Shown here: one piece after another, positions 1-64,000 of the stretch
Position numbering within the stretch: the first letter of the stretch is position 1
Layout: each line of letters begins with the position of its first letter
Assembly (NCBI GenBank): GCA_024640305.1
Contig: JAHEFG010000007.1
Coordinates: 18,999 to 82,998 of the forward strand
DNA length: 64,000 bases
Direction: 5' to 3'
Source: Gammaproteobacteria bacterium
GTDB lineage: Bacteria; Pseudomonadota; Gammaproteobacteria; Steroidobacterales; Woeseiaceae
The notes under the pieces: model-generated
The model's input: the letters and a program-made list of their open reading frames with translations, nothing else
Databases searched by the model: none
What the model was told of the DNA's origin: nothing
Position numbers and translations under genes: made by a program

Positions 1-19
1 AATCCCCCCCTCTCCGCCA
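1..19 (+). tRNA. tRNA-Ser, 3' end only (cut by window start)
   Basis: The first 19 bases read as the 3' half of the T arm, the acceptor strand, discriminator G and an encoded CCA. The acceptor end CTCTCCGCCA is the one typical of bacterial tRNA-Ser. The anticodon lies outside the window, so the isoacceptor cannot be named. A terminator hairpin follows directly, and the same tail recurs at 145-166. Confidence 0.75.
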
Positions 20-26
20 AAATGGG

Positions 27-58
27 AAAGGCCCCTTTCGGGGCCTTTTGCATTTTTG
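27..58 (+). terminator. Rho-independent terminator of the tRNA-Ser gene
   Basis: A 9-bp stem (AAAGGCCCC at 27-35, TTTC loop, GGGGCCTTT from 40) is followed by a T-rich stretch, 8 bp after the encoded CCA. Confidence 0.8.
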
Positions 59-144
59 CCGAGTGGGTTGAGGATTTGAACCCTGTTCGACCAACGCAGC
101 CGCGCAGCGGCATGTTGGCGAGGAGGGCGCATAGCGGCCGACTC

Positions 145-166
145 AATCCCCCCCTCTCCGCCAAAA
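145..166 (+). repeat. Second copy of the tRNA-Ser 3' tail (22-bp direct repeat)
   Basis: The 22 bases at 1-22 (tRNA tail through CCA plus AAA) recur exactly at 145-166, with no tRNA body in front. The interval 59-144 between terminator and copy is GC-rich and dyad-prone. Tail repeats of this kind occur downstream of some bacterial tRNA genes (the rtT repeats behind E. coli tyrT). They can also be left by integration at a tRNA 3' end, but no integrase is visible. Positions 167-274 hold nothing recognisable. Confidence 0.75.
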
Positions 167-274
167 ATGACGTCTGGCTGTCGCAGGATCGAAGCCGGTC
201 TCCTTCGGCCAGTGCGGAGAAGAGGGCAGGGTCGCCAGTAAGGAAGACCACTGCGCCATATGGTTTGGCCGGAC

Positions 275-1222
275 TTACGAATCGTCGTTTGCATCCGATT
301 CACCGGTTCGTGGATCCGATGCAGGTATCGATTTCAGGTAAGCAGCGATAGCCGCCCGGTCCTCTGTTGTGAGTTTTGCCATATTTTCCTGGACGGCAAC
401 CATCGTGCCGCCGACCGTGTCGAAGTCGGGTGTGAATCCCGACTCCAGGTAATAGGTGATGTCCTCGGCAGACCAGGCGGATACGTTCTTCCCCGCCGGC
501 GTGATATCGGGAACACTGCCTTCACCGTCCAGGTTCGGGGCGCCGGCGAGCCATCGGCGTTTGTCCAGGCCGCCAAATTTATCGCGCGGCGTGTGGCATT
601 CACCGCAGTGCCCCGCGCCCTCGACGAGGTACCGTCCCGCCAGGAGCTGACTGTCCGCACTCGTGGTCTCAATAACCGGGTCGACAGCGAGGTAGCGTCG
701 CTTCCATAGCCCAATTCCACGACGAATCGAGTACGGAAACGTTAGATCGTGATCTTCGGGCTGACCAGCGATGGGAGGAAGACCGTCTACAAAAGCCCTC
801 AGGTCCATGACGTCACGAATTCTCATGCGCGCATACGACGTGTACGGGAAAGACGGGTAGTAGTGTCGGCCACTGGGTGAGATCCCTTTTTGCATGGCGT
901 TCACGAACTCGAGCATTGACCACCCGCCGATTCCGTCGCGTGGGTGTGGCGAAATATTTGGCACGCGGAACACGCCGAACGGCGTGTCGAGTTGCAAGCC
1001 GCCACCCAGCCGCAACTTGTCTTCGCCTTTCGCCCGCCGCCCGTCAACGGGTGTTGCGTGGCAGGACGCGCAACCTGCGGCCCAGAATATGCGCTCACCC
1101 GCGACTGGGTCCGGCGCGTGTGCAGGGAGATCGCTTTGGCCGAGTGAAGACGGGCTCGTCAGCCAGGTGGCGGTCAATACCAGTACCGCAATGACGCCGA
1201 CAAATAAACTAGTCTTCTTCAA
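275..1222 (-). CDS. Diheme cytochrome c, periplasmic
   Basis: A 315-residue c-type cytochrome with an N-terminal membrane or signal segment (about residues 5-22) and two heme sites, CASCH (C51, C54, H55) and CGECH (C206, C209, H210). This is two cytochrome c domains in tandem. The layout resembles the cytochrome subunits that take electrons from periplasmic flavin or quinoprotein dehydrogenases, but no such dehydrogenase lies nearby. A longer reading of the frame to 1531 would only run antisense-free over the upstream gene in another frame. The start chosen is TTG at 1222, which gives a clean MKKTSLFVGV-type signal sequence. It overlaps the end of the cytochrome c' gene by 14 bp, so translation is probably coupled. 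The physiological partner is unknown. Confidence 0.8.
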   Translation of the reverse strand: MKKTSLFVGVIAVLVLTATWLTSPSSLGQSDLPAHAPDPVAGERIFWAAGCASCHATPVDGRRAKGEDKLRLGGGLQLDTPFGVFRVPNISPHPRDGIGGWSMLEFVNAMQKGISPSGRHYYPSFPYTSYARMRIRDVMDLRAFVDGLPPIAGQPEDHDLTFPYSIRRGIGLWKRRYLAVDPVIETTSADSQLLAGRYLVEGAGHCGECHTPRDKFGGLDKRRWLAGAPNLDGEGSVPDITPAGKNVSAWSAEDITYYLESGFTPDFDTVGGTMVAVQENMAKLTTEDRAAIAAYLKSIPASDPRTGESDANDDS

Positions 1223-1652
1223 TCCGATAGCTGTCGTGGCAGTTCTTGCAGGCGCCGAATACAGGTCCGACAACCGGTTTGGCCGCATCCAGCGATTGCG
1301 GATTGGCATCGACGGCGGCACTGATCGCGTCGCTCCATTCCTGGATGGCCGCCGCAAATCCATCCGGGTCTTCCCAGATTGCAGGTGCAGCCTCGCCACC
1401 TTCGCTGCCTTCGGGCACGAGGTCGCCGAGTTTCTCAGAGGCCTTTGCGAACGTTGCCAGTGATCTCTGCACAGTATCCGCATCGAACTCTTTCTCGCCC
1501 TTGAGCATCGCCCCAACAGGTTTTGCCGCATCGCGAACGCCTTCCATCAATTCGTGTCGCTCGTGGCCCGGATCGTCGCCGGCAATGGCGATGGAAGTTA
1601 CAGAAATCGCCAGCGCTAAAAAGAGGTGTCGTAAAGAAGAACGAGTTGTCAT
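1209..1652 (-). CDS. Cytochrome c' (class II c-type cytochrome)
   Basis: A 147-residue protein with a signal peptide (cleavage after about residue 25) and a single CKNCH heme site near the C-terminus (C135, C138, H139), as expected for the four-helix cytochrome c' fold. Members of this family bind NO or act as small periplasmic electron carriers. An AGGAG ribosome site lies 9-10 bases before the ATG. It is the first gene of a two-gene unit with the diheme cytochrome that overlaps its 3' end, which suggests that the two proteins work together. Confidence 0.85.
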   Translation of the reverse strand: MTTRSSLRHLFLALAISVTSIAIAGDDPGHERHELMEGVRDAAKPVGAMLKGEKEFDADTVQRSLATFAKASEKLGDLVPEGSEGGEAAPAIWEDPDGFAAAIQEWSDAISAAVDANPQSLDAAKPVVGPVFGACKNCHDSYRIEED

Positions 1653-1700
1653 TTATTTGTGCTCCTGATTGAAAATAGCTCTTAACTGCCGCTACAGCAT

Positions 1701-1722
1701 ACCGCACCAGCAGTGGTGCGGT
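1701..1722. other. Perfect hairpin upstream of the cytochrome pair
   Basis: A 9-bp perfect inverted repeat (ACCGCACCA, loop GCAG, TGGTGCGGT) lies about 50 bp before the cytochrome c' start. Neither side has a proper T-tract, so it is a weak terminator candidate. It could be an operator or mRNA leader structure, or the terminator of the degraded gene beside it. Confidence 0.35.
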
Positions 1723-1884
1723 TGTTACAAAGTATTTCCGCTATCCGGATGATAGCCGTCACAAGTCTCGGTGCGTCTCATAACTGGGAAGCCAAAGGCG
1801 ATAAACGTAGCTCTGCAAACGCCTCGCGTCCGCGCCCAGGCAGGTAGCGATAATTGCGCCCGGCGAAGTCGGCACGGTCCGCGT

Positions 1885-2154
1885 AGCGGAGGCCGGGTTG
1901 TCTTCCGAACCCGCTTCGACGATTTTGTCGGCAGATGGGTCAACCATTGCCACGTCTTGTTGCACGAAGACAACGGTATGATGCAGGAAGTCGAATGCAC
2001 GGACCATGCTTCGAAAGTCAACTACCGAACCCGGACCAGGGTGGCATCACCGACGATGTCAGCGGCCGACGTAGACGCAATCTCTCCGAAGCCTTCACTC
2101 GCGGTAATGTATCGACAGAATCTGTCATTTGTCGTGCATCGGGGTATCCACTAA
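1885..2154 (+). pseudogene. Multicopper oxidase, C-terminal relic
   Basis: The open frame contains RFDDFVGRWVNHCHVLLHED and then NGMM, the type 1/type 3 copper signature of multicopper oxidases (HCH, then H, then M). It follows a GGRVVF strand typical of the last cupredoxin domain. Upstream of about 1885 the reading no longer resembles the family. There is no signal peptide, no first or second cupredoxin domain and no other copper site, so at most about 40 residues of homologous core remain. The rest of 1653-2253 shows only the hairpin at 1701 and no other gene. Confidence 0.6.
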
Positions 2155-2253
2155 TTGTTATCCCGATATTGGCTACGCAACAATATGCGCAGGCTCTCAT
2201 CTTTCAGGTGAACTCGCCAACCCGTGGCGGGTCAGATTCCTTAGAGGTCTGCT

Positions 2254-4386
2254 ATGAGACGCAAACGGTCCGTTCATCGTGGTCCGTGCCAAATGGCCGG
2301 AATCATACTTTTGTGGCTGGTCGTGCTAACAGGCGCTTCCGCTTGCGGAGGCGGAAGTGGCGGAGGAGGGAATCCCTCATTATCTGCAATCGTCGTAGAT
2401 AGCCTGTTGGACGATGCTTCGCCGCCAGCCGGTACCGTAACGCTTCGCTCTGCTCTGGCGTCAGCGTCATCTGGTCAGAGAATCACTTTCGATCAATCCC
2501 TCAACGGCGACACAATCGATCTGCTCTTCGTCGGTGCCGAACACACAGTTCTGGTCGGCGAGGTGATGGGCTTTGACGACGCTAACAACATCTCCTACCT
2601 GGTTGGTTATTTCGACCGGGATTACGGAAAATCAGCGCTGTTTGCCGATAAGAACGTTGTCATCGATGCGTCGAATCTTCCCGATGGCATTACGATAAGG
2701 TGGAACGGTGCAGACACCGCAAGGGTCCTGGCGGTGTCTGGTGATCTTGAGCTAACCAACGTTGCAATCACGGGCGGCAACAGTGTCTTTGATGCCGCAG
2801 CGAATGTCGGCCAGCATCCGGATGACAATCAGACTTCTACGCTGGCAAGAGGCGCAGGCATCGCTGTTTGGGGAGTTGCGACCTTAGTCGACTGCACCAT
2901 TTACGACAATCATGCGGTTGGTGATGATGCCGATACATCTCGTGACGGGGGCGCTTACGGCGGTGGGGTCTATGCAGACACCGTAGTGATGGACAACTGT
3001 ATTGTCAGCGGCAATTCGGTTTACGGCGGTGGAGCGGCCGGTGGAGGTGTTTTTTCCGTCGGTGGGCGTGAGACCGGCGCTAATGTCTCTTCGATCAGAC
3101 GCTCAGCAATCACAGAAAACCGAATTGCCGGGCTTTTCGCCTACGGTGCCGGGGTGTACTCGGATGGCGGTGGCATCGGACTATCCACCAGGCTTCATGT
3201 CGACAACAGCACCATCGCGAGGAACCTGGTTGAACCGCCGTTGCTTCCTCCCTTCCTGTTTGATCTGCTGAATATCGGATACTGGAGAGGGGGCGGTCTC
3301 TATATGTCCAACGGACACATGCGGATTCAAAGCAGCACTATTGTCGAAAACCGCGTGCTTGGGAAACCGCGAACCAATGAGCTGGGTAAACCCAATTTGG
3401 CGGGCGGCATCGCCGCGACCATAGGCAACGCCCACGCTGTGGAGGATTTGATCATTGGTCATTCCATCGTTGTCGGCAACACGGTTCACGAAATCAATGG
3501 TGTGGGTCCCGCCGGCTATACGATAGGAAGTCTCTATCCGCACGATATTTTTACCGGTTCCGTCTTCTACTTCCGCAGCATGGGATATAACCGGATCGGG
3601 GTCGTCGATAGCAGCCAGATACTGGTGCCGATCGGCGAGCCAGAATGGGTTTCATTATCGCGCAAGCATTATCCGAAAGTGGATGATGAGGATGGCGTGG
3701 TTCCTGGAGATGTGCTTGGCAGTAAGATCCTGTCTACATTCATCAATTCCGCCGGTGTCGAAGCTGATCCTTTAGCGGTGCTGTATTACGAGCCCATTGG
3801 GAGCGCTCTGGATCGGCTCCCCAGCGGAAACTACGATGTGACCGAGATTCTCGGCGAGCTGGTCGGGCGAGAACATCAAGGCGGGAACCCGCTCCTTCTG
3901 CCTCTGGTGTTGGAGCGATTCCGGGATGTCTACGGTCAAACAGATTTCGAGAGTGAATTCAGGAGTTATTTTCAAGAGTTCTTACTGGATGTTGATCCGG
4001 ATACTGAGGGGCCCCAGCGATATTTCAACTGCAACAACCTTGTTGTGGACACCATAGAACAGGCGTACTGGTGTGGGCCCGCACAGACATGGCCTCAAAT
4101 GGAATATAACCATGCATATATCGAGTTCTGGCATCACCTCGATTCGGCGCTTGCGAACGAAATAGCCGAGGTCAACGTGGATCAGATTACAAATCTGGGG
4201 CCGGCCCTGATCAACGACGACGTGTGGACGTTACTGTTTGGGATCGGCAATAGCGATTTCAACGGTATCTCGGTAAGGCTGTGGGAAACGATTCGGGGTG
4301 TTGATCCACTGGACGAGGATCAGTTGGGCAATCCCAGACCTATGGATCTGCTTGGCGATATCGGCGCTGTTGAAATTGATAATTAG
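2254..4386 (+). CDS. Large secreted beta-helix lipoprotein
   Basis: A 710-residue protein. An N-terminal hydrophobic segment ends at a cysteine (about C31) followed by a GGGSGGGG linker, as in an exported lipoprotein, although the -3 residue of the lipobox is Ala rather than Leu. Residues of roughly 55-400 carry repeated short strands with N-x-T/S-I-x-x-N and GGG-V/I-Y patterns, the mark of a right-handed parallel beta-helix of the polymorphic-membrane-protein or pectate-lyase-like kind. The C-terminal third is not repetitive and ends in a motif similar to D-x-G-A-x-E, which often closes such proteins. AGAGG lies 6 bases before the ATG. A terminator follows. The ligand or substrate is unknown; surface adhesion or glycan binding is possible. 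Confidence 0.7.
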   Translation: MRRKRSVHRGPCQMAGIILLWLVVLTGASACGGGSGGGGNPSLSAIVVDSLLDDASPPAGTVTLRSALASASSGQRITFDQSLNGDTIDLLFVGAEHTVLVGEVMGFDDANNISYLVGYFDRDYGKSALFADKNVVIDASNLPDGITIRWNGADTARVLAVSGDLELTNVAITGGNSVFDAAANVGQHPDDNQTSTLARGAGIAVWGVATLVDCTIYDNHAVGDDADTSRDGGAYGGGVYADTVVMDNCIVSGNSVYGGGAAGGGVFSVGGRETGANVSSIRRSAITENRIAGLFAYGAGVYSDGGGIGLSTRLHVDNSTIARNLVEPPLLPPFLFDLLNIGYWRGGGLYMSNGHMRIQSSTIVENRVLGKPRTNELGKPNLAGGIAATIGNAHAVEDLIIGHSIVVGNTVHEINGVGPAGYTIGSLYPHDIFTGSVFYFRSMGYNRIGVVDSSQILVPIGEPEWVSLSRKHYPKVDDEDGVVPGDVLGSKILSTFINSAGVEADPLAVLYYEPIGSALDRLPSGNYDVTEILGELVGREHQGGNPLLLPLVLERFRDVYGQTDFESEFRSYFQEFLLDVDPDTEGPQRYFNCNNLVVDTIEQAYWCGPAQTWPQMEYNHAYIEFWHHLDSALANEIAEVNVDQITNLGPALINDDVWTLLFGIGNSDFNGISVRLWETIRGVDPLDEDQLGNPRPMDLLGDIGAVEIDN

Positions 4387-4417
4387 CATTGAGGCTGAGC
4401 GCAGCCCTGAAATACAG

Positions 4418-4445
4418 AAAGCCCCTTAATGGGGCTTTTTTATTT
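4418..4445 (+). terminator. Rho-independent terminator after the beta-helix gene
   Basis: Stem AGCCCC / GGGGCT with loop TTAAT, then a run of T. It lies 34 bp after the stop codon. Confidence 0.85.
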
Positions 4446-4706
4446 TGGGCGATGGTATGGGAAGTCGAAAGCCTGGTTCACCTGGCAGATCGTGGAAATG
4501 AACGTCAGTGGTTAAATAGACGAGGCGATCTTCATGTGTCGCAACGGAAAGTTGCAGAGATGCGATAGTTCGAGCTTTGTCACCTGCGCCGTACTTGCGT
4601 TTTTCACACAGGAATCTGAGAGCCGGTCGAAGACGCAGATTTCCCCTCTTAATGCGGCATAAATCCTGGATACAGCCAAATCTAGAAATAGCTCAGGAAT
4701 TCGCAT
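4426..4706 (-). pseudogene. Degenerate reading frame, perhaps a toxin-like remnant
   Basis: Two minus-strand frames look protein-like in succession. One begins at 4706 (MRIPELFLDLAVSRIYAALR). A second runs from about 4640 to a stop inside the terminator loop at 4426 and includes KYGAGDKARTIASLQLSVAT and then a stretch with LTTDVHFHDLPG. A single frameshift near 4640 would join them. The TTDVHFH segment recalls the last acidic motif of PIN-type nucleases, but this is a weak likeness. No ribosome site is seen. The rest of 4387-4764 shows nothing else. Confidence 0.25.
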
Positions 4707-4764
4707 ATTGCCTGACGCTGGTTTACCAGCGACAAAGTACTTTTAGATTCGGAGGTACATTGGC

Positions 4765-6138
4765 ATGGAAAACAAGATGCGCAAAATGAGCAGCAATGCT
4801 TTGTGGGTTATTGGCACATTGCTCATCGCATGTGGCGGCTCGTTCGCGGCGCCGGGGCTATCGCTGCCGGCAGCTACTGACGACACTGATTACTATGACA
4901 ACGGCGCTCCAGACCCGGCCAAAGTCTCACTGGGCGCACAACTATTTTTTGACAAAATACTGAGCGGTAACCTCAATATTTCCTGCGCCACCTGCCACCA
5001 CGCGTTGACGGATACGGGTGATGGTTTGTCGCTGCCGATTGGTGAGGGAGGCCGCGGTCTCGGGGTGACGAGGGATGCCGGGGTTGCGGCTGACGCTGTC
5101 GATGAACGCGTGCCGAGGAATGCACCGCCGCTATTCAATCTGGGTTCGACAGAATTTACGCGACTGTTTCACGATGGACGCGTAGAGGTTGACGCGAGCC
5201 AACCGAGTGGTTTTGGATCTCCGGCTGGGTCTATGCTCTCTCCCGGACTCGACAACGTGCTTGCGGCGCAGGCGATGTTCCCGGTGACATCAGGCACAGA
5301 AATGGCGGGTCAGGCAGGCGAGAATCCGATCGCAGACGCTGCGGACTCGGGAGACCTGGCGAGCGTCTGGTCACAGCTCGCGGGGCGTTTGCAGATTGTC
5401 GATGGCTACGTCGCGCAATTCACAGACGTCTACGACGATGTTTCGCAGGCCGTCGACATTACCTACGTTCACGCAGCAAACGCGATAGCCGCCTTCGAAG
5501 CATTCAATTGGCGCGCGGACAATAGTCCGTTTGATCGCTATCTTCGAGGCGATCACGACTCTATGAGTCAGTCTGCAAGACGCGGAATGCGGGTATTCTA
5601 CCTTGGGAACAAGGGAAACTGTGCCAGTTGCCACAGCGGCACATTCCAGACGAACCATGATTTTGCTGCGATCGCCTTGCCGCAAATAGGAGCGGGCAAG
5701 GGTGATGGGCCGAGCGGTCACGAGGATTTCGGACGCGAACGCGTAACCGGCGATTCGGTCGATCGTTTCAAGTTCCGTGTACCTACGTTACGAAATGTCG
5801 CACTTACCGCGCCTTATGGTCATTCCGGGGCCTTCAACACACTGGAAGGGATGGTCAGGCATCATCTGGATAGCGTTCGATCGCTCGGCACCTATGACAG
5901 GTCTCAGGTAGTGCTTCCGTCGCGTGCTGATCTTGATGCCCTTGATTTCCTGGTGATGGATAGCCCGCAGTTACTAGCTGGCATTGCTGCAGCGAACGAG
6001 TTGAACCCGGCAGAATTGAGCGAGGTAGAGATTCAGGATCTGATCGAGTTTCTCCACGCGTTGACGGATCGATCCAGCGTAGATTTGCGAAACGATGTTC
6101 CAAGGTCACTGCCGAGTGGAGACATTCTGGCGGAGTAA
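4765..6138 (+). CDS. Diheme cytochrome c peroxidase / MauG-family protein
   Basis: A 457-residue exported protein of the CcpA/MauG family. A signal peptide is followed by heme site CATCH (C74, C77, H78) and a second site CASCH (C286, C289, H290), and by the family strand FRVPTLRNVALTAPYGHSGA. The family reduces hydrogen peroxide in the periplasm with electrons from small cytochromes, or oxidises protein side chains (MauG). It is longer than classical peroxidases (about 330 residues), with an insertion between the hemes. GGAGG lies 9 bases before the ATG. No substrate gene is adjacent; a thioredoxin-like protein is encoded just downstream on the other strand. Confidence 0.85.
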   Translation: MENKMRKMSSNALWVIGTLLIACGGSFAAPGLSLPAATDDTDYYDNGAPDPAKVSLGAQLFFDKILSGNLNISCATCHHALTDTGDGLSLPIGEGGRGLGVTRDAGVAADAVDERVPRNAPPLFNLGSTEFTRLFHDGRVEVDASQPSGFGSPAGSMLSPGLDNVLAAQAMFPVTSGTEMAGQAGENPIADAADSGDLASVWSQLAGRLQIVDGYVAQFTDVYDDVSQAVDITYVHAANAIAAFEAFNWRADNSPFDRYLRGDHDSMSQSARRGMRVFYLGNKGNCASCHSGTFQTNHDFAAIALPQIGAGKGDGPSGHEDFGRERVTGDSVDRFKFRVPTLRNVALTAPYGHSGAFNTLEGMVRHHLDSVRSLGTYDRSQVVLPSRADLDALDFLVMDSPQLLAGIAAANELNPAELSEVEIQDLIEFLHALTDRSSVDLRNDVPRSLPSGDILAE

Positions 6139-6347
6139 AATAACTTTGAAATTTCGACGGCGACTCCGGATGTATGGAGCATCCTCCTCTCCAGGTCCGG
6201 AGAGAATGTTTCCGGGGACTTTGCAGCGGCTGTCATGACGATAAAGGATCGGCGCTGGCAGGACACCGGGTTTCCAATCTGTTTCCCTCCGCTGGGAATC
6301 GTTTGTGACAAGCGGCGCTTTCGAACGGTCTTAAAATGCGCGAGTAT

Positions 6348-7031
6348 TTAACGTATTGAGTCCGGCGCCGCGATCAGCGATTTCTCGACAATGTCCTTGA
6401 CGAACTTCAGAATTTGCTTCGAGGAGTAGTATCGCGCAGGTGCAAGCTGTCCGTCATTCGTCGTACCAATTTCACGACCCTCGGGGTCAAAGAAAATGGC
6501 AACCGGGATGCCCCTGGTCAGATCGACACCGAGGTCGACTGCGACATCCCCATTACTGTCGAAAATGCCCACGTCGACATAAACAAATTGGAAAAGATCG
6601 TCGGTGTACTCTTTTACATCATTGCTCTGCAGATGGCTGTGCAGCGTTCGACAGTCCAGACACCAGTTGGCGCCAAACGTGATCATCAGGAATTTGCCAT
6701 CTTCAAAGGCCTCTTGCCGGCCGGCGGAGACGATGGCGCGTGCGTCAGCGGCGGCCTGGTAGGGCAGGTCAGCAATGTCGAATACGGCATCCGGCCCCCG
6801 AAAACTGAATAAGTCCTCAGTTAACTCGTAATTCTCTGCCTGTAAATCGGTGATTAGCTGCAGTTGCTCAGCGAGGTCGTGCTGGCTGATGACGGCAAGT
6901 CCGCTCACGCGGAATGCGGTGAGGAAGATAATCGTTGCGGCAATCAGACCGGCAATAAAATAGAGGCCTGCATGGTATTTCGCGAAAGTGTTCAACAATC
7001 GGTTCCCGTATTTCAGCGCGCTTGAGGACAA
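6348..7031 (-). CDS. Membrane-anchored thioredoxin-like protein
   Basis: A 227-residue protein. One transmembrane segment (about residues 21-48) is followed by a short coiled region and a thioredoxin fold with active site WCLDC (C124, C127) and the cis-proline strand GIPVAIFFDPEG. The topology places the active site in the periplasm, so it is likely a disulfide reductase or a cytochrome-maturation helper. The start is TTG at 7031; no ATG is available before the membrane segment, and no clear ribosome site is seen. It converges on the peroxidase gene across a 209-bp gap (6139-6347) in which nothing else was recognised. Confidence 0.75.
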   Translation of the reverse strand: MSSSALKYGNRLLNTFAKYHAGLYFIAGLIAATIIFLTAFRVSGLAVISQHDLAEQLQLITDLQAENYELTEDLFSFRGPDAVFDIADLPYQAAADARAIVSAGRQEAFEDGKFLMITFGANWCLDCRTLHSHLQSNDVKEYTDDLFQFVYVDVGIFDSNGDVAVDLGVDLTRGIPVAIFFDPEGREIGTTNDGQLAPARYYSSKQILKFVKDIVEKSLIAAPDSIR

Positions 7032-7168
7032 ATCAATACTACAGAATTTTGGCGAACTCCCACCATTGGACGAAAATCAAAGGCTTACAGTCGGTTCGAT
7101 TGCACTCATGTCGCCCCTGTGCTACGTATTTACCGAAATAGACACATTTCAACCCGGAGGGACCAGTT

Positions 7169-7642
7169 ATGAGGATTCGCATCGGACTTCTAATGGCACT
7201 TGCCACTACCCTGGTTGCTGGAAGTGCTTTCGCCTGTGGCGACAGCCTCTATCGGGTCGGCAAGGGAGTCTCGTACCGGGTTTATACCGCGCCACTTCCT
7301 GGCAGTGTACTCGTCTATGGCCAGGGAGTCGGGGCAGAACAGCTGGCGCAGGAACTCGCCCGCTCCGGTCACGGAGTGCGCCTGGTAAGTAACAACGAGG
7401 AATTGCAGTCCGAGCTCGGGTCGGGTGCCTATGATGTCGTCATCGCGGCCTACAGCGATCAGTCGACCGTCGAGTCAACAACAATCGCAGCAGCCGGCGC
7501 ACCAACGTTTCTCCCAGTAGCGCTGGACTCCGAGGAGCAAGCGCGGGCAAGTCAGGAATACGAACGCGTGATGCTGGCGGAGCAAGATGAGATCAAGCAC
7601 TACCTGAAAGCCATTCATCAGACTTTGAAACAAAGAGGCTGA
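7169..7642 (+). CDS. Small periplasmic protein of unknown function
   Basis: A 157-residue protein with a clear signal peptide (ending SAFA-CGD). The mature part alternates strands and helices: a strand VLVYG, a helix EQLAQELARSGHGV, and a strand YDVVIAAY, resembling a small Rossmann-like or receiver-like fold, but without the phosphorylation residues in recognisable form. GGAGG lies 8 bases before the ATG. It is followed after 38 bp by an outer-membrane barrel gene on the same strand, with which it probably forms a unit. I do not recognise the family. Confidence 0.6.
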   Translation: MRIRIGLLMALATTLVAGSAFACGDSLYRVGKGVSYRVYTAPLPGSVLVYGQGVGAEQLAQELARSGHGVRLVSNNEELQSELGSGAYDVVIAAYSDQSTVESTTIAAAGAPTFLPVALDSEEQARASQEYERVMLAEQDEIKHYLKAIHQTLKQRG

Positions 7643-7680
7643 CGGCGATCAAGCTCGTCGGTGCTTTTGAAGGGGGCGGT

Positions 7681-8661
7681 TTGAGAAGACCTCCAGTTCA
7701 TTCGCGTACGTTGCTTTTGGCAAGCGTGCTTTTGTTCGCAGTCGCGGGCGTGGCGCGTGGCGAGGACCAGTCACGTGGCGACGGCAGCATGCGTATAGAG
7801 TACCAGTCCATACGAACCGGCTCTTTCCTCTCGCAGGATCAGGAGTTCGATTACTGGACGACCGATACGCAGGTCGCAATACTGTCCGGCGACTATGCGA
7901 TCAACGACCGCTGGACCGTATTTGCCGCGCTTCCGTATGTGCGCAAACGATTCAACTCCGAAGTGCCGTGGGGCGGTGACCCACACAACCCCAACGACCC
8001 ATACTGGATCGATTTCGTGCCGCCGGACAAGCAATTCTGGGACGACGGTGACTACCATGGTGCCTTGCAAGACTTCTCATTTGGCGCCAGCTATCGCGTC
8101 CAGAAAGGCCCGTGGACCTTGCAGCCGTACATCAGCTATGGCGTGCCCGCATCCGACTACCCCTTTTTCGCAAAAGCTTCTATCGGGAAGCATCTCTGGA
8201 CCATTCCGCTCGGGACGTCATTCAGTTACGTACCGTACTTTTCAGACTGGCATTTCGACGGCAACGTTGCCTACGTGTTTTCGGAAAAACCGCTGGACAT
8301 TAATGTTGACTATTGGCTCGTCCACCTGTCGGCGGGTTATTGGTTCAACGCCAGCCTGTCGGTCAATGCCTTCGTGAGTCTGAAGTATGTCCGGGACGGA
8401 GTCTCACTATTGTGGCCCGAATTTATTGATGGTGATCCCGTCGGTGCCGTTTACCCTGACGACTGGGATACCAGGAACTGGTGGGAGCATGATCGCCTGG
8501 TCGGGAACCGCAATCTGAACTTCGGCCTCGGTCTCGATCACTTCTTTAGCCCGGAGTGGAAGGTTTCGGCGAGTGCGTACCAGAGTGTCTGGACCGACGA
8601 ATCTAACGAGGTCGACTTTGCGTTTACGCTCGGCTTCACGCGCTTTTTCGGCGGCGAGTGA
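7681..8661 (+). CDS. Outer-membrane beta-barrel protein (phenol-degradation MetA-like transporter fold)
   Basis: A 326-residue protein with a signal peptide (about 28 residues) and then many amphipathic, aromatic-rich strands, ending in GFTRFFGGE. This is the pattern of the porin-like group annotated as transporters or MetA-pathway barrels. The start is TTG at 7681, supported by AAGGGGG 6-8 bases upstream and by the signal peptide that follows at once. Its stop abuts the stop of the converging TPR gene with no spacer. The cargo is unknown. Confidence 0.6.
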   Translation: MRRPPVHSRTLLLASVLLFAVAGVARGEDQSRGDGSMRIEYQSIRTGSFLSQDQEFDYWTTDTQVAILSGDYAINDRWTVFAALPYVRKRFNSEVPWGGDPHNPNDPYWIDFVPPDKQFWDDGDYHGALQDFSFGASYRVQKGPWTLQPYISYGVPASDYPFFAKASIGKHLWTIPLGTSFSYVPYFSDWHFDGNVAYVFSEKPLDINVDYWLVHLSAGYWFNASLSVNAFVSLKYVRDGVSLLWPEFIDGDPVGAVYPDDWDTRNWWEHDRLVGNRNLNFGLGLDHFFSPEWKVSASAYQSVWTDESNEVDFAFTLGFTRFFGGE

Positions 8662-10743
8662 CTATAAAGTGACGCCGTAACGCGCCAATGTTGCGGGAAG
8701 CCTGGCGCGCAGCAGCGCACGCCGTTCATCGAAGTGTCTGACGGTAGCCAGGTAGACGGGATCATCAGCAAATCGTTTGAAGCACTGTTGATCCTTTAGC
8801 ATTGGTTCCCATGCAAGGATATTGCTCTCCTGTGCACGTTGCAGGAGCCGGCGTACTTCATCGTCGTTTTCCAAAACAGCGTGTCTGCAAGCGCGTCCGA
8901 GCGATATCCACCAATACGCGGACTCCGACTGGTAATGCGTGGCCAGCTCCCACTCGGCAAACTCCCGGGCCTCTTCGATTTCACCGCTACCGTAAGCCGC
9001 GTTTACCAACACAGAGAAACCATCTGTTTCCTCCGTGTTGCGGCGGGTGTGCGAATAAGTATCGAGCAATCCCGATGTGGTAATAATGCGTATAGCGGCA
9101 TCGAATTGTCCTGTAGCACTGTACGCGAACCCAAGGTACACGCGCAGCTGGACGTCCTCGGGATAATCAATCATCAGGAATTCGGCCTTATCGATCATTT
9201 CGTCGTAGCGGCGCGTCTTGAATAACACGTCGATGCCGATATCTGGCACGAGCTCCGCCGCGGTTTCGTAGTCTCCGATGTCGGCGTAATACTCGGCAAG
9301 TTTGTCAATGTGCAGCGGGTTGTTTCGCTCTGTGTCGCGCGCTTTGATCGTCCACGCAATTGCATGGTCAACGTCGCCGACAAGGTCGAATAGCTTTGCG
9401 ATTGCACGATAGGCTGTTGCGCCAGCAAATTTCATTTGCATCTGTTCCGCAAGTGCGCGGGCCTCGTCGGGTTGGTCGTACATCGCCAGGAAAGACCCCA
9501 ATGCCGCATAGCGCGCCACATTTAACGGATCAAGGCTCAGCGCGCGCTGGTAGAGTTCGCGGACGCCATTAGTACCCACGTTGAACCAGTACCAGTGCGC
9601 GTAATCAGCCAGCGCATCCGGAAGGTTTGGATTGAGTTCCACGGCGCGCGCCAGGGGCTCGCCCATATTCGGGCGACCGCGCGCGAACAGGAACTTGCCG
9701 AGTGTGTTCTGCACTTCGGCGAGGTTCGGGTTCAATGACAAAGCTTTGAACGCGGGTGCCTCGGCGCCGTCAATATCTCCGAGGTACATGAGGGCACCGG
9801 ACAGTCGGCTTTGAGCCAGTGCGGATTCAGGGTCGGCCTCGGTGGCCTTGCGGTAGTAGTGCACCGCCCGTTGCAGCAGGTCGGGGTCGACGTCTTGTCG
9901 TTCGCGAACCTGTTGTTCGTAATGCCGTGCCAATATCATAAGTTCATTCGCTGTAGCATTCATGGTCGCCGGTTCGGCGACCATGAGCTTGGATTCGGGG
10001 AATAGCTTGCGAACCACCGCCTCGGCGATTTCCTGTTGCACATTAAGCAGTTCCCGTGGGCCGCGATCGAACGTATTGCTCCAGATGACTAACCCGCTTG
10101 CACCATCGATGAGCTGGACTGACACAGTGAGGATATTGCCTTTCCTGCGCATGCTGCCTTCGAGCAAATTTGCGACGCCAAGGCTTTGTGCCATGGATCT
10201 TGCGCCCTGACTGTCCTGCTGCGCGGCAATTGAAGACGACCGCGCGGCAATACGCAGATCGGCCACGCGAGCCAGCTGATCTCGGAGCTCGTCGCTGAGG
10301 CCCGGTCCACGATAGCTGTCATCAGGATTTGGTCCGAGGTAATCAAATGGCAGCACAGCGACGCTATGAGGTGCGATCCCAACCGGGTCGGTTGTGGATC
10401 CGCCACCGTCCAATGCCGGTTTGATGAGGAAAAACAAACCCGCGGTGCCTGCAAGGAGGAGCACCATTGATACGGCAATGCTTGCTGTTCCGCGACGACT
10501 CGTGACACTTGTGCGGTGAATTCCGTCTGCGGTCAGGTCAAAGGTCCACGACAGGAACATCGCGATCGGGAAGCCAACCACAAAGAAAATGACGGCTAAT
10601 GTCGAAACCCACTGTGGCAGGAACAGCTGCTGGACGACTGTGACAACAATCTCTGTAACACCCCAGGCAACAGCACCGTAGATTGCTGCGGCCTGTACGA
10701 CCTTGCGCTTTCGGAGTTCGGCGAAAAACGACTGTTCGGGCAT
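8662..10743 (-). CDS. Membrane protein with TolB-like domain and TPR repeats
   Basis: A 693-residue protein. Two or three transmembrane segments occupy about residues 10-115. A TolB/FlgO-like domain begins with SVAVLPFDYL and includes LLEGSMRR and LIDGASGLVIWSNTFDR. The C-terminal half is a tetratricopeptide superhelix. This architecture is common in proteins annotated as adenylate-cyclase-like or CadC-related TPR proteins, but neither a cyclase nor a DNA-binding domain is present here. The frame continues upstream to 10854; I chose the ATG at 10743 because it opens MPEQSFFAELRKRKV, the usual beginning of this family, with AAGG about 9 bases before it. Confidence 0.7.
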   Translation of the reverse strand: MPEQSFFAELRKRKVVQAAAIYGAVAWGVTEIVVTVVQQLFLPQWVSTLAVIFFVVGFPIAMFLSWTFDLTADGIHRTSVTSRRGTASIAVSMVLLLAGTAGLFFLIKPALDGGGSTTDPVGIAPHSVAVLPFDYLGPNPDDSYRGPGLSDELRDQLARVADLRIAARSSSIAAQQDSQGARSMAQSLGVANLLEGSMRRKGNILTVSVQLIDGASGLVIWSNTFDRGPRELLNVQQEIAEAVVRKLFPESKLMVAEPATMNATANELMILARHYEQQVRERQDVDPDLLQRAVHYYRKATEADPESALAQSRLSGALMYLGDIDGAEAPAFKALSLNPNLAEVQNTLGKFLFARGRPNMGEPLARAVELNPNLPDALADYAHWYWFNVGTNGVRELYQRALSLDPLNVARYAALGSFLAMYDQPDEARALAEQMQMKFAGATAYRAIAKLFDLVGDVDHAIAWTIKARDTERNNPLHIDKLAEYYADIGDYETAAELVPDIGIDVLFKTRRYDEMIDKAEFLMIDYPEDVQLRVYLGFAYSATGQFDAAIRIITTSGLLDTYSHTRRNTEETDGFSVLVNAAYGSGEIEEAREFAEWELATHYQSESAYWWISLGRACRHAVLENDDEVRRLLQRAQESNILAWEPMLKDQQCFKRFADDPVYLATVRHFDERRALLRARLPATLARYGVTL

Positions 10744-10864
10744 GGCTGGCGACCTTGGGCACCGAGAAGTCGCCGATTCTACCTTGTACGGGCGCGTTAT
10801 TGGCCGATTCTCGCCCGGCTCTATCGGGCTATCTTCGATCTCGTTAGACGGCAATAACAGCCGC

Positions 10865-11072
10865 TTACAAAAACTCGTCGGCGATAATCTCGGCGAGTTG
10901 GGTCGAAGGGCTATCGTAATTGTCGAAAATGTAGGTGCGCATATCGGCGCTGTGCTGTGCGCTATTGATCGTCTCTATCAGTCGGCCAAGATAGGCCTCG
11001 CCATCAATCAGGAAAGAAATTCGGCCGGTCATACCGTCGGCCGATGAACCGAATCTGACGGATATCGCTACT
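10865..11072 (-). pseudogene. Phospholipase D-family protein, N-terminal fragment
   Basis: The minus strand reads GMTGRISFLIDGEAYLGRLI, then a helix and MRTYIFDNYD, and stops at 10865. The string LIDGEAY...YIFD is typical of the first strand-helix-strand of PLD/cardiolipin-synthase domains, just before the first HKD motif. Neither HKD motif remains. An in-frame ATG exists at 11032, but the similarity begins upstream of it up to a stop near 11073, so this is a truncated remnant. The rest of 10744-11118 holds nothing else recognisable. Confidence 0.45.
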
Positions 11073-11118
11073 CAGTCACTGATGCCCGCATAACAGTTTC
11101 CCGATGTTCTTGTAATGC

Positions 11119-11520
11119 CTATTTTCGGTGGTGGGGGCGCACCCAAAACCAGCTGGCAACAACTAAGGCGCCGAATATGGTGTAACAAGTGGTGAATGCC
11201 CAAGCCGGGGCATGAAAATACAGAATTGATTCGAGCCAGTGCGAAATGAATGATCCGGCGTACACGACATCGCCGGCACGTGCGCGGAACGCCATCTCCC
11301 ACCTGGTTAGCGGACAAAAAACGCCCACCCAGGACTGCAATACGACTATGCCGATTGCCCCTAAATGTGCGAAGCGAAACCATGGGTTTCGCACCCAATT
11401 CCAGTCAAGGAGCTTCCCGAGCAGAATCAGCGCCAGGCCGAAGACCACGAATATGACGAACATGACATGCCCGAAAAGAAGCAAATCGGCGGCCAGGAGG
11501 TACAGGAAGCCGGACTCCAT
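11119..11520 (-). CDS. DUF2784 inner-membrane protein
   Basis: A 133-residue protein with four hydrophobic helices. It contains the DUF2784 hallmark FCPLTRWE, followed by YAGSFISHWL. The biochemical role of the family is not known. ATG at 11520 has AGG 8 bases upstream; a GTG three codons earlier is less well placed. It is divergent from the desaturase gene. Confidence 0.75.
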   Translation of the reverse strand: MESGFLYLLAADLLLFGHVMFVIFVVFGLALILLGKLLDWNWVRNPWFRFAHLGAIGIVVLQSWVGVFCPLTRWEMAFRARAGDVVYAGSFISHWLESILYFHAPAWAFTTCYTIFGALVVASWFWVRPHHRK

Positions 11521-11650
11521 GTGGAACACCTGATTTCGTGTGCCAAATCAGAGCATATCACTTCGGTTGCGAGTAACTGTCTACAACTACAGTGTGATAA
11601 GGGTCTGGAATTCCTCGGACTTGCCCATATATAAAACCCCGGAGTAAGAA

Positions 11651-12700
11651 GTGCCAGGCAAAACGCAGCAATCGAATCAACAGGCCCCGGAAACACAATC
11701 CGGGACACGGGCGGGTAGGGAGCTTTTCAAAGCCACGACGCCGTTCGCCGTCGAGTCTGTGAGGACGAGTTGGTGGCTTGTCGGCTCGACGTTCGTGATG
11801 CTTATTGCGTCGCTAGTCGGTGCCGCCCTCGCACCTGGTTGGCCGCTACGGTTGTTGTTCTCCATTCTGTCGGCGCTATTAATGGTGCGCACTTTCATTA
11901 CCTACCACGACTATATGCACAACGCGATTCTGCCGCGTTCGCGATTTGCATGGCTGTTGTACCGCATTTACGCGGCATTCGCGCTGACACCGCCGCGATC
12001 GTGGAAAAAGAGCCACAATTATCATCATGGCCATGTCGGCAAGGTCGCTGTCGCCAGCGTCGGTGCGTTTCCGATTATGACCACTGACATGTGGCGCAAT
12101 GCCTCCCGATCGACGCGCCTGGGCTATCGGGTTGAGCGGCATCCGATGACGATACTGGCCGGGTATCTCACGATCTTTTTCTTTAGCGTAACTTTGCTGC
12201 CATTCATCAGAAATCCCGCCCGCCATTGGGATTCGCTGCTTGTACTGTTCGGCCACATCGGCCTGATTGCCGTTCTGTGGGTCGTTGGCGGTTTTGACGT
12301 TGCGTTCTTCGTCATCCTGTTACCGATGACGATCGCGTCGACGATCGGCAGTTACATGTTTTTTGCCCAACACAGTTTTGAGAACATGCATGTCTTGCCG
12401 GCGGACGCCTGGACGTATTATCGCGCGGCGATGGAGTCCTCCAGCTACATGAAGCTCAACAAGGTCATGCGATGGTTCACCGGCAATATTGGCTATCATC
12501 ATATCCATCACCTGAACGTTCGCATTCCGTTTTATCGGTTGCCCGAGGCGATGGAGGCTATTCCCGAGCTTCAGTCACCTGTGACCATTACGATGTCGCC
12601 TCGCGATATCCTCGCGTGCTTCCGCTGCTGCCTCTGGGATGAAGGGCTACAGCGAATGGTCTCGTATCGCGAGGCGTCCGAGGTGGCCCAGGCAGCCTGA
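11651..12700 (+). CDS. Membrane fatty acid desaturase
   Basis: A 349-residue integral membrane protein of the diiron desaturase/hydroxylase family. All three histidine boxes are present: HDYMH (86-90), HNYHH (122-126) and HHIHH (283-287), with four hydrophobic segments between and around them. It introduces double bonds into acyl chains or hydroxylates lipids at the inner membrane. The start is GTG at 11651 with GGAG 7 bases upstream. It is monocistronic. A lipocalin on the opposite strand ends 26 bp downstream. Confidence 0.85.
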   Translation: MPGKTQQSNQQAPETQSGTRAGRELFKATTPFAVESVRTSWWLVGSTFVMLIASLVGAALAPGWPLRLLFSILSALLMVRTFITYHDYMHNAILPRSRFAWLLYRIYAAFALTPPRSWKKSHNYHHGHVGKVAVASVGAFPIMTTDMWRNASRSTRLGYRVERHPMTILAGYLTIFFFSVTLLPFIRNPARHWDSLLVLFGHIGLIAVLWVVGGFDVAFFVILLPMTIASTIGSYMFFAQHSFENMHVLPADAWTYYRAAMESSSYMKLNKVMRWFTGNIGYHHIHHLNVRIPFYRLPEAMEAIPELQSPVTITMSPRDILACFRCCLWDEGLQRMVSYREASEVAQAA

Positions 12701-12725
12701 CTCGGAAAGCCCTTTCAAGCTTGGT

Positions 12726-13277
12726 TCATCTTTTTTGAAGCGGCGTTTGATCGACGAAAATCAGATCGTCGGTAGCAAAGCCCAGGTCTGCTGCCTTGCT
12801 GACAAGTCCTTCGATGATCGACGGATCCAGGCTGGGTGTGCGGCTTAGCAACCAAAGGTAGTCGCGATCAGGACCAGCGACCAGGCTGTATTGGTAGTCA
12901 GCCTTGTCCAACTCGATAACATTGTAGCCGCCGTAGAAAGGTCCAAAGAAAGACACCTTAAGCTGCCCGACACTGGCGTCACCGGTGAAGTACGCTTTGC
13001 CAATTGCTTCGTCCCACTCGCCGGCTTCAACATCAAATCCCCTGTTAACCACTTGAACGCCGCCGTCACTGCGCATGCTGTACTCGGCTGAAATATGCGT
13101 CAGGCCTCGCTCGAACCTGTGGTCAAGCCGAGCAATTTCATACCAGGTGCCAAGATAACGGTCCAGCTCGAATCCGGTCACGGGATCAACGCCGTCAGGT
13201 GCGCCGGAGCAACCACTTTGGAGAGCTAAGGCAGGAAGCACGAGGTAGACAAGCCAGGTCGATTTCAGTGAGTTCAT
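12726..13277 (-). CDS. blc: Outer-membrane lipocalin (Blc-like lipoprotein)
   Basis: A 183-residue lipoprotein with lipobox LQSGC (C23). The lipocalin motif GTWYEIARLDHRFERGL begins at residue 43, and the closing strand DYLWLLSRTP follows, both characteristic of bacterial lipocalin Blc. The family binds lysophospholipids or other lipids. It is downstream of the epimerase-like gene with a 1-bp gap between stop and ATG, so the two are co-transcribed. Confidence 0.85.
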   Translation of the reverse strand: MNSLKSTWLVYLVLPALALQSGCSGAPDGVDPVTGFELDRYLGTWYEIARLDHRFERGLTHISAEYSMRSDGGVQVVNRGFDVEAGEWDEAIGKAYFTGDASVGQLKVSFFGPFYGGYNVIELDKADYQYSLVAGPDRDYLWLLSRTPSLDPSIIEGLVSKAADLGFATDDLIFVDQTPLQKR

Positions 13278-13278
13278 G

Positions 13279-14211
13279 TCAATGTTCCGTTTGATTGTTC
13301 AAATAGGAGAGGCCGGCAGTATCGAATGTTTTGAGTTGTCGATTCGCCAGTTTTTCAAGAGTCGCTGAATCGGCCACATTGTTTTCTGCAAGCATAATCA
13401 ATTGATCGCGAGTAACCGGAAAAAAGGGTAACCAGTCAAGGAGCGATGCTGCGAGTTTCATCGGCGCAATAGGCATGGGCATAATCCACTTGCGGCGCTG
13501 GGTTGCTGCAGCGATACGACGAATCATTTCCGGCCAGGAAAGAATTTCGGGTCCGCCGAGCGTCAATGTCTTGCCGACGGTAGGCGTTTGCTCAAGTGCA
13601 TTGCATATGGCGGCCGCGACGTCCCCGACGTAGGCGGGTGACATCAGGATTTGACCGCTGCTCGGGCTGACACCGGAATAGAATCCGAGTGCCGGCACCG
13701 GACTTACCACCATGTCGCGATACAACTGCGATGCAAATTCCATGGTTCCTTTCGGATCACCGAAAATTACCGACGGTCTGAAGATGGTGGCGTCCAGGCC
13801 GCTGGCATTAATATGCTCTTCGGCGCGCAGTTTCGTCTCCTGGTAAGGCGTGCCGGGTATTTTGATTCCGTTGGCACTTATCAGGATAAACCGTCGAACA
13901 TTAGCTCGTTTGGCCGCCGCCGCTGCTCGAACAACCCCCGTGTATTGGGTGTTCTCAAATGTAATGTTCCGTTTCGGGAATTCTCGTAACAGGCCGACAC
14001 TGTAGATGACAGCATCGCAACCCAGAAGCGTTTCATCCAACGCTGCGTCATTACTTAGGTCACCGGGCGTCGTGCGCCAAATCGTTGTGTTCGGAATCTT
14101 TTGCTCACTGCCCGGGCGAACCAGCAGCGACACATCGTGCCGGGCAGCGACTAGTGCATCTACAAGATGTCCGCCAACAAAGCCGGTACCGCCAAATAAA
14201 GCAATTTTCAT
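13279..14211 (-). CDS. Atypical SDR / NAD(P)H-binding epimerase-like protein
   Basis: A 310-residue protein opening with the Rossmann motif GGTGFVGGHL. It lacks a full YxxxK catalytic pair and resembles the complex I NDUFA9-like group of atypical short-chain dehydrogenases (COG0702). The substrate is unknown. I chose ATG at 14211, which has GGA 6 bases upstream and gives MKIALFGGTG; a GTG six codons earlier is possible. It is the first gene of a unit with the lipocalin. Confidence 0.75.
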   Translation of the reverse strand: MKIALFGGTGFVGGHLVDALVAARHDVSLLVRPGSEQKIPNTTIWRTTPGDLSNDAALDETLLGCDAVIYSVGLLREFPKRNITFENTQYTGVVRAAAAAKRANVRRFILISANGIKIPGTPYQETKLRAEEHINASGLDATIFRPSVIFGDPKGTMEFASQLYRDMVVSPVPALGFYSGVSPSSGQILMSPAYVGDVAAAICNALEQTPTVGKTLTLGGPEILSWPEMIRRIAAATQRRKWIMPMPIAPMKLAASLLDWLPFFPVTRDQLIMLAENNVADSATLEKLANRQLKTFDTAGLSYLNNQTEH

Positions 14212-14409
14212 CGATTCCAATCCATTCACTGAGGCTCGCAGGCTAGCATCTGTTGTCCGACAAGAAAATCGTCAGAAAATACTTGTTACAAATGATCGGG
14301 ATGGGGCGCACGTGGAGTACTTTTGCTTAAGGCTGGATCAGTAGCGTGGTATCTTGGCGTGAACGAATATACGTCGGGAAAACGTCGGCAATTAAACAAG
14401 TGATCTGGA

Positions 14410-15414
14410 ATGGCCAAAACGATTGACACGTGGCGGGACACGTGGCGGGAAGCAATGCCGGGACTGTTGCTGAGTGCGACGATCGCACTTGCCGTGAGAT
14501 TCGTCAGCGACCGGCTTGGTGGTCCTGCGATGTTGTATGCCTTGTTGTTTGGTATGGCGTTCAACTTTCTTACCGAAGATGAGCGTTTTGCGCGAGGCAT
14601 TCGCTTTGCGAGCCGCAATATTCTACGAATCGGAGTCGCGCTGCTTGGTCTGCGCATTACGACGGAGCAGGTAATGGAGCTCGGCTGGCCGGTGGTTGCC
14701 CTGATCGTGGTGAGCGTAACGGCGACTATCTTGATTGGCGGGCTCATTGGGCGTGCCTTCGGTTTGAAAGGTGATCAGTCCATTCTTTCGGCAGGCGCAG
14801 TTGCGATCTGCGGAGCGTCCGCTGCGCTTGCGATAGCCTCCGTACTTCCGGCGCACAAAGATTCTGAACGCAACACAATTCTGACTGTTGCGGGCGTTAC
14901 TGCGCTAAGCACCGTCGCCATGGTCTTTTACCCGGTATTCGTAACTTACCTCGACTACGACCATGCTACTGCGGGCGTTTTCCTTGGGGCTACGATTCAT
15001 GATGTCGCACAGGTGGTTGGTGCCGGTTATATGATTTCGGATCAAACCGGCGAGATTTCCACGCTAGTCAAACTGATTCGCGTAGCCTGTCTCGTGCCGG
15101 TCGTGATCACGATCTCGCTGCTGATGCGCCGCAGCCGAACCGCAGAATTCCGCAAGGAGCCCCTGTTGCCCTGGTTTCTCGTGGCATTCGTTGTGCTGGT
15201 CATCGTCAATAGTCTGGGTTGGGTTCCCGCACAGGCGCATGATGTCTTGACGCCTGTTTCGAGCTGGTCGTTGCTTACGGCCGTCGCAGCTCTGGGGGTC
15301 AAGACTTCGCTAAAGGCGCTGGTCGATGTTGGTCCCGCACCGGTTGGTGTCATGTTGATCCAGACCATTTTCCTTGCCGTTGTGGTAATTGCTGGTATCC
15401 AGTTCATCGCTTAA
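14410..15414 (+). CDS. YeiH-family (UPF0324) putative sulfate/sulfite exporter
   Basis: A 334-residue membrane protein with about ten hydrophobic helices and the family signature AGAVAICGASAALAIASVLP. YeiH-type proteins are annotated as putative sulfate exporters, and relatives occur with taurine- and sulfonate-degradation genes. Here it stands in front of a sulfur-type gene cluster, which supports a role in exporting sulfite or sulfate. The ribosome site before the ATG is weak. A 12-bp tandem duplication near the start encodes DTWRDTWRE (about residues 6-14). Confidence 0.75.
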   Translation: MAKTIDTWRDTWREAMPGLLLSATIALAVRFVSDRLGGPAMLYALLFGMAFNFLTEDERFARGIRFASRNILRIGVALLGLRITTEQVMELGWPVVALIVVSVTATILIGGLIGRAFGLKGDQSILSAGAVAICGASAALAIASVLPAHKDSERNTILTVAGVTALSTVAMVFYPVFVTYLDYDHATAGVFLGATIHDVAQVVGAGYMISDQTGEISTLVKLIRVACLVPVVITISLLMRRSRTAEFRKEPLLPWFLVAFVVLVIVNSLGWVPAQAHDVLTPVSSWSLLTAVAALGVKTSLKALVDVGPAPVGVMLIQTIFLAVVVIAGIQFIA

Positions 15415-15573
15415 TCGGCCGCGTCCAAACACGATTGCCTTGTCGCCCTGAGCAACGCCCGGGGCGGGCGGGAATTGCTGCACTCAACGTGCGGCGGCGA
15501 TCCGTTTCCAGTGTCCTGCGGGACAAAGTTCCTGACGACACACACCCCTGTAAATCTACGTATAGAATCATTC

Positions 15574-15594
15574 GCTAATTTAGGGAAAGCTAAT
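15574..15594 (+). promoter_or_regulatory. Possible promoter/operator of the sulfur operon
   Basis: In the 231-bp gap before the YeeE/YedE genes, the hexamer GCTAAT occurs twice, 15 bp apart (15574 and 15589), running into an AT-rich TATATAAAGG stretch that could hold a -10 element. No second promoter signal is visible between here and 21387. The rest of 15415-15645 shows no gene. Confidence 0.3.
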
Positions 15595-15645
15595 ATATAA
15601 AGGTGATGTACGCCTGTGAACTGATCGTTTTGACAGGAGATAGGA

Positions 15646-16158
15646 ATGAAGTTTGGCACACGCTGGCCGCCTATACCGGCTGGAATTCTAATCGGAATCA
15701 GCATGTTGCTTGCGTTCGTTGTAGCGGGTCGCGGCATCGGGGCGAGTGGGGCAATGACGCGGCTGGTAGCCTGGGTGCAGCACGGCCTTTTCCCGGCCGC
15801 AACTGAACAAAGTGCGTACTTCGGAAAATATTTCGCCGATGGCGCGCATCCGCTGAATGACTACGTGGTGTTTCTGCTGGTCGGATTGCTGGTCGGTAGT
15901 TTCGTCGCTGCTTGGTTAAGCGGAGAATTGCGGGTCGAAGTCTTGCGAGGGCCGCGGAGCTCTGTCGCTTATCGTCTTGGCCTTGCTCTTGCCGGCGGTA
16001 TCCTTGTCGGGTTTGCCGCGCGGCTTGCGCGTGGTTGCACAAGCGGCCAGGGGCTGGTTGGCGGTGCTGAGCTTTCGGTAGGTGCGTGGGTTTTCCTGAT
16101 GTGCATATTTGCCGGTGGCTGGATGGCTGCCTGGTTTGTGAGAAAGCAATGGATATGA
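15646..16158 (+). CDS. YeeE/YedE-family sulfur transport protein, first half
   Basis: A 170-residue membrane protein with four or five hydrophobic helices. It carries RLARGCTSGQGLVGG with C131, the conserved cysteine motif of the YeeE/YedE (Sulf_transp) family. Full-length members such as TsuA carry thiosulfate by passing it between conserved cysteines. Here the transporter is split: the next gene encodes the matching second half and overlaps it. AGGAG lies 7 bases upstream of the ATG. It begins a run of six tightly packed genes. Confidence 0.8.
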   Translation: MKFGTRWPPIPAGILIGISMLLAFVVAGRGIGASGAMTRLVAWVQHGLFPAATEQSAYFGKYFADGAHPLNDYVVFLLVGLLVGSFVAAWLSGELRVEVLRGPRSSVAYRLGLALAGGILVGFAARLARGCTSGQGLVGGAELSVGAWVFLMCIFAGGWMAAWFVRKQWI

Positions 16159-16961
16159 TCGCACCGCTCGTCAAAACCGGCGTTATTTCGTCGACTCTTA
16201 ACCTTTGGTTGGCGTTGCCAATTGGTTTCCTGTTCGGTTTTGCGTTGTTTCATGCCGGCTTTACAGATAGTCGCCGCATTGCCTGGGCTTTCTACTTCAA
16301 GGACGTCGGGGTTCCAGTCGTTATGTTCTCGGCTATCGCAACAGGCATGCTCGGTCTATGGGGCTTGAGCCTGATTGGTTTTCTGGATATTTCGAAGGTC
16401 TATATGCTGCCCACTTTTTTGCTGCCGATGGCGATTGGGGGAGTGATTTTTGGACTTGGTATGGTGATCGGTGGCTACTGTCCCGGAACGGCGGCAGCAT
16501 CGATCGCAACCGGCAAAATAGATGCGGTTATTTTCATTGTTGGTTTTTTGCTGGGCAGTCTGGTCTTCGGCGATTTTTTCCCGGTCTGGGGCGATTTCTA
16601 TAACAGCGACTACATGGGCGTTTTTCGTCTTGATCAGTGGCTCGGCATTGGACTCGGCCAAACAGTTCTTTTAGTAGTGCTGATTGCTGTGAGTGGAACA
16701 ATCTTCATGCGCTTTGTCCAGAACAAGGTCTGGCCACCTGCCGAAGTGGACCCGCAGGAGAAATACGTCATCAGACTTCACGCCGCCCTGATAGCCGTGG
16801 CATTGGTAATAGGAATTACGTTTACTTTCTTTCCCAGCGAATCGTTTATCGACGATAGTGTTGAAACGCCTTATTACATTGTCCCCAAAACAACGGTTAG
16901 TCAGGCCATATCGGAAGCTCAAACTTTAGAGTTTTCTGATCTCGCAGGAAGTGGCGCATGA
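16149..16961 (+). CDS. YeeE/YedE-family sulfur transport protein, second half, extended
   Basis: A 270-residue membrane protein. Residues 1-190 carry the second-half motif GLGMVIGGYCPGTAAASIAT with C111. A final helix (about 211-228) and a 40-residue hydrophilic tail extend beyond the usual half-size length. The start at 16149 (or ATG 16155) overlaps the stop of the first half; an upstream ATG at 16086 in the same frame would lie deep inside that gene. Its stop overlaps the next start in ATGA. The two halves together probably form one channel for thiosulfate or a related sulfur species; the C-terminal tail has no assigned role. Confidence 0.75.
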   Translation: MDMIAPLVKTGVISSTLNLWLALPIGFLFGFALFHAGFTDSRRIAWAFYFKDVGVPVVMFSAIATGMLGLWGLSLIGFLDISKVYMLPTFLLPMAIGGVIFGLGMVIGGYCPGTAAASIATGKIDAVIFIVGFLLGSLVFGDFFPVWGDFYNSDYMGVFRLDQWLGIGLGQTVLLVVLIAVSGTIFMRFVQNKVWPPAEVDPQEKYVIRLHAALIAVALVIGITFTFFPSESFIDDSVETPYYIVPKTTVSQAISEAQTLEFSDLAGSGA

Positions 16962-19147
16962 AACGACGAGAGTTCATCAAGGTATCCAGCTTGCTTGGTA
17001 CGAGCGCCGCTGTTGCACCGCCATTTATGTTGGGTGGTTGCGTAACGAATCCCCCGCCGGGAACAGGAGTCGTCAGCAAATCACCAACGATTTGTGACAT
17101 GTGTTTCTGGAAGTGCGCGGGCGAGGTCTACAAAGAAGACGGGGAATTGTGGAAGATCACGGGCAACGAGGATGACCTGCACAGTGGTGGGCGTCTGTGC
17201 ACCCGCGGCACCGGTGGTCCGGGAGCCTATCTTGATCGGGATCGACTCAAGAAGCCCCTGATGCGAGTTACCGTCGATGGTCGACAGACGTTTCAGGAAG
17301 TGTCCTGGGATGAGGCTCTGCATTTCATAAGTGAGAAAATGCAGGGCATAGCGGCCAGCGCAGGGCCAGAGCGATTGGCAATGCTGCATCATGGAGCAGG
17401 AGGGCATCATTTCCTGCATCTGTTGCGTGCGTTCGGGTCAAACAGCCATGCAGAGCCTGCATTTGCCCAGTGCCGGGGGCCACGTGACGTTGGCTTCAGG
17501 TTGACCGTCGGCGAGTCCGCCAGTTCTCCGGAGCGAACGGACATGGCTAATGCAAAGTGCATCGTATTGCTGGGCTCGCATATTGGCGAAAACCTGCACA
17601 ACGCACAGGTACAGACACTTGCCGAAGCAATCAACAAAGACGTTACGCTCATAACAGTCGACCCGCGCTTCTCGGTTCCGGCAGGCAAGTCGAAATACTG
17701 GCTGCCCATCAAGCCGGGAACCGACATTGCACTTCTGCTTGCGTGGATGAATGTGCTGATTAGTGAAGATCTGTGCGACACCGACTATCTCGACCGTTAC
17801 GCGATCGGTTTTGAACAATTGGCCGAGCACGTGCGGGAATACACACCAGAATGGGTTTACCTGGAAACCGGTATTCGTCCCGAAGTGATTCGTGAGACAG
17901 CGCGAGAACTGGCGAAAGCGGCGCCCGCGGCAATTGTGCATCCGGGGCGCCATGCTGTTTGGTACGGCGACGATACGCAACGCAGCCGTGCCATTGCCAT
18001 GCTGAACGCCTTGCTTGGTTCATGGAACCGTAAAGGTGGTTTCTACATTCCAGAGAAGGTTGCTCTTCCAGAATATCCAATTCCGGAATATCCAAAGCCA
18101 AAATTTTCTACGGGGGATGCCTATCCGGGCAAGTGGCCATTTGCAAGCCAGGGCGTTACGAACGGTGTTATTGACGCATCGATAGGTGAAGACGCCTTTT
18201 TCAAGGGCTGGTTGGTTTATGGTACCAACCTGCCGCAATCGATTCCGGCGGTTAAGGACAAGCTGAGAGCAGCTGCGAACTCGCTGGATTTGCTGGTAGT
18301 CGTCGAGACCATGCCGTCGGAAATGACAGGTTATGCTGACGTCATCCTGCCTGAATGTACCTACCTCGAGCGCTACGACGACCTGCGAAACTCTGGCGAG
18401 CGGCACCCGTCGCTTGCTTTGAGAATGCCGGCGTTCGAACCAAAGTACGAGAGCAAACCCGGTTGGTGGATTGCCAAGCAGCTTGGTAACCGCCTCGGCC
18501 TCGAAGAATACTTTCCTTGGCAGGACTATGCAGAAAAACTTGACTGGCAACTGCAACAGGTGGGTAGTTCTTTGGAGGAAATGCAGAAGATTGGCGTCAA
18601 GAACTTCCCTCGAAAATACCCGCTGTACTTCCGCGATGGCCAGCGCGTTCAGTTCGCGACACCAAGTCGAAAGATCGAATTGTATTCGCAACAACTGGCT
18701 GACAAAGGTTTCGATCCGATGCCGGTTTACACGCCACCGGAGCCTGTACCAAGCGGCTACTATCGACTCAACTACGGCCGCATGCCAGCACACACATTTG
18801 GCAAGACCACCAACAACCCGCTGCTGTTCCAACTCGCACCGGAAAACCAGCTGTGGGTAAACCCAATGGTTGCGAACGAGTGGTCAATCAAGAACGCTGA
18901 GTACGTTCGTCTGGCGAGCCCGAGCGGTGCAATTAGCAATAAGATAAGGGTTCGCGTTACCGAGAGAATCGGACCGGATTCGGTGTTTATGGCGCATGGT
19001 TTCGGGCACAAGTCGAAGCGCTTGCGTTTGACTGCCGGTGTCGGAGCTGACGACTCAGAACTCATGAGCAATATAAAAATTGATCCGATTATGGGTAGCA
19101 CTGGTATGCGCAGCAATTTTGTGACCTTTGTTAAAGAGCAGGCCTGA
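16958..19147 (+). CDS. Molybdopterin oxidoreductase, Psr/Phs-type catalytic subunit
   Basis: A 729-residue catalytic subunit. The N-terminus has a Tat signal (RREFIK at 3-8). A 4Fe-4S site follows (C46, C49, C53, C81), then CRGPRDVG, where C172 is the probable molybdenum ligand. The length and subunit set fit polysulfide/thiosulfate reductase (PsrA/PhsA), not the longer tetrathionate reductase or the unexported SoeA sulfite dehydrogenase. It would work in the periplasm, complexed with the ferredoxin and NrfD-like subunits encoded next. It could reduce thiosulfate or polysulfide, or run in the oxidative direction; sequence alone does not decide. Its ATGA overlap with the upstream transporter gene links uptake and redox chemistry. 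Confidence 0.8.
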   Translation: MKRREFIKVSSLLGTSAAVAPPFMLGGCVTNPPPGTGVVSKSPTICDMCFWKCAGEVYKEDGELWKITGNEDDLHSGGRLCTRGTGGPGAYLDRDRLKKPLMRVTVDGRQTFQEVSWDEALHFISEKMQGIAASAGPERLAMLHHGAGGHHFLHLLRAFGSNSHAEPAFAQCRGPRDVGFRLTVGESASSPERTDMANAKCIVLLGSHIGENLHNAQVQTLAEAINKDVTLITVDPRFSVPAGKSKYWLPIKPGTDIALLLAWMNVLISEDLCDTDYLDRYAIGFEQLAEHVREYTPEWVYLETGIRPEVIRETARELAKAAPAAIVHPGRHAVWYGDDTQRSRAIAMLNALLGSWNRKGGFYIPEKVALPEYPIPEYPKPKFSTGDAYPGKWPFASQGVTNGVIDASIGEDAFFKGWLVYGTNLPQSIPAVKDKLRAAANSLDLLVVVETMPSEMTGYADVILPECTYLERYDDLRNSGERHPSLALRMPAFEPKYESKPGWWIAKQLGNRLGLEEYFPWQDYAEKLDWQLQQVGSSLEEMQKIGVKNFPRKYPLYFRDGQRVQFATPSRKIELYSQQLADKGFDPMPVYTPPEPVPSGYYRLNYGRMPAHTFGKTTNNPLLFQLAPENQLWVNPMVANEWSIKNAEYVRLASPSGAISNKIRVRVTERIGPDSVFMAHGFGHKSKRLRLTAGVGADDSELMSNIKIDPIMGSTGMRSNFVTFVKEQA

Positions 19148-19158
19148 AGGAATTATCG

Positions 19159-19701
19159 ATGACACGTTATGCCATGGTAATAGACACGAAGACCTGCATC
19201 GGCTGCGGCGATTGTGTAGTTGCTTGCAAGACTGAGAATAAAGTGCCCGAAGGTCTTAATCGGGACTGGGTCGTTGAAGCAACCAACGGTACTTACCCAA
19301 ATCTTACGACGGAGTTTCGATCAGAGCGTTGCAACCACTGTTCCAACGCAACCTGTGTCACGCTCTGTCCGACAGGTGCCAGCCATCACTGGAACGATAC
19401 GAATATCGTGCTGGTCGAAGCCGAAAAATGCACCGGGTGCAAAGCGTGCATCGCCGCTTGTCCTTACGACGCGCGACTCGTCATGCACCCCGATGGATAC
19501 ATCGACAAATGTACGTTTTGTCATCACCGCGTTGAGCAAGGGTTGGATCCAGCTTGTGTATCAAGTTGCCCGACTCGTTGCATGCACTTCGGCTCATTGG
19601 ATGATCCGCATAGCAAAGTGAATCAGTTGTTGAAAACACGCCAGCACAAAGTGCTTATCCCGGAAACGGGCAATGACCCCAACGTCTATTACTTAACTTA
19701 A
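19159..19701 (+). CDS. Ferredoxin subunit with four 4Fe-4S clusters (PsrB/PhsB-like)
   Basis: A 180-residue electron-transfer subunit. Sixteen cysteines fall in four groups: C13/16/19/23, C58/61/66/70, C91/94/97/101 and C118/121/133/137, the DmsB/PsrB arrangement. It has no signal peptide of its own; such subunits are exported with their Tat-carrying partner. AAGGA lies 7-8 bases before the ATG, 11 bp after the catalytic gene. It passes electrons between the molybdenum site and the membrane subunit. Confidence 0.88.
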   Translation: MTRYAMVIDTKTCIGCGDCVVACKTENKVPEGLNRDWVVEATNGTYPNLTTEFRSERCNHCSNATCVTLCPTGASHHWNDTNIVLVEAEKCTGCKACIAACPYDARLVMHPDGYIDKCTFCHHRVEQGLDPACVSSCPTRCMHFGSLDDPHSKVNQLLKTRQHKVLIPETGNDPNVYYLT

Positions 19702-19714
19702 GGGCCAGGACCGC

Positions 19715-20719
19715 ATGTCGGAAGAACTACTTGTTACCGCGAGAAGCAACGCGCTGATCGACCCCAGCCTGCACATATGGACCTGGGAAGTGGCCATGTA
19801 CCTGTTCATGGGGGGGCTGACGGCCGGGATAATGATCTTCTCTGCCCTGATGATCGTGCGCAATAAGGGTCACGTCGCTCCCTTTGCAGCTGCCCGCCTG
19901 TCGCTGCTTGCACCAATCGTATTGTCGCTGGGTATGACAACTTTGTTCCTCGATCTGGAGCACAAGCTGTTCGTATACCGCTTTTATACGTCATTCCAGA
20001 TTACTTCCCCGATGTCATGGGGCGCCTGGATCCTCATCGTTGTGTATCCGATATCGGTGCTGCAGATACTGTCGACCATCCGCACAGGTTACTCGTCCCT
20101 GGCGTCGTATATCGACAGACTGACGATAGGGCGGGTAGTGGTTGATTGGTGCGAGCGTAATCGAACAGAGATAGCTTTTGCAGTCATTCCATTCGCCGTA
20201 GCGCTCGGGATTTATACCGGTATTCTGCTCAGTGCTTTCGGCGCCAGGCCGTTTTGGAATTCCGGGGTACTCGGACTGCTGTTCCTGGTTTCCGGAATGT
20301 CTACCGCTGCGGCGCTGGTCGTGCTCCTTGCGCGCCAGAGTAGTGAGAGAGACCTGTTCACGCGGATCGACCTGGTGCTGATCTTCGCGGAGATTGCGCT
20401 GGTCGTGCTGTCACTGATTAGCCTGGCATCAGGATCAGGTCAACACATAGACGCGCTACAAAGCGTCATGGGCGGTTCCTATACGTTGTCATTCTGGGTA
20501 TTGTTCGTCGGTATCGGCCTGTTGATACCAATGGTATTGGAGCTTCTGGAATTATCAGGGGTCAGCAAGTCTCTGGCCATGCTCGCCCCGGTTTTGGTTC
20601 TCGTTGGCGGGTACGCATTGCGGCAGGTCGTCATTGATGCTGGCCAGGAGAGCACATGGACAAGCTATTCCACTCAATACAGTGCTGAATTGCTGCAACG
20701 CCTGCCTCAACCAGATTAG
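19715..20719 (+). CDS. NrfD/PsrC-type membrane subunit
   Basis: A 334-residue protein with eight predicted transmembrane helices, as in PsrC. The first has MYLFMGGLTAGIM and the second ends in LFLDLEHKLFVYRF, both typical of the family. It exchanges electrons with quinone and anchors the periplasmic subunits. Spacing to the preceding gene is 13 bp. With the two upstream genes it makes a complete three-subunit complex. Confidence 0.85.
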   Translation: MSEELLVTARSNALIDPSLHIWTWEVAMYLFMGGLTAGIMIFSALMIVRNKGHVAPFAAARLSLLAPIVLSLGMTTLFLDLEHKLFVYRFYTSFQITSPMSWGAWILIVVYPISVLQILSTIRTGYSSLASYIDRLTIGRVVVDWCERNRTEIAFAVIPFAVALGIYTGILLSAFGARPFWNSGVLGLLFLVSGMSTAAALVVLLARQSSERDLFTRIDLVLIFAEIALVVLSLISLASGSGQHIDALQSVMGGSYTLSFWVLFVGIGLLIPMVLELLELSGVSKSLAMLAPVLVLVGGYALRQVVIDAGQESTWTSYSTQYSAELLQRLPQPD

Positions 20720-20754
20720 AATACCGAACCAACACACATGCAGGGGGCAATGGT

Positions 20755-21387
20755 TTGTTGAAAAGAATCATAAAGGCGACTTTGCTTACAACAATGTTCG
20801 CATTCGTCGTTGCTTGTGATTCGTCGGACGAATCGCAGGTTTCACTGGCAGCGGTTGCACTGGCGGCAGCACAGCAAGACGATCGGGAAAGCGTTGAAGA
20901 TCTGGCCAGGTGGCTGATCGAGGGGCGAGGGGATTTCAAGCTCATTGATGTACGCAGACCCGAAGATTTCGAGAACGGTAGTATTGCGGATGCAGAAAAC
21001 ATCCCCATCGCGCAAATCGTATCTCAGGATGTGTTATCTCGCTTGCCGACCGATCGCATGGTTATCGTGTTTTCGAACGGTTCCGAGAATGCGGCGAAGG
21101 CGGCAGTGCTGTTGCGGCTGTCAGGGATAGATGCGCACTTGTTGGCTGGAGGCTACAACGCCTGGCACAAGCGGATTCTCAATCCCGACATTTCGGCGGA
21201 TGAGCTCGATGGCGAAAGCCTGAAAGTGTCGGAGCAACGTGCCTACAGTTGTTATTTCGTTGGCGAGCGATCCGAGCTTGGCGCAAAGCGAGAGCAACAA
21301 TCGAGCGTGCCGTTTGTTCCCCCCGTTTTCACCGAGGGAGAAGAGCTGGCTGTTCCACCGCCTGCGGCTGGGGAGGAATCCTGCTAA
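20755..21387 (+). CDS. Rhodanese-like lipoprotein lacking the catalytic cysteine
   Basis: A 210-residue protein. Lipobox FVVAC places a lipidated cysteine at C21. A rhodanese domain (about 48-140) shows LIDVRRPEDFENGSI and HLLAGGYNAW. The active-site loop that is normally C-R-x-G-x-R reads SNGSEN, with S107 where the sulfur-carrying cysteine should be, so sulfurtransfer by the usual mechanism is excluded. Two other cysteines occur in the C-terminal tail (in YSCYFVG and as the last residue). The start is TTG, at 20755 or 20758, after AGGGGG. It follows the NrfD gene by 35 bp and abuts the stop of the 11-heme cytochrome gene. Confidence 0.75.
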   Translation: MLKRIIKATLLTTMFAFVVACDSSDESQVSLAAVALAAAQQDDRESVEDLARWLIEGRGDFKLIDVRRPEDFENGSIADAENIPIAQIVSQDVLSRLPTDRMVIVFSNGSENAAKAAVLLRLSGIDAHLLAGGYNAWHKRILNPDISADELDGESLKVSEQRAYSCYFVGERSELGAKREQQSSVPFVPPVFTEGEELAVPPPAAGEESC

Positions 21388-23046
21388 CTAGCGGGGTACC
21401 GGATCGTCTTCACCTTCGACTGGTATCAGTGCATTCAGCACGGCATCCATTTCCGCTTTGTTGAGCGGACGCTGACCGGATGCAGGTGTGCCGCCACCGA
21501 GCGTATTGCCGATATTCGTCCATGCATCTGCCGGGAGACCATCTCGAAGCAGGTGGTTAGCAGGTTTGAACACTATCTGGCCTGCTTTTTTTGTGAGTTG
21601 ACCCTGGCCTAATCCCAATGCCTCACTCGAGCGGTGACACGACTCGCAGCTACGCGACTTTCCCGTTGTATGGGGCGACAGAGGAGCGAATATGCGGACG
21701 AACTTTTCTTCTTCCAGATCCGGATGATCGACCGTCATGACCATCCCGGGCACAAAAAGCTCAATGTGATCTTCGTCGTTAACGCCAAGGGCAGGCAAGG
21801 CGTTATTGACGTGCCATCGTTTGCTGCTCCATCGACCCGGAGTGATTGCGCGCTCGACGTGATCCCATTGCTCACCGTCGGCGTCATACTCCATGTGACA
21901 GCCAAAGCACTGCGGCGCCCATTGGCTGTGGCAGGAAGCGCAAGCAAGTCGCTCATGGCGTTCGTCATGCTCGTAAACGGTGCGAGTTACTGTCGGGATT
22001 TTCAGCGCTCTGCCAGTATTTTTTGTATGTAACCAGGCTCCGTCTTCTCGAAGTTCAACATGCCACAACGGAGTGCCTTTGTTTGCGGTCGTCAGGAAAG
22101 CGGTTTCACTGGTTGTCGCAAAAGGCAGTCGCGCGACGACACTGACAAGATCCCTGGGCCATTCGGTGAGATTGATTGTCGGGCGTTGGTTGTCGTGACA
22201 GTCGGTGCACGAAATATCGATGGCCTGGCGTTGGTGAAGGGCGTCGCCAGCATCGCCCATAAGACCAACGCTCGTGTGGCAATCGATACAACTCATGCCG
22301 GCCAGGTAGTGCACATCGCCCGGCATCTTCTCGACGTGCCGGCCATCGGGTAAGCGCATACCGCGATCGTCGCCAGAACCGGGTAGTGGGTCGACTTCTG
22401 CCAGTCCGGAGAAACTAAGTGATATCCGACCCGAGCGAGCGTGGCAGCCGAAACACCGTGCGTCGGAAACGTTGGCCGTTAGAGCGGGGTGTGCATTCTC
22501 CGGGTATTCGCCGACATGGCAGGCCAGGCAGCCGCCGCCGCGATCCCACATTACGTTGTGGCGGTGTTCGGTTTTTGTCTGGCCGATATGGCAACTTGCA
22601 CATTGTTTGCGCAACATTGAGTCCGCGACACTGTGCCCCAGCGACTGAAAATTTATCGATTCATTCGCACCGCTATTGTTGTCGAGCAGCTGTCGAGTCA
22701 CTCGGACGATGCCTCGACCGTCATGCATCAAATTATTCGTGACGGCAGCAACCCTGTCGTGATGACAATTTCCGCAACCACGTGCGGCATTTGCTAACTC
22801 GCCGGGAAAAGCAAGTAGCCCTGCGTGCGCGCTTTCTTCTGTGGATGCCGTGTTGTTACCGGCATGGCAGCTAACGCAATTATCTGCTGCGAAACCATGT
22901 GCAGGGTTAAACCCCGCTTGTTTGTTTGAATGACAAAGCAGGCAGGTGCTTGCCGCAGGCTCATCAGCCAGGGCGCTCGGCATTAGCTGCGAGGCCGCGG
23001 ATAGTACGGCAAGCAAACAGAGATTTAGCGTGAGTCGTTGCAACAT
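21388..23046 (-). CDS. Undecaheme periplasmic cytochrome c
   Basis: A 552-residue exported protein with a signal peptide (about 27 residues) and eleven CxxCH heme motifs: CLLCH, CVSCH, CGNCH, CASCH, CLACH, CFGCH, CIDCH, CTDCH, CASCH, CFGCH and CESCH. There is no C-terminal membrane anchor. Many free histidines could serve as distal ligands. A roughly 110-residue stretch without heme sites lies between sites 8 and 9, and another about as long between 10 and 11. The gene is tail-to-tail with the sulfur operon, stop against stop. It may be the electron partner or sink of that system, but I do not recognise a named family. Confidence 0.75.
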   Translation of the reverse strand: MLQRLTLNLCLLAVLSAASQLMPSALADEPAASTCLLCHSNKQAGFNPAHGFAADNCVSCHAGNNTASTEESAHAGLLAFPGELANAARGCGNCHHDRVAAVTNNLMHDGRGIVRVTRQLLDNNSGANESINFQSLGHSVADSMLRKQCASCHIGQTKTEHRHNVMWDRGGGCLACHVGEYPENAHPALTANVSDARCFGCHARSGRISLSFSGLAEVDPLPGSGDDRGMRLPDGRHVEKMPGDVHYLAGMSCIDCHTSVGLMGDAGDALHQRQAIDISCTDCHDNQRPTINLTEWPRDLVSVVARLPFATTSETAFLTTANKGTPLWHVELREDGAWLHTKNTGRALKIPTVTRTVYEHDERHERLACASCHSQWAPQCFGCHMEYDADGEQWDHVERAITPGRWSSKRWHVNNALPALGVNDEDHIELFVPGMVMTVDHPDLEEEKFVRIFAPLSPHTTGKSRSCESCHRSSEALGLGQGQLTKKAGQIVFKPANHLLRDGLPADAWTNIGNTLGGGTPASGQRPLNKAEMDAVLNALIPVEGEDDPVPR

Positions 23047-23201
23047 ATTCTGGACTCTCGAACAGGGCCTTGACAGAAGACAACTGATTTTACACTGCTA
23101 GATAGCCCGAAAGGGTTGATAAATAAGGACTAATGCTTATGGTTTACGATGCGTCAAAGGAGGATAATTAGGCAAGTTTTGTACTCTCGGGATTCATACA
23201 A

Positions 23202-24143
23202 ATGACAGACAATAAAGCGCCTGATCATGATAAAGCGCCACTGCATGCGGTGACGTCAAAGCCTGCCAAGCAGAAGAAGATCGACGAAAGTTCTCCTGCG
23301 CACATCTATGGTGAGATGCGTCACAGCCCTGAAATGATCAAAGAGCTGTTTCGAACGGGGCAGTATCCGTACAAAACCAAAATACGTAAAGCGGCCTATG
23401 AACAGCATAAAAGCGAACTTCAGGTCGAGTTGCTGAAAGTACAGAATTGGGTAAAGCAAACGGGGCAGAAGATAATCGTCATTTGCGAAGGCCGCGACGC
23501 TGCAGGTAAGGGCGGAACGATCAAGCGATTCATGGAGCACTTGAACCCTCGTGCCGCGCGTGTCGTCGCACTTGAGAAGCCGACGGAGCATGAACTCGGC
23601 CAGTGGTATTTCCAGCGTTACGTGAAACAATTGCCGACAGCGGGCGAAATGGTCTTCTTCGATCGCTCCTGGTACAACCGGGCGGGCGTCGAACGCGTCA
23701 TGGGTTTTTGCAGTTCGTTGCAATACCTCGAGTTCATGCGTCAGGTGCCAGACCTCGAACGCATGCTGGTTCGTTCAGGTATTAAGGTATTCAAGTACTG
23801 GTTCTCGGTGACTCATGAAGAGCAGATGCGGCGCTTCCAGTCTCGATCCGGCGATCCGCTCAAGCAATGGAAATTGAGCCCGATTGATGAAGAGTCACGC
23901 GATAAATGGGCAGAGTACACCGAGGCGAAGGAAGCAATGTTTTTCTATACCGACACCGCCGATGCGCCGTGGAACGTCATCAAGTCCGATGACAAGAAGC
24001 GTGCTCGCTTGAATTGTATGCAGCATTTCCTGGCAAATCTGGACTATCCTGACAAGGATGAGCACGTTGTACACGGTCCGGATCCACTGATTGTCGGTAC
24101 TCCGTCTCAGGTCATCGCAAAGGATCGTCATCTCTGGGGCTGA
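23202..24143 (+). CDS. ppk2: Polyphosphate kinase 2 (PPK2 family)
   Basis: A 313-residue cytosolic kinase that uses polyphosphate to phosphorylate nucleotides. Walker A EGRDAAGKGGT lies at 96-106 and the Walker B/lid segment FFDRSWYNRAGVERVMG from 152; a single PPK2 domain with a 45-residue charged N-terminus. The ATG at 23202 has GGGA 9 bases upstream. A much stronger AGGAGG at 23158-23163 is too far away to serve it, and an in-frame stop at 23169 excludes a longer form. The 155-bp gap upstream (23047-23201) is shared with the divergent 11-heme cytochrome gene. Confidence 0.88.
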   Translation: MTDNKAPDHDKAPLHAVTSKPAKQKKIDESSPAHIYGEMRHSPEMIKELFRTGQYPYKTKIRKAAYEQHKSELQVELLKVQNWVKQTGQKIIVICEGRDAAGKGGTIKRFMEHLNPRAARVVALEKPTEHELGQWYFQRYVKQLPTAGEMVFFDRSWYNRAGVERVMGFCSSLQYLEFMRQVPDLERMLVRSGIKVFKYWFSVTHEEQMRRFQSRSGDPLKQWKLSPIDEESRDKWAEYTEAKEAMFFYTDTADAPWNVIKSDDKKRARLNCMQHFLANLDYPDKDEHVVHGPDPLIVGTPSQVIAKDRHLWG

Positions 24144-24242
24144 TCGCAGATTACACGGTGCTGCGGCCGGGTTACTGTCAGAAATTGTCTGTTTGGATTG
24201 AGTCACGGCGCGGAAGCGGCCATAATCGCGCCCGGTCCGCGT

Positions 24243-24338
<96 letters not shown>

Positions 24339-24422
24339 CACTCCTCGGGCTTGCTCCTCACTGTCCTTGCGATACACTGGTCTATTGCCACTCACTCTGG
24401 CCTCAGCCTCTCGGTCTAACGT

Positions 24423-26048
24423 ATGAGCTATCTTGTTCTGGCGCGCAAATGGCGCCCCAAAACCTTCGCCGATACAGTCGGGCAGGAGCACGTGCTCAGA
24501 GCATTGGTGAATGCGTTGGAATCAGGTCGCCTGCATCATGCGTATCTTTTTGCCGGTACCCGAGGTGTCGGTAAGACAACTATTGCGCGAATTCTCGCCA
24601 AAGCGCTCAATTGCGAGGCTGGCGTAACAGCGGAACCCTGCGGCACCTGCAGTGCGTGCACCGAGATTGATGACGGTCGATTTATTGATCTTATTGAAGT
24701 TGATGCCGCATCCAAGACCAAGGTCGACGATACGCGAGACCTGCTCGATAACGTGCAATATGCACCGGCGCGGGGACGCTACAAGGTATACCTCATCGAC
24801 GAGGTTCACATGTTGTCCAAGAGTTCGTTCAACGCGTTGCTGAAAACGCTGGAAGAACCACCACCACATGTGAAATTCCTGCTTGCGACGACGGATCCGC
24901 AGAAACTCCCCGTCACCGTTTTATCGCGATGTCTCCAGTTTAATTTGACGCGTTTGACGCCGCGGCTCATTCAGGATCGCCTCGAGTACATCTGCAAGGC
25001 AGAGGGGATCGAAGCAGACAGCTCGTCGCTCGCAATGCTCGCCCGGGCTGCGGATGGCAGCATGCGCGACGCGCTAAGTTTGCTTGATCAGGCTATCGCG
25101 TACTGTGGTGGCAATGTCGAGCAGGCATCTGTTGCGGTGATGCTGGGAACCATCGACAGGGAGCATGTCTCCCGGCTAATCGAGTTACTTGCGTCCGGCG
25201 ATGCAGCCGGAATCATCTCCGCGCTGGAAGAGATCGATGCCCAGTTTCCGGACTATTCGCGGCTACTGGAAGATCTCGCGCGTGACCTGCAAAAGATCGC
25301 CGTCTGCCAGGTAGTCGGGAGCATCGATGATGACGAGGAACTCAGCAACGAGCACATTGCTGCACTGGCCGATTCCTTGTCTGCTGCCGATGTTCAGCTT
25401 TTCTATCAAACAGCATTGATTGGGCGACGCGACCTGCACCTGGCGCCGGATCCGCGGGGCGGCGTGGAGATGACCCTGCTGAGGATGCTGGCTTTTCGTC
25501 CGGCACAAGCGGACGAGTCGGGTGGCCCGGTGGCTTCCGGTGGGACGCAAGCTAAAGCCGCGGCGAAAAGAAAACCGGCTTCGGCAGCAGCCAAGCCTTT
25601 GCAGGCAAAGGTTAGCGATTCGGCGGACAAGGTGGCTGGCGAACCGCGGTGGCAAAATCCCGACTGGAAGTCGCTGATGTCTGAAATTGGTTTATCAGGG
25701 GCGGTGCGATTGCTGGCCGGCAATTGCGCGCTTCTAAGACGTGAAGGCAAGACGCTATTCCTGAGCCTGGATCCGCGCTCTGAGTCGATGCTGACACGGC
25801 AACGCAAAGAAGCGCTGGCGGCAGCATTGTCTGATCATTTTTCGGAGCCACTGCTCGTCGACATCAGCATGGGTGAGGCTGCCGCTGAAACTCCCATGCA
25901 AGAGGAAACAAGGCTTGCCGACGAGCGTATCGAGGCTGCCAGGGAATCGTTGGAGTCAGATCCAAACGTACAGGCGCTTAAAAACATGTTCGATGCCGAG
26001 CTCAAGACCGACTCGATCGAATTGATTAACCCGACGCAAAACGACTAG
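24423..26048 (+). CDS. dnaX: DNA polymerase III subunit tau/gamma
   Basis: A 541-residue clamp-loader ATPase. Walker A GTRGVGKT lies at 45-52, zinc-binding cysteines at C64, C73, C76 and C79, and Walker B with VYLIDEVHM at 122-130. An alanine/lysine-rich linker follows (about 370-400), then a short tau-type C-terminal region. The E. coli A-AAA-AAG slippery heptamer is not present; the only A-rich run (AAAAGAAAA, near 25564) is interrupted. A separate gamma form by the same frameshift is therefore unlikely. It is followed by ebfC and recR in the classical order. Confidence 0.95.
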   Translation: MSYLVLARKWRPKTFADTVGQEHVLRALVNALESGRLHHAYLFAGTRGVGKTTIARILAKALNCEAGVTAEPCGTCSACTEIDDGRFIDLIEVDAASKTKVDDTRDLLDNVQYAPARGRYKVYLIDEVHMLSKSSFNALLKTLEEPPPHVKFLLATTDPQKLPVTVLSRCLQFNLTRLTPRLIQDRLEYICKAEGIEADSSSLAMLARAADGSMRDALSLLDQAIAYCGGNVEQASVAVMLGTIDREHVSRLIELLASGDAAGIISALEEIDAQFPDYSRLLEDLARDLQKIAVCQVVGSIDDDEELSNEHIAALADSLSAADVQLFYQTALIGRRDLHLAPDPRGGVEMTLLRMLAFRPAQADESGGPVASGGTQAKAAAKRKPASAAAKPLQAKVSDSADKVAGEPRWQNPDWKSLMSEIGLSGAVRLLAGNCALLRREGKTLFLSLDPRSESMLTRQRKEALAAALSDHFSEPLLVDISMGEAAAETPMQEETRLADERIEAARESLESDPNVQALKNMFDAELKTDSIELINPTQND

Positions 26049-26062
26049 ATACGGAGTAGGCA

Positions 26063-26386
26063 ATGAAAGGTGGTATCGGCCAGTTGATGAAGCAGGCCCA
26101 GGAAATGCAGACCAACATGAAGAAAGCGCAGGAGGAGATGGCTTCGATAACGGTCATTGGTGAGTCTGGCGCGGGTGCTGTGCGAATCACGATGACTTGC
26201 CGACACCAGGTTCAAGCGGTGGAAATCGATGACGCGATGATCGGTGATGATAAGGAGATGCTCGAGGATCTTATTGTCGCGGCGTTTAACGACGCAATTC
26301 GCAAGGTAGAGTCGACCGTGCAGGAAAAGTATTCTGGCATGGCATCCGGCATGGGCTTGCCGCCCGGACTAAAGCTCCCGTTCTGA
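26063..26386 (+). CDS. ebfC: YbaB/EbfC nucleoid-associated protein
   Basis: A 107-residue protein starting [16 protein letters not shown], the family N-terminus, and ending [11 protein letters not shown]. It forms a tweezer-like dimer that binds DNA. GGAG lies 7 bases before the ATG. It lies between dnaX and recR with short spacers, forming the conserved dnaX-ebfC-recR unit. Confidence 0.93.
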
Positions 26387-26399
26387 GTCGTTTCTTGAC

Positions 26400-26999
26400 G
26401 TGTCCTATTCGCCACTGCTAATTCGTTTGATTGACGCATTGCGTTGCATGCCTGGTATTGGGCAGAAGTCCGCGCAGCGAATCGCTTTCCAATTATTGGA
26501 GCGGGATAGGGAGGGTGCTACAAACCTCTCATCAGCTCTCGCCGACGCAGCGACAGGAATTGGACACTGCAGCCGCTGCCGGATGTTCACCGAACACGAG
26601 CTGTGTTCGATCTGTGCAGCGAGCGGTCGGGACGAGTCGCAACTGTGTGTTGTTGAATCACCTGCCGATGTTATGGCAATTGAAGATGCCACCGGGTTCC
26701 GCGGCTTGTACTTTGTTCTAATGGGGCATTTGTCGCCGCTGGACGGAATCGGGCCGGAGGAGCTCGGATTAAGTATTCTCGAAGCGCGATTTGCAGAGGG
26801 CACTGCGACAGAGATTATTATCGCAACCAACCCCACGGTCGAAGGTGACGCGACTGCTCATTATCTTTCGGACATGGCTGCCCGGCACAATATTCAGGCA
26901 TCGCGCATTGCCCATGGCGTTCCTCTTGGAGGGGAACTCGAGTATGTCGACGGCGGGACACTGTCACACGCATTTTACGGCCGACGGGTCATTGACTAG
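26400..26999 (+). CDS. recR: Recombination mediator RecR
   Basis: A 199-residue protein with a helix-hairpin-helix ([14 protein letters not shown]), a zinc finger (C57, C60, C69, C72) and a Toprim domain (from about 80). With RecF/RecO it loads RecA onto gapped DNA. The start is GTG at 26400, 13 bp after ebfC; this gives the full family length. Confidence 0.93.
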
Positions 27000-27007
27000 G
27001 ACAAATC

Positions 27008-27367
27008 ATGAGTTCAGCAGACTGCTTGTTTTGCAAGATTGTGGCTGGCGAATTACCGGCCGAGATTATTTACGAGTCTGAATCGGTAATCGCCTTTCGG
27101 GATATCAATGCTAAGGCACCGACGCATGCCTTGATCATTCCGCGTCAGCACATCGCGACTATTAACGACATTGGCGAGGGTGATGAAGCGACTGTGGGAC
27201 ATTTGTACATGGCGGCCAAAGCGATTGCGGCCGAGGAAGGGCTTGCTGACGACGGCTACCGGGTTGTGATGAACTGCAATGAGGCTGCGGGGCAAACCGT
27301 GTTTCATATTCATCTGCACCTGCTGGGTGGACGGACCATGGGCTGGCCACCATGGCCACCAGGCTGA
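27008..27367 (+). CDS. HIT-family nucleoside phosphoramidase (HinT-like)
   Basis: A 119-residue protein with the histidine triad HIHLH (100-104) and the N-terminal CLFCKIVAGELPA typical of HinT. It hydrolyses nucleoside phosphoramidates or adenylated side products. AGGA lies 6 bases upstream of the ATG, overlapping the recR stop, so it is probably the last gene of the dnaX unit. Confidence 0.9.
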   Translation: MSSADCLFCKIVAGELPAEIIYESESVIAFRDINAKAPTHALIIPRQHIATINDIGEGDEATVGHLYMAAKAIAAEEGLADDGYRVVMNCNEAAGQTVFHIHLHLLGGRTMGWPPWPPG

Positions 27368-27397
27368 AACATTTCGCTGCGGCGCGCTGAACCGTCT

Positions 27398-28297
27398 TTA
27401 GATGTTTTTCTCCAGTTTCTCGGTCAGCGCCAGCAAGCGCCGGTATGATTCGTAGCGTCTCTCACTGATAGTTCCGCTTTCGACCGCTGCTTTGACAGCG
27501 CAGCCGGGTTCTCGCAGATGTCGGCAATTCGCGAAACGACAGTCCAGCCCGGCTTTGTCGATCTCACGAAACCCCTGAATAACTTGTGGCGCAGAGTCCA
27601 GCGCCGGGGCGTAGTCGCGAACACCGGGCGAATCGATGATTACGCCGCCACTTGGCAGTGAGAGCATCATGGAGTTGACAGTGGTGTGTCGGCCCTCGCG
27701 CGATTTCTCGGACACCTGCGCGGTACGCTGTTGCTGGTCGCCAAGCAGCGCATTGATGATGCTCGACTTGCCGACTCCTGACTGGCCGACAATGATCGCC
27801 GCTTTGCCGCAGATCAGTTCGTCGAGCTTACTGATGCCATCTCCCGTCAGGGCGCTGCAGCATACGGTCTGATAGTCAGCGCGCCGGTAGTCCTGTAGTA
27901 CAGTGTCCAGGTCGCTGTCGCTGCCATCCAGGTCGATCTTGTTATAGACGACGGCGGACGGAATTCCCATGTCCTCCGCGGCACAAAGGTAACGATCGAC
28001 TACGAACCAGTCAGGCTTTGGCTCGCCGGCTGCTACAACCAGCAACAATTCAATATTTGCGGCGAGGACTTCGGTTTGTCCACGCATGTTTGGCCTGCTG
28101 AGCGCATTGTCCCGTTTCTCAATGTCGACAATCAGCCAGTCTGACTCGTCCGGTATTGGCTCGGCAACGACCCGATCCCCGCAGACGGGCTTGAGACGCT
28201 TGCCCTTTATCCTTGCATCAACTTCTTCGCCGTTTTCCAGGCGCAGACGCATGCGTCTGCTGTAGGTGGCGGTGACGATAGCCTTCTGTTGTCGCAT
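27398..28297 (-). CDS. rsgA: Ribosome small-subunit GTPase RsgA
   Basis: A 299-residue circularly permuted GTPase. An OB fold comes first, then the motif order G4 (NKID, 119-122), G1 (GQSGVGKS, 171-178) and G3 (DSPG, 223-226), and a zinc site (C253, C258, H260, C266). It checks late 30S assembly. It is divergent from orn, the common arrangement. Confidence 0.95.
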   Translation of the reverse strand: MRQQKAIVTATYSRRMRLRLENGEEVDARIKGKRLKPVCGDRVVAEPIPDESDWLIVDIEKRDNALSRPNMRGQTEVLAANIELLLVVAAGEPKPDWFVVDRYLCAAEDMGIPSAVVYNKIDLDGSDSDLDTVLQDYRRADYQTVCCSALTGDGISKLDELICGKAAIIVGQSGVGKSSIINALLGDQQQRTAQVSEKSREGRHTTVNSMMLSLPSGGVIIDSPGVRDYAPALDSAPQVIQGFREIDKAGLDCRFANCRHLREPGCAVKAAVESGTISERRYESYRRLLALTEKLEKNI

Positions 28298-28410
28298 GAA
28301 TACAGGATTCCAGTGAATTCGTTGCAGAGTATGCCGCTATGCCCCAAGCCTTGCACTCTCAGGAGAGGTAAACTAGCGCAATATCCACAAAGAAATGACC
28401 AAGGATGCGC

Positions 28411-28992
28411 ATGAGCAGTAGCCCAACCACTACCGATCGCGGCGGTAACCTGATCTGGATCGACCTTGAGATGACTGGTCTTGATACGGCGGCCGATACG
28501 ATTATCGAAATTGCGACCATCGTTACGGACAGGCACCTCAATGAGCTCGCGGAAGGACCAGTGCTTGCGATTGGTCAGCCGAAAACCGTGATGGACAGCA
28601 TGGACGAATGGAACACGCGGCAGCACGGTGAGTCCGGCCTTATCGACAGGGTGCTCAAGAGTGACGTGAGTGCAAGAAAGGCGGAACTTGCGACGCTGGA
28701 GTTCCTGTCGCACTGGGTGGATGCTGGTGTGTCGCCGATGTGTGGCAACAGCATTTGCCAGGATCGTCGTTTTCTGGCGCGCGAGATGCCTGAGCTGGAG
28801 CGTTATTTCCACTATCGAAATCTTGATGTCAGCACATTGAAAATTCTGGCACAGCACTGGGCTCCCGATATTGCATCTGGATTCAGTAAAGAATCGTCTC
28901 ACCGCGCGCTGTCCGACATTCGCGATTCCATCGAGGAACTGATTTGGTATCGCGAACACCTGTTGGATCAATCTCGCCTGCAGGGCGTATGA
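28411..28992 (+). CDS. orn: Oligoribonuclease
   Basis: A 193-residue DEDDh 3'-5' exoribonuclease that degrades 2-5 nt RNAs and pGpG. The first acidic motif [10 protein letters not shown] is near the N-terminus, and [15 protein letters not shown] carries the catalytic His and Asp. I chose ATG at 28411 over ATG 28405 because AAGG sits 6 bases before the former and touches the latter. Its stop overlaps the next gene's start in ATGA. Confidence 0.93.
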
Positions 28993-29609
28993 GCCACAAG
29001 CCCTTTGCCGCATCGACCGAACGCAACAGCCTGCCGATACTGGAGGTCATCCGTCGCGAATTTCAGCACGCGTCGAGCGTGCTGGAGATTGGCTCCGGAA
29101 CGGGCCAGCACGCAGTTTGTTTTGGCAATGCGCTGCACCATCTCGATTGGCAAACCAGCGATTTAATCGAAAATCATGGGGGAATAAACGCGTGGCTGGA
29201 TGAGGCCAGGTTGCCAAACGTTCACAAACCGATCGAACTCGACGTGCTGACCGCCGAAGCACTGCCACAAGACTACGATGCCGTGTTTTCAGCAAATACG
29301 GCACACATCATGAGCTATGAGGCGGTCGTGAAGATGTTCTCGCTGGTTGGCGAAGCCCTCCGTGAGAATGGTATTTTTGGTTTGTACGGGCCATTTCGGC
29401 AGCGTGGCGAATTCAGTACGCAAAGTAATGCGGATTTTGACAGGTCGTTGCGCGAGCGGAACCGGGAAATGGGTATTCGAGATTTAGAGGCGCTCGACAA
29501 GCTGGGTGAGAGCGGTGGCTTGGTGCGGGAGCGCCTGTACGCGATGCCGGCGAACAATTGCCTCGCAGTCTGGAGAAAAACGGCAGGAGTTAGTGATGAC
29601 AACACATAA
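28989..29609 (+). CDS. DUF938 SAM-dependent methyltransferase-like protein
   Basis: A 206-residue protein. Motif I is [15 protein letters not shown], and the segment [14 protein letters not shown] is characteristic of DUF938. The methyl acceptor is unknown. The open frame extends upstream into orn, but ATG at 28989, overlapping the orn stop, gives [13 protein letters not shown], the usual family start. It is coupled to orn and overlapped at its end by the GFA-like gene. Confidence 0.85.
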
Positions 29610-29979
29610 AGGCGGGTGTCACTGTGGTCGTGTGCGTTTCGAAGTCGACGCGCCGGGAGATATTGAGGCAGACCAGTGTAATTGCAGCATTTGCCGCAAG
29701 TCGGGCTACCTGCACCTGATGGTGCCAAAGCAGGCTTTTCGTCTCATTTCCGGCGAAGATGACCTGCAGACTTACACATTCAACACCAACGTTGCGCAGC
29801 ACTATTTCTGCAGGCATTGCGGCATTAAATCGTTCTATGTACCGCGCTCCCACCCAACTGGCATCAGCGTCAATACTAACTGCCTGGAGCCCGAAACTAT
29901 CCTGTCGTTGAAGATAACGCCGTTTGACGGCTCGAACTGGGAGGAGAATGCGCATAAATTGTCGCCGTTAAGCGACTGA
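29596..29979 (+). CDS. GFA-family (glutathione-dependent formaldehyde-activating enzyme-like) protein
   Basis: A 127-residue zinc protein with the cysteine motifs GGCHCGRVRFEV, CNCSICRK and FCRHCG of the GFA domain. True formaldehyde-activating activity is shown for few members; most have no known substrate. AGGAG lies 6 bases before ATG 29596, inside the end of the methyltransferase gene (14-bp overlap). Confidence 0.85.
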   Translation: MTTHKGGCHCGRVRFEVDAPGDIEADQCNCSICRKSGYLHLMVPKQAFRLISGEDDLQTYTFNTNVAQHYFCRHCGIKSFYVPRSHPTGISVNTNCLEPETILSLKITPFDGSNWEENAHKLSPLSD

Positions 29980-30053
29980 TTTAGTAGATATTTAACTGGA
30001 AGGATGGTGAGCCATAATTTATAGTTGCTGCATTCGATAAATGACATAACGTG

Positions 30054-30731
30054 ATGATTGTGAACCAAAAAAAATTGGCAGTTTGCCTGCTTTGCCTGAT
30101 TCCTTTAGCAAATGTCAGCGCAGAACCCGGTTGGGTCAGTGACCAGTTTGAGGTCATGCTGCGCAGCGGCCCGAGTACGAGCAACGCGATAGAACGCATG
30201 TTGCCAAGTGGTACGGCGCTGGAGGTCATTGAGCGTGATGACGAATCCGGCTACTCGAGAGTTCGCACTACGGCCGGGACGGAAGGTTGGGTACTTACGC
30301 GATACCTGATGGGTGAGCCCAGTGCCCGTGAACAACTGACCACCCTGACGAGTCGCCTGACAAATGCCAATGCACAGGGTAGTTCGCTGACATCACAGCT
30401 TGGCTCGATTAAAAGCGAGTACGATTCTGCAACGCGGCAAATCGCAAGTCTCGAACGCGAGAAGCAGCAGCTCGAGCAGGAACTGGCCGAAATCAAACGC
30501 ACCGCAGCCAATGTTCTGGCGATCAATAGCCAGAACCAGCAACTGCGCGAACAGTTAACGACCGCTGAAATCGATACTGCTACGCTTGAGCAGCAAAACC
30601 GCGAACTTTCGAGTCAGACAACAAGATATTGGTTTATGAGCGGCGCTCTTGTGCTGGTTGTCGGCATGATTCTCGGCATCTGGCTGCCACGTATCCGCTG
30701 GCAACGACGTTCTCGCTACGACCGCTTCTAA
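30054..30731 (+). CDS. SH3-domain, coiled-coil membrane protein (YgiM-like)
   Basis: A 225-residue protein with a signal peptide, a bacterial SH3 domain (about 27-88, with [16 protein letters not shown] and EGWVLTRYL), a coiled coil (about 95-195) and one C-terminal transmembrane helix followed by a basic tail. It matches the TIGR04211 type of envelope proteins. Start ATG 30054 or GTG 30051; no ribosome site is visible. Its stop overlaps the ppsA stop by 4 bp (CTAA). Confidence 0.82.
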
Positions 30732-33091
30732 ACGGCTTCGCCGGCAAGAAACATCCAGGTCTCGATAACCGTATCCGGATTAAGCGACATGCTCTCGATG
30801 CCCTGATCGAGCAGCCAACGCGCAAGATCCGGATGGTCCGATGGGCCCTGACCGCAAATTCCAACATACTTATTCTGCTTGCGGCAGGCTGTGATGGTCA
30901 TGGCGAGCAGTGCTTTGACTGCGTCGTCGCGCTCATCGAATATGTCGGCGACGAGAGCAGAGTCTCTATCGAGGCCGAGCGCCAGCTGCGTCATATCGTT
31001 CGATCCAATGGACATGCCGTCGAAATGCTCCAGGTACTGATCCGCCAATAAGGCATTGGTTGGCAGCTCCGACATCATGATCACCTTCAGATCGTCCTTG
31101 CCGCGTTCCAGGCCGTTGTCTGCGAGCAGTCCAATCACTTCCTTGGCCTGCTTGACCGTGCGTACGAACGGGATCATGAGTTGCACATTACGCAAGCCCA
31201 TCTCGTTGCGAACCTTGAGGATGGCCGCACACTCCAGCTCGAAACAGGGGCGGAAATCTTCTGCCACGTAGCGGCCCGCGCCACGAAATCCGAGCATCGG
31301 GTTTTCTTCGTCGGGCTCGTACTTGTCACCACCGATGAGATTTGCGTACTCGTTTGACTTGAAATCCGACATGCGGACGATTACGGGCTCCGGCGCAAAG
31401 GCGGCGGCTATCGTGCCGACACCTTCGGCGAGTTTCTCGACAAAAAACTCCACCGGGTCATTGTAGCCAGCCATCTGCTCATCAACGGCCGCTCGCGTGG
31501 CGTCATCGAGTTTGTCGTACTCCAGCAGTGCCTGCGGGTGTACGCCGATCATTCGATTGATGATGAATTCGAGGCGCGCCAGGCCGACTCCATGGTTCGG
31601 AATGTTCGCGAAGTCGAACGCCCGATCCGGGTTGCCGACGTTCATCATTATCTTGACCGGAATATCGGGCAGGGCGTCCAGTTCGATCATCGATTCCTCG
31701 AAATCCAGCCGACCATCGTAGATGTAACCCTCATCGCCTTCAGCACAACTGACCGTTACGTCTATGCCATCGCTGATTATTTCGGTAGCGTTGCCGCAAC
31801 CGACAACCGCCGGAATACCGAGTTCACGGGCAATAATTGCTGCATGGCAGGTACGGCCACCGCGGTTAGTTACGATAGCTGCCGCTCGCTTCATGACAGG
31901 TTCCCAGTCCGGGTCGGTCATGTCGGAAACGAGCACATCGCCGGCTTGAATTCGGCCCATCTCGCTGACATTACGAATAATCTTGGCAGTACCGACGCCG
32001 ATTTTCTGTCCTATGCTTCGGCCCGTGCAGATGACGTCGGAGTGAGCCTTTAGCGTGAAACGCTGAATACTTCGCCCACTATGACTCTGGACGGTTTCTG
32101 GCCGCGCCTGGAGAATGTAAAGCTTGCCATCGTTGCCGTCCTTGCCCCATTCAATGTCCATTGGACGACCGTAGTGCTTCTCGATTGTTACAGCCATCCG
32201 TGACAGCTCGATGATGTCTTCGTCACTGATAGAGAATTTGCGGGTATCAGTCTCGGCTACGTCTACCGTCTGCACCGTTTTCCCAGGCGTTGGATCGTCG
32301 CTGTAAATCATTTTTATGGCTTTGTCGCCGAGGTTTTTTCGCAAAATTGGGTGATGGCCCGATTCGAGAGCGGGCTTGTAAACATAGAACTCGTCCGGAT
32401 TCACCGCGCCCTGGACTACTGTCTCGCCGAGTCCGTAGGACGATGTGATAAATACGGCGTCTCTGAACCCAGTCTCGGTATCGAGCGTAAAAATGACACC
32501 GGCGGATCCGACATCACTTCGCACCATAGTCTGTACACCGGCTGATAGCGCGACATGCTTGTGATCAAAGCCCTGATGGACGCGGTAAGCGATCGCCCGA
32601 TCGTTGTAAAGTGAGGCGAAAACCTGGTGAAGAGCGTCAATGAGATGTTCGAAACCACGCACATTCAGAAACGTCTCTTGCTGCCCCGCAAAGGAGGCAT
32701 CCGGCAAGTCTTCCGCCGTGGCGGACGAGCGTACGGCGACCGCGATATCCTTGCCGCCCGACATGTCATCCCACGCATCCTTGATATCTTTGTGCAAGCG
32801 CTCGGGAAGGGGTGTTTCAAGAACCCAGTCGCGTATCTGCTTTCCGGCGCTCGCCAGCGCATTTATGTCGTCGACGTCGAGGTCAGTAAGGACATCAGAG
32901 ATGCGCTGGTCGAGCCTATCGGTCCCCAGGAAGTCCCTGAACGCGACAGAAGTGGTTGCGAAACCACCCGGCACGGCAACGCCCAGAGCGCTTAGGTTGC
33001 TGATCATCTCTCCGAGTGAGGCGTTTTTGCCGCCCACGGTCTCAATATCGTTCATGCCAAGCTCAGCGAGCTTGATGACATATGGCTCCAA
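30728..33091 (-). CDS. ppsA: Phosphoenolpyruvate synthase
   Basis: A 787-residue enzyme converting pyruvate and ATP to PEP, AMP and phosphate. The N-terminal ATP-grasp part has [20 protein letters not shown] (121-140); the swivelling domain carries GGRTCHAAI with phospho-carrier His416 and the regulatory Thr414; the PEP/pyruvate barrel ends the protein with [18 protein letters not shown]. It is divergent from its regulator ppsR, which modifies the Thr beside the carrier His in homologues. Confidence 0.95.
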
Positions 33092-33192
33092 TGGATGCTC
33101 CCTTGTGTTCCCGCGCAGGAAATGGACAATCGATTTCGAAAAACAGTAGTTCAGCGATGGCAGTCATCGCTGCAAATTCGGAATTATCGTCT

Positions 33193-34017
33193 ATGAACGA
33201 ACGCACTGTATTCTTTCTGTCTGATCAGACCGGTGTTACTGCGGAAACGCTCGGACACAGCCTGTTAACGCAGTTTGACGGTCGGGACTTTCGGCATGTG
33301 ACTGTGCCATTTATAGATTCCGAAGACAAGGCGCTCGAAGCAGTGCGCAAGATCAATGATGCGGCTGGCAAAGACACACTCAAACCGTTGGTATTTTCCA
33401 CGCTCGTGCAACCCGAATTTCGCAAGATCCTGAAACAGGCGAACGGACTGCACCTGGACATATTCGATGTCTTTCTCGATCCACTGAAGGAGGAGTTGAA
33501 GCAGGAACCTACCTACGAATCCGGGCGCGCGCACGGTATGAGCGATATCAACGCTTATATGAAACGCATAGAGGCGACCAATTTCGCGCTGGCTAACGAC
33601 GATGGCGGCACCAGCCGAAACTACGAAATGGCGGACGTCATTCTGGTTGGAGTATCGCGATCGGGAAAAACACCGACCTGCCTGTATCTTGCTTTGCAGT
33701 ATGGCGTTTACGCCGCCAACTATCCGTTAACTGAAGAAGACTTTGAATCGGGTAAACTGCCTGACTTCCTGGTGCAGCAGAAGCGCAAGCTTTACGGCCT
33801 GTCGATTACGCCCGAGCGACTGCGCCAGATTCGCAAGGAAAGACGCTCCATGGGCAAATACTCGTCTGCGCAGCAAGTCAGCTACGAAATACGCGAGGCT
33901 AATAAACTCTTCAAGCGCTACGGAATTCCAAATGTCGATACGACTGAGTTTTCGATCGAAGAAATCGCCAGTCAAATTCTCGACAGTACCGGCGTCGAGC
34001 GGCGCGTTCGGCCCTGA
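33193..34017 (+). CDS. ppsR: PEP synthase regulatory kinase/phosphatase PpsR
   Basis: A 274-residue member of the DUF299 bifunctional regulators, with the N-terminal strand VFFLSDQTGVTAETLG and P-loop GVSRSGKTPTCLYLA. Homologues inactivate PEP synthase by ADP-dependent threonine phosphorylation and reactivate it by phosphorolysis. ATG 33193 gives the family length; ATG 33157 would add 12 residues, and neither has a strong ribosome site. It is paired head-to-head with ppsA. Confidence 0.92.
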   Translation: MNERTVFFLSDQTGVTAETLGHSLLTQFDGRDFRHVTVPFIDSEDKALEAVRKINDAAGKDTLKPLVFSTLVQPEFRKILKQANGLHLDIFDVFLDPLKEELKQEPTYESGRAHGMSDINAYMKRIEATNFALANDDGGTSRNYEMADVILVGVSRSGKTPTCLYLALQYGVYAANYPLTEEDFESGKLPDFLVQQKRKLYGLSITPERLRQIRKERRSMGKYSSAQQVSYEIREANKLFKRYGIPNVDTTEFSIEEIASQILDSTGVERRVRP

Positions 34018-34094
34018 AAATCGCCTGAGACAGGCATTTCCGGAACGTAATTTGCACGCCTTGGGCGGCAGAACCACTGTGCTATATTGAAGTC

Positions 34095-34550
34095 ATGTTG
34101 CTCGATTGCCAGTTAGTGCCGCAGACGATAGTCAAGCCGAAGAGCTTTGTCGGCCTGATGTCCTTGTATGAGAGCAATTATCTGCGGTTGTTGCGGCTGA
34201 TTCCCGAACTCGACCGGCTGGATGGCTTTTACCGGTCACGCGTAGCTGGTGACTGCGATCTCTGTGTCGAAATCATTGAGAGGTGCAGGTACACGGTGAC
34301 ACTTTCTCTGACGTACTTTTTTGAGGACGAGAAAGGTCGAATCGCGGATCCCGATGTGACGGTCAGGGCCTATCTCGACGGCCAATTGGCCGAATCAATG
34401 GCACTGTCGGGTGAGCACCGGCATGCAGAGCTGCGACGCCTTGCCAGCGAACATCGCCTTCAACTCAATGAACGGTGGCAACGTAACATCCTGTTAAACA
34501 AGTGGTTGGAATACCTGACAGACCAGGGGCACCTGGTCCTCGAAAAGTAA
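34095..34550 (+). CDS. DUF1249 (YqiB-like) protein
   Basis: A 151-residue protein with the family features LMSLYESNYLRLLRLIPEL, YTVTLSLTYFF and ARDxD-like PDVTVRAYLDGQLAE, and RWQRNILLNKWLEYL near the end. The molecular function of the family is unknown. It is 77 bp downstream of ppsR on the same strand. Confidence 0.85.
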   Translation: MLLDCQLVPQTIVKPKSFVGLMSLYESNYLRLLRLIPELDRLDGFYRSRVAGDCDLCVEIIERCRYTVTLSLTYFFEDEKGRIADPDVTVRAYLDGQLAESMALSGEHRHAELRRLASEHRLQLNERWQRNILLNKWLEYLTDQGHLVLEK

Positions 34551-34688
34551 AAGCACACCAGCATCCGTCAGTGCACAGCAGACCCTAAAACTGTCGACTC
34601 AGTCAGAGACTCTCGCATCCTCAATTGCCATCATTCGTAATCATCCACTTTGCCTGTACGCTTTTGTGCAGGGATTATGTAAAGAGGC

Positions 34689-35729
34689 ATGGCGGTGACA
34701 AGTTTGACGGCCATTTTTGGAGGCGCACAGGAAAAGCCAGAGGAGGAGAGCGAAAAGCTCCTGAATCTGTACTGGAATCGTGCCGAACTCAAAAAGGAAT
34801 TCGCGAGCCTGCGCAGCGAACAGTTTCGCTTGAAGGACTGTATTAAGAGCCAGGAAGGTGCGACTGCGCGGATCCAGCAAAAACTCGATCACCTGGAACA
34901 GCTGTTACTTGACCCGGAGTGGGTCTACAACGTCCTAACCCACTATCAGCTGCAGGCACTAAACCTGCGCTGCATATCGAAACTCGGTAAATTCGCAGAA
35001 CAGCTCAAGCAACAGCGCGAGCAAAAGCAGAATAAACAGCAATTGGCAGACTGGAACGGAAGGCGAGGTGAGGAATCCGCTGAAATCGAGTCGCAGATTG
35101 GTCAAAAACGGATGCAATTGCAGACGCTCGAAGATCAACTACAGTTTGAACGGCAGCGCTTGGTCTCGATGAGCGGGTTTGTCAGAATCTTTCGCCGTCG
35201 TTCGGTCATGAAGACCATCGACAGGCTTGCTGAGACTATAGACTGCACTCGCCTGGAAGAGGAGCAGTTATTGCTGCGGTATGACGAAGTGCAAAACCGT
35301 CTACCCCCGGATACGCAAGGTCTCGATATACCGACAAAACGATTGATAAACTGCATGATCCTGGCCTTCGCTCAACAGCTATATCTGCACTTCGGACCCG
35401 ATGGCATAGCGGGTATGGCCAGGGAGGCTGGAGAAAAAAGCGTCGGCGCGATCAACTATGGCAGCAAGAAGGACTGCGACAGGGTGATCGCGCGAGCAGG
35501 TAAACGCTCGCAGTCATTTGAAAAAGAATCGGATTTCGCAGATGTCCTGCGGCAACGAGCCCATTTGATCGCCGAAAAGGCCCTTTACCGCAACGATGAT
35601 GATGCGGTACCGGCTTCAGGCTCTGTTGCGACCGTATTCGCGATCAGCGAGGAGGGCGCCGTCAAGACGTCAGACGCAGATCTTCTGGGGCAAAACTATT
35701 GGGGTCTCGCCGGAATTCTCAGCCGCTAG
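34689..35729 (+). CDS. Cytosolic coiled-coil protein of unknown function
   Basis: A 346-residue protein without signal peptide or membrane helix. Residues of about 15-210 are strongly charged and helical (KEFASLRSEQFRLKDCIKSQ and similar), consistent with long coiled coils; the last 130 residues are more globular. The ATG at 34689 has AGAGG only one base away; GTG at 34695, two codons later, is better spaced and may be the true start. Its stop shares CTAG with the converging gene. I do not recognise the family. Confidence 0.65.
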   Translation: MAVTSLTAIFGGAQEKPEEESEKLLNLYWNRAELKKEFASLRSEQFRLKDCIKSQEGATARIQQKLDHLEQLLLDPEWVYNVLTHYQLQALNLRCISKLGKFAEQLKQQREQKQNKQQLADWNGRRGEESAEIESQIGQKRMQLQTLEDQLQFERQRLVSMSGFVRIFRRRSVMKTIDRLAETIDCTRLEEEQLLLRYDEVQNRLPPDTQGLDIPTKRLINCMILAFAQQLYLHFGPDGIAGMAREAGEKSVGAINYGSKKDCDRVIARAGKRSQSFEKESDFADVLRQRAHLIAEKALYRNDDDAVPASGSVATVFAISEEGAVKTSDADLLGQNYWGLAGILSR

Positions 35730-36142
35730 ATGTCGGTTCTGAACATTTCTCTGCGGAAGAGCGGAATACTGACGATCGAGTCACCTGGCGAGCGGGTGGT
35801 GATTTCCTCAAACCCCGAGGTCTCATCCGGTTTCCTGGCCTCGGGTTTGATTTCTTCGTACTCGGTAAAGACAGAAGCAGGTAGAGATTCTATTGCCTCG
35901 GCTGGCTCTGGTGCAGGCTTCGCGTCATCCTTGGCACCAATTCGGTGTACCGGCGCGTCGGTCTTCTCTATCAAGTTCGGTGAGGCGGCCTCAACAGCCG
36001 CTGACGGCACTGTGTCGGTGTCCTGGTCCGACTTGCCTGTAATACCGTTGGAGGCGAGGGCGGGAAGACACCAGGCGCCTGTCATCAGCAGTGCAGCGAC
36101 CCCTGCGCATCTTGAAACAGCGTGTGTCTGGTTTGACTTCAC
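35726..36142 (-). CDS. Secreted proline/glutamate-rich protein of unknown function
   Basis: A 138-residue protein with a signal peptide (ending LPALASNG) and a low-complexity acidic mature part. The start is GTG at 36142, with GGAGAG 3-8 bases upstream. An open frame on the other strand (35730-36158) covers the same bases but lacks a ribosome site and a signal peptide, so I take this strand. Function unknown. Confidence 0.55.
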   Translation of the reverse strand: MKSNQTHAVSRCAGVAALLMTGAWCLPALASNGITGKSDQDTDTVPSAAVEAASPNLIEKTDAPVHRIGAKDDAKPAPEPAEAIESLPASVFTEYEEIKPEARKPDETSGFEEITTRSPGDSIVSIPLFRREMFRTDI

Positions 36143-36216
36143 GAGCTCTCCAATATGAACCCCGGCTAGGTGTTATGGTGGAGTATAACACCAACATACC
36201 GACTTGCAAATTCAGC

Positions 36217-38340
36217 TCAGGGGATGGCTTGTGCTGTGCGTTCCGGCACGGCTGCAATCTCCCGAAGCAAGGCCAAGTCTGTAACAATGCCTGCCGCCTG
36301 GTCAAGCTGAATGTCTGGTCGATCGTCTTCTTCCAGATCTTCCAGGCTCTCTATTGCTTCCAGTGAGAGTGCCGCGCGCCGTTCATTTTCGAGTTCCAAT
36401 GCACGCTTCATCTGCGATTCTCGTTCCGCCCGGCGTGCCTCGATGTTCAGCGAAACAGATTTTCGGGAGCGTGATTCGCGGTCGTCCTCAATGAACTGAG
36501 TGAGATAGTTGAAGTTCGGATCCTCTTTCGAGCGTTCATCGTAATTCGCGGTCAACGACTCAATTGTATTTTGCAGTGGTTGTCCTGCCCGGAATCGGGT
36601 AGTTGCAATCGTGTCCCAGGGAAGGGCGCTGTCCCGAACACTTTCGCCGACAGATTCCGAGTCAATCGCTGATGGCAGCCTGATGTCGGGCTCGACGCCT
36701 CGATGTTGTGTGCTTTCACCGGTGACTCGATAGTATTTGCCGATTGTGAGCGTGAGCTGACCAAAGCCCTCGTCATCTTCGGGTTGCAGGTACTGGTCCA
36801 GGGAGTACAGATTTTGCACAGTACCCTTGCCGAACGTTTCCTGGCCGATGATGACACCACGCGCATAGTCCTGAATGGCCGCTGCGAAGATTTCCGATGC
36901 GGAGGCGCTGAATCGGTTGACGAGAACCGCCAATGGGCCGTTATAAGCGACGCGCGGAACCGGATCCGGGTCATCAAGTCGGCTGATCCGTGCGTTGGCG
37001 TTTCGTAACTGCACTACCGGCCCGTTATCGATGAATAGTCCGGAGAGTGCGGTGGCTTCCGTAAGATGACCGCCACCATTGTTGCGCAGGTCGATAATCA
37101 GTCCATCGATGCCCTTCGCCTCAAGTTCGCCGATGAGCCGTTTGACATCCTTGGTAGTGCTGGCGTAGTCCTTGTCACCGTTAGTCAGCGCCCGGTAGTC
37201 GCGGTAGAAGCTGGGCACCTCAATCACGCCGATCGACCAGTCACGGCCGTCGCGGGGGATAGTGACAATCTCGCTCTTGGCGGCTTGCTCTTCAAGGCGC
37301 ACCTGGCCGCGATTAAGTTGCAGAACTTTCTCGCTATTGCCGGGGAGGGTGCCGGCCGGAATGATCTGTAAGCGCACAACCGTATTTGCTTTGCCCCGAA
37401 TCAGGTCGACGACGTCGTCAAGTCGCCAGCCGATGACATCGACCATCTCGCCGTCCACACCTTGCGCGACTCCGATGATTTTATCGTTGGGTTCGAGCGT
37501 GCCGTCAATCGCAGCAGGCCCGCCGGGAATGATGTTAACGATGTGTACGTAGTCGTCTTCGGACTGCAGTGACGCGCCGATGCCGACGTACGACAGGCTC
37601 ATCATGATGCGATATTCCTCGGAGTTTCTCGGCGACAGATAACTCGAATGCGGATCCAGTGTGTGGGCGAATGCATTCATAAACGTTTCGAACACGTCGT
37701 CGCTCTTCAGCTGATCCATTCTTTTCAGGTAGCGTGCGTAACGCTTTCTAAGCACCTCGCGAGAGTCTTCCCAGGGCTTTTCGGCCAACGCCAGGTTAAG
37801 CACGTCATTCTTGACCCGCATACGCCATACTTCGTCGAGTTCCGCTGATGTTTTTGCCCAGGGAGTTTCACTGCGATCGAACTGGTATTCCTCTTCGACC
37901 GTCAGGTCCGGTTCTTCTTCGAGTAGCGTCAGCGCATACTGGAATCGCTCTCGCACTCGCGTTCGGTAAATCGAGAACATGTCGAATACCGGATTGAGCG
38001 GCTCATTGCGAACAATGTCATCAAGTTTGTACCGATACTTTTCGAAGAATTCGATGTCGCTGGCTAACAGGTAAACGTGGTTACGATCGATTGACTCGAT
38101 GTAACGATCCATTACGCGCGAAGACAGGTCGTCGTCTACAGGGATGTGGAGATAATGGGATTTTTGAACAAACTGTGTGACCAGTTGGCCAATATCTTCA
38201 TGGCGAGGTTCCGGTGCCAATATTTCGTCCGCCTGGACATTGAGCGTGCTCGCTACGCTATGCGACGCAAACAGTACTGTTGCAAGGGCGGCCAGCCAGT
38301 GAATACGACGGTTCTCAACGGCTTTCAAATTTATCTCCAA
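36217..38340 (-). CDS. prc: Tail-specific (C-terminal processing) periplasmic protease
   Basis: A 707-residue S41 protease with a signal peptide (ending SVAS). An N-terminal helical domain includes SIDRNHVYLLASDIEFF, followed by a PDZ domain (about 235-330, SYVGIGASLQ and IPGGPAA) and the catalytic domain with NRFSASASEI (Ser) and GQETFGKGTVQN (Lys). It cuts proteins at nonpolar C-termini and, with NlpI-type adaptors, controls murein hydrolases. It is monocistronic here; a 130-bp gap separates it from the next gene. Confidence 0.94.
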   Translation of the reverse strand: MEINLKAVENRRIHWLAALATVLFASHSVASTLNVQADEILAPEPRHEDIGQLVTQFVQKSHYLHIPVDDDLSSRVMDRYIESIDRNHVYLLASDIEFFEKYRYKLDDIVRNEPLNPVFDMFSIYRTRVRERFQYALTLLEEEPDLTVEEEYQFDRSETPWAKTSAELDEVWRMRVKNDVLNLALAEKPWEDSREVLRKRYARYLKRMDQLKSDDVFETFMNAFAHTLDPHSSYLSPRNSEEYRIMMSLSYVGIGASLQSEDDYVHIVNIIPGGPAAIDGTLEPNDKIIGVAQGVDGEMVDVIGWRLDDVVDLIRGKANTVVRLQIIPAGTLPGNSEKVLQLNRGQVRLEEQAAKSEIVTIPRDGRDWSIGVIEVPSFYRDYRALTNGDKDYASTTKDVKRLIGELEAKGIDGLIIDLRNNGGGHLTEATALSGLFIDNGPVVQLRNANARISRLDDPDPVPRVAYNGPLAVLVNRFSASASEIFAAAIQDYARGVIIGQETFGKGTVQNLYSLDQYLQPEDDEGFGQLTLTIGKYYRVTGESTQHRGVEPDIRLPSAIDSESVGESVRDSALPWDTIATTRFRAGQPLQNTIESLTANYDERSKEDPNFNYLTQFIEDDRESRSRKSVSLNIEARRAERESQMKRALELENERRAALSLEAIESLEDLEEDDRPDIQLDQAAGIVTDLALLREIAAVPERTAQAIP

Positions 38341-38472
38341 TCATAATGAAACAGTTTTGTAGCAACATTAATTCGGCTAGGCTAGATGCCTTGCGCGTTC
38401 TGATCAAGGGCGTACTGTGCATTAATCACCAGCTCTTCATGCTGGCAAATATACCATTTTGGAAAGTTTATC

Positions 38473-38757
38473 ATGCGTCCTCTAACTGCGGTCACCGGCA
38501 TACTACTGGGATCCTGTGCTGCAATCTCAATTAGTCTTGCCGCTGTGCTCTTCGTATTCCTCGTCCTCGGCGATGACTACCCGCGATTGCAGCATGAATT
38601 CAGACCGTTATCGCAAAGCATGCTCATCTTCCTGAGTATGACCATCATTAGCGCTGCTAGTTTCTATGCATTGCTCAAAAAACATCGGGCGCGATACTGG
38701 GCGCTCGGTGGAATGTGGTTGGGGCTTGGCGCGACGGTTTGGTTTTACTGGCCCTAA
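38473..38757 (+). CDS. Small inner-membrane protein of unknown function
   Basis: A 94-residue protein with three hydrophobic helices (about 6-32, 49-66, 75-93). GGAAAG lies 6 bases before the ATG. Its stop overlaps by 4 bp (CTAA) the stop of the DUF1232 gene. No family recognised. Confidence 0.65.
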   Translation: MRPLTAVTGILLGSCAAISISLAAVLFVFLVLGDDYPRLQHEFRPLSQSMLIFLSMTIISAASFYALLKKHRARYWALGGMWLGLGATVWFYWP

Positions 38758-39317
38758 TCGAAGAGTTTCAACGGTTCCTGGCGTGAACCATCAGAATTTC
38801 GAGTGTCACGGCGCCGGCGCATTTGGGATTGCAGCTCATCCCGCCGATCCTGTAGTGCTTTATCCCGACCTGTTTTGGTGCCATTTCCGCTATCTGAACG
38901 CAATTGATCGCGGAAACTGCAAAAATCACTGTAGGCTTCAATTTCGAATTCGAGCTCGCGAAGAACCAGTTCGACCATTATGGCGTCATCAAGAAAGCCA
39001 ACGCCGGGAATGTGATCGGGAATCAGGTCCTCAGGTTCCGTGAAATAGGCGAGAGCGTTCAATACGCGCGTAGCCTCCTGGTGAGGCAGTCGCCATTCGA
39101 GGTCGGTTAGCATGCCGATCAGAAAGCGCAATTTCTGAATACGTTCGAGTATGAAACCTGGCGTGCTTGTGCCGAGAATAACGTGAAGTTGTTGTTCCGC
39201 GGCGGCAACTATGTCCTCCGGCGCCATGCGCGAGGCGGTCTTACGAGTCTCCCGCATGATCAGGCGAAAGTGCTTGAGATCATCGTCGTCAAGTTCAAAA
39301 GATACTCGAAGACCCAT
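38754..39317 (-). CDS. DUF1232 (YkvA-like) protein
   Basis: A 187-residue protein. The segment PDHIPGVGFLDDAIMVELVL is the DUF1232/YkvA signature; upstream is a helical region, and the C-terminal 45 residues are charged and low in complexity. GAGGG lies 6 bases before ATG 39317. The role of the family is unknown. Confidence 0.78.
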   Translation of the reverse strand: MGLRVSFELDDDDLKHFRLIMRETRKTASRMAPEDIVAAAEQQLHVILGTSTPGFILERIQKLRFLIGMLTDLEWRLPHQEATRVLNALAYFTEPEDLIPDHIPGVGFLDDAIMVELVLRELEFEIEAYSDFCSFRDQLRSDSGNGTKTGRDKALQDRRDELQSQMRRRRDTRNSDGSRQEPLKLFD

Positions 39318-39374
39318 TGATGTCCCTCGAAAAAGCTGTGAAATCGTTGCAGTTTACCGCAAGCCGCGGCCGCA

Positions 39375-39761
39375 TTATTTGAGGCGCTTGTCCCAGTGCT
39401 TGGAGCGGTCAAATCGACCTGTGTTGTAGGGGTCGATTCCTTCCTCTTCTTCGGTATCAATCATGGAATCATCTATGATTTTGAGCGTTTCATGCGTTCC
39501 GGTGTCCTCACGGACGTACTTGTTGCGAATAAGTACATTCTTGCCAGGCCCATTGTCCTCGATCCGCCCATCAATTTGCGGATCCAGTTCAACGTACTCG
39601 GGCTGACGCCTTGGCACGGCCTGCTTCGGCGTGGATCGCTTCGGCTGGATCTTATGGCTACCGCTTTGGCGCAGTTGTGCCGCTTGAACCAGATTCGGGC
39701 GCTTTGGCTCTTTCCTGAACGGCATCTTGGATGTAACCCATTTGGTGAAACGATTGCTCAT
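39375..39761 (-). CDS. Small basic protein of unknown function
   Basis: A 128-residue protein with a basic, disordered N-terminal half (MPFRKEPKRPNLVQAA and further Lys/Arg/Pro) and an acidic C-terminus ending YNTGRFDRSKHWDKRLK. I chose the ATG at 39761 rather than 39830 because the sequence before it looks noncoding. A CRP-type site and an AT-rich palindrome lie upstream. No family recognised. Confidence 0.5.
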   Translation of the reverse strand: MSNRFTKWVTSKMPFRKEPKRPNLVQAAQLRQSGSHKIQPKRSTPKQAVPRRQPEYVELDPQIDGRIEDNGPGKNVLIRNKYVREDTGTHETLKIIDDSMIDTEEEEGIDPYNTGRFDRSKHWDKRLK

Positions 39762-39839
39762 TGGTGTTCTTGCGTCTAGTGCCTGTGGAGTGGATAGAAA
39801 ACGAATACAAGACTCGCCTGAGTCGAGCATGCATCATTG

Positions 39840-39860
39840 TTAAGATATTTTCTATCTTAA
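39840..39860. promoter_or_regulatory. AT-rich perfect palindrome
   Basis: TTAAGATA, spacer TTTTC, TATCTTAA: 8-bp perfect arms, in the gap between two minus-strand genes and about 80 bp before the start at 39761. It may be an operator. Confidence 0.4.
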
Positions 39861-39891
39861 TGGGCCAATAGACTGTTGTTAAAGAAGTAAA

Positions 39892-39907
39892 TGTGATCTG
39901 TGTCACA
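39892..39907. promoter_or_regulatory. CRP/Vfr-type binding site
   Basis: TGTGATCTGTGTCACA is a perfect TGTGA-N6-TCACA match to the CRP family consensus. It lies in the 167-bp gap upstream of the gene starting at 39761 and 22 bp past the end of the gene at 39929, so it most likely serves the former. Confidence 0.55.
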
Positions 39908-39928
39908 CAATTGTCAGATTGTGCAGAA

Positions 39929-40258
39929 TCAGGGTTTTGCGGGGGCAGAAACGCGTTGCCAGGCGAAGAACGTCAGTCGCAGCAGCTGCCATGCCAGATA
40001 AGGGGACAAGACAAAAAACCACGCGATTAGATCGCCGCCCCTGATTTTTGCGCTGAGCGTAGCGAAGAAGTCGCTATATCCTTGTCCGCCATACTCACCG
40101 AGAACGTTTTGGCCGACCCAGTAGATGGCAATAGGCGTAAGAACGAAGCCCACGAACAACAGGCCCGTAAATAAGGCCACTTCCTTCAGAATGCGCTGTT
40201 TGCGACGCGGTTGACTCACGATCGATCTCTGCAATATCGGAGCGATATCGTTGCTCAC
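39929..40258 (-). CDS. Small membrane protein of unknown function
   Basis: A 109-residue protein with a basic cytosolic N-terminus and two transmembrane helices (about 28-50 and 78-97). The start is GTG at 40258. It lies 21 bp after another small membrane protein gene on the same strand, and the two may be co-transcribed. No family recognised. Confidence 0.6.
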   Translation of the reverse strand: MSNDIAPILQRSIVSQPRRKQRILKEVALFTGLLFVGFVLTPIAIYWVGQNVLGEYGGQGYSDFFATLSAKIRGGDLIAWFFVLSPYLAWQLLRLTFFAWQRVSAPAKP

Positions 40259-40279
40259 GAATGCGTAAAGATCAAGCGC

Positions 40280-40522
40280 TTAGCGTCGGTGCCGTTTGCG
40301 GTAAACGAAAACGCCCATGTGCAGGCATGCTGCGGCGAATAAGAAGTAGTGCGGCAATATCCAAAACCAGTCGCTGATATACAGAGTCGCGGCCAGCGCT
40401 GTGACACCCGCGGCGATGTAAAAATAGGGGAGCGCGACGTAGAGAACCCTGGGCAGCCAGATGATTCGCGACATGAACTGACCGGCGTCGCGAGTCATTT
40501 CATGGGTGTCGCCAAGTTGCAT
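40280..40522 (-). CDS. Small membrane protein of unknown function
   Basis: An 80-residue protein with two hydrophobic helices and a basic C-terminal tail (YRKRHRR). The frame is open to 40606; I chose ATG 40522 because GAGA lies 6 bases upstream. ATG 40498 is another possibility. It precedes the 109-residue membrane protein gene. Confidence 0.5.
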   Translation of the reverse strand: MQLGDTHEMTRDAGQFMSRIIWLPRVLYVALPYFYIAAGVTALAATLYISDWFWILPHYFLFAAACLHMGVFVYRKRHRR

Positions 40523-40647
40523 TGGTTTTCTCGATGTATTCGTGAGCATTTTGCTGCTGGCGCCATCCCTGGGAGTCAGCCAGGAGCATACGGTTAACCA
40601 TGGCACATCGCCGTGACTGTCCTCACAATCTCAAGTGATTGATGTCG

Positions 40648-42132
40648 CTAGCTGTCGCGTTTTGGACGCTCTTCGTAGCGGAAATCGGCTGTGCCTATCG
40701 TCACCGTATCGCCGTTCGAAAGGAAGTGCTCAGTTATACGTGCCGAATTAACGAATACGCCGTTCTTACTTCCCCAGTCGATGACGCGTGTTTTGTCGCC
40801 ATCGGTAACAATGACGGCATGACGCCTGCTCACGAAGGACGCCTTCAACTGGATATCGTTTTGCTCGGTGCGACCGATTGTGAGGCGGTCTTTGAATAGC
40901 GGAAAGCGCAGCTCCTGGCCCTCGACAGAGCCGATGAGTACACGCGTCACGCGATCACGCTCGATGACGATCGATTCATCGATGTGTTCGGAGACGCGGT
41001 CATCGATTTCGTCAATGACTTCTTCGATTTCACCGAGCGAGTCGACCTGCTGGGTCTTTCTGGCCAATTCGCCGAGAAGGTAGTTAACGGCTTCGCTTTT
41101 TGTTTGCAGCTTACCTTCCAGGTCGTCATTCGATTGACGCAACTTGCGATTTTCTGTTTCAAGTTGTTCGAGTTTCGATTGGTTTGATTCCTCGGATTTG
41201 TTCAGCATCTGTTCGAGATCGTCGCGATAGCCGCGTGTCGTGACCAGGTCTGAAGCCAGTTGTTCGGTGACCAATTCGTGCTGTGCGACAGTTTCCTGAG
41301 CTTCACCAAGTTCGAACCGGATTGTCCGTATTTCTGCAGCATGGGCATCTTTGATCTGATCAATTGCCAGACGGAGTTCCTCAGTTGTACGGGTTTCAGA
41401 TTCGATGCTCTGCTCGAGTTCGCTGATTCTTTGATTTGCCTTGGCTAGTTCGGCTTCGAGGTAATCATGGTTGTTAATAGCGTGACTGCTAACTTCAATT
41501 CGGTCCTTTAATTGCTGTCGCAACTCGTCCGCATACGACTCCGTCCGATCGATCTGCGTACGCAGTTCACCAATGAGAATCTGGCTGCTTGCAAGCTGCC
41601 CAGCTTGTATCTTGCTGAATGAGCGCCCGTCTTGTGTATCGTCACCTGAAGGTTGAGTTGCCGCTTCGGCAATCTCACTAATCGATGCCTGCAGATTGTT
41701 GTACTCGCTATTGCGGTCTCTAATCTCGGACTTTAGAGTTTTGATTGACTGATCGCGCTTCTTCAGCAGCTTGCTCTTATTTGCAAGCTTCGTGCGCATC
41801 GTCTCAAGTTCGGAATTTTGCCGGTCGGTTATTTCCGTGCGCGCTTGGTACTCGGTTTCAAGGCCATTCCATTTCAGACGCAGTTGTTCTATTTCGAATT
41901 GCAGTTGGTCGATGGTCTTTGAGCGAGCCTCAAGTTCGGACTTGAGATTAGCAACTGCCGTACTGCTGTCGGCATCGGTATTTTTCTGGAAACCATGCGT
42001 CTTTGCAGAAACTTCGGATTGATCACTGCTGGCGTCCGGCAATACTTGCTTGAGCGAAAGGGTTTCCAGTTCCGCCGTTGGGTCATCATCATTGATGACT
42101 AATTCGTTGATGTTGTTTTTGTCATTAGCCAT
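40648..42132 (-). CDS. Coiled-coil protein with C-terminal FHA domain
   Basis: A 494-residue cytosolic protein. Residues of about 55-380 form long coiled coils rich in Glu, Gln and Leu. The C-terminal 95 residues are an FHA domain: LTIGRTEQNDIQL, SFVSRRHAVIV and WGSKNGVFVNS carry the phosphothreonine-binding Arg, Ser-Arg-His and Asn. FHA proteins read phosphothreonine, yet no Ser/Thr kinase is encoded nearby. It lies directly downstream of the AAA+ ATPase gene on the same strand, across 85 bp. Confidence 0.8.
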   Translation of the reverse strand: MANDKNNINELVINDDDPTAELETLSLKQVLPDASSDQSEVSAKTHGFQKNTDADSSTAVANLKSELEARSKTIDQLQFEIEQLRLKWNGLETEYQARTEITDRQNSELETMRTKLANKSKLLKKRDQSIKTLKSEIRDRNSEYNNLQASISEIAEAATQPSGDDTQDGRSFSKIQAGQLASSQILIGELRTQIDRTESYADELRQQLKDRIEVSSHAINNHDYLEAELAKANQRISELEQSIESETRTTEELRLAIDQIKDAHAAEIRTIRFELGEAQETVAQHELVTEQLASDLVTTRGYRDDLEQMLNKSEESNQSKLEQLETENRKLRQSNDDLEGKLQTKSEAVNYLLGELARKTQQVDSLGEIEEVIDEIDDRVSEHIDESIVIERDRVTRVLIGSVEGQELRFPLFKDRLTIGRTEQNDIQLKASFVSRRHAVIVTDGDKTRVIDWGSKNGVFVNSARITEHFLSNGDTVTIGTADFRYEERPKRDS

Positions 42133-42217
42133 ACAGGGATACTACCACGCATACGAGCGCTCACAACGATGCGCATGCTCCATCCCGCGTTACGTAAAAT
42201 TGCGAAGACCGCCGCAG

Positions 42218-43708
42218 TTAGTCGCAGGGGACAGTGCGTCCGTCTGCCCATTGGCGCAGGGCTTCAATTTGCTCGTGCATGACGATCGAGAGTGGCCTGG
42301 TCAGTTCGATTTCATTGAGTATGTGCCGTGTTTCGAGCGCTTCTTTCTTACTGTGTGCGGCATAAAAGGCCGCGACGACGGCTTGCTCAATTTCAGCGCC
42401 GGAGAAACCCTGGGTTGCTTTTGCAAGCGCCTCAACGTCGAAATTGCGGACTTCTTGTTCGCGGCTAGTCAGGTGAATGGCCACAATCGACGCGCGAATA
42501 TTGTTGTCAGGCAGGTCGACAAAGAATATTTCGTCGAATCGTCCTTTGCGCACGAGCTCAGGGGGCAAGGCCGTAATGTCATTGGCAGTCGCCACTACGA
42601 ATACGTGGCTCTTTTTCTCTGCGAGCCAGGTAAGGAATGTCCCCAATACGCGTTGCGTGGTTCCGGTTTCCCCGCCACGACCGGCGATGCCTTTTTCGAT
42701 TTCGTCTATCCACAGGACACACGGCGACATGACGTCCGCAGTTGACAACGACTCTCTGAGTTTGCGCTCGGTTTCACCGTGGTATTTATCGTAAATCGCG
42801 CCAAAATCCAGACGTAGAAGCGGGACGCCGAAAATTCCGGCCGTCGCTTTCGCCGCCAGGCTCTTGCCGCAGCCCTGTATTCCCAGAAGCAGGATCCCCT
42901 TTGGGGAATCGAGGTGAGCAGCGCTGGCATCGCCGCGAAAGACGGCCTTTCGCTGCGTAAGCCACTGCTTCAATCGCGTCAGGCCACCTACGTCACCGAA
43001 GCCTGCAGTTTCATATTCAAATTGAAGGGCGCCGCCGCTATTCAGGAGCTCATACTTCGCCTGCATGACGCCGGGGAGATCACTCCTGGTAATCGCACCG
43101 TCCAAATAGATCGCGTTTCTGGCGAGATGCGTCGTATCGCTGAAGGTCAGTCCAGCGAGGTTTCGAATGAGCAGTTCGTATGCTTTCGAGTCTGCTTGTA
43201 CTCGTGAGCCAGGGTGCTCTCGAACCCATTCATCGGCAACGCTCTGGACAATCTTGCGCCGCTCATCTTCGCTCGGCAAAGCCATATCAAAACGCGCACT
43301 GAATGATTCGAGTTCATCGGGCAGCTTTACTGTGTGACTGATGAGGACAATCTGCCGTGGAATTTCTCTGTAGCGAATGCAGATGTCTTTCAGTAAGCGA
43401 ATGTGTAACGGGTTTTCGAGGAACGGATGAAAATCCAGCAGAACGTAAATCCCCGGTTTGGATACTGCCCGGATATGCTTGAGGACGTCCGTCGGTTCAG
43501 AGTTTAATGGCTGTGGTTCCAGGGCGATATCGAGTCGCTGCAAACCATCAGTAACGGTCCAGCGAAACAGTGGCTGATAGTTGAGAGATGCTCCGGAGAT
43601 CGTAATGGATTGCAGCATCTCGAGCATGCGCGCTTCTTCCCGTGATTCTATGATGATGATCGGGGTTCGCGAACGCAGAATTACTTCAAGATCGTGACGG
43701 CGGTCCAT
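42218..43708 (-). CDS. AAA+ ATPase (Ycf46-like)
   Basis: A 496-residue ATPase. The N-terminal 220 residues resemble a degenerate P-loop domain ([25 protein letters not shown]) and the C-terminal half is a classical AAA module: Walker A GIQGCGKS (276-283), Walker [10 protein letters not shown] (331-339), then [20 protein letters not shown] with sensor and arginine-finger residues. This two-part plan is that of Ycf46-type AAA proteins. It has no membrane segment. Its place between the gluzincin lipoprotein and FHA genes suggests a common role, but the substrate is unknown. Confidence 0.82.
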
Positions 43709-43716
43709 GTGGTGGC

Positions 43717-45039
43717 TTATGTTTTCCGGTTGACAGAGGCGATATTACGACAGCCGGGTAGCTTGTCGATGTGCAGTGTGTCCGCTTTATGGCCAGCAAT
43801 CTGTTCGACAGTGTCGACCAGCATGGCCAGGTCGACATTTCTATCAGCGTGCCTGAGAGCACGAGCCACGTCGTCGAGGTTTGCCGCGCCATCCGTTCGC
43901 TCTTCGATTTCATCGTTCAATGCACTGAGGAGCGTTACAGCCAATGCGGTCGTTGCACCGGACGAGACAGGCAGGCAGAGACTTGTAGCTGAGTTTGCCC
44001 ATTCGGCCGTATCGGCCCTGGCAATGGCAAAACGTTTGTCCGAAATCGTTCCGCTGCGGTGCAGGATCTCCAGGCTGTAGTACTCGGCTAGCCCTTCCAC
44101 AATCCAGTCATAGCCAGCGTCAGCTGAGAGTCGAAGCAACAAGTGCATTACTTCGTGCAACAGCGTGCTGGTCGCGTTTTCGCTGATGAGGGGCCGCGAT
44201 GAGTGTACAAACATTGACTGTGGCGCCGACAAGCCTCCGCGCCACATCGGCTTGCCTGCACTGACGATGGTGAGTCGAGCCGGCATATCCGGAAAAAGCC
44301 TGGAGACTTCGGGTAATGTCCAGCGCAGTAATGCCAGGGTATCCATTCGCCGCACGTTATTATCGACCGGGCCGGCAATCGCAACATGGACGCCTGCAAT
44401 ATCTTCGCGGCGCACCCCGAGCTTTCCCATCACGATCCAGCCATTCGGCTGGTCAAATCGCCTTGCCGGCTTATCGATTGTGAAATGATTGTTCTCACCT
44501 TGATACTCGGTGACGACAGACCATTCGCTGGGAATAGCAAAGCTCATTTGCGTTTCGCTCGTCGCGCCTTTCCGCGTTCGGGTCGATACGCGCGGGATAA
44601 TGTCTTCGGCGCGGAATAAACCCCACTGTTTGTCCAACCAGGCGTCATGCCCGTTGCCATTCCGTCTATGTGGAACAGAAATCTGCCAGCTTATTGCCCC
44701 GCCATTTGCGGGTGGTTGCCAGCGCACGAAATCGGTGCCGATATCGAGCTCACCATCGGCTTTAAAGCCGGATGTTCGCGAATTCACTTGCATTGTCATT
44801 TCGAGGAGCAGCGAACTGGACTGACTCAGGGTGAGCGTGACCTCGACCGTCTGTTTTGCCGGGTTCGGTCGAACGTCGTAGCTGACGCCATAAGTTAACG
44901 AACCAAGTGCGAGTGCAGATTGAGCCATTTGCTCGCCGCAGCTCGCGATGCATACAAGACACGCGAATATGACCACGCGCGCTGTTCTTGCGGGCGTATT
45001 TCCACTGTTTCGAGATCTTAAACTTGAGATGCAGGTCAT
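43717..45039 (-). CDS. Gluzincin-like metallopeptidase lipoprotein
   Basis: A 440-residue lipoprotein with lipobox CIASC (C34). A beta-rich N-terminal domain (about 45-200) is followed by a helical domain with HEVMH (295-299) and WIVEGLAEYY, where E315 is placed to be the third zinc ligand. This order recalls M61-type aminopeptidases, but the sequence is distant. I chose ATG 45039; a TTG six codons earlier is possible. It stops 8 bp before the AAA+ gene, so the two are surely co-transcribed. Confidence 0.7.
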   Translation of the reverse strand: MTCISSLRSRNSGNTPARTARVVIFACLVCIASCGEQMAQSALALGSLTYGVSYDVRPNPAKQTVEVTLTLSQSSSLLLEMTMQVNSRTSGFKADGELDIGTDFVRWQPPANGGAISWQISVPHRRNGNGHDAWLDKQWGLFRAEDIIPRVSTRTRKGATSETQMSFAIPSEWSVVTEYQGENNHFTIDKPARRFDQPNGWIVMGKLGVRREDIAGVHVAIAGPVDNNVRRMDTLALLRWTLPEVSRLFPDMPARLTIVSAGKPMWRGGLSAPQSMFVHSSRPLISENATSTLLHEVMHLLLRLSADAGYDWIVEGLAEYYSLEILHRSGTISDKRFAIARADTAEWANSATSLCLPVSSGATTALAVTLLSALNDEIEERTDGAANLDDVARALRHADRNVDLAMLVDTVEQIAGHKADTLHIDKLPGCRNIASVNRKT

Positions 45040-45093
45040 ACGAATTCGTGGCCTCAATATGTAGTCTTAGGTGTCAAGTGCCGAGACAAACTG

Positions 45094-45612
45094 ATGTACA
45101 TGATATCGCAGCCCGCCCATATATTTCGCCGCCTTACACTGATTGCCGTCATTGCGGTAGCAGCTGCAGCGTGTTCGTCACAGCCGTCTGTAGCTCCGGC
45201 AGCAAAAATGGATTGGCGCGACGTTGTTGAGCCACGTACGCCAACCCCGATCGGCGAACGCGCCGCGGCGGTTGCCATAGGACAGCTTGGCGTCCCGTAT
45301 CGATACGGTGGCAGCTCGCCGAACGGTTTCGATTGCAGCGGCCTGGTGCATTACGCCTACTCCAACGTCGGCATGTCCATCCCGCGCACGACAGCGGGCC
45401 TCTGGTCCGATCTTGCGCCAATTGAGAATCGGCAGTTACGGGTTGGAGACCTGCTTTTCTTTCGCATTGAGGGGAAGATGTCTCATGTCGGGATGTATCT
45501 TGGGAGCCGCAAGTTCGTCCACGCACCATCAAGCGGACGTCATGTTTCGGTGGCAAGTCTCGACTCCGAATTTTACAGAAGAGCGTTCATCCGGGCGGGT
45601 CGTCCGGAATAG
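45094..45612 (+). CDS. NlpC/P60-family murein peptidase lipoprotein
   Basis: A 172-residue lipoprotein (lipobox AAAAC, C27) with an NlpC/P60 domain: FDCSGLVHYAY holds the catalytic Cys81, MSHVGMYLG the His131, and FVHAP supplies the third polar residue, His143. Such enzymes cut the D-Glu to diamino acid bond in peptidoglycan stems. It is divergent from the gluzincin lipoprotein gene across 54 bp. Confidence 0.9.
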   Translation: MYMISQPAHIFRRLTLIAVIAVAAAACSSQPSVAPAAKMDWRDVVEPRTPTPIGERAAAVAIGQLGVPYRYGGSSPNGFDCSGLVHYAYSNVGMSIPRTTAGLWSDLAPIENRQLRVGDLLFFRIEGKMSHVGMYLGSRKFVHAPSSGRHVSVASLDSEFYRRAFIRAGRPE

Positions 45613-45638
45613 GAATTAGCTCATCGGAACGATGGATC

Positions 45639-46316
45639 TCAGATTGTTTCTTCGTCGGTTATGAAGCTGTGTAATTGGTCGGCCAGTGTATGGCATGCCT
45701 TCGCCTGAGTTCTGGCAATAAACGGCAGAGGAATGACGAGTGCTGGCATGAATGATTTACCGCTCACATCGGTTGATACGGTTCCGGCTGACTCGAGGCC
45801 GTTCAGGTCCCAAACTGACGCATCGTAATCTGCATCCTTTTGCCACCACGCAAAACCAAAGCAACCGCCGCCTCCGGGGCCAGCCGCGCAGGACATGCTG
45901 CCGCCACCAGCGACTTTCTCGGTGTCTCCGGCAAGCCACACAATGTAACGAATGTTTTGTTCCGCAATCTTTTCGGCGACCCCGGGCCGAGTCATGAGCT
46001 TAGCCAGGTTTTTGGTTTCCGCCGGAGCCGTTCGGGGTTCGAACCACGGAAACAGCGAGTCTACGAATTCTTTTCTCGGAATAACTCGCAGGCCTTCGCG
46101 ACCTTGTGCGATCGCATCTTCCACGCATTGGATATATTTTGATTCGGTTTCGTTGCCAAGGTGATAGCTCTTACCCATGATGACAATAGCTTCGCCATCT
46201 CCAATCCCAGTGTCGCCTCTGCGAACATCCTGAACTGTCGAGGTGGTACAGCCGCTGAAAGCAACAATCGCCATCATTCCGGCCAGGATTTTAGGTGTTC
46301 GATCAGGATGCATCAT
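45639..46316 (-). CDS. Lipoprotein of unknown function
   Basis: A 225-residue lipoprotein (lipobox AFSGC). The mature part contains a glycine-rich strand with two cysteines (SCAAGPGGGGCFGFAWW) and a conserved-looking NIRYIVWLAGDTEKV. ATG 46316 is preceded 6 bases upstream by GAGGAAA and overlaps the end of the upstream lipoprotein gene by 14 bp, so translation is coupled. No family recognised. Confidence 0.65.
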   Translation of the reverse strand: MMHPDRTPKILAGMMAIVAFSGCTTSTVQDVRRGDTGIGDGEAIVIMGKSYHLGNETESKYIQCVEDAIAQGREGLRVIPRKEFVDSLFPWFEPRTAPAETKNLAKLMTRPGVAEKIAEQNIRYIVWLAGDTEKVAGGGSMSCAAGPGGGGCFGFAWWQKDADYDASVWDLNGLESAGTVSTDVSGKSFMPALVIPLPFIARTQAKACHTLADQLHSFITDEETI

Positions 46317-47004
46317 CGGGACTTTCCTCGAGGGCATGAGATTGCACGGCGTCTCCGTCAACGGCGTCAGATATCGGCATTGCAACGGGCGTGCTGGCAG
46401 CGGGCGCAGGTCTTCCGAGTTTGCCGATGCCAGTAACTTCATCAAATTTAATGATCATAAGTGCAGCGGCATCGCGCATCGCTAGTATGGCGGCACGGTG
46501 CAACGCATCTGATTTATTCATTGCCGTTGTCTGGCTCTTGCCGTAAGCGCTGACCGGCCAATTGGAAACGAGTGTGCCGGCTTGATCAAATACTTTGAGC
46601 CGGTAACGAATCCATACGGCGAATGAATCAGTCTTGCTCTGTCCCGGGGTGGAAAACTCGAAAGCGTCAATGCTGGGTTCAACCAACGCATCTATGTCCA
46701 TTAGACTCGGGTCGTCGTTTGCACCGACGAGTGTTACCCGATCGAACATATGGCCGAACAACTGTTTGAACAGAGACGCGTTAGAGTTGCCGAGATTAAT
46801 CGTCCATTCTTCGCGACCGAAGACGCTTTCCTCATGCACAAAGTAATCAAAATTGGCCGGCATGCGCAGACCGACGGAAATCGGGATCTTGTCGGTGAGC
46901 GGAGACGGAATCGTCGGCGTGGCCAATTTGACGTTTCCAGCGCAGCCGGAAATCAGCGCAGCAAGCAGCAGCGCCGCTAATGGAGTGCATTTCACTTTGT
47001 TCAA
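46303..47004 (-). CDS. Lipoprotein of unknown function
   Basis: A 233-residue lipoprotein (lipobox LISGC). The mature part starts with PTIPSPLTDKIPISVGLRMP and contains FKQLFGHMFDRVTLV, a pattern seen in lipoproteins that pair with other envelope proteins. The C-terminal 45 residues are low in complexity. It is the first gene of a two-lipoprotein unit. The 216-bp gap upstream (47005-47220) holds nothing else recognisable. Confidence 0.65.
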   Translation of the reverse strand: MNKVKCTPLAALLLAALISGCAGNVKLATPTIPSPLTDKIPISVGLRMPANFDYFVHEESVFGREEWTINLGNSNASLFKQLFGHMFDRVTLVGANDDPSLMDIDALVEPSIDAFEFSTPGQSKTDSFAVWIRYRLKVFDQAGTLVSNWPVSAYGKSQTTAMNKSDALHRAAILAMRDAAALMIIKFDEVTGIGKLGRPAPAASTPVAMPISDAVDGDAVQSHALEESPDDAS

Positions 47005-47220
47005 ATAGACGAGTCCGGTGACAATTATCGGTTCTGCGATTCCTACTATCAGAGCGCGCTTTAGCAGCAGAGTTCCGCTAAAAAGCCGCTAAATGCGATT
47101 CCTGACACTTTAGTGCGGCAGGCCATCAGAATCAATGCGTCCGGTGGCTTCAAGAACGGGTTGCACGCAGGTATAAAGGTTTTTCCCTGCGAGCCGATGC
47201 GAAGGTAGCTTTTCACAGTA

Positions 47221-47973
47221 ATGCCACGACCAAAAATACTTGTATTTCAACATGTTCCGTACGAGCCGCTGGGCTCTCTGGACCCGTTACTCAAAGAATC
47301 CGGGTTTCGGATCCGGTATGTCAATTTTGGCCGCAACCCTGATCATCGGCCGACACTCGACAAATACGCCGCGCTCATCGTGCTGGGCGGGCCCATGAGT
47401 TCGGAGCAGATTGACACTTATCCGAATCTGCTTACTGAAGTGGAGATTATCCGCGAAGCCATCGACAGGGATATGTCCGTTCTCGGCATATGCCTTGGAG
47501 CACAATTACTGGCAAAAGCGCTTGGCGGTGAGGTTCAGCGCAACCCATTGCGGGAGATTGGCTGGTGTGACGTCGATCTGACAGAGGCGGGAGCAGCAGA
47601 CCCCGTTTTGTCGACATTCGCGCGCCGCCAGCGCGTTTTTCAGTGGCATGAGGACGGCATAAGCCTGCCGCCCGGTGCGGTTCACCTGGCGAGTTCCCCG
47701 GCAAGCAACATCCAGGCATTTCGGCATGGCGAGCACGCCTATGGACTGCAGTTTCACCTTGAGGTCGACAGCTCATTGATCGAACGCTGGTTATCAGTAC
47801 CTGAGAACCAGGCCACGCTGCAAGACGAAGCAGGTCAAACGGATCCCGACGAGATACGGGCCCAGACGCCAGGGTCGATCGACGCGCTGCAGTCACTCAG
47901 CAGAGCAACCTTTTCACGGTGGATCGATCGATTCGAGCTGGCGCCACGCCGGCGCCCTTTGCCATCCCGGTAG
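47221..47973 (+). CDS. Class I glutamine amidotransferase-like protein
   Basis: A 250-residue protein with the glutaminase triad: Cys91 in GICLGAQLLA, then His179 and Glu181 in LQFHLEVD. It stands alone without a synthetase domain, like the GMP-synthase-related group that includes gamma-glutamyl-hydrolase-like enzymes. Its ammonia acceptor or gamma-glutamyl substrate is not evident. It ends 20 bp from the converging srkA gene. Confidence 0.85.
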   Translation: MPRPKILVFQHVPYEPLGSLDPLLKESGFRIRYVNFGRNPDHRPTLDKYAALIVLGGPMSSEQIDTYPNLLTEVEIIREAIDRDMSVLGICLGAQLLAKALGGEVQRNPLREIGWCDVDLTEAGAADPVLSTFARRQRVFQWHEDGISLPPGAVHLASSPASNIQAFRHGEHAYGLQFHLEVDSSLIERWLSVPENQATLQDEAGQTDPDEIRAQTPGSIDALQSLSRATFSRWIDRFELAPRRRPLPSR

Positions 47974-47993
47974 TTACTTGTTGCTTCTGCCCC

Positions 47994-48998
47994 TCAGAAT
48001 CCGCGCCACTCGAGTGGCGCCTCCTGCATCAGCGCGACTTGCTCGCGCAGCGCAAGCACGTGATCGTCCCAGTAACGGCGCGAATCGAACCAGGGAAAAG
48101 CAATCTTGAATGCCGGGTCTTCCCATCGGCGTGCTATCCAGGCTGAGTAGTGCATGATGCGCAAGCTTCTGAGCGCCTCGACAAGGTGCAATTCGCGCGC
48201 ATTAAACTGCCGGAACTCCTGATACCCCTCGAGCAATGCATGCAGTTGCGGCGTTTGTTCAGCCTGGTCACCCGACAAGAACATCCATAGATCCTGCACA
48301 GAGGGGCCTCGCCGTGTGTCGTCGAAATCGACGATGTGCAATTGCTCGCCGGCAACGAGAACATTGCCGGGGTGGAAATCAGCGTGCAAGCGAAACTGGT
48401 TGAACGGTTCTGCTCTTTCGAAACAGTCTTCGACACCACTGAGCACCAATTCAGCGACGCTCTCATAAGCAGGGTTCAATTCCGCTGGCACGAAGTTATT
48501 GTCGAGCAGGAAGTTGCAGGAGGCGATACCGTAGCTCTCGATGTCGATCGTCGGACGATCGGAAAACTCGGCGGTTTCGCCAACAAGATGGATTCTCGCG
48601 ACGAGTCGGCCCAGTTGTTGTAACAGGTCGAGATTGTCGAGGTCGGGCGACCGACCTCCATGGCATGGATATACGGCCAGTCGGAACGGCCCGGAGAAAT
48701 GCAAAGTCTGTCCGCTGAGCGACAACGGTGCGACGACAGGAATCTCAGCATCCGCCAGTTCCTGTGTAAAGCTGTGTTCCTCGAGTATGGCGGCATCGCT
48801 CCAGCGATCTGGCCGATAGAACTTCACGACAACCGGCGCGCTTTCTTCGATACCAATCTGGTAAACCCGATTTTCGTAACTATTGAGCGCCAGGAACCGA
48901 CCGTCGCAGCGGTAGCCGAGTTCCTCGAGTGTGTCGAGAATCTGTTCGGGCTGCAGAGCGGCATATGCCAGCGTCGCATTGTTTGGGGTTTTCGTCAT
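47994..48998 (-). CDS. srkA: Stress response kinase A (YihE-type)
   Basis: A 334-residue Ser/Thr kinase of the choline-kinase-like fold. It contains FRLHADFHPGNVLV (catalytic loop) and HIVDFDDTRRGP (metal-binding Asp), with length and ends matching SrkA. Homologues counter MazEF-driven death under stress. It is divergent from the DUF1684 lipoprotein gene across 27 bp. Confidence 0.9.
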   Translation of the reverse strand: MTKTPNNATLAYAALQPEQILDTLEELGYRCDGRFLALNSYENRVYQIGIEESAPVVVKFYRPDRWSDAAILEEHSFTQELADAEIPVVAPLSLSGQTLHFSGPFRLAVYPCHGGRSPDLDNLDLLQQLGRLVARIHLVGETAEFSDRPTIDIESYGIASCNFLLDNNFVPAELNPAYESVAELVLSGVEDCFERAEPFNQFRLHADFHPGNVLVAGEQLHIVDFDDTRRGPSVQDLWMFLSGDQAEQTPQLHALLEGYQEFRQFNARELHLVEALRSLRIMHYSAWIARRWEDPAFKIAFPWFDSRRYWDDHVLALREQVALMQEAPLEWRGF

Positions 48999-49025
48999 GG
49001 GCCTCGTGTAATAGTATCCGCCGCC

Positions 49026-49949
49026 ATGACGATTACATCACGAAATCTGTTGCTCAGTGCTATAGCGTTTATGCTGGTAGCCTGCGGCGCTGATGAAACC
49101 CCACTGGACACCGCTGCCTACGAGGCGGAAATCCTGCAATGGCGGGAGAGCCGGTTCTCGAGCCTGATGAAACCCGATGGTTACCTGACTCTGGTCGGCC
49201 TGTATTGGCTGGAGAAGGATAGCGTGCGCATTGGTTCGGCTGCCGACAATGACTTTCAGTTTCCGGATAAGGCCGCCGAACATATTGGCCTGGTGCAAAT
49301 AACGGAGTCTGGATTGACGCTAACGGTTGAGCCCGGCGTGGATGTACGCAACGGCGATGTTCCGGTGCAGTCAATATTGATGCGTGCCGACACCAGTGGT
49401 GAGCCTGTGCTGCTGACACACGGTTCGTTGGCGTGGATGGCCATCGAGCGTGACGGCAAATACGCAATTCGCTTGCGCGACTACGAAAACCCCGCACTCG
49501 AGTCGTTTCAACCCCTGGAGTATTTTGCGATTGACCCCGAATTGCGGGTAAGCGGAACATTGCGGCCATTCGATGAGCCTAAAATCATGAATGTGGACAC
49601 GGTTATCGAAGGTCTGGGGTATCGGCCCGAATCTCCCGGAACAATTGCGTTCGAGATCGATGGCGAGACTTTCGAGTTGGAAGCCTACGAATCGGGTGAC
49701 TCACTGTTCTTCGTTTTTGGCGACAAGACGAGCGGCCGGGAAACGTATCCGGCGGGACGCTTTCTTTACTCCAGCCAGCCGGATGAGAACGGCAAGACCA
49801 TTCTCGACTTTAACAAGGCCTATAGCCCGCCTTGTGCGTTCAACTCGTTTGCAACTTGCCCGGTTGCATCACCGCGAAATCGTCTGCCAGTGCGAATAGA
49901 GGCTGGCGAGAAATTTGACGCTACGCTTTACGACGCGGATGCACACTAA
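49026..49949 (+). CDS. DUF1684 lipoprotein
   Basis: A 307-residue lipoprotein (lipobox MLVAC) with the DUF1684 landmarks GYLTLVGLYWLE, RDYENPALESF, GRFLYS and the closing YSPPCAFNSFATCP...NRLPVRIEAGE. The role of the family is unknown. The frame is open far upstream through srkA, but ATG 49026 starts the signal peptide. It overlaps the converging acetyltransferase gene by 29 bp. Confidence 0.82.
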   Translation: MTITSRNLLLSAIAFMLVACGADETPLDTAAYEAEILQWRESRFSSLMKPDGYLTLVGLYWLEKDSVRIGSAADNDFQFPDKAAEHIGLVQITESGLTLTVEPGVDVRNGDVPVQSILMRADTSGEPVLLTHGSLAWMAIERDGKYAIRLRDYENPALESFQPLEYFAIDPELRVSGTLRPFDEPKIMNVDTVIEGLGYRPESPGTIAFEIDGETFELEAYESGDSLFFVFGDKTSGRETYPAGRFLYSSQPDENGKTILDFNKAYSPPCAFNSFATCPVASPRNRLPVRIEAGEKFDATLYDADAH

Positions 49950-50433
49950 GATCCTTGAGTAACATTGCCACTTCTTTTTTACCGCCTTCATCGGCGAGTG
50001 ACCCGACTTGCCTGAACCCCTGTTTTTCGTGGAAACGCATGGACGTTTCATTTGGCGGTTTGACGTTAACCTCGCAGGTCATGAACTCTACTGATTCCGG
50101 AACCGATCTGGCGAAGTCATCATAAAGCTTTGATGCCAGCCCGAAGCGGCGAGCGAACTCTGCGACCGCAATTCTGTCGACGTACGCGAAATCGTCGTAA
50201 CGATCGCAAAACCAGCGGTAGTTCAGACTTTGGTAACTCGTGCCGGGACGCAGTCCTATCAGGTAGGCCGCGAGTTTATTGTCGATAGTCACAGTTCGGA
50301 AATAGCTCGCATTGGCCGCAAACCACTTCATTCTGTCTAAATCGACACTGCCCACATGCGGTACTTCGGTCTGATTCAGAGCCAGTACGGCCTCGAGATC
50401 AGAATGCTGTATGTCGCAGATTTCCCAGTTCAT
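49921..50433 (-). CDS. GNAT-family N-acetyltransferase
   Basis: A 170-residue acetyltransferase with the strand YVDRIAVAEFARRFGLASKL (motif A, acetyl-CoA binding; a QxxGxG-like turn as RRFGLA) and MRFHEKQGFRQVG (motif B). The acceptor is unknown. The frame extends to 50508, but ATG 50433 begins the family-like MNWEICDIQHSDLEAV. The next 268 bp (50434-50701) hold nothing recognised. Confidence 0.8.
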   Translation of the reverse strand: MNWEICDIQHSDLEAVLALNQTEVPHVGSVDLDRMKWFAANASYFRTVTIDNKLAAYLIGLRPGTSYQSLNYRWFCDRYDDFAYVDRIAVAEFARRFGLASKLYDDFARSVPESVEFMTCEVNVKPPNETSMRFHEKQGFRQVGSLADEGGKKEVAMLLKDLSVHPRRKA

Positions 50434-50701
50434 GCCTGAAGTGTAGGCGGGCGAGGGCGAGGGCGCAAAGCAGGCAGGTGACACGATGCTGAACCTTCTC
50501 CCGTGCATATGTTTTATTACAGGGCCAACGAAACTCGCAATTCACAGTAATTATTTTGTATACTGCGAGCACGGCGGCAATCGATTCAATCGATGAACAA
50601 TAATCAGACCGCCAGCATTCGCTACTTTACTCGCCTTGTTTCGGAAACCAGGGTTCCATGTCGGAACCTTGTGGCAACTTATTGTTTAGGAAGCTGTTCT
50701 C

Positions 50702-52453
50702 ATGCTCAAGTCGATTGACAAAAAGGTCATTCTCACCGCCATTATCAGTGCGTTCATATTTGCTGCCTGCAGCAAGTCGGACGACAAAGGCGACACAACT
50801 ATTCTTAGCTCGGACGATACAATTCTGCGCTACGTGGCAGCGGATACGCCGTACATTTTCGCCGCCATCGAACCATTGCCAGACGATATCCTGGACAAGA
50901 TCGAACCACAGGTAGACCAGATGATGGGGTCGTATCGGGCAATTCTGAAGGCGGCCATATCTGCACAACAACAGGAAATGTCTGAGGAAGTGCGCAACAG
51001 CGAAGAGGTGCAGAAGCTCACAGCCGTTGTCGAAGAGATGACGTCTCTGTTGTCGATAGAAGGTCTGCGTGGCGCGGGCTTCAGTCGGGAATCTACGGGC
51101 GCGTTCTATGGCAATGGGCTGCTGCCCGTTATTCGATGGGAGTTGTCCGATGGTGCTTTATTTGAAGCGGCGCTCTCTGGTATGGAAGACAAGGCCGGGC
51201 AGAAACTGCCTGTCGCAGACATTGGTGAATACTCTTACCGCTACTTCGACGCAGATGAGATTCGCTTCATCATTGCGGTGCTGGATAACCAGGCTGTCAT
51301 TACGATACTGCCTGCCGGCTCCGACGAAGCTGAAACAAGTGTCGCCCTGGGTTTGACGCTGCCGGCCGAGGGCATCACTGATGTCGACACTTTGCAGAAA
51401 ATCGCAAAAACAAACGGCTATACAAATCATTACATCGGTTTCTTCGATTTCGAGAGGATTGCCTCACGATTCACCGGTGTGGCGTCCGGATCTGATGCCG
51501 ACCTATTGGCCCTGATGGACTACGGTGCAGAGGAATTGTCTGACGTTTGTCGTACTGAAATTCAAGCGGCTGCAGGAATAGCACCGCGAATAGTTATGGG
51601 CTATACCAAGGTTGAGCTCAATCGTTTCGATTCTACGGTCGTTGTCGAGCTGCGTTCCGATATCGCGGCCGGGCTGGCGAACTTGCCGGCGGTTGTACCT
51701 GGGCTTGGTGGTGATCCGGGTGGGCTGCTCTCGTTCGGCTTCAGCCTCGACCCAAAAGCTGCGCGCGAATTTTTCGAGGCCAGGCTCGATGCGCTGGAAG
51801 CAGAGCCCTACAAATGTGAGCTGTTCGCAGGCCTGCAGGCCAGCGTTGCCAATGGCCGTGCGGCGCTAAGCCAGCCTGTGCCGCCAATGGTTTACGACTT
51901 CAGGGGCTTCCTTGCAGTTATCGACGATATTGAAGGTCTGGATATCAAGAACCAGACGCCACCGACGTCTGTGGATGGCCGGTTTATGCTGGCGATGGAC
52001 AATGCCCAGGCGCTCGTTTCGATGGGCGCCCTGTTTAGCCCCGAAGTGGCTGAATTAAACCTGCAGGCCGACGGCAAGGCGGTAGAGCTAAAAAATGCTC
52101 AAATCCAGGCCATGGGTTTTAGCCCATATGCGGCTATGACAGAAGATGCCCTGGCAATAGGTTTGGGCGAAAATGCCGAGGCAGCTCTGGAAAAAATGCT
52201 CGCGGTCAAGGCGAAGGAGCCTGGTCCATTTATGAGTTTCAGCATGGATGCGGCGCGTTATTACGCATTCATTGGTGATGCCGTGGCGATGGCTGAACAG
52301 GGCGAAGACGGCAAAGCTCCACCGCCTGAAATACAGGCGGCCGTCAACGATATTATGGACGTGATTGCAGGGCTGTATGATCGCATGACTGTGGAAGTGG
52401 ACCTGACTGAGCGCGGCATCGAACTGAGTAGCTCAGTTACATTAAAAGACTGA
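50702..52453 (+). CDS. Large lipoprotein of unknown function (DUF3352-like)
   Basis: A 583-residue lipoprotein (lipobox IFAAC, C23). The mature part begins with YVAADTPYIFAAIEPLP and is built of repeating alpha/beta segments, resembling DUF3352-type lipoproteins. A C-terminal stretch ends with the strand RGIELSSSVTLKD. It lies 15 bp upstream of the phosphatase-like lipoprotein gene; the two form an operon closed by the terminator at 53025. No biochemical role can be assigned. Confidence 0.65.
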   Translation: MLKSIDKKVILTAIISAFIFAACSKSDDKGDTTILSSDDTILRYVAADTPYIFAAIEPLPDDILDKIEPQVDQMMGSYRAILKAAISAQQQEMSEEVRNSEEVQKLTAVVEEMTSLLSIEGLRGAGFSRESTGAFYGNGLLPVIRWELSDGALFEAALSGMEDKAGQKLPVADIGEYSYRYFDADEIRFIIAVLDNQAVITILPAGSDEAETSVALGLTLPAEGITDVDTLQKIAKTNGYTNHYIGFFDFERIASRFTGVASGSDADLLALMDYGAEELSDVCRTEIQAAAGIAPRIVMGYTKVELNRFDSTVVVELRSDIAAGLANLPAVVPGLGGDPGGLLSFGFSLDPKAAREFFEARLDALEAEPYKCELFAGLQASVANGRAALSQPVPPMVYDFRGFLAVIDDIEGLDIKNQTPPTSVDGRFMLAMDNAQALVSMGALFSPEVAELNLQADGKAVELKNAQIQAMGFSPYAAMTEDALAIGLGENAEAALEKMLAVKAKEPGPFMSFSMDAARYYAFIGDAVAMAEQGEDGKAPPPEIQAAVNDIMDVIAGLYDRMTVEVDLTERGIELSSSVTLKD

Positions 52454-52468
52454 TAGCCCGGAAATAAT

Positions 52469-53005
52469 ATGAAGAAAATACTGCTCTTGCCTTTGCTGCT
52501 GCTTGGTTTCGTCGCAGCTTGCGCTGCCGACGACGGAAGCGATTCGGCGCCGGGAACGTATGTTGAAATCGCAAGCGTTAACGCGAGCGGCCATGTTCGC
52601 GCGGTTGATGGCATTACGGCTGCCGGACAACCGGATGTGGCGGCGCTGAAGGTATTTGCTGATTCCGGCTACGTCGCGGTCGTTGATATGCGAGGTCCGG
52701 ATGAGGATCGCGGCATGGCGGACGAAAAGGGAGTCGTCGAGGGGTTGGGTCTGGAGTACGTCCCATTCCCAATCACCAGCGAGGACGAACTTACGTTCGA
52801 CAGGGCCAGGAAGCTGGATGAACTGATCCAAAGCTACGATGGGCCGGTGCTGGTGCACTGTGCGAGCAGTAACCGGGTGGGGGCAATGCTGGCATTGCGC
52901 CATAGTTTGAACGGTGCCAGTGACGAAGAAGCCCTTGAGTACGGCAAAGCAGGCGGATTGACGCGGCTCGAGCCGGTAGTTGTGAAGCGCCTGAACGAGA
53001 AATAG
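52469..53005 (+). CDS. Phosphatase-like lipoprotein (DUF442/BLH type)
   Basis: A 178-residue lipoprotein (lipobox FVAAC). The fold is that of tyrosine/dual-specificity phosphatases, with VVDMRGPDEDRG and the loop VLVHCASSNRVGAM, where C131 and R136 would be catalytic. The loop glycine of the usual HCxSGNR form is replaced by Ser134. Cytosolic relatives are linked to sulfide oxidation (Blh) or phosphatases. The cell-surface or periplasmic location here is unusual. Confidence 0.7.
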   Translation: MKKILLLPLLLLGFVAACAADDGSDSAPGTYVEIASVNASGHVRAVDGITAAGQPDVAALKVFADSGYVAVVDMRGPDEDRGMADEKGVVEGLGLEYVPFPITSEDELTFDRARKLDELIQSYDGPVLVHCASSNRVGAMLALRHSLNGASDEEALEYGKAGGLTRLEPVVVKRLNEK

Positions 53006-53024
53006 GCCTGCGCGAGCAGAAAAG

Positions 53025-53051
53025 AAAAGGCCGCCTGATGGCGGCCTTTTT
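53025..53051. terminator. Bidirectional rho-independent terminator
   Basis: AAAAGGCCGCC, loop TGAT, GGCGGCCTTTTT. It is T-rich on both strands, 20 bp past the phosphatase stop and 4 bp past the tmRNA 3' end, so it ends both transcripts. Confidence 0.88.
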
Positions 53052-53054
53052 GTT

Positions 53055-53415
53055 TGGTGGAGGTGGCGAGAATCGAACTCGCGTCCGCAAGCCCTCTGCC
53101 CTAAGGTCTACATGCTTATTCCGTCTTTAATCTCACTGTGGGCTACCCGACGGGCAGGGAAGACTCACAGCCAGTTCAGAAAGGATTTAACGGTTCGGGC
53201 CCTGAACATGCCCTTGCCGCGGTCCCGTGTCGGTGACCCCTGAACCCCAGACGCACAGGCACGTTTGGTCAGAGGGCGCTAAACTGGTTTTTAAGCAGCT
53301 AGTGCGTAGTTGTCGTCGTTGGCAACTATGGTTTTTACAGCTGGATTTACGAGGTAATCTGTCCCTCGGCATGCACTCGGAGTTTCGCGACCCACGTCGA
53401 AGCCAAATCACCCCC
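53055..53415 (-). ncRNA. ssrA: Transfer-messenger RNA
   Basis: A 361-nt one-piece tmRNA. The 5' end reads GGGGGTGATTTGGCTTCGAC and the 3' end closes a tRNA-like T arm with an encoded CCA. The tag frame at 53291-53323 reads GCC AAC GAC GAC AAC TAC GCA CTA GCT GCT TAA, giving ANDDNYALAA. It rescues stalled ribosomes and marks the products for proteolysis together with SmpB, encoded just upstream on the same strand. Confidence 0.95.
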
Positions 53416-53425
53416 GTGTCGCACT

Positions 53426-53453
53426 AGTGTATGGCCGCCGCACCGAAAAACAA
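53426..53453 (-). promoter_or_regulatory. Candidate ssrA promoter
   Basis: On the minus strand, TTGTTT and TACACT are separated by 16 bp and lie about 10 bp before the mature tmRNA 5' end. Since the 5' end is matured by RNase P, a start further upstream is also possible. Confidence 0.35.
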
Positions 53454-53552
53454 TGCGAGCGTCGCACATTAACTTCAACCAGGGAGATTCCAGTACCAGA
53501 CAGAAACTCGAATACACATTATAAAAGGTGTGTAACATATTGAAATTATAAA

Positions 53553-54026
53553 TTAATGTTTTAGTATTCTAGCTTTCTGGCGTTGCCAATCCCGGTCTTT
53601 ATCGGTTGCCCGTTTGTCGTGCTGTTTCTTGCCTTTTGCGACGCCGATGCTCAGTTTGGCGCGACCTTTGTGCCAATGCAGGTCGAGTGGCACGAGCGCC
53701 ATTCCTTTGCGCTCGACGGCGCCGATCAGTCGATCCAGTTCCTGCCGGTGCAATAACAACTTGCGAGTCCGCGTGGGCTGGGCATTTATGTGAGTTGACG
53801 CTGTTTTTAGCGGGGAAAAATGTGCCCCAATAAGCCATGCCTCGCCATTACGTATGTAAACGTAACTTTCCGTAATTTGTGCGCTGCCGGCGCGCAGGCT
53901 CTTGACCTCCCAGCCTTCGAGCACGAGTCCGGCCTCGAAAGTGGCCTCGATGAAATAGTCGTGCCGCGCCTTACGGTTGGCGGCGATGAGGTTTCCTGCG
54001 GGCTTTTTGGATTTATTGCTGCTCAT
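53553..54026 (-). CDS. smpB: tmRNA-binding protein SmpB
   Basis: A 157-residue protein with [30 protein letters not shown] and the basic C-terminal tail that enters the decoding centre ([14 protein letters not shown]). It delivers tmRNA to stalled ribosomes. The gene lies 137 bp upstream of ssrA on the same strand. Confidence 0.96.
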
Positions 54027-54136
54027 CGAGGGGCGGTCTGGAAAGTTGAAGCGGGACGCGATTATAAAGTCATGCTGTTGTCAGGTCGCGGTATTTGTAT
54101 GAGAATCGCGGCTTCTTGCGAACTTAGAGAGCAAAT

Positions 54137-55528
54137 ATGTTGAGCAGCCAGGCCGACGGCGTGGAAAAACGCGTTTCCCTTCATGGCCATTGGTCATCCC
54201 GGCTGGCATTTGTGCTTGCTGTAACCGGCTCGGCTGTTGGTTTGGGCAATATCTGGAAGTTTCCATACGTGGTTGGCCAAAATGGCGGCGGTGCATTTGT
54301 GCTCGTTTATTTGGCTTGTGTCGCGCTGATTGGCCTGCCAGTAATGGTGTCGGAAGTCCTGATGGGGCGCCGTGGGAGGCGCAACCCGATCGCTACGATG
54401 GCGCTTCTCGGTGCAGAGGAAGGTACATCGCGAAATTGGCGCTGGGTCGGCGGCATGGGAGTGCTGGCTGGCATCCTGATCTTGTCGTTTTACAGCGTAA
54501 TCGGCGGATGGACGCTGTCCTACGTGTTGAAGAGCGCCAGTGGCATGTTCTCCAATGCTACAGCGCCTGAGGTAACCGCAATAAGGGACGGTTTCACCGG
54601 AAGCTGGAAAACAGTCGTTTCATTTCACACGGTATTCATGGCGTTGACGATTTTTGTCGTCGCACGAGGTGTTGAACGGGGGCTCGAACAGGCAGTACGT
54701 TTCATGGTGCCGGCATTGTTGGGTCTCATGATAGTACTGTTGGGCTACTCAATATCATCAGGATATTTTGGTGCAGGCCTGTCGTTCATGTTTTCCGCCG
54801 ACTTTGACAAGCTGACCTGGGACAGCGTGCTTGCCGCGATGGGTCAGGCGTTCTTCACTTTGAGTATCGGAATGGGTGCAGTCATGGCCTACGGAGCCTA
54901 TCTGCCGAAAGAGACCTCAATCTTCGGTGCATCCGTTACCGTCGCTATTGCAGATACGATGATCGCGATTCTTGCCGGACTCGTGATTTTTCCTTTGGTT
55001 TTCGCCAACGGACTCGATCCGGCTGATGGCCCAGGGCTCGTTTTCATTACCCTGCCGTTAGCGTTTGGTCAGATGCAGGGCGGGGTCTTCTTCGCGACGG
55101 TATTCTTCGTCTTGTTATCGTTCGCTGCCTGGACGTCGGCAATCAGTTTGATGGAGCCAGCTGTTGCCTGGGTGGTTGAAAAATTTAATCACACTCGAGC
55201 CCAGGCGGCCGTGATGATCGGGTTGATAATCTGGGCCGCAGGGTTCGGTACCGCCTTATCGTTCAATGTCCTTTCTGATTTCAAGTTCTTGCGCGGAACT
55301 ATCTTCGACAACCTCGATTATCTGACAATCAATATCATGTTGCCGCTTGGCGGCGTGCTGATTGTTGTATTTGCCGGTTGGGTGATGTGCCGAAACTCGA
55401 CCTCAAATGAGCTCGGAAGCTCCGGTACTCTTTACCGGCTATGGCGCCTGCTGTCGCGATTTGTCGCACCCATTGGGATTCTGTTTGTATTTCTCAAGGC
55501 CGTTGGTTTATTGCCGGATCTTTCCTGA
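54137..55528 (+). CDS. Sodium-dependent neurotransmitter-type symporter (NSS family)
   Basis: A 463-residue membrane protein of the LeuT fold. The first helix has GSAVGLGNIWKFPYVVGQNG, the sodium- and substrate-binding signature, and eleven or twelve helices follow. The substrate, probably an amino acid, cannot be deduced. It is divergent from smpB. A 30-bp gap separates it from ratA. Confidence 0.88.
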   Translation: MLSSQADGVEKRVSLHGHWSSRLAFVLAVTGSAVGLGNIWKFPYVVGQNGGGAFVLVYLACVALIGLPVMVSEVLMGRRGRRNPIATMALLGAEEGTSRNWRWVGGMGVLAGILILSFYSVIGGWTLSYVLKSASGMFSNATAPEVTAIRDGFTGSWKTVVSFHTVFMALTIFVVARGVERGLEQAVRFMVPALLGLMIVLLGYSISSGYFGAGLSFMFSADFDKLTWDSVLAAMGQAFFTLSIGMGAVMAYGAYLPKETSIFGASVTVAIADTMIAILAGLVIFPLVFANGLDPADGPGLVFITLPLAFGQMQGGVFFATVFFVLLSFAAWTSAISLMEPAVAWVVEKFNHTRAQAAVMIGLIIWAAGFGTALSFNVLSDFKFLRGTIFDNLDYLTINIMLPLGGVLIVVFAGWVMCRNSTSNELGSSGTLYRLWRLLSRFVAPIGILFVFLKAVGLLPDLS

Positions 55529-55558
55529 TCCATAGACGAGCGTTATTCAATATCCGAT

Positions 55559-56008
55559 ATGCGTAGGGTCAATCGAAGCGCTTTGGTGCCGTACTCGGCG
55601 GAGCAAATGTTCGCGCTCGTCGAGGATGTGGAGGCATATCCATCATTTTTGCCCTGGTGTAATGACGTTGAGGTGCATTCTCGTGACGGTGATGTTGTGG
55701 AAGTGACGCTCGAGCTGCACAAGGGCAGTCTCAGCAAGAAATTCCGCACTCGAAATACCTTGCATCGCTGCGAAGCGATGGATCTTTCGCTCATCGGTGG
55801 GCCATTCAAACAATTGTCCGGCGGCTGGAGGTTTCAGCAGCTTGGAGAAGAAGGCAGCAAAGTAGCACTGGAGCTTGAGTTTGAGTTCGATAGTCGCATG
55901 CTGGATATGGTGATCGGCGCGTATTTCGAGGATATCTGCAACAAGCTTGTTGACGCATTCACTCGGCGAGCAGCCGTGATTTATGGTCGCGGGGATGCCA
56001 ATGCCTGA
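55559..56008 (+). CDS. ratA: START-domain protein RatA (COQ10-like)
   Basis: A 149-residue protein with the SRPBCC/START fold typical of RatA/COQ10: VPYSAEQMFALVEDVEAYP, FLPWCNDVEV and FEDICNKLVDAFTRRA. E. coli RatA was described as a toxin blocking 70S assembly; the COQ10 family binds ubiquinone. The conserved partner ratB overlaps its 3' end, and bamE converges. Confidence 0.88.
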   Translation: MRRVNRSALVPYSAEQMFALVEDVEAYPSFLPWCNDVEVHSRDGDVVEVTLELHKGSLSKKFRTRNTLHRCEAMDLSLIGGPFKQLSGGWRFQQLGEEGSKVALELEFEFDSRMLDMVIGAYFEDICNKLVDAFTRRAAVIYGRGDANA

Positions 56009-56321
56009 CCCGATTGCTGTGGAGGTGGTATTCGGTCGACCTGAATCACAAACGCTCGTGGCCTTGTCGTTACAGCAGGGCGCGACTGTTGCTTCTGCAA
56101 TAGCGGGCTCCGGCCTGGCTGCGAAATACCCAGAGGAGACTTTTGCCGATTTGGCGGTTGGCATCTGGGGTCGCGTTGCCGCAAGAGACTGCATCCTGAA
56201 AGATGGCGATCGTGTTGAGATATATCGCCCGTTGCAACTTGAGCCCAGAGAAGCGCGACGCCGTCTGGCTCAAATGGGTCTGACGATGCGTGAGACAAAG
56301 CCTGTAAGGCGCGATACTTAG
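56001..56321 (+). CDS. ratB: RnfH/RatB-family protein
   Basis: A 106-residue ubiquitin-like protein with IAVEVVFGRPESQTLVAL and DRVEIYRPLQLEPREARRRL, the RnfH/RatB signature. Of three nearby ATGs, I chose 56001, which has GGGG 6 bases upstream; 55995 touches that site. It overlaps ratA by 8 bp and shares 4 bp (TTAG) of stop codons with bamE. Confidence 0.88.
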   Translation: MPDPIAVEVVFGRPESQTLVALSLQQGATVASAIAGSGLAAKYPEETFADLAVGIWGRVAARDCILKDGDRVEIYRPLQLEPREARRRLAQMGLTMRETKPVRRDT

Positions 56322-56665
56322 AGGTCTGGGGCTAGTTCCTGGTCTTTGCGAATTTCGCTGACGAGGTCATTCTCGAATTCCACGGAAACCCAGCGCTTAA
56401 AGGTCGCGTCTTCGCGGCCGATCTTGAGATAGTAAATGTATTCCCAGCGCGATTTGTGGAACGGGTCGTCGATCATGGGAGTGCCCAGCAGAAATCGTAC
56501 CTGGTTGCGCGTCATTCCGACCTCAACCTGGTCGAGGTCCTCCTGCTTAACCAGGTTGCCCTGCGCAATATTGGATCTGTAAACGCAGCCGCTGGTAAGC
56601 GCCATCGTTGAAAAAATTAGTGCCAGAATTATTACATTTCGCATAGTGTGTTTGCTTTCGAACAT
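56318..56665 (-). CDS. bamE: Outer-membrane assembly lipoprotein BamE
   Basis: A 115-residue lipoprotein (lipobox LTSGC) with VEVGMTRNQVRFLLGTPMID and DPFHKSRWEYIYYL, the BamE/SmpA core. It supports beta-barrel insertion with BamABCD. Start ATG 56665 has GGA 6 bases before it; ATG 56644 (MRNVIILAL) would give a shorter, more usual signal sequence. It is divergent from fur, the common neighbourhood. Confidence 0.92.
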   Translation of the reverse strand: MFESKHTMRNVIILALIFSTMALTSGCVYRSNIAQGNLVKQEDLDQVEVGMTRNQVRFLLGTPMIDDPFHKSRWEYIYYLKIGREDATFKRWVSVEFENDLVSEIRKDQELAPDL

Positions 56666-56808
56666 CGAATTCCGTGGGACTCTTGTATCCGCAAGTCGGG
56701 CATGGAGCTAGAGCCTAACTGCCAACTGCGTCATAATAGGCGGGAATCATACCTTCTTGCCCGACGGCGCAACAGCCGTAATCACATTCCCGCGAAGAGA
56801 CACAGTTC

Positions 56809-57231
56809 ATGGAGCAACGTAAGGAACTACGCAAAGCAGGTCTAAAGGTCACGCTGCCCCGGCTCAAGATCCTGGAAATCTTTGAAAAATCCAAGCTCCG
56901 GCATTTGAGCGCGGAAGACATGTACAAGGAATTGCTTGATTCCAGCGAGGATATCGGCCTGGCGACGGTGTACCGGGTGTTGACACAATTCGAGGCGGCC
57001 GGGCTCGTGACGCGGCACAATTTTGAAGGTGGTCATTCGGTGTTTGAGCTGGATGACGGCGAGCACCACGATCATATGGTCTGTGTCGAGTCGGGCGAGG
57101 TCATTGAATTTTTCAGTGAAGAGATTGAGGTTCTGCAGCGCGCTATGGCGAAGGAGCACGGCTTTGAGCTGCTCGATCACAATCTGGTCCTGTACGTGCG
57201 CCCCCTGCCAGAATCAGCGGACGACGACTAG
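56809..57231 (+). CDS. fur: Ferric uptake regulator
   Basis: A 140-residue iron-responsive repressor. It has a winged helix with GLATVYRVLTQFEAAGLV and the metal-binding segment GEHHDHMVCVESGEVIEFFS. The first cysteine of the structural CxxC pair is kept (C92) while the second is Ser95, as in some other gammaproteobacterial Fur proteins. No clear Fur box is visible in the 143-bp gap to bamE. Confidence 0.95.
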   Translation: MEQRKELRKAGLKVTLPRLKILEIFEKSKLRHLSAEDMYKELLDSSEDIGLATVYRVLTQFEAAGLVTRHNFEGGHSVFELDDGEHHDHMVCVESGEVIEFFSEEIEVLQRAMAKEHGFELLDHNLVLYVRPLPESADDD

Positions 57232-57232
57232 C

Positions 57233-58915
57233 CTAGGCGCGTTTTTGCGCTGCTCCGGATAACATTTCGGCAGCGTGGTCGATGGTTTTCTGGGTAATAT
57301 CAACGCCGCCCAGCATTCGCGCCAGCTCCTGTATGCGCTCTTCTTTGTTGAGAACCTGAACGCGCGTTCGGGTTGCCTTGCCGTCACTGACCTTACTGAT
57401 GCGAAAATGTTGATCAGCGAGACTGGCCACTTGCGGCAGGTGAGTGACACACAGGACTTGCCTGTTGGCACCCAGTTCGCGCAGACGATGGCCAACCATT
57501 TCGGCCACGCGACCTCCGACGCCGCTATCAACTTCGTCAAAGACCATGGTCGGAATAGCGCTGCCATCGCTGGCAATAACCTGGATTGCAAGGCTCATTC
57601 GCGACAACTCGCCACCGGATGCCACCCGCGACAAGGGCATTGGTTCCTGGCCTGGATTGGCGCTGATCAGGAAGTCGATTTCGTCGATACCCCATGGCTT
57701 GACGTCACCCTCTGCCAGCGCTGACAGCCGCACCTCGAAAACGCCGCCGGGCATGCCCAGCCCTGACATGGCTCCGGTGACAGCTGTCGAGAAGCTGGTT
57801 GCAGCGGATTTTCTGCCCGCGGACAGCGATTTGGCAAGCTTGGCGTACGCCGCCTTCGCTCTGGTGACTTGTGCTTCAAGCTCTTTGCCACGTTCTTCTG
57901 CATGGCTGAGCTCGTCGTGTTCGTCGCGCAGCCTGCTGCACAGTTCCTGTAATTCGTCCGCTGTCGTTCGATGTTTACGCGCAACGGACTGAAGCGCATC
58001 CAGCCTATCCTCCACCCAATCCCGGCGCGACGGATCCATATCGATCGAGTCGCTATAGCGTTGCAGTGCGTCGCTGGCTTCGGCCACCTGGATGCTCGCG
58101 CTCTCGATCAATTCGAGAACAGGGGAAAGTGCCTCGTCAAATTCGACCAGTGCGCCGATTGAGCGGCTCGTTTCCGCCAGGAAACTGTTGGCATTGGCCG
58201 TGTCGTCTTCCGACAGCTTGCCAAGTGCGGTAGCTATGCCGTCTGCCAAAGCGCCGCTGTTTCTAAGCTTTTGCCGCTCGGCAAGCAATTCGGCAGCTTC
58301 GTTCGGCTTGACATCAAGCGCGTCCAGTTCCTGCAATTGAAACTCGAGCAGATCCAGACGTGACGCGCGATCTGCATTGGCTGTCAGTAATGTATCAAGC
58401 CTGCCTTGCAGAGACCGCCACTGCTCAAAAGCTGCTTCGGTAGCGCGGCGCTTGTCCAGCAAATCGCCAAAAAAATCGAGTAAGTCTCTTTGCACTGGAC
58501 GCCGGCCCAATGACTGGTGGAAATGTTGGCCGTGGATGTCCAGGAGCAGCTCACCAACAGATTTGAGTTGTTGCATCGTGACCGCATTGCCATTGATAAA
58601 CGCCCGGGAACGCCCGTCCGCATTAATGACCCTTCGCAGCAGGCACTCACCGTCCTGATCGAGTGCTTGGGCATCCAGCCACGCACGAACCTCGGGCAGG
58701 ACAGATATATCAAATTCAGCGCTGAATTCGGCGCGTGCAGCACCGCTGCGAACCAGTTGGCTGCTGCCTCGTTCGCCAAGCACGAGTGAGACCGCATCCA
58801 CGAGGATGGATTTGCCGGCACCGGTCTCACCGGTGAGCACCGTCATACCTGGCTCGAGCTCGACGTTGATCTGATCGACGATCGCGAAATCACGCACTTG
58901 TAAGCTGGTTAACAC
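57233..58915 (-). CDS. recN: DNA repair protein RecN
   Basis: A 560-residue SMC-like ATPase. Walker A GETGAGKSIL lies near the N-terminus, coiled coils span about 160-365, and the C-terminal head has SRVASGGELSRMSLA (signature) and PTMVFDEVDSGVGG (Walker B). It acts at double-strand breaks. It is transcribed after nadK, with 3 bp between the nadK stop and its ATG. Confidence 0.95.
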   Translation of the reverse strand: MLTSLQVRDFAIVDQINVELEPGMTVLTGETGAGKSILVDAVSLVLGERGSSQLVRSGAARAEFSAEFDISVLPEVRAWLDAQALDQDGECLLRRVINADGRSRAFINGNAVTMQQLKSVGELLLDIHGQHFHQSLGRRPVQRDLLDFFGDLLDKRRATEAAFEQWRSLQGRLDTLLTANADRASRLDLLEFQLQELDALDVKPNEAAELLAERQKLRNSGALADGIATALGKLSEDDTANANSFLAETSRSIGALVEFDEALSPVLELIESASIQVAEASDALQRYSDSIDMDPSRRDWVEDRLDALQSVARKHRTTADELQELCSRLRDEHDELSHAEERGKELEAQVTRAKAAYAKLAKSLSAGRKSAATSFSTAVTGAMSGLGMPGGVFEVRLSALAEGDVKPWGIDEIDFLISANPGQEPMPLSRVASGGELSRMSLAIQVIASDGSAIPTMVFDEVDSGVGGRVAEMVGHRLRELGANRQVLCVTHLPQVASLADQHFRISKVSDGKATRTRVQVLNKEERIQELARMLGGVDITQKTIDHAAEMLSGAAQKRA

Positions 58916-58918
58916 TGC

Positions 58919-59812
58919 CTATCGAGCCGTCGTGTTTCGTCTGCGATTGTCGCGGCCCCAGAGCAGCTTGGATCGCAAGATGCCGTAGAAGTCGTATCCC
59001 GGGGGGTGGATCAAACGGATTCGTTTTTCGGCCGCGTTAATTGTCAGTTTGCCGTCTGCGTGAATAGGCCCGAGCGAATGTCCGTCGACCGCTATGTCAG
59101 CCTGCGTATCCTCGCGCTCAAGCAGTCGTATCTCGATTTCCTGTCCGGCGGCTATAACAATGGGCCTGTCGGCCAGAGTGTGCGGACAAATGGGTACTAT
59201 AACCACGGCATCGAGCTGCGGTTCGATGATAGGCCCGCCACAACTGAGTGCGTAGGCCGTCGAGCCCGTGGGGGTTGCGACAATCAGACCGTCACCCGAA
59301 TGAGTGTTGACGAACTGGCCCGCAACACTTGCTTCGATGTCTACCATGCGGCCAGTCCCGTGTCTCTGCAGAACCACGTCATTAAATGCTGTAGCGGAGA
59401 TGGTTGTGCCATCTGCCAGCTTGAGTTTTGCATCGAGGAGGAGGCGCGCCTCAGTCGTGTATTCACCGCCCAGGACGTGATCGACGCTGGCGATCATGTC
59501 GCCCGGTGTCACGTCGGCAAGAAAACCGAGCCTGCCATGGTTGATGCCAAACAAGGGAACACCGCTCTCGCGAACAAGGCCGCCTGCGTAGAGCATTGTA
59601 CCGTCGCCGCCAATGGCGATCACGAGATCCGCACTGTCGGCGAGCTGCTCTGTGCTGACTCGCTCGACCGGCAGATCGAGGGTCATTTCCTCAGCGGCCA
59701 GCACCACAATACCAGCTTTTGTTAAATGCTCGATTAACAGTGTCATCGGCTCTGCGACGCGGGAATCGTCGTGCCGACCGACTATGGCCACTTTCTGAAA
59801 CTCAACGTTCAT
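58919..59812 (-). CDS. nadK: NAD kinase
   Basis: A 297-residue enzyme phosphorylating NAD to NADP. The motif GGDGTML starts at 68, followed by FNDVVLQRHG and the glycine-rich TPTGSTAYALSCGGPI. It precedes recN in the same unit and is divergent from hrcA. Confidence 0.95.
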   Translation of the reverse strand: MNVEFQKVAIVGRHDDSRVAEPMTLLIEHLTKAGIVVLAAEEMTLDLPVERVSTEQLADSADLVIAIGGDGTMLYAGGLVRESGVPLFGINHGRLGFLADVTPGDMIASVDHVLGGEYTTEARLLLDAKLKLADGTTISATAFNDVVLQRHGTGRMVDIEASVAGQFVNTHSGDGLIVATPTGSTAYALSCGGPIIEPQLDAVVIVPICPHTLADRPIVIAAGQEIEIRLLEREDTQADIAVDGHSLGPIHADGKLTINAAEKRIRLIHPPGYDFYGILRSKLLWGRDNRRRNTTAR

Positions 59813-59917
59813 TTGTTCGTCCGAGAACCCTCTTGACCCACCGCCAAGCCATTGCTAGCGTGTCGAAAGATACCCTAACACAGCGAGTAGTTTGCGAAAT
59901 TTTCGTATTTCTTGCGA

Positions 59918-60970
59918 ATGTCTTCAGAAGCAATCACGACTCCACCTACTGATCGCGCCCAACACTTGTTGCGCGTCCTGATCCAGCGTTATATCCGTGA
60001 CGGTCAGCCGGTCGGTTCGCGCACGCTGTCAAAAGATTCCGGTCTGGATCTGAGTCCGGCGACTATTCGCAATGTCATGTCCGATCTCGAAGATATGGGC
60101 ATGGTGTCAGCTCCGCATACTTCAGCAGGACGCGTTCCTACACCGAAAGGCTACCGCCTGTTTGTCGATACCCTGGTTCGTTATCGACCACCCAAGGACG
60201 ATGATATCGATATGTTGCGTTCGCAGATTCGCCGCAAGGTCGACGATGCGGGTGCCCTGGTCGTCTCGGTGTCGAATATGTTGTCACAATTCACAAGCCT
60301 GGCCGGCGTCGTGACTGTGCCACGCGGGCAGCACGCGGCATTGCGGCAGATTGAGTTTCTGCCACTTTCGGAGAATAGAATTCTTGCCATTCTTGTGATC
60401 AACGATCGCGAGGTTCAAAACCGGATTTTGCACACCGATCGCAATTATTCCGCCTCAGAGCTGCAACAGGCAGCGAATTTCATTAACCAGCACTATGCCG
60501 GGGTCGAGATGCCGCAGGTCAGGGAGCAGTTGCTGACTGAGCTGGAGTCCACCAGGGAGTCAATGAACAAAGCAATGCACGACATTATTTCGGTCGCGCA
60601 TTCCGCGATGGGAGGGTCAGACCAGCCGGATGGCGAATATGTTCTGGCTGGAGAAACGAACCTGATGGGATTTGCAGAGCTATCGGATGTCGATACCCTG
60701 CGGCGGCTTTTCGAGGCCTTCTCGCGCAAGCAACAAATCCTGGATCTGCTCGACAGGAGTATTAATGCAGATGGTGTGCAGGTTTTCATTGGCGAGGAGT
60801 CGGGGTACCGAATCCTGGATGACTGTAGCGTCGTTACGGCGCCTTACAAGCTGGATGACGATACGATCGGTGTCCTTGGGGTCATCGGGCCCACGCGAAT
60901 GGCCTACGATCGCGTAGTGCCCATTGTGGACATAACGGCGCGTTTGCTCAGGTCTGCGCTTAGTTCCTAG
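59918..60970 (+). CDS. hrcA: Heat-inducible transcription repressor HrcA
   Basis: A 350-residue repressor: a winged-helix N-terminus (QPVGSRTLSKDSGLDLSPAT), the family helix NVMSDLEDMGMVSAPHTSAG, a GAF-like domain, and SVVTAPYKLDDDTIGVLGVI near the end. ATG 59918 is preferred over TTG 59912. Its usual CIRCE operator is not visible in the window upstream of grpE or dnaK. It heads the hrcA-grpE-dnaK-dnaJ row. Confidence 0.93.
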   Translation: MSSEAITTPPTDRAQHLLRVLIQRYIRDGQPVGSRTLSKDSGLDLSPATIRNVMSDLEDMGMVSAPHTSAGRVPTPKGYRLFVDTLVRYRPPKDDDIDMLRSQIRRKVDDAGALVVSVSNMLSQFTSLAGVVTVPRGQHAALRQIEFLPLSENRILAILVINDREVQNRILHTDRNYSASELQQAANFINQHYAGVEMPQVREQLLTELESTRESMNKAMHDIISVAHSAMGGSDQPDGEYVLAGETNLMGFAELSDVDTLRRLFEAFSRKQQILDLLDRSINADGVQVFIGEESGYRILDDCSVVTAPYKLDDDTIGVLGVIGPTRMAYDRVVPIVDITARLLRSALSS

Positions 60971-60998
60971 CCCCGGCAACGGTTTTTCTGTCATAGCT

Positions 60999-61026
60999 CT
61001 TGATATTTGTGGCCGTGTCCCCACAC
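60999..61026 (+). promoter_or_regulatory. Sigma-32 (heat-shock) type promoter of grpE
   Basis: CTTGATA and CCCCACAC are separated by 13 bp (61006-61018), close to the heat-shock consensus CTTGAAA-N13-CCCCAT. It lies 41 bp before the grpE ATG. Confidence 0.55.
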
Positions 61027-61066
61027 TTCACAGTTCATTTGAATAGGCCAACGCAATGGGGAACCG

Positions 61067-61636
61067 ATGCCAATGAATGGACAACCCGATAGTCCCGAAG
61101 TCGAATCCGAGGATGTAAATCCCGAGCTTGAAGCAGACGCTGACACTGATACGCCGAAAGAGGTGGATGTCGATGCTGCGTTAGCCGAATTGCAGGCGAA
61201 AGCCGACGAGAACTGGGACCTTTACTTGCGCTCGGCCGCTGAAGTCGAAAATGTCCGTAAGCGTGGTGTTCGTGATGTCGAGCATGCGCGCAAATATGCG
61301 CTCGAGAGCTTTAGTAAAGAACTGCTCGACGTCAGGGATAGTCTTGAGTTGGGATTAGGCGCCGCGGATGCCGCCGATGTTGAGAGCATCGTAGCTGGCA
61401 GCCAGGCAACACTGAAGTTACTGACCACAACTTTTGAACGTTTCGGCTTGGTCGAGTTGGACCCTGAGGGCGAGCCTTTCGATCCGGAATTTCACGAAGC
61501 CATGACCATGCAGCCGTCGGCCGATGCCGAGCCTGGTTCGGTTTTGACTGTGATTCAGAAGGGTTACACGCTCAATGGGCGTCTCCTGCGTCCGGCGCGG
61601 GTCATCGTTGCGGCAGAACCGGTCGATCCTGAATAG
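61067..61636 (+). CDS. grpE: Nucleotide exchange factor GrpE
   Basis: A 189-residue DnaK exchange factor. An acidic N-terminus is followed by the dimer helix (LYLRSAAEVENVRKRGVRDV) and the beta domain GYTLNGRLLRPARVIVA. GGGG lies 5 bases before ATG 61067; ATG 61073 is an alternative. Confidence 0.95.
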   Translation: MPMNGQPDSPEVESEDVNPELEADADTDTPKEVDVDAALAELQAKADENWDLYLRSAAEVENVRKRGVRDVEHARKYALESFSKELLDVRDSLELGLGAADAADVESIVAGSQATLKLLTTTFERFGLVELDPEGEPFDPEFHEAMTMQPSADAEPGSVLTVIQKGYTLNGRLLRPARVIVAAEPVDPE

Positions 61637-61657
61637 CTGAAAAAGGGCTCGGATTGG

Positions 61658-61686
61658 CTTGAAACAGCCTCGCTCGGCCCCACCTC
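61658..61686 (+). promoter_or_regulatory. Sigma-32 (heat-shock) type promoter of dnaK
   Basis: CTTGAAA (61658-61664), a 13-bp spacer and CCCCACCT (from 61678): a near-perfect heat-shock promoter, 46 bp before the dnaK ATG and 22 bp after the grpE stop. Confidence 0.7.
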
Positions 61687-61731
61687 ACAGCCAGATTTGC
61701 AGTATTTGTTAAAGAATTCGGAGTAAGAAAC

Positions 61732-63651
61732 ATGGGAAAAGTGATTGGTATTGACCTCGGTACCACCAACTCCTGCGTAGCAGTGATGGAAGGTGATACA
61801 CCCAAGGTTATAGAAAACAGCGAGGGTGATCGCACGACGCCGTCGATTGTCGCGTTCAGTAAAGACGACCAGGTGCTCGTCGGCCAGTCGGCCAAGCGGC
61901 AGGCTGTGACGAACCCGACCAACACCTTGTTTGCTGTCAAACGACTCATTGGTCGGCGTTTTAAAGATGATGTTGTGCAGCGCGATATCGATATGGTGTC
62001 GTACAAGATTGTCGAGGCGGATAACGGTGATGCCTGGGTTGAAGCCAACGGCAAGAAAATGGCTCCGCCGGAGATCTCCGCGCGCGTGTTGATGAAGATG
62101 AAGAAGACTGCTGAGGATTATCTCGGCGAAAGCGTTACTGAGGCCGTTGTTACGGTTCCGGCTTACTTCAACGACTCGCAACGCCAGGCTACCAAGGACG
62201 CCGGCAAGATTGCGGGTCTCGATGTCAAACGCATTATAAATGAGCCCACAGCTGCGGCGTTGGCTTATGGTATGGACAAGAAGCGCGGTGACGCGAAGAT
62301 TGCGGTCTTCGATCTTGGTGGTGGCACGTTTGATGTTTCAATCATTGAAATTGCAGAAGTGGACGGCGAACATCAGTTTGAAGTGCTGGCGACCAACGGC
62401 GATACGTTCCTCGGTGGTGAGGACTTCGACATGCGCGTTATCCAGTATCTGACTTCCGAGTTCGAGCGCGAGAGCGGTATCGATGTCACGAAGGATCCGC
62501 TGGCGATGCAGCGCGTCAAAGAGGCTTCGGAAAAAGCGAAGATCGAGCTATCGTCTCAGCAGCAGACTGAGGTCAACTTGCCGTACATCACGGCTGATGC
62601 GAGCGGGCCAAAGCACCTGACCATTAAACTCACGCGTGCCAAGCTCGAATCTCTCGTAGACGAACTCATCACGCGGACAATTGGGCCGTGCAAGGTCGCG
62701 CTTAAGGATGCCGGTCTCAAGGTCAACGAAATTGACGACGTTATTCTCGTCGGTGGCCAGACTCGTATGCCCAAGGTTCAGGAAGAAGTGCAGAATTTCT
62801 TCGGCAAGGAGCCGCGTAAGGATGTGAACCCGGATGAAGCTGTGGCGCTCGGCGCTGCGATTCAGGGCGGTGTGCTCTCTGGTGAAGTCAAAGATGTCTT
62901 GTTGCTGGATGTTACGCCGCTGTCTCTTGGTATCGAAACGCTTGGCGGTGTCATGACGAAGTTGATAGACAAGAACACCACCATTCCGGCAAATGCCGAA
63001 CAGGTGTTCTCGACGGCAGATGACAATCAAACGGCCGTGACTATTCACGTTCTGCAAGGCGAGCGCGAGCGATCGGTGGACAACAAGTCCCTGGGACGAT
63101 TTGATTTGGCGGATATTCCACCGGCGCCGCGAGGCATGCCCCAGATTGAGGTGACTTTCGATATAGACGCGAACGGTATTCTCAATGTGTCAGCTAAAGA
63201 CAAGGCGACGGGCAAGAGCCAGAATATCGTAATCAAGGCTTCGAGCGGTTTGTCGGATGACGAGATCGAAACTATGGTCTCGGACGCCGAAAGTCATGCA
63301 GAAGAGGATCGCAAGTTCCGCGAGCTCGTCGATGCGCGTAACCAGGCAGATGGCCTGATCCACGCATCAGAAAAGACGCTTAAAGAGCTCGGTGAAAAGG
63401 CAAGCAGCGAAGAACGGCTCAATATCGAAAATGCCATTTCGGATCTGAAGTCTGCTCTGGAGAAAGACGATTTAGAAGCGTTGCAGACGAAGACAGCGGC
63501 GTTGGCCGATGCGTCCGGGACTTTGGCGCAGAAACTGTACGCTGAACAAGCAGAGCAGGAGGCAGGTGATGAGTCTACGGAGTCTTCGGGTGAAGACGTT
63601 GTTGACGCAGAGTTTGAGGAAGTAGACGACGACAAGTCGAAGTCCAAGTAG
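61732..63651 (+). CDS. dnaK: Chaperone DnaK (Hsp70)
   Basis: A 639-residue Hsp70. The ATPase domain starts [16 protein letters not shown] and includes [13 protein letters not shown]; the linker [19 protein letters not shown] is intact; the C-terminus is acidic. GGAG lies 8 bases before the ATG. Expression is probably driven both from its own sigma-32-type promoter and by read-through from grpE. Confidence 0.97.
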
Positions 63652-63677
63652 ACTGCGGCACTTTAAGAGCAACTTGA

Positions 63678-63697
63678 GGGCGCCGCTTGCGGCGCCC
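63678..63697 (+). terminator. Hairpin between dnaK and dnaJ
   Basis: An 8-bp GC-rich perfect stem (GGGCGCCG, loop CTTG, CGGCGCCC), followed by only a short T run. It is more likely a partial terminator or mRNA stability element that lowers dnaJ relative to dnaK than a full stop. Confidence 0.5.
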
Positions 63698-63711
63698 GGT
63701 CTTTAGAAGCC

Positions 63712-64000
63712 ATGGCAAAACGCGATTACTACGAAGTACTTGGGGTATCTCGAACGGCATCTGCCGATGAGATCAAGAAGTCCTATCGTCGGCTTGCAAT
63801 GAAGCACCACCCCGACAGAAACAAGGACGACTCAAGTGCCGAAGGTAAGTTCAAGGAGGCCAAGGAAGCCTACGAAGTCCTGAGCAATGCCGAAAAGCGA
63901 TCTACCTATGATCGATTCGGGCACGATGGTCTTAGCGCACAGCAAGGCGGTGGGCAAGGATTCGGTGCCGAAGGGTTTGGCGACATTTTTGGCGACGTGT
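63712..64000 (+). CDS. dnaJ: Chaperone DnaJ, N-terminal part (cut by window end)
   Basis: The first 96 residues are present: a complete J domain with the HPD motif (in [11 protein letters not shown]) and the start of the Gly/Phe-rich region ([13 protein letters not shown]). It stimulates the DnaK ATPase. It lies 60 bp after the dnaK stop. Confidence 0.96.

Follow-up and report, generated by a model that had tools for sequence, protein, structure and literature searches.

The polysulfide reductase of Thermus thermophilus (2vpw, deposited as thiosulfate reductase) pairs a PsrA catalytic subunit with what we take to be a four-cluster B subunit and an NrfD subunit, and little is understood, to our knowledge, of how Psr-type enzymes are supplied with polysulfide that is insoluble or scarce. 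SoxY and DsrC have a mobile C-terminal arm and bear their substrate on a cysteine at its tip or close to it. In the available part of one source, cysteine is described as the molybdenum ligand of the PsrA/PhsA/SrrA lineage (PMC7331816), and the sequence of a Phs/Psr enzyme alone does not reveal its substrate (PMC13047784). SrrABC(DEF) of Bacillus selenitireducens, which we compare by description only, combines a PsrA-lineage catalytic subunit with rhodanese-domain genes in its operon, and the accessible portion of its description names no cytochrome or YeeE (PMC12481199). The Geobacter ext cluster (ExtHIJKLMNOPQS) includes the multiheme cytochrome ExtM and a rhodanese protein, but its ExtM has 12 hemes, and the accessible text lists a porin, a Rieske protein and a b cytochrome, and no molybdoenzyme (PMC5877670).

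We describe a conserved gene set in marine-sediment bacteria that, on sequence grounds, probably encodes a membrane enzyme for polysulfide-like sulfur, and that looks like a so far unrecognised form of a familiar type of sulfur-respiration enzyme. Among the titles and abstract openings listed from the open-access literature, with most subscription papers outside this search, none described the combination, and we do not claim its absence from print. In a 64,000-nucleotide stretch of a Woeseiaceae draft genome (the window), all of the genes that a first-pass annotation had reported at 14410-23046 are present as placed. On the forward strand, genes for two YeeE/YedE half-transporters (170 aa, 15646..16158, PF04143 at 89.7 bits; 270 aa, 16149..16961, PF04143 at 57.8 bits and DUF6691 at 30.5 bits) lead into that for a 729-aa PsrA-type molybdoenzyme catalytic subunit (16958..19147; PF00384, PF01568, PF04879), followed by those for a PsrB-type ferredoxin subunit with 17 cysteines (19159..19701), an NrfD/PsrC-type membrane subunit (19715..20719; 149.7 bits) and a rhodanese-fold lipoprotein with a TTG start and a C-terminal tail (20755..21387; PF00581). 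An ExtM-like, 11-heme c-type cytochrome with a signal peptide is encoded on the reverse strand (21388..23046), convergent to the operon and abutting the lipoprotein gene tail to tail. The second half-transporter gene, whose second in-frame ATG begins at 16149, overlaps both neighbours, and the ATGA overlaps reported between transporter and enzyme genes are real (16155-16158 and 16958-16961). Gaps of 11, 13 and 35 bp precede the ferredoxin, NrfD and lipoprotein genes, respectively.

The YeeE pair, molybdoenzyme, ferredoxin, NrfD, rhodanese lipoprotein and 11-heme cytochrome genes, seven in all, are one inherited unit. The arrangement goes beyond chance and recurs in other genera and families; L059 is the locus of an isolate, Sinimarinibacterium sp. 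CAU 1509. Across a 369-genome sample of the class, the cytochrome was found in 8 genomes and the lipoprotein, at over 100 bits, in the same 8, and 7 of these also hold the catalytic gene; in the eighth (G391), the end of nrfD and the lipoprotein gene lie at a contig end. Within the window's genus, 12 of 73 genomes carry both catalytic gene and cytochrome, and of two drafts (G017 and G026) one carries the catalytic gene alone and the other the cytochrome alone. The expectation that the cytochrome lies beside the enzyme was borne out in the 14 other YeeE-holding loci that reach past the lipoprotein gene, and failed in part elsewhere: the cytochrome is on a different contig from the catalytic gene in G289 and on a different contig in G156, where about 23 kb separate the lipoprotein and catalytic genes; in G391 it has men genes next to it and is separated from the lipoprotein gene by about 14.5 kb; and L063 has no cytochrome within its 22 kb. 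Joint inheritance did not extend to the YeiH-type protein (14410-15414; PF03601 at 236 bits; TIGR00698 at 147 bits, below its cut-off of 232.6), which the annotation had counted as a member. Its gene lies 231 bp from the YeeE pair, the largest gap in the run, and had no tblastn match at any of 46 other loci, duplicates counted, which marks it as a chance neighbour. The same held for four more of the window's genes, an SDR-like one (identified by eye), lipocalin, ppk2 and dnaX, which had no counterpart elsewhere (0/46 other loci).

By sequence, the catalytic subunit is Psr-like with its active-site residues retained. It matches the Thermus reductase with 44.4% identity (E 4.6e-187), and counterparts of Thermus His145, Cys173, Arg332, His333 and Trp336 are kept in 24/24 module rows. 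The codon for Cys172 (17471..17473, forward strand; 24/24 module copies) aligns with Thermus Cys173, presumably the molybdenum ligand. In contrast, the PhsA of PhsABC on an E. coli SE11 plasmid (L128), a subunit of the same PsrA/PhsA type at 33.4% identity, is identical to Thermus at the Cys alone among these five positions, and its third subunit is annotated as cytochrome B, not NrfD; the module protein scored 456.9 bits against the PhsA model NF012032, under the cut-off of 694. An RR motif suggests, by eye, Tat-type export, and the twin-arginine signal (16958..17041, forward strand) ends in a lipobox-like LGGC, also recognised by eye, whose Cys28 is present in 24/24 module copies and in 0/6 comparison proteins, the Thermus enzyme differing in this respect too. 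The subunit is thus a predicted, and probable, Tat lipoprotein. In the ferredoxin, 17 Cys positions are kept in 24-25 of 25 copies, and the subunit probably holds four [4Fe-4S] clusters; with this multi-cluster ferredoxin (PF13247) and an NrfD-type quinone subunit (PF03916), the locus has the subunits of a PsrABC complex.

The module's catalytic subunits form a supported group of their own, in a limited tree of 37 rows made by a quick method, with five open forks, one PSR and one PhsA as references, and without Wolinella PsrA, SrrA, TtrA, SoeA and ArrA. The module group joins the Thermus PSR (99), apart from the one PhsA; the program cautions that Thermus, PhsA and the other enzymes sit on long branches and may be joined falsely. 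Most module rows were retrieved by searching with patterns of the window's own protein; short, split, duplicate, unrelated or frame-extended sequences (L050, L068, L070, L081, L082, L085, L086, L087, L090, L117 and L118) were left out.

The lipoprotein had been called a cysteine-less, defective rhodanese. The active-site cysteine is indeed gone, with Ser107 (21073..21075, forward strand) at its position in the alignment of copies, but the protein has Cys21 in its lipobox, Cys166 and Cys210. The loop cysteine that marks a rhodanese sulfurtransferase occurs in 0/28 copies (24 Ser and one Gly among the 25 aligned copies, and Ser by eye in 3 more). Cys210 (21382..21384, forward strand) is the very last residue, and a terminal Cys is present in 26/28 copies, that is, in every one of the 26 with an intact 3' end, the other two being cut by a contig end and broken, respectively. 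As background, Cys is the final residue in 19 of the 1005 remaining open frames of at least 150 aa at 45 loci, with 22 lipoprotein frames set aside. The three rhodaneses that rank next in the class sample (from G110, G147 and G240) retain the active Cys and have no terminal one. Because Cys166 is kept in 22/25 copies, the tail Cys is not the sole conserved cysteine. Foldseek matches the fold to rhodaneses, and AlphaFold confidence is 90-98 in blocks at residues 31-140 and 49-63 after residue 170; the tail is predicted to be flexible, although low confidence is no proof of flexibility. By analogy, a terminal Cys on a flexible tail suggests a carrier arm like those of SoxY and DsrC, whose folds are unrelated to this N-terminally anchored rhodanese fold.

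Both half-transporters belong to PF04143, and each has an invariant cysteine among its aligned copies (Cys131 in 19/19 for the first, Cys111 in 21/21 for the second). The first scored far under the cut-offs of the NCBIfam TsuA and YedE/FdhT models (56 bits vs 645 and 37 vs 400), and the second had no match to curated TsuA/YeeE-type NCBIfam models. In five basal loci (L062, L063, L083, L084 and L118), the pair is replaced by an exported triple rhodanese, and the loop Cys is kept in the six complete copies of that protein that were inspected, one of them from L140. The description of the module as a sulfur uptake system was therefore an over-reading. An exported three-domain rhodanese also occurs in the Psr operon of Desulfurivibrio dismutans, as in this basal variant, but the available text on that operon makes no mention of a split YeeE pair, a Cys-tailed pseudo-rhodanese or an 11-heme cytochrome (PMC12142623). 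The YTD cluster of sulfur disproportionators is defined, in the part of the source available, by a yedE that directly adjoins tusA, dsrE and chp genes (PMC12998232); the genes of the present run have other identities.

The window's cytochrome has exactly 11 CXXCH motifs, as do 25/25 full-length homologues. Its sole long NCBIfam match is ExtM (NF040943), at 207.8 bits against a cut-off of 800, which makes it related to that family without being a member, a remote relative of Geobacter ExtM. Outside the CXXCH motifs, nine His are conserved in at least 23/25 copies, against 11 hemes, and the mean AlphaFold pLDDT is 48.8. Genes adjoining the cytochrome differ among loci: type III SQR in L055 and L069; men genes in L057 (G298) and L113 (G391); and ExtKL-like, tetraheme, DsrO-like and DsrP-type genes in L118 and L084. 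MenD and MenB exceeded NCBIfam cut-offs in L113 and L081, where the names menF and menA are our own assignment.

We tentatively read the module, at a probability just short of even, as a sulfane-sulfur oxidoreductase of the Psr type whose substrate carrier is tethered. Tat-exported and probably lipid-anchored, PsrA would assemble with the ferredoxin and NrfD into a complex that faces the periplasm, trades electrons with the quinone pool and interconverts sulfide with polysulfide or protein-bound sulfane sulfur. In the pseudo-rhodanese, sulfur transfer through the protein's own loop would be lost; its C-terminal ...E-(G/S)-C tail may instead carry the sulfur as a persulfide between an entry protein (in the window the YeeE pair, in basal relatives the triple rhodanese with its active loop) and the PsrA site, and the 11-heme cytochrome would be the periplasmic electron partner. 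A stricter form is possible but doubtful, in which the Cys arm of the membrane-anchored pseudo-rhodanese bears sulfane sulfur or the equivalent selenium as covalent cargo between the membrane entry protein and lipid-anchored PsrA, with the cytochrome as dedicated electron partner. If true, sulfur respiration or oxidation would use tethered rather than dissolved polysulfide, a new mode of feeding a molybdoenzyme. As a conserved Cys-tailed protein without a loop cysteine sits beside the enzyme, the carrier idea is open to a one-residue mutation. Additionally, relatives of the ExtM cytochrome are now linked to a molybdoenzyme, and a sulfur-redox trait is added to Woeseiaceae, described in the available part of one report as abundant in marine sediments worldwide (PMC5573963).

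The direction of the reaction is where the first alternative arises. Of the 21 module genomes, with carriers alone counted, 7 have MenD over its cut-off and 14 do not, including G094 (99% complete) and G228 (98%), and the futalosine family PF02621 was found in 0/21; a menaquinol-driven reductase is thus unlikely in many carriers, perhaps including the window's genome. Since no menaquinone genes were found in that draft (78% complete), oxidation and selenite reduction stay as rivals. Redox potentials do not allow a ubiquinone-only cell to reduce polysulfide with ubiquinol, and SoeABC, a Psr-like sulfite dehydrogenase, is an oxidative analogue. The same complex may therefore run in reverse, as a dehydrogenase that oxidises sulfane sulfur or persulfide in the periplasm and hands the electrons to ubiquinone, the 11-heme cytochrome or both, in keeping with a description, in the accessible text, of Woeseiales as sulfur oxidisers (PMC7451513). 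We consider this rather unlikely, as the cytochrome has men genes for neighbours in G298 and G391, an SQR in the position seen in L055 and L069 would yield the same product, and Woeseiaceae MAGs are credited, in the part of the source available, with hydrogenotrophic sulfur reduction (PMC8443593). Within the tethered-carrier reading, the presence of menaquinone genes in a lineage makes reduction the more probable direction, and either direction is possible in the window's lineage.

Selenite, in turn, is a high-potential acceptor, and a PsrA homologue could reduce it (or tellurite) with ubiquinol in a respiratory or protective role like that of Srr or Ext, the pseudo-rhodanese binding Se or S and the ExtM-like cytochrome sharing electrons. 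ExtM being the cytochrome's sole long match speaks for this, as do the ExtKL-like and accompanying genes in L118 and L084. Partial texts also report that extI loss in Geobacter, whose cluster has a rhodanese, impairs selenite and tellurite reduction (PMC6148476, PMC5877670), and that SrrA, whose operon encodes rhodanese-domain proteins, falls in the PsrA lineage (PMC7331816, PMC12481199). However, the cytochrome is far from the ExtM cut-off (208 bits against 800), the flanking genes tested are lipocalin and PPK2, SQR neighbours indicate sulfur, and an ExtKL-like gene is present in 4/21 module genomes and 0/14 carriers in the window's genus, a search with the L118 protein having found none in the window's own genome (G000, 78% complete). 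We judge this reading decidedly improbable. Least probable of all, and very much so, is a passenger role for the cytochrome and lipoprotein, in which the pair would serve electron transfer or stress on its own and be co-inherited with an ordinary polysulfide reductase; the separations in G156, G289 and G391 point that way, but the two share genomes even where they are not adjacent (8/8 in the class sample).

Dsr-linked sulfur oxidation was also considered and rejected. DsrA exceeded its cut-off in 8/73 genus genomes and in 2/14 module carriers (G014 and G017), so the module does not track DsrA in the genus (Fisher p 0.64). A wider conserved neighbourhood was discarded too, the clusters found in at least three loci being antisense frames or the flanks of a few loci. 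Promoter and terminator scans gave signal at the level of shuffled sequence. The cytochrome had no match in the plasmid collection, and the best 40 of 916 plasmid matches to the catalytic subunit are mostly annotated as PhsA, at about 31%. The GC content of the module is similar to that of its flanks.

The gene run proposed by the first-pass annotation is borne out in order and identities by the sequence and by family matches: a YeiH-type protein, two YeeE halves, a 729-aa molybdoenzyme, a ferredoxin subunit with 17 Cys, NrfD, a rhodanese-fold lipoprotein and a cytochrome. The YeeE halves overlap each other, the second also overlaps the molybdoenzyme gene, and the cytochrome gene (11 CXXCH) abuts the lipoprotein gene tail to tail on the opposite strand. 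We conclude that the module is real, is passed on as a unit and is a Psr-type variant, while its Cys-tailed pseudo-rhodanese, its ExtM-like partner (ExtM being the Geobacter ext-cluster multiheme cytochrome) and a swap of entry proteins look new. The portions available of PMC12142623, PMC13047784, PMC6148476, PMC5877670, PMC12998232, PMC9948710, PMC7451513, PMC5573963, PMC8443593, PMC7331816 and PMC12481199 do not describe it; the first, as far as that portion goes, reports a Psr operon with a triple rhodanese lipoprotein. The YeiH-type exporter (14410-15414; TIGR00698, 147 bits versus a cut-off of 232.6), initially counted as part of the module, lies upstream of it and is absent from all 46 other loci compared, and the other window neighbours tested likewise recur at none of these. 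The window also holds a bacterial small SRP RNA (24240-24336, between ppk2 and a dnaX-like gene) and a tmRNA gene (53055-53415; tag ANDDNYALAA).

Catalytic gene and cytochrome occur together well beyond the window. Among the 73 genomes of its genus, 12 encode a complete or nearly complete catalytic orthologue (82% identity or more), 13 the cytochrome (G000, the window's genome, counted) and 12 both. In genome G017 the catalytic match is a fragment of 57 residues at the end of a contig and the cytochrome is missing, and G026 has cytochrome and lipoprotein on a contig starting inside nrfD. In the class sample of 369 genomes (thresholds E 1e-100 for the catalytic subunit, 1e-20 for the cytochrome and 1e-15 for the lipoprotein profile), nine passed the catalytic threshold, of which G139 and G452, only 35% identical, were not counted as orthologues. 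The cytochrome was found in eight, including all seven with an orthologue; the eighth is G391, where the end of nrfD and the lipoprotein gene lie at a contig end and no catalytic match was obtained. The lipoprotein profile matched 11 class genomes, the eight above 100 bits being exactly the cytochrome genomes and the other three scoring 60-65 bits. Fisher p values for cytochrome against catalytic gene, uncorrected for kinship, were 5e-14 (class) and 9e-12 (genus).

When genome contigs were searched with the catalytic subunit, 26 loci emerged, their host labels including Woeseiaceae, Thiogranum, Thiohalobacter, Wenzhouxiangella and the isolate Sinimarinibacterium sp. CAU 1509; Woeseiaceae MAGs are the closest named matches to the window's genome. 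At 20 loci the catalytic gene has one or both YeeE genes ahead of it. Among the other six, L048 starts 40 bases before that gene, a triple rhodanese is encoded at L062 and L063, and neither a YeeE nor a rhodanese gene is visible at L060, L066 and L067 within the sequence available. The lipoprotein gene is present at 18 of the 26. Six of the eight loci without it end inside the enzyme operon (L050, L052, L054, L066, L068, L070), L067 stops ~120 bases past nrfD, and in L060 (G156) the gene is elsewhere, ~23 kb from the catalytic gene. The cytochrome accompanies 16 of the 18 lipoprotein-bearing loci, convergent in 15 and in the same direction in L062; L065 stops inside the lipoprotein gene, and L063 has no cytochrome within its 22 kb. 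In the class sample, cytochrome and catalytic gene are on different contigs in G156 and G289. In G391, ~14.5 kb separate the cytochrome and lipoprotein genes; G228 and G382 have the cytochrome upstream of the catalytic gene by a few kb, and G435 has it directly upstream of the triple rhodanese. Thus, strict neighbourhood is a property of the YeeE form, and co-occurrence reaches further.

The lipoprotein carries the most unexpected feature of the locus, a probable shift of its working cysteine to the tail. Across 28 copies (three duplicates dropped), the rhodanese loop position is Ser in 27, Gly in one (L084) and never Cys. The terminal residue is Cys in 26 of the 28, mostly as ...EESC or ...EGC, the two others being cut by a contig end (L065) or broken by a frame change (L056). 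Cys also ends 19 of 1005 other open frames of at least 150 aa at 45 loci, non-coding frames included. Cys166 is present in 22 of 25 copies. The class sample's three next-best rhodaneses retain the loop Cys and have no terminal Cys. AlphaFold models the rhodanese domain confidently (blocks at 90-98, residues 31-140) and the tail weakly (49-63, after residue 170), and the best Foldseek matches are ordinary rhodanese folds. We infer that the loop has lost the working cysteine to a mobile tail, much as in SoxY or DsrC. By eye, the L142 copy has a membrane-helix-like N-terminus without a lipobox; that of L141 is cut off.

The enzyme itself belongs to a known lineage. The window's catalytic subunit is 44.4% identical to Thermus thermophilus polysulfide reductase, 51-52% to L066 and L067, and 33.4% to E. 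coli plasmid PhsA. The residues at the positions of Thermus His145, Cys173, Arg332, His333 and Trp336, whose catalytic meaning is drawn from the Thermus structure, do not vary among the 24 module rows and are shared by L066 and L067, whereas PhsA has Lys, Cys, His, Arg and Phe. Cys28, in a lipobox-like context, is found in 24/24 module rows and 0/6 comparison proteins. The tree check suggested by the first-pass annotation gave a separate clade as far as a small set of references goes: the 24 rows group together (support 100), joined next by L066 and L067 (93) and after these by Thermus (99), though the program warned of long branches. Within this tree's Woeseiaceae group sit MAGs that carry the labels Chromatiales (L052, L065) and Lysobacterales (L049).

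A multi-domain rhodanese, judged by eye to be probably exported, replaces the YeeE pair before the catalytic gene in L062, L063, L083 (G435), L084 (G228) and L118 (G382). According to Pfam, L063, L083 and L118 each contain three rhodanese stretches; the L062 copy is cut by a contig end, and L084 has two in tandem. By motif, all six complete copies (L063, L083, L118, both of L084, and L140, elsewhere on G391's contig) keep the loop Cys in two domains. Both forms occur together at no locus compared. The transporter pair probably took the place of the sulfurtransferase, since rhodanese-type rows L062, L063, L083 and L084 fall outside a group of 19 rows (support 99) in which YeeE is seen in 18, L048 having no upstream sequence.

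All 25 full-length cytochrome homologues contain 11 CXXCH, leaving out duplicates, truncated L062 and a 12-motif paralogue, the second homologue of G435 (L116:1583-3436; 28% identity). ExtM is the sole long NCBIfam match, well under its cut-off. Some Woeseiaceae copies lack a stretch of ~70 residues. By eye, the L091 and L092 cytochromes are lipoprotein-like and the window's is not. Near the cytochrome in L118 (2150-6526) and L084 (15756-19001) lie ExtKL-like pentaheme, tetraheme, DsrO-like and DsrP-type genes, a cluster that recalls the cable bacteria's dsrOhPh-tetrahaem locus in the portion available of PMC13047784. In L118 the DsrP-like protein scores above its NCBIfam cut-off (405 versus 350 bits), DsrO falls narrowly short (193.8 versus 200) and ExtKL is below its own (66.7 versus 250). 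G289 has the cluster on a separate contig (L144:2564-7309), and in L142 (G435) its dsrO/dsrP part lies close to the lipoprotein gene.

Menaquinone genes adjoin the cytochrome in L113 of G391 (9939-16555), come after it in L057 of G298 (9932-17020) with a single thioesterase-like frame in between, thus in two lineages, and lie ~4 kb away in L055; menD and menB were assigned by family score, and menF and menA are our own labels. A type III SQR with CBS-like C-terminal domains adjoins it in L055 (16208-18046) and L069 (14069-15823). Such neighbours are in keeping with menaquinone-linked cycling of sulfide and polysulfide. MenD scored above cut-off in seven of the 21 module-carrying genomes (G030 and G062 of the genus; G156, G289, G298, G391 and G435 of the class sample), and PF02621 in none of the 21. 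Neither menaquinone pathway was found in the window's draft genome (78% complete), so that polysulfide reduction by quinol is doubtful there. On grounds of redox potential, the better fit in that genome is oxidation, or else an acceptor of higher potential such as selenite. DsrA does not track module presence among the genus genomes. Woeseiaceae are credited with hydrogenotrophic sulfur reduction in the portion available of PMC8443593. An uptake-hydrogenase maturation protease gene (HyaD/HybD family; L061:10474-11106) lies ~4 kb past the cytochrome.
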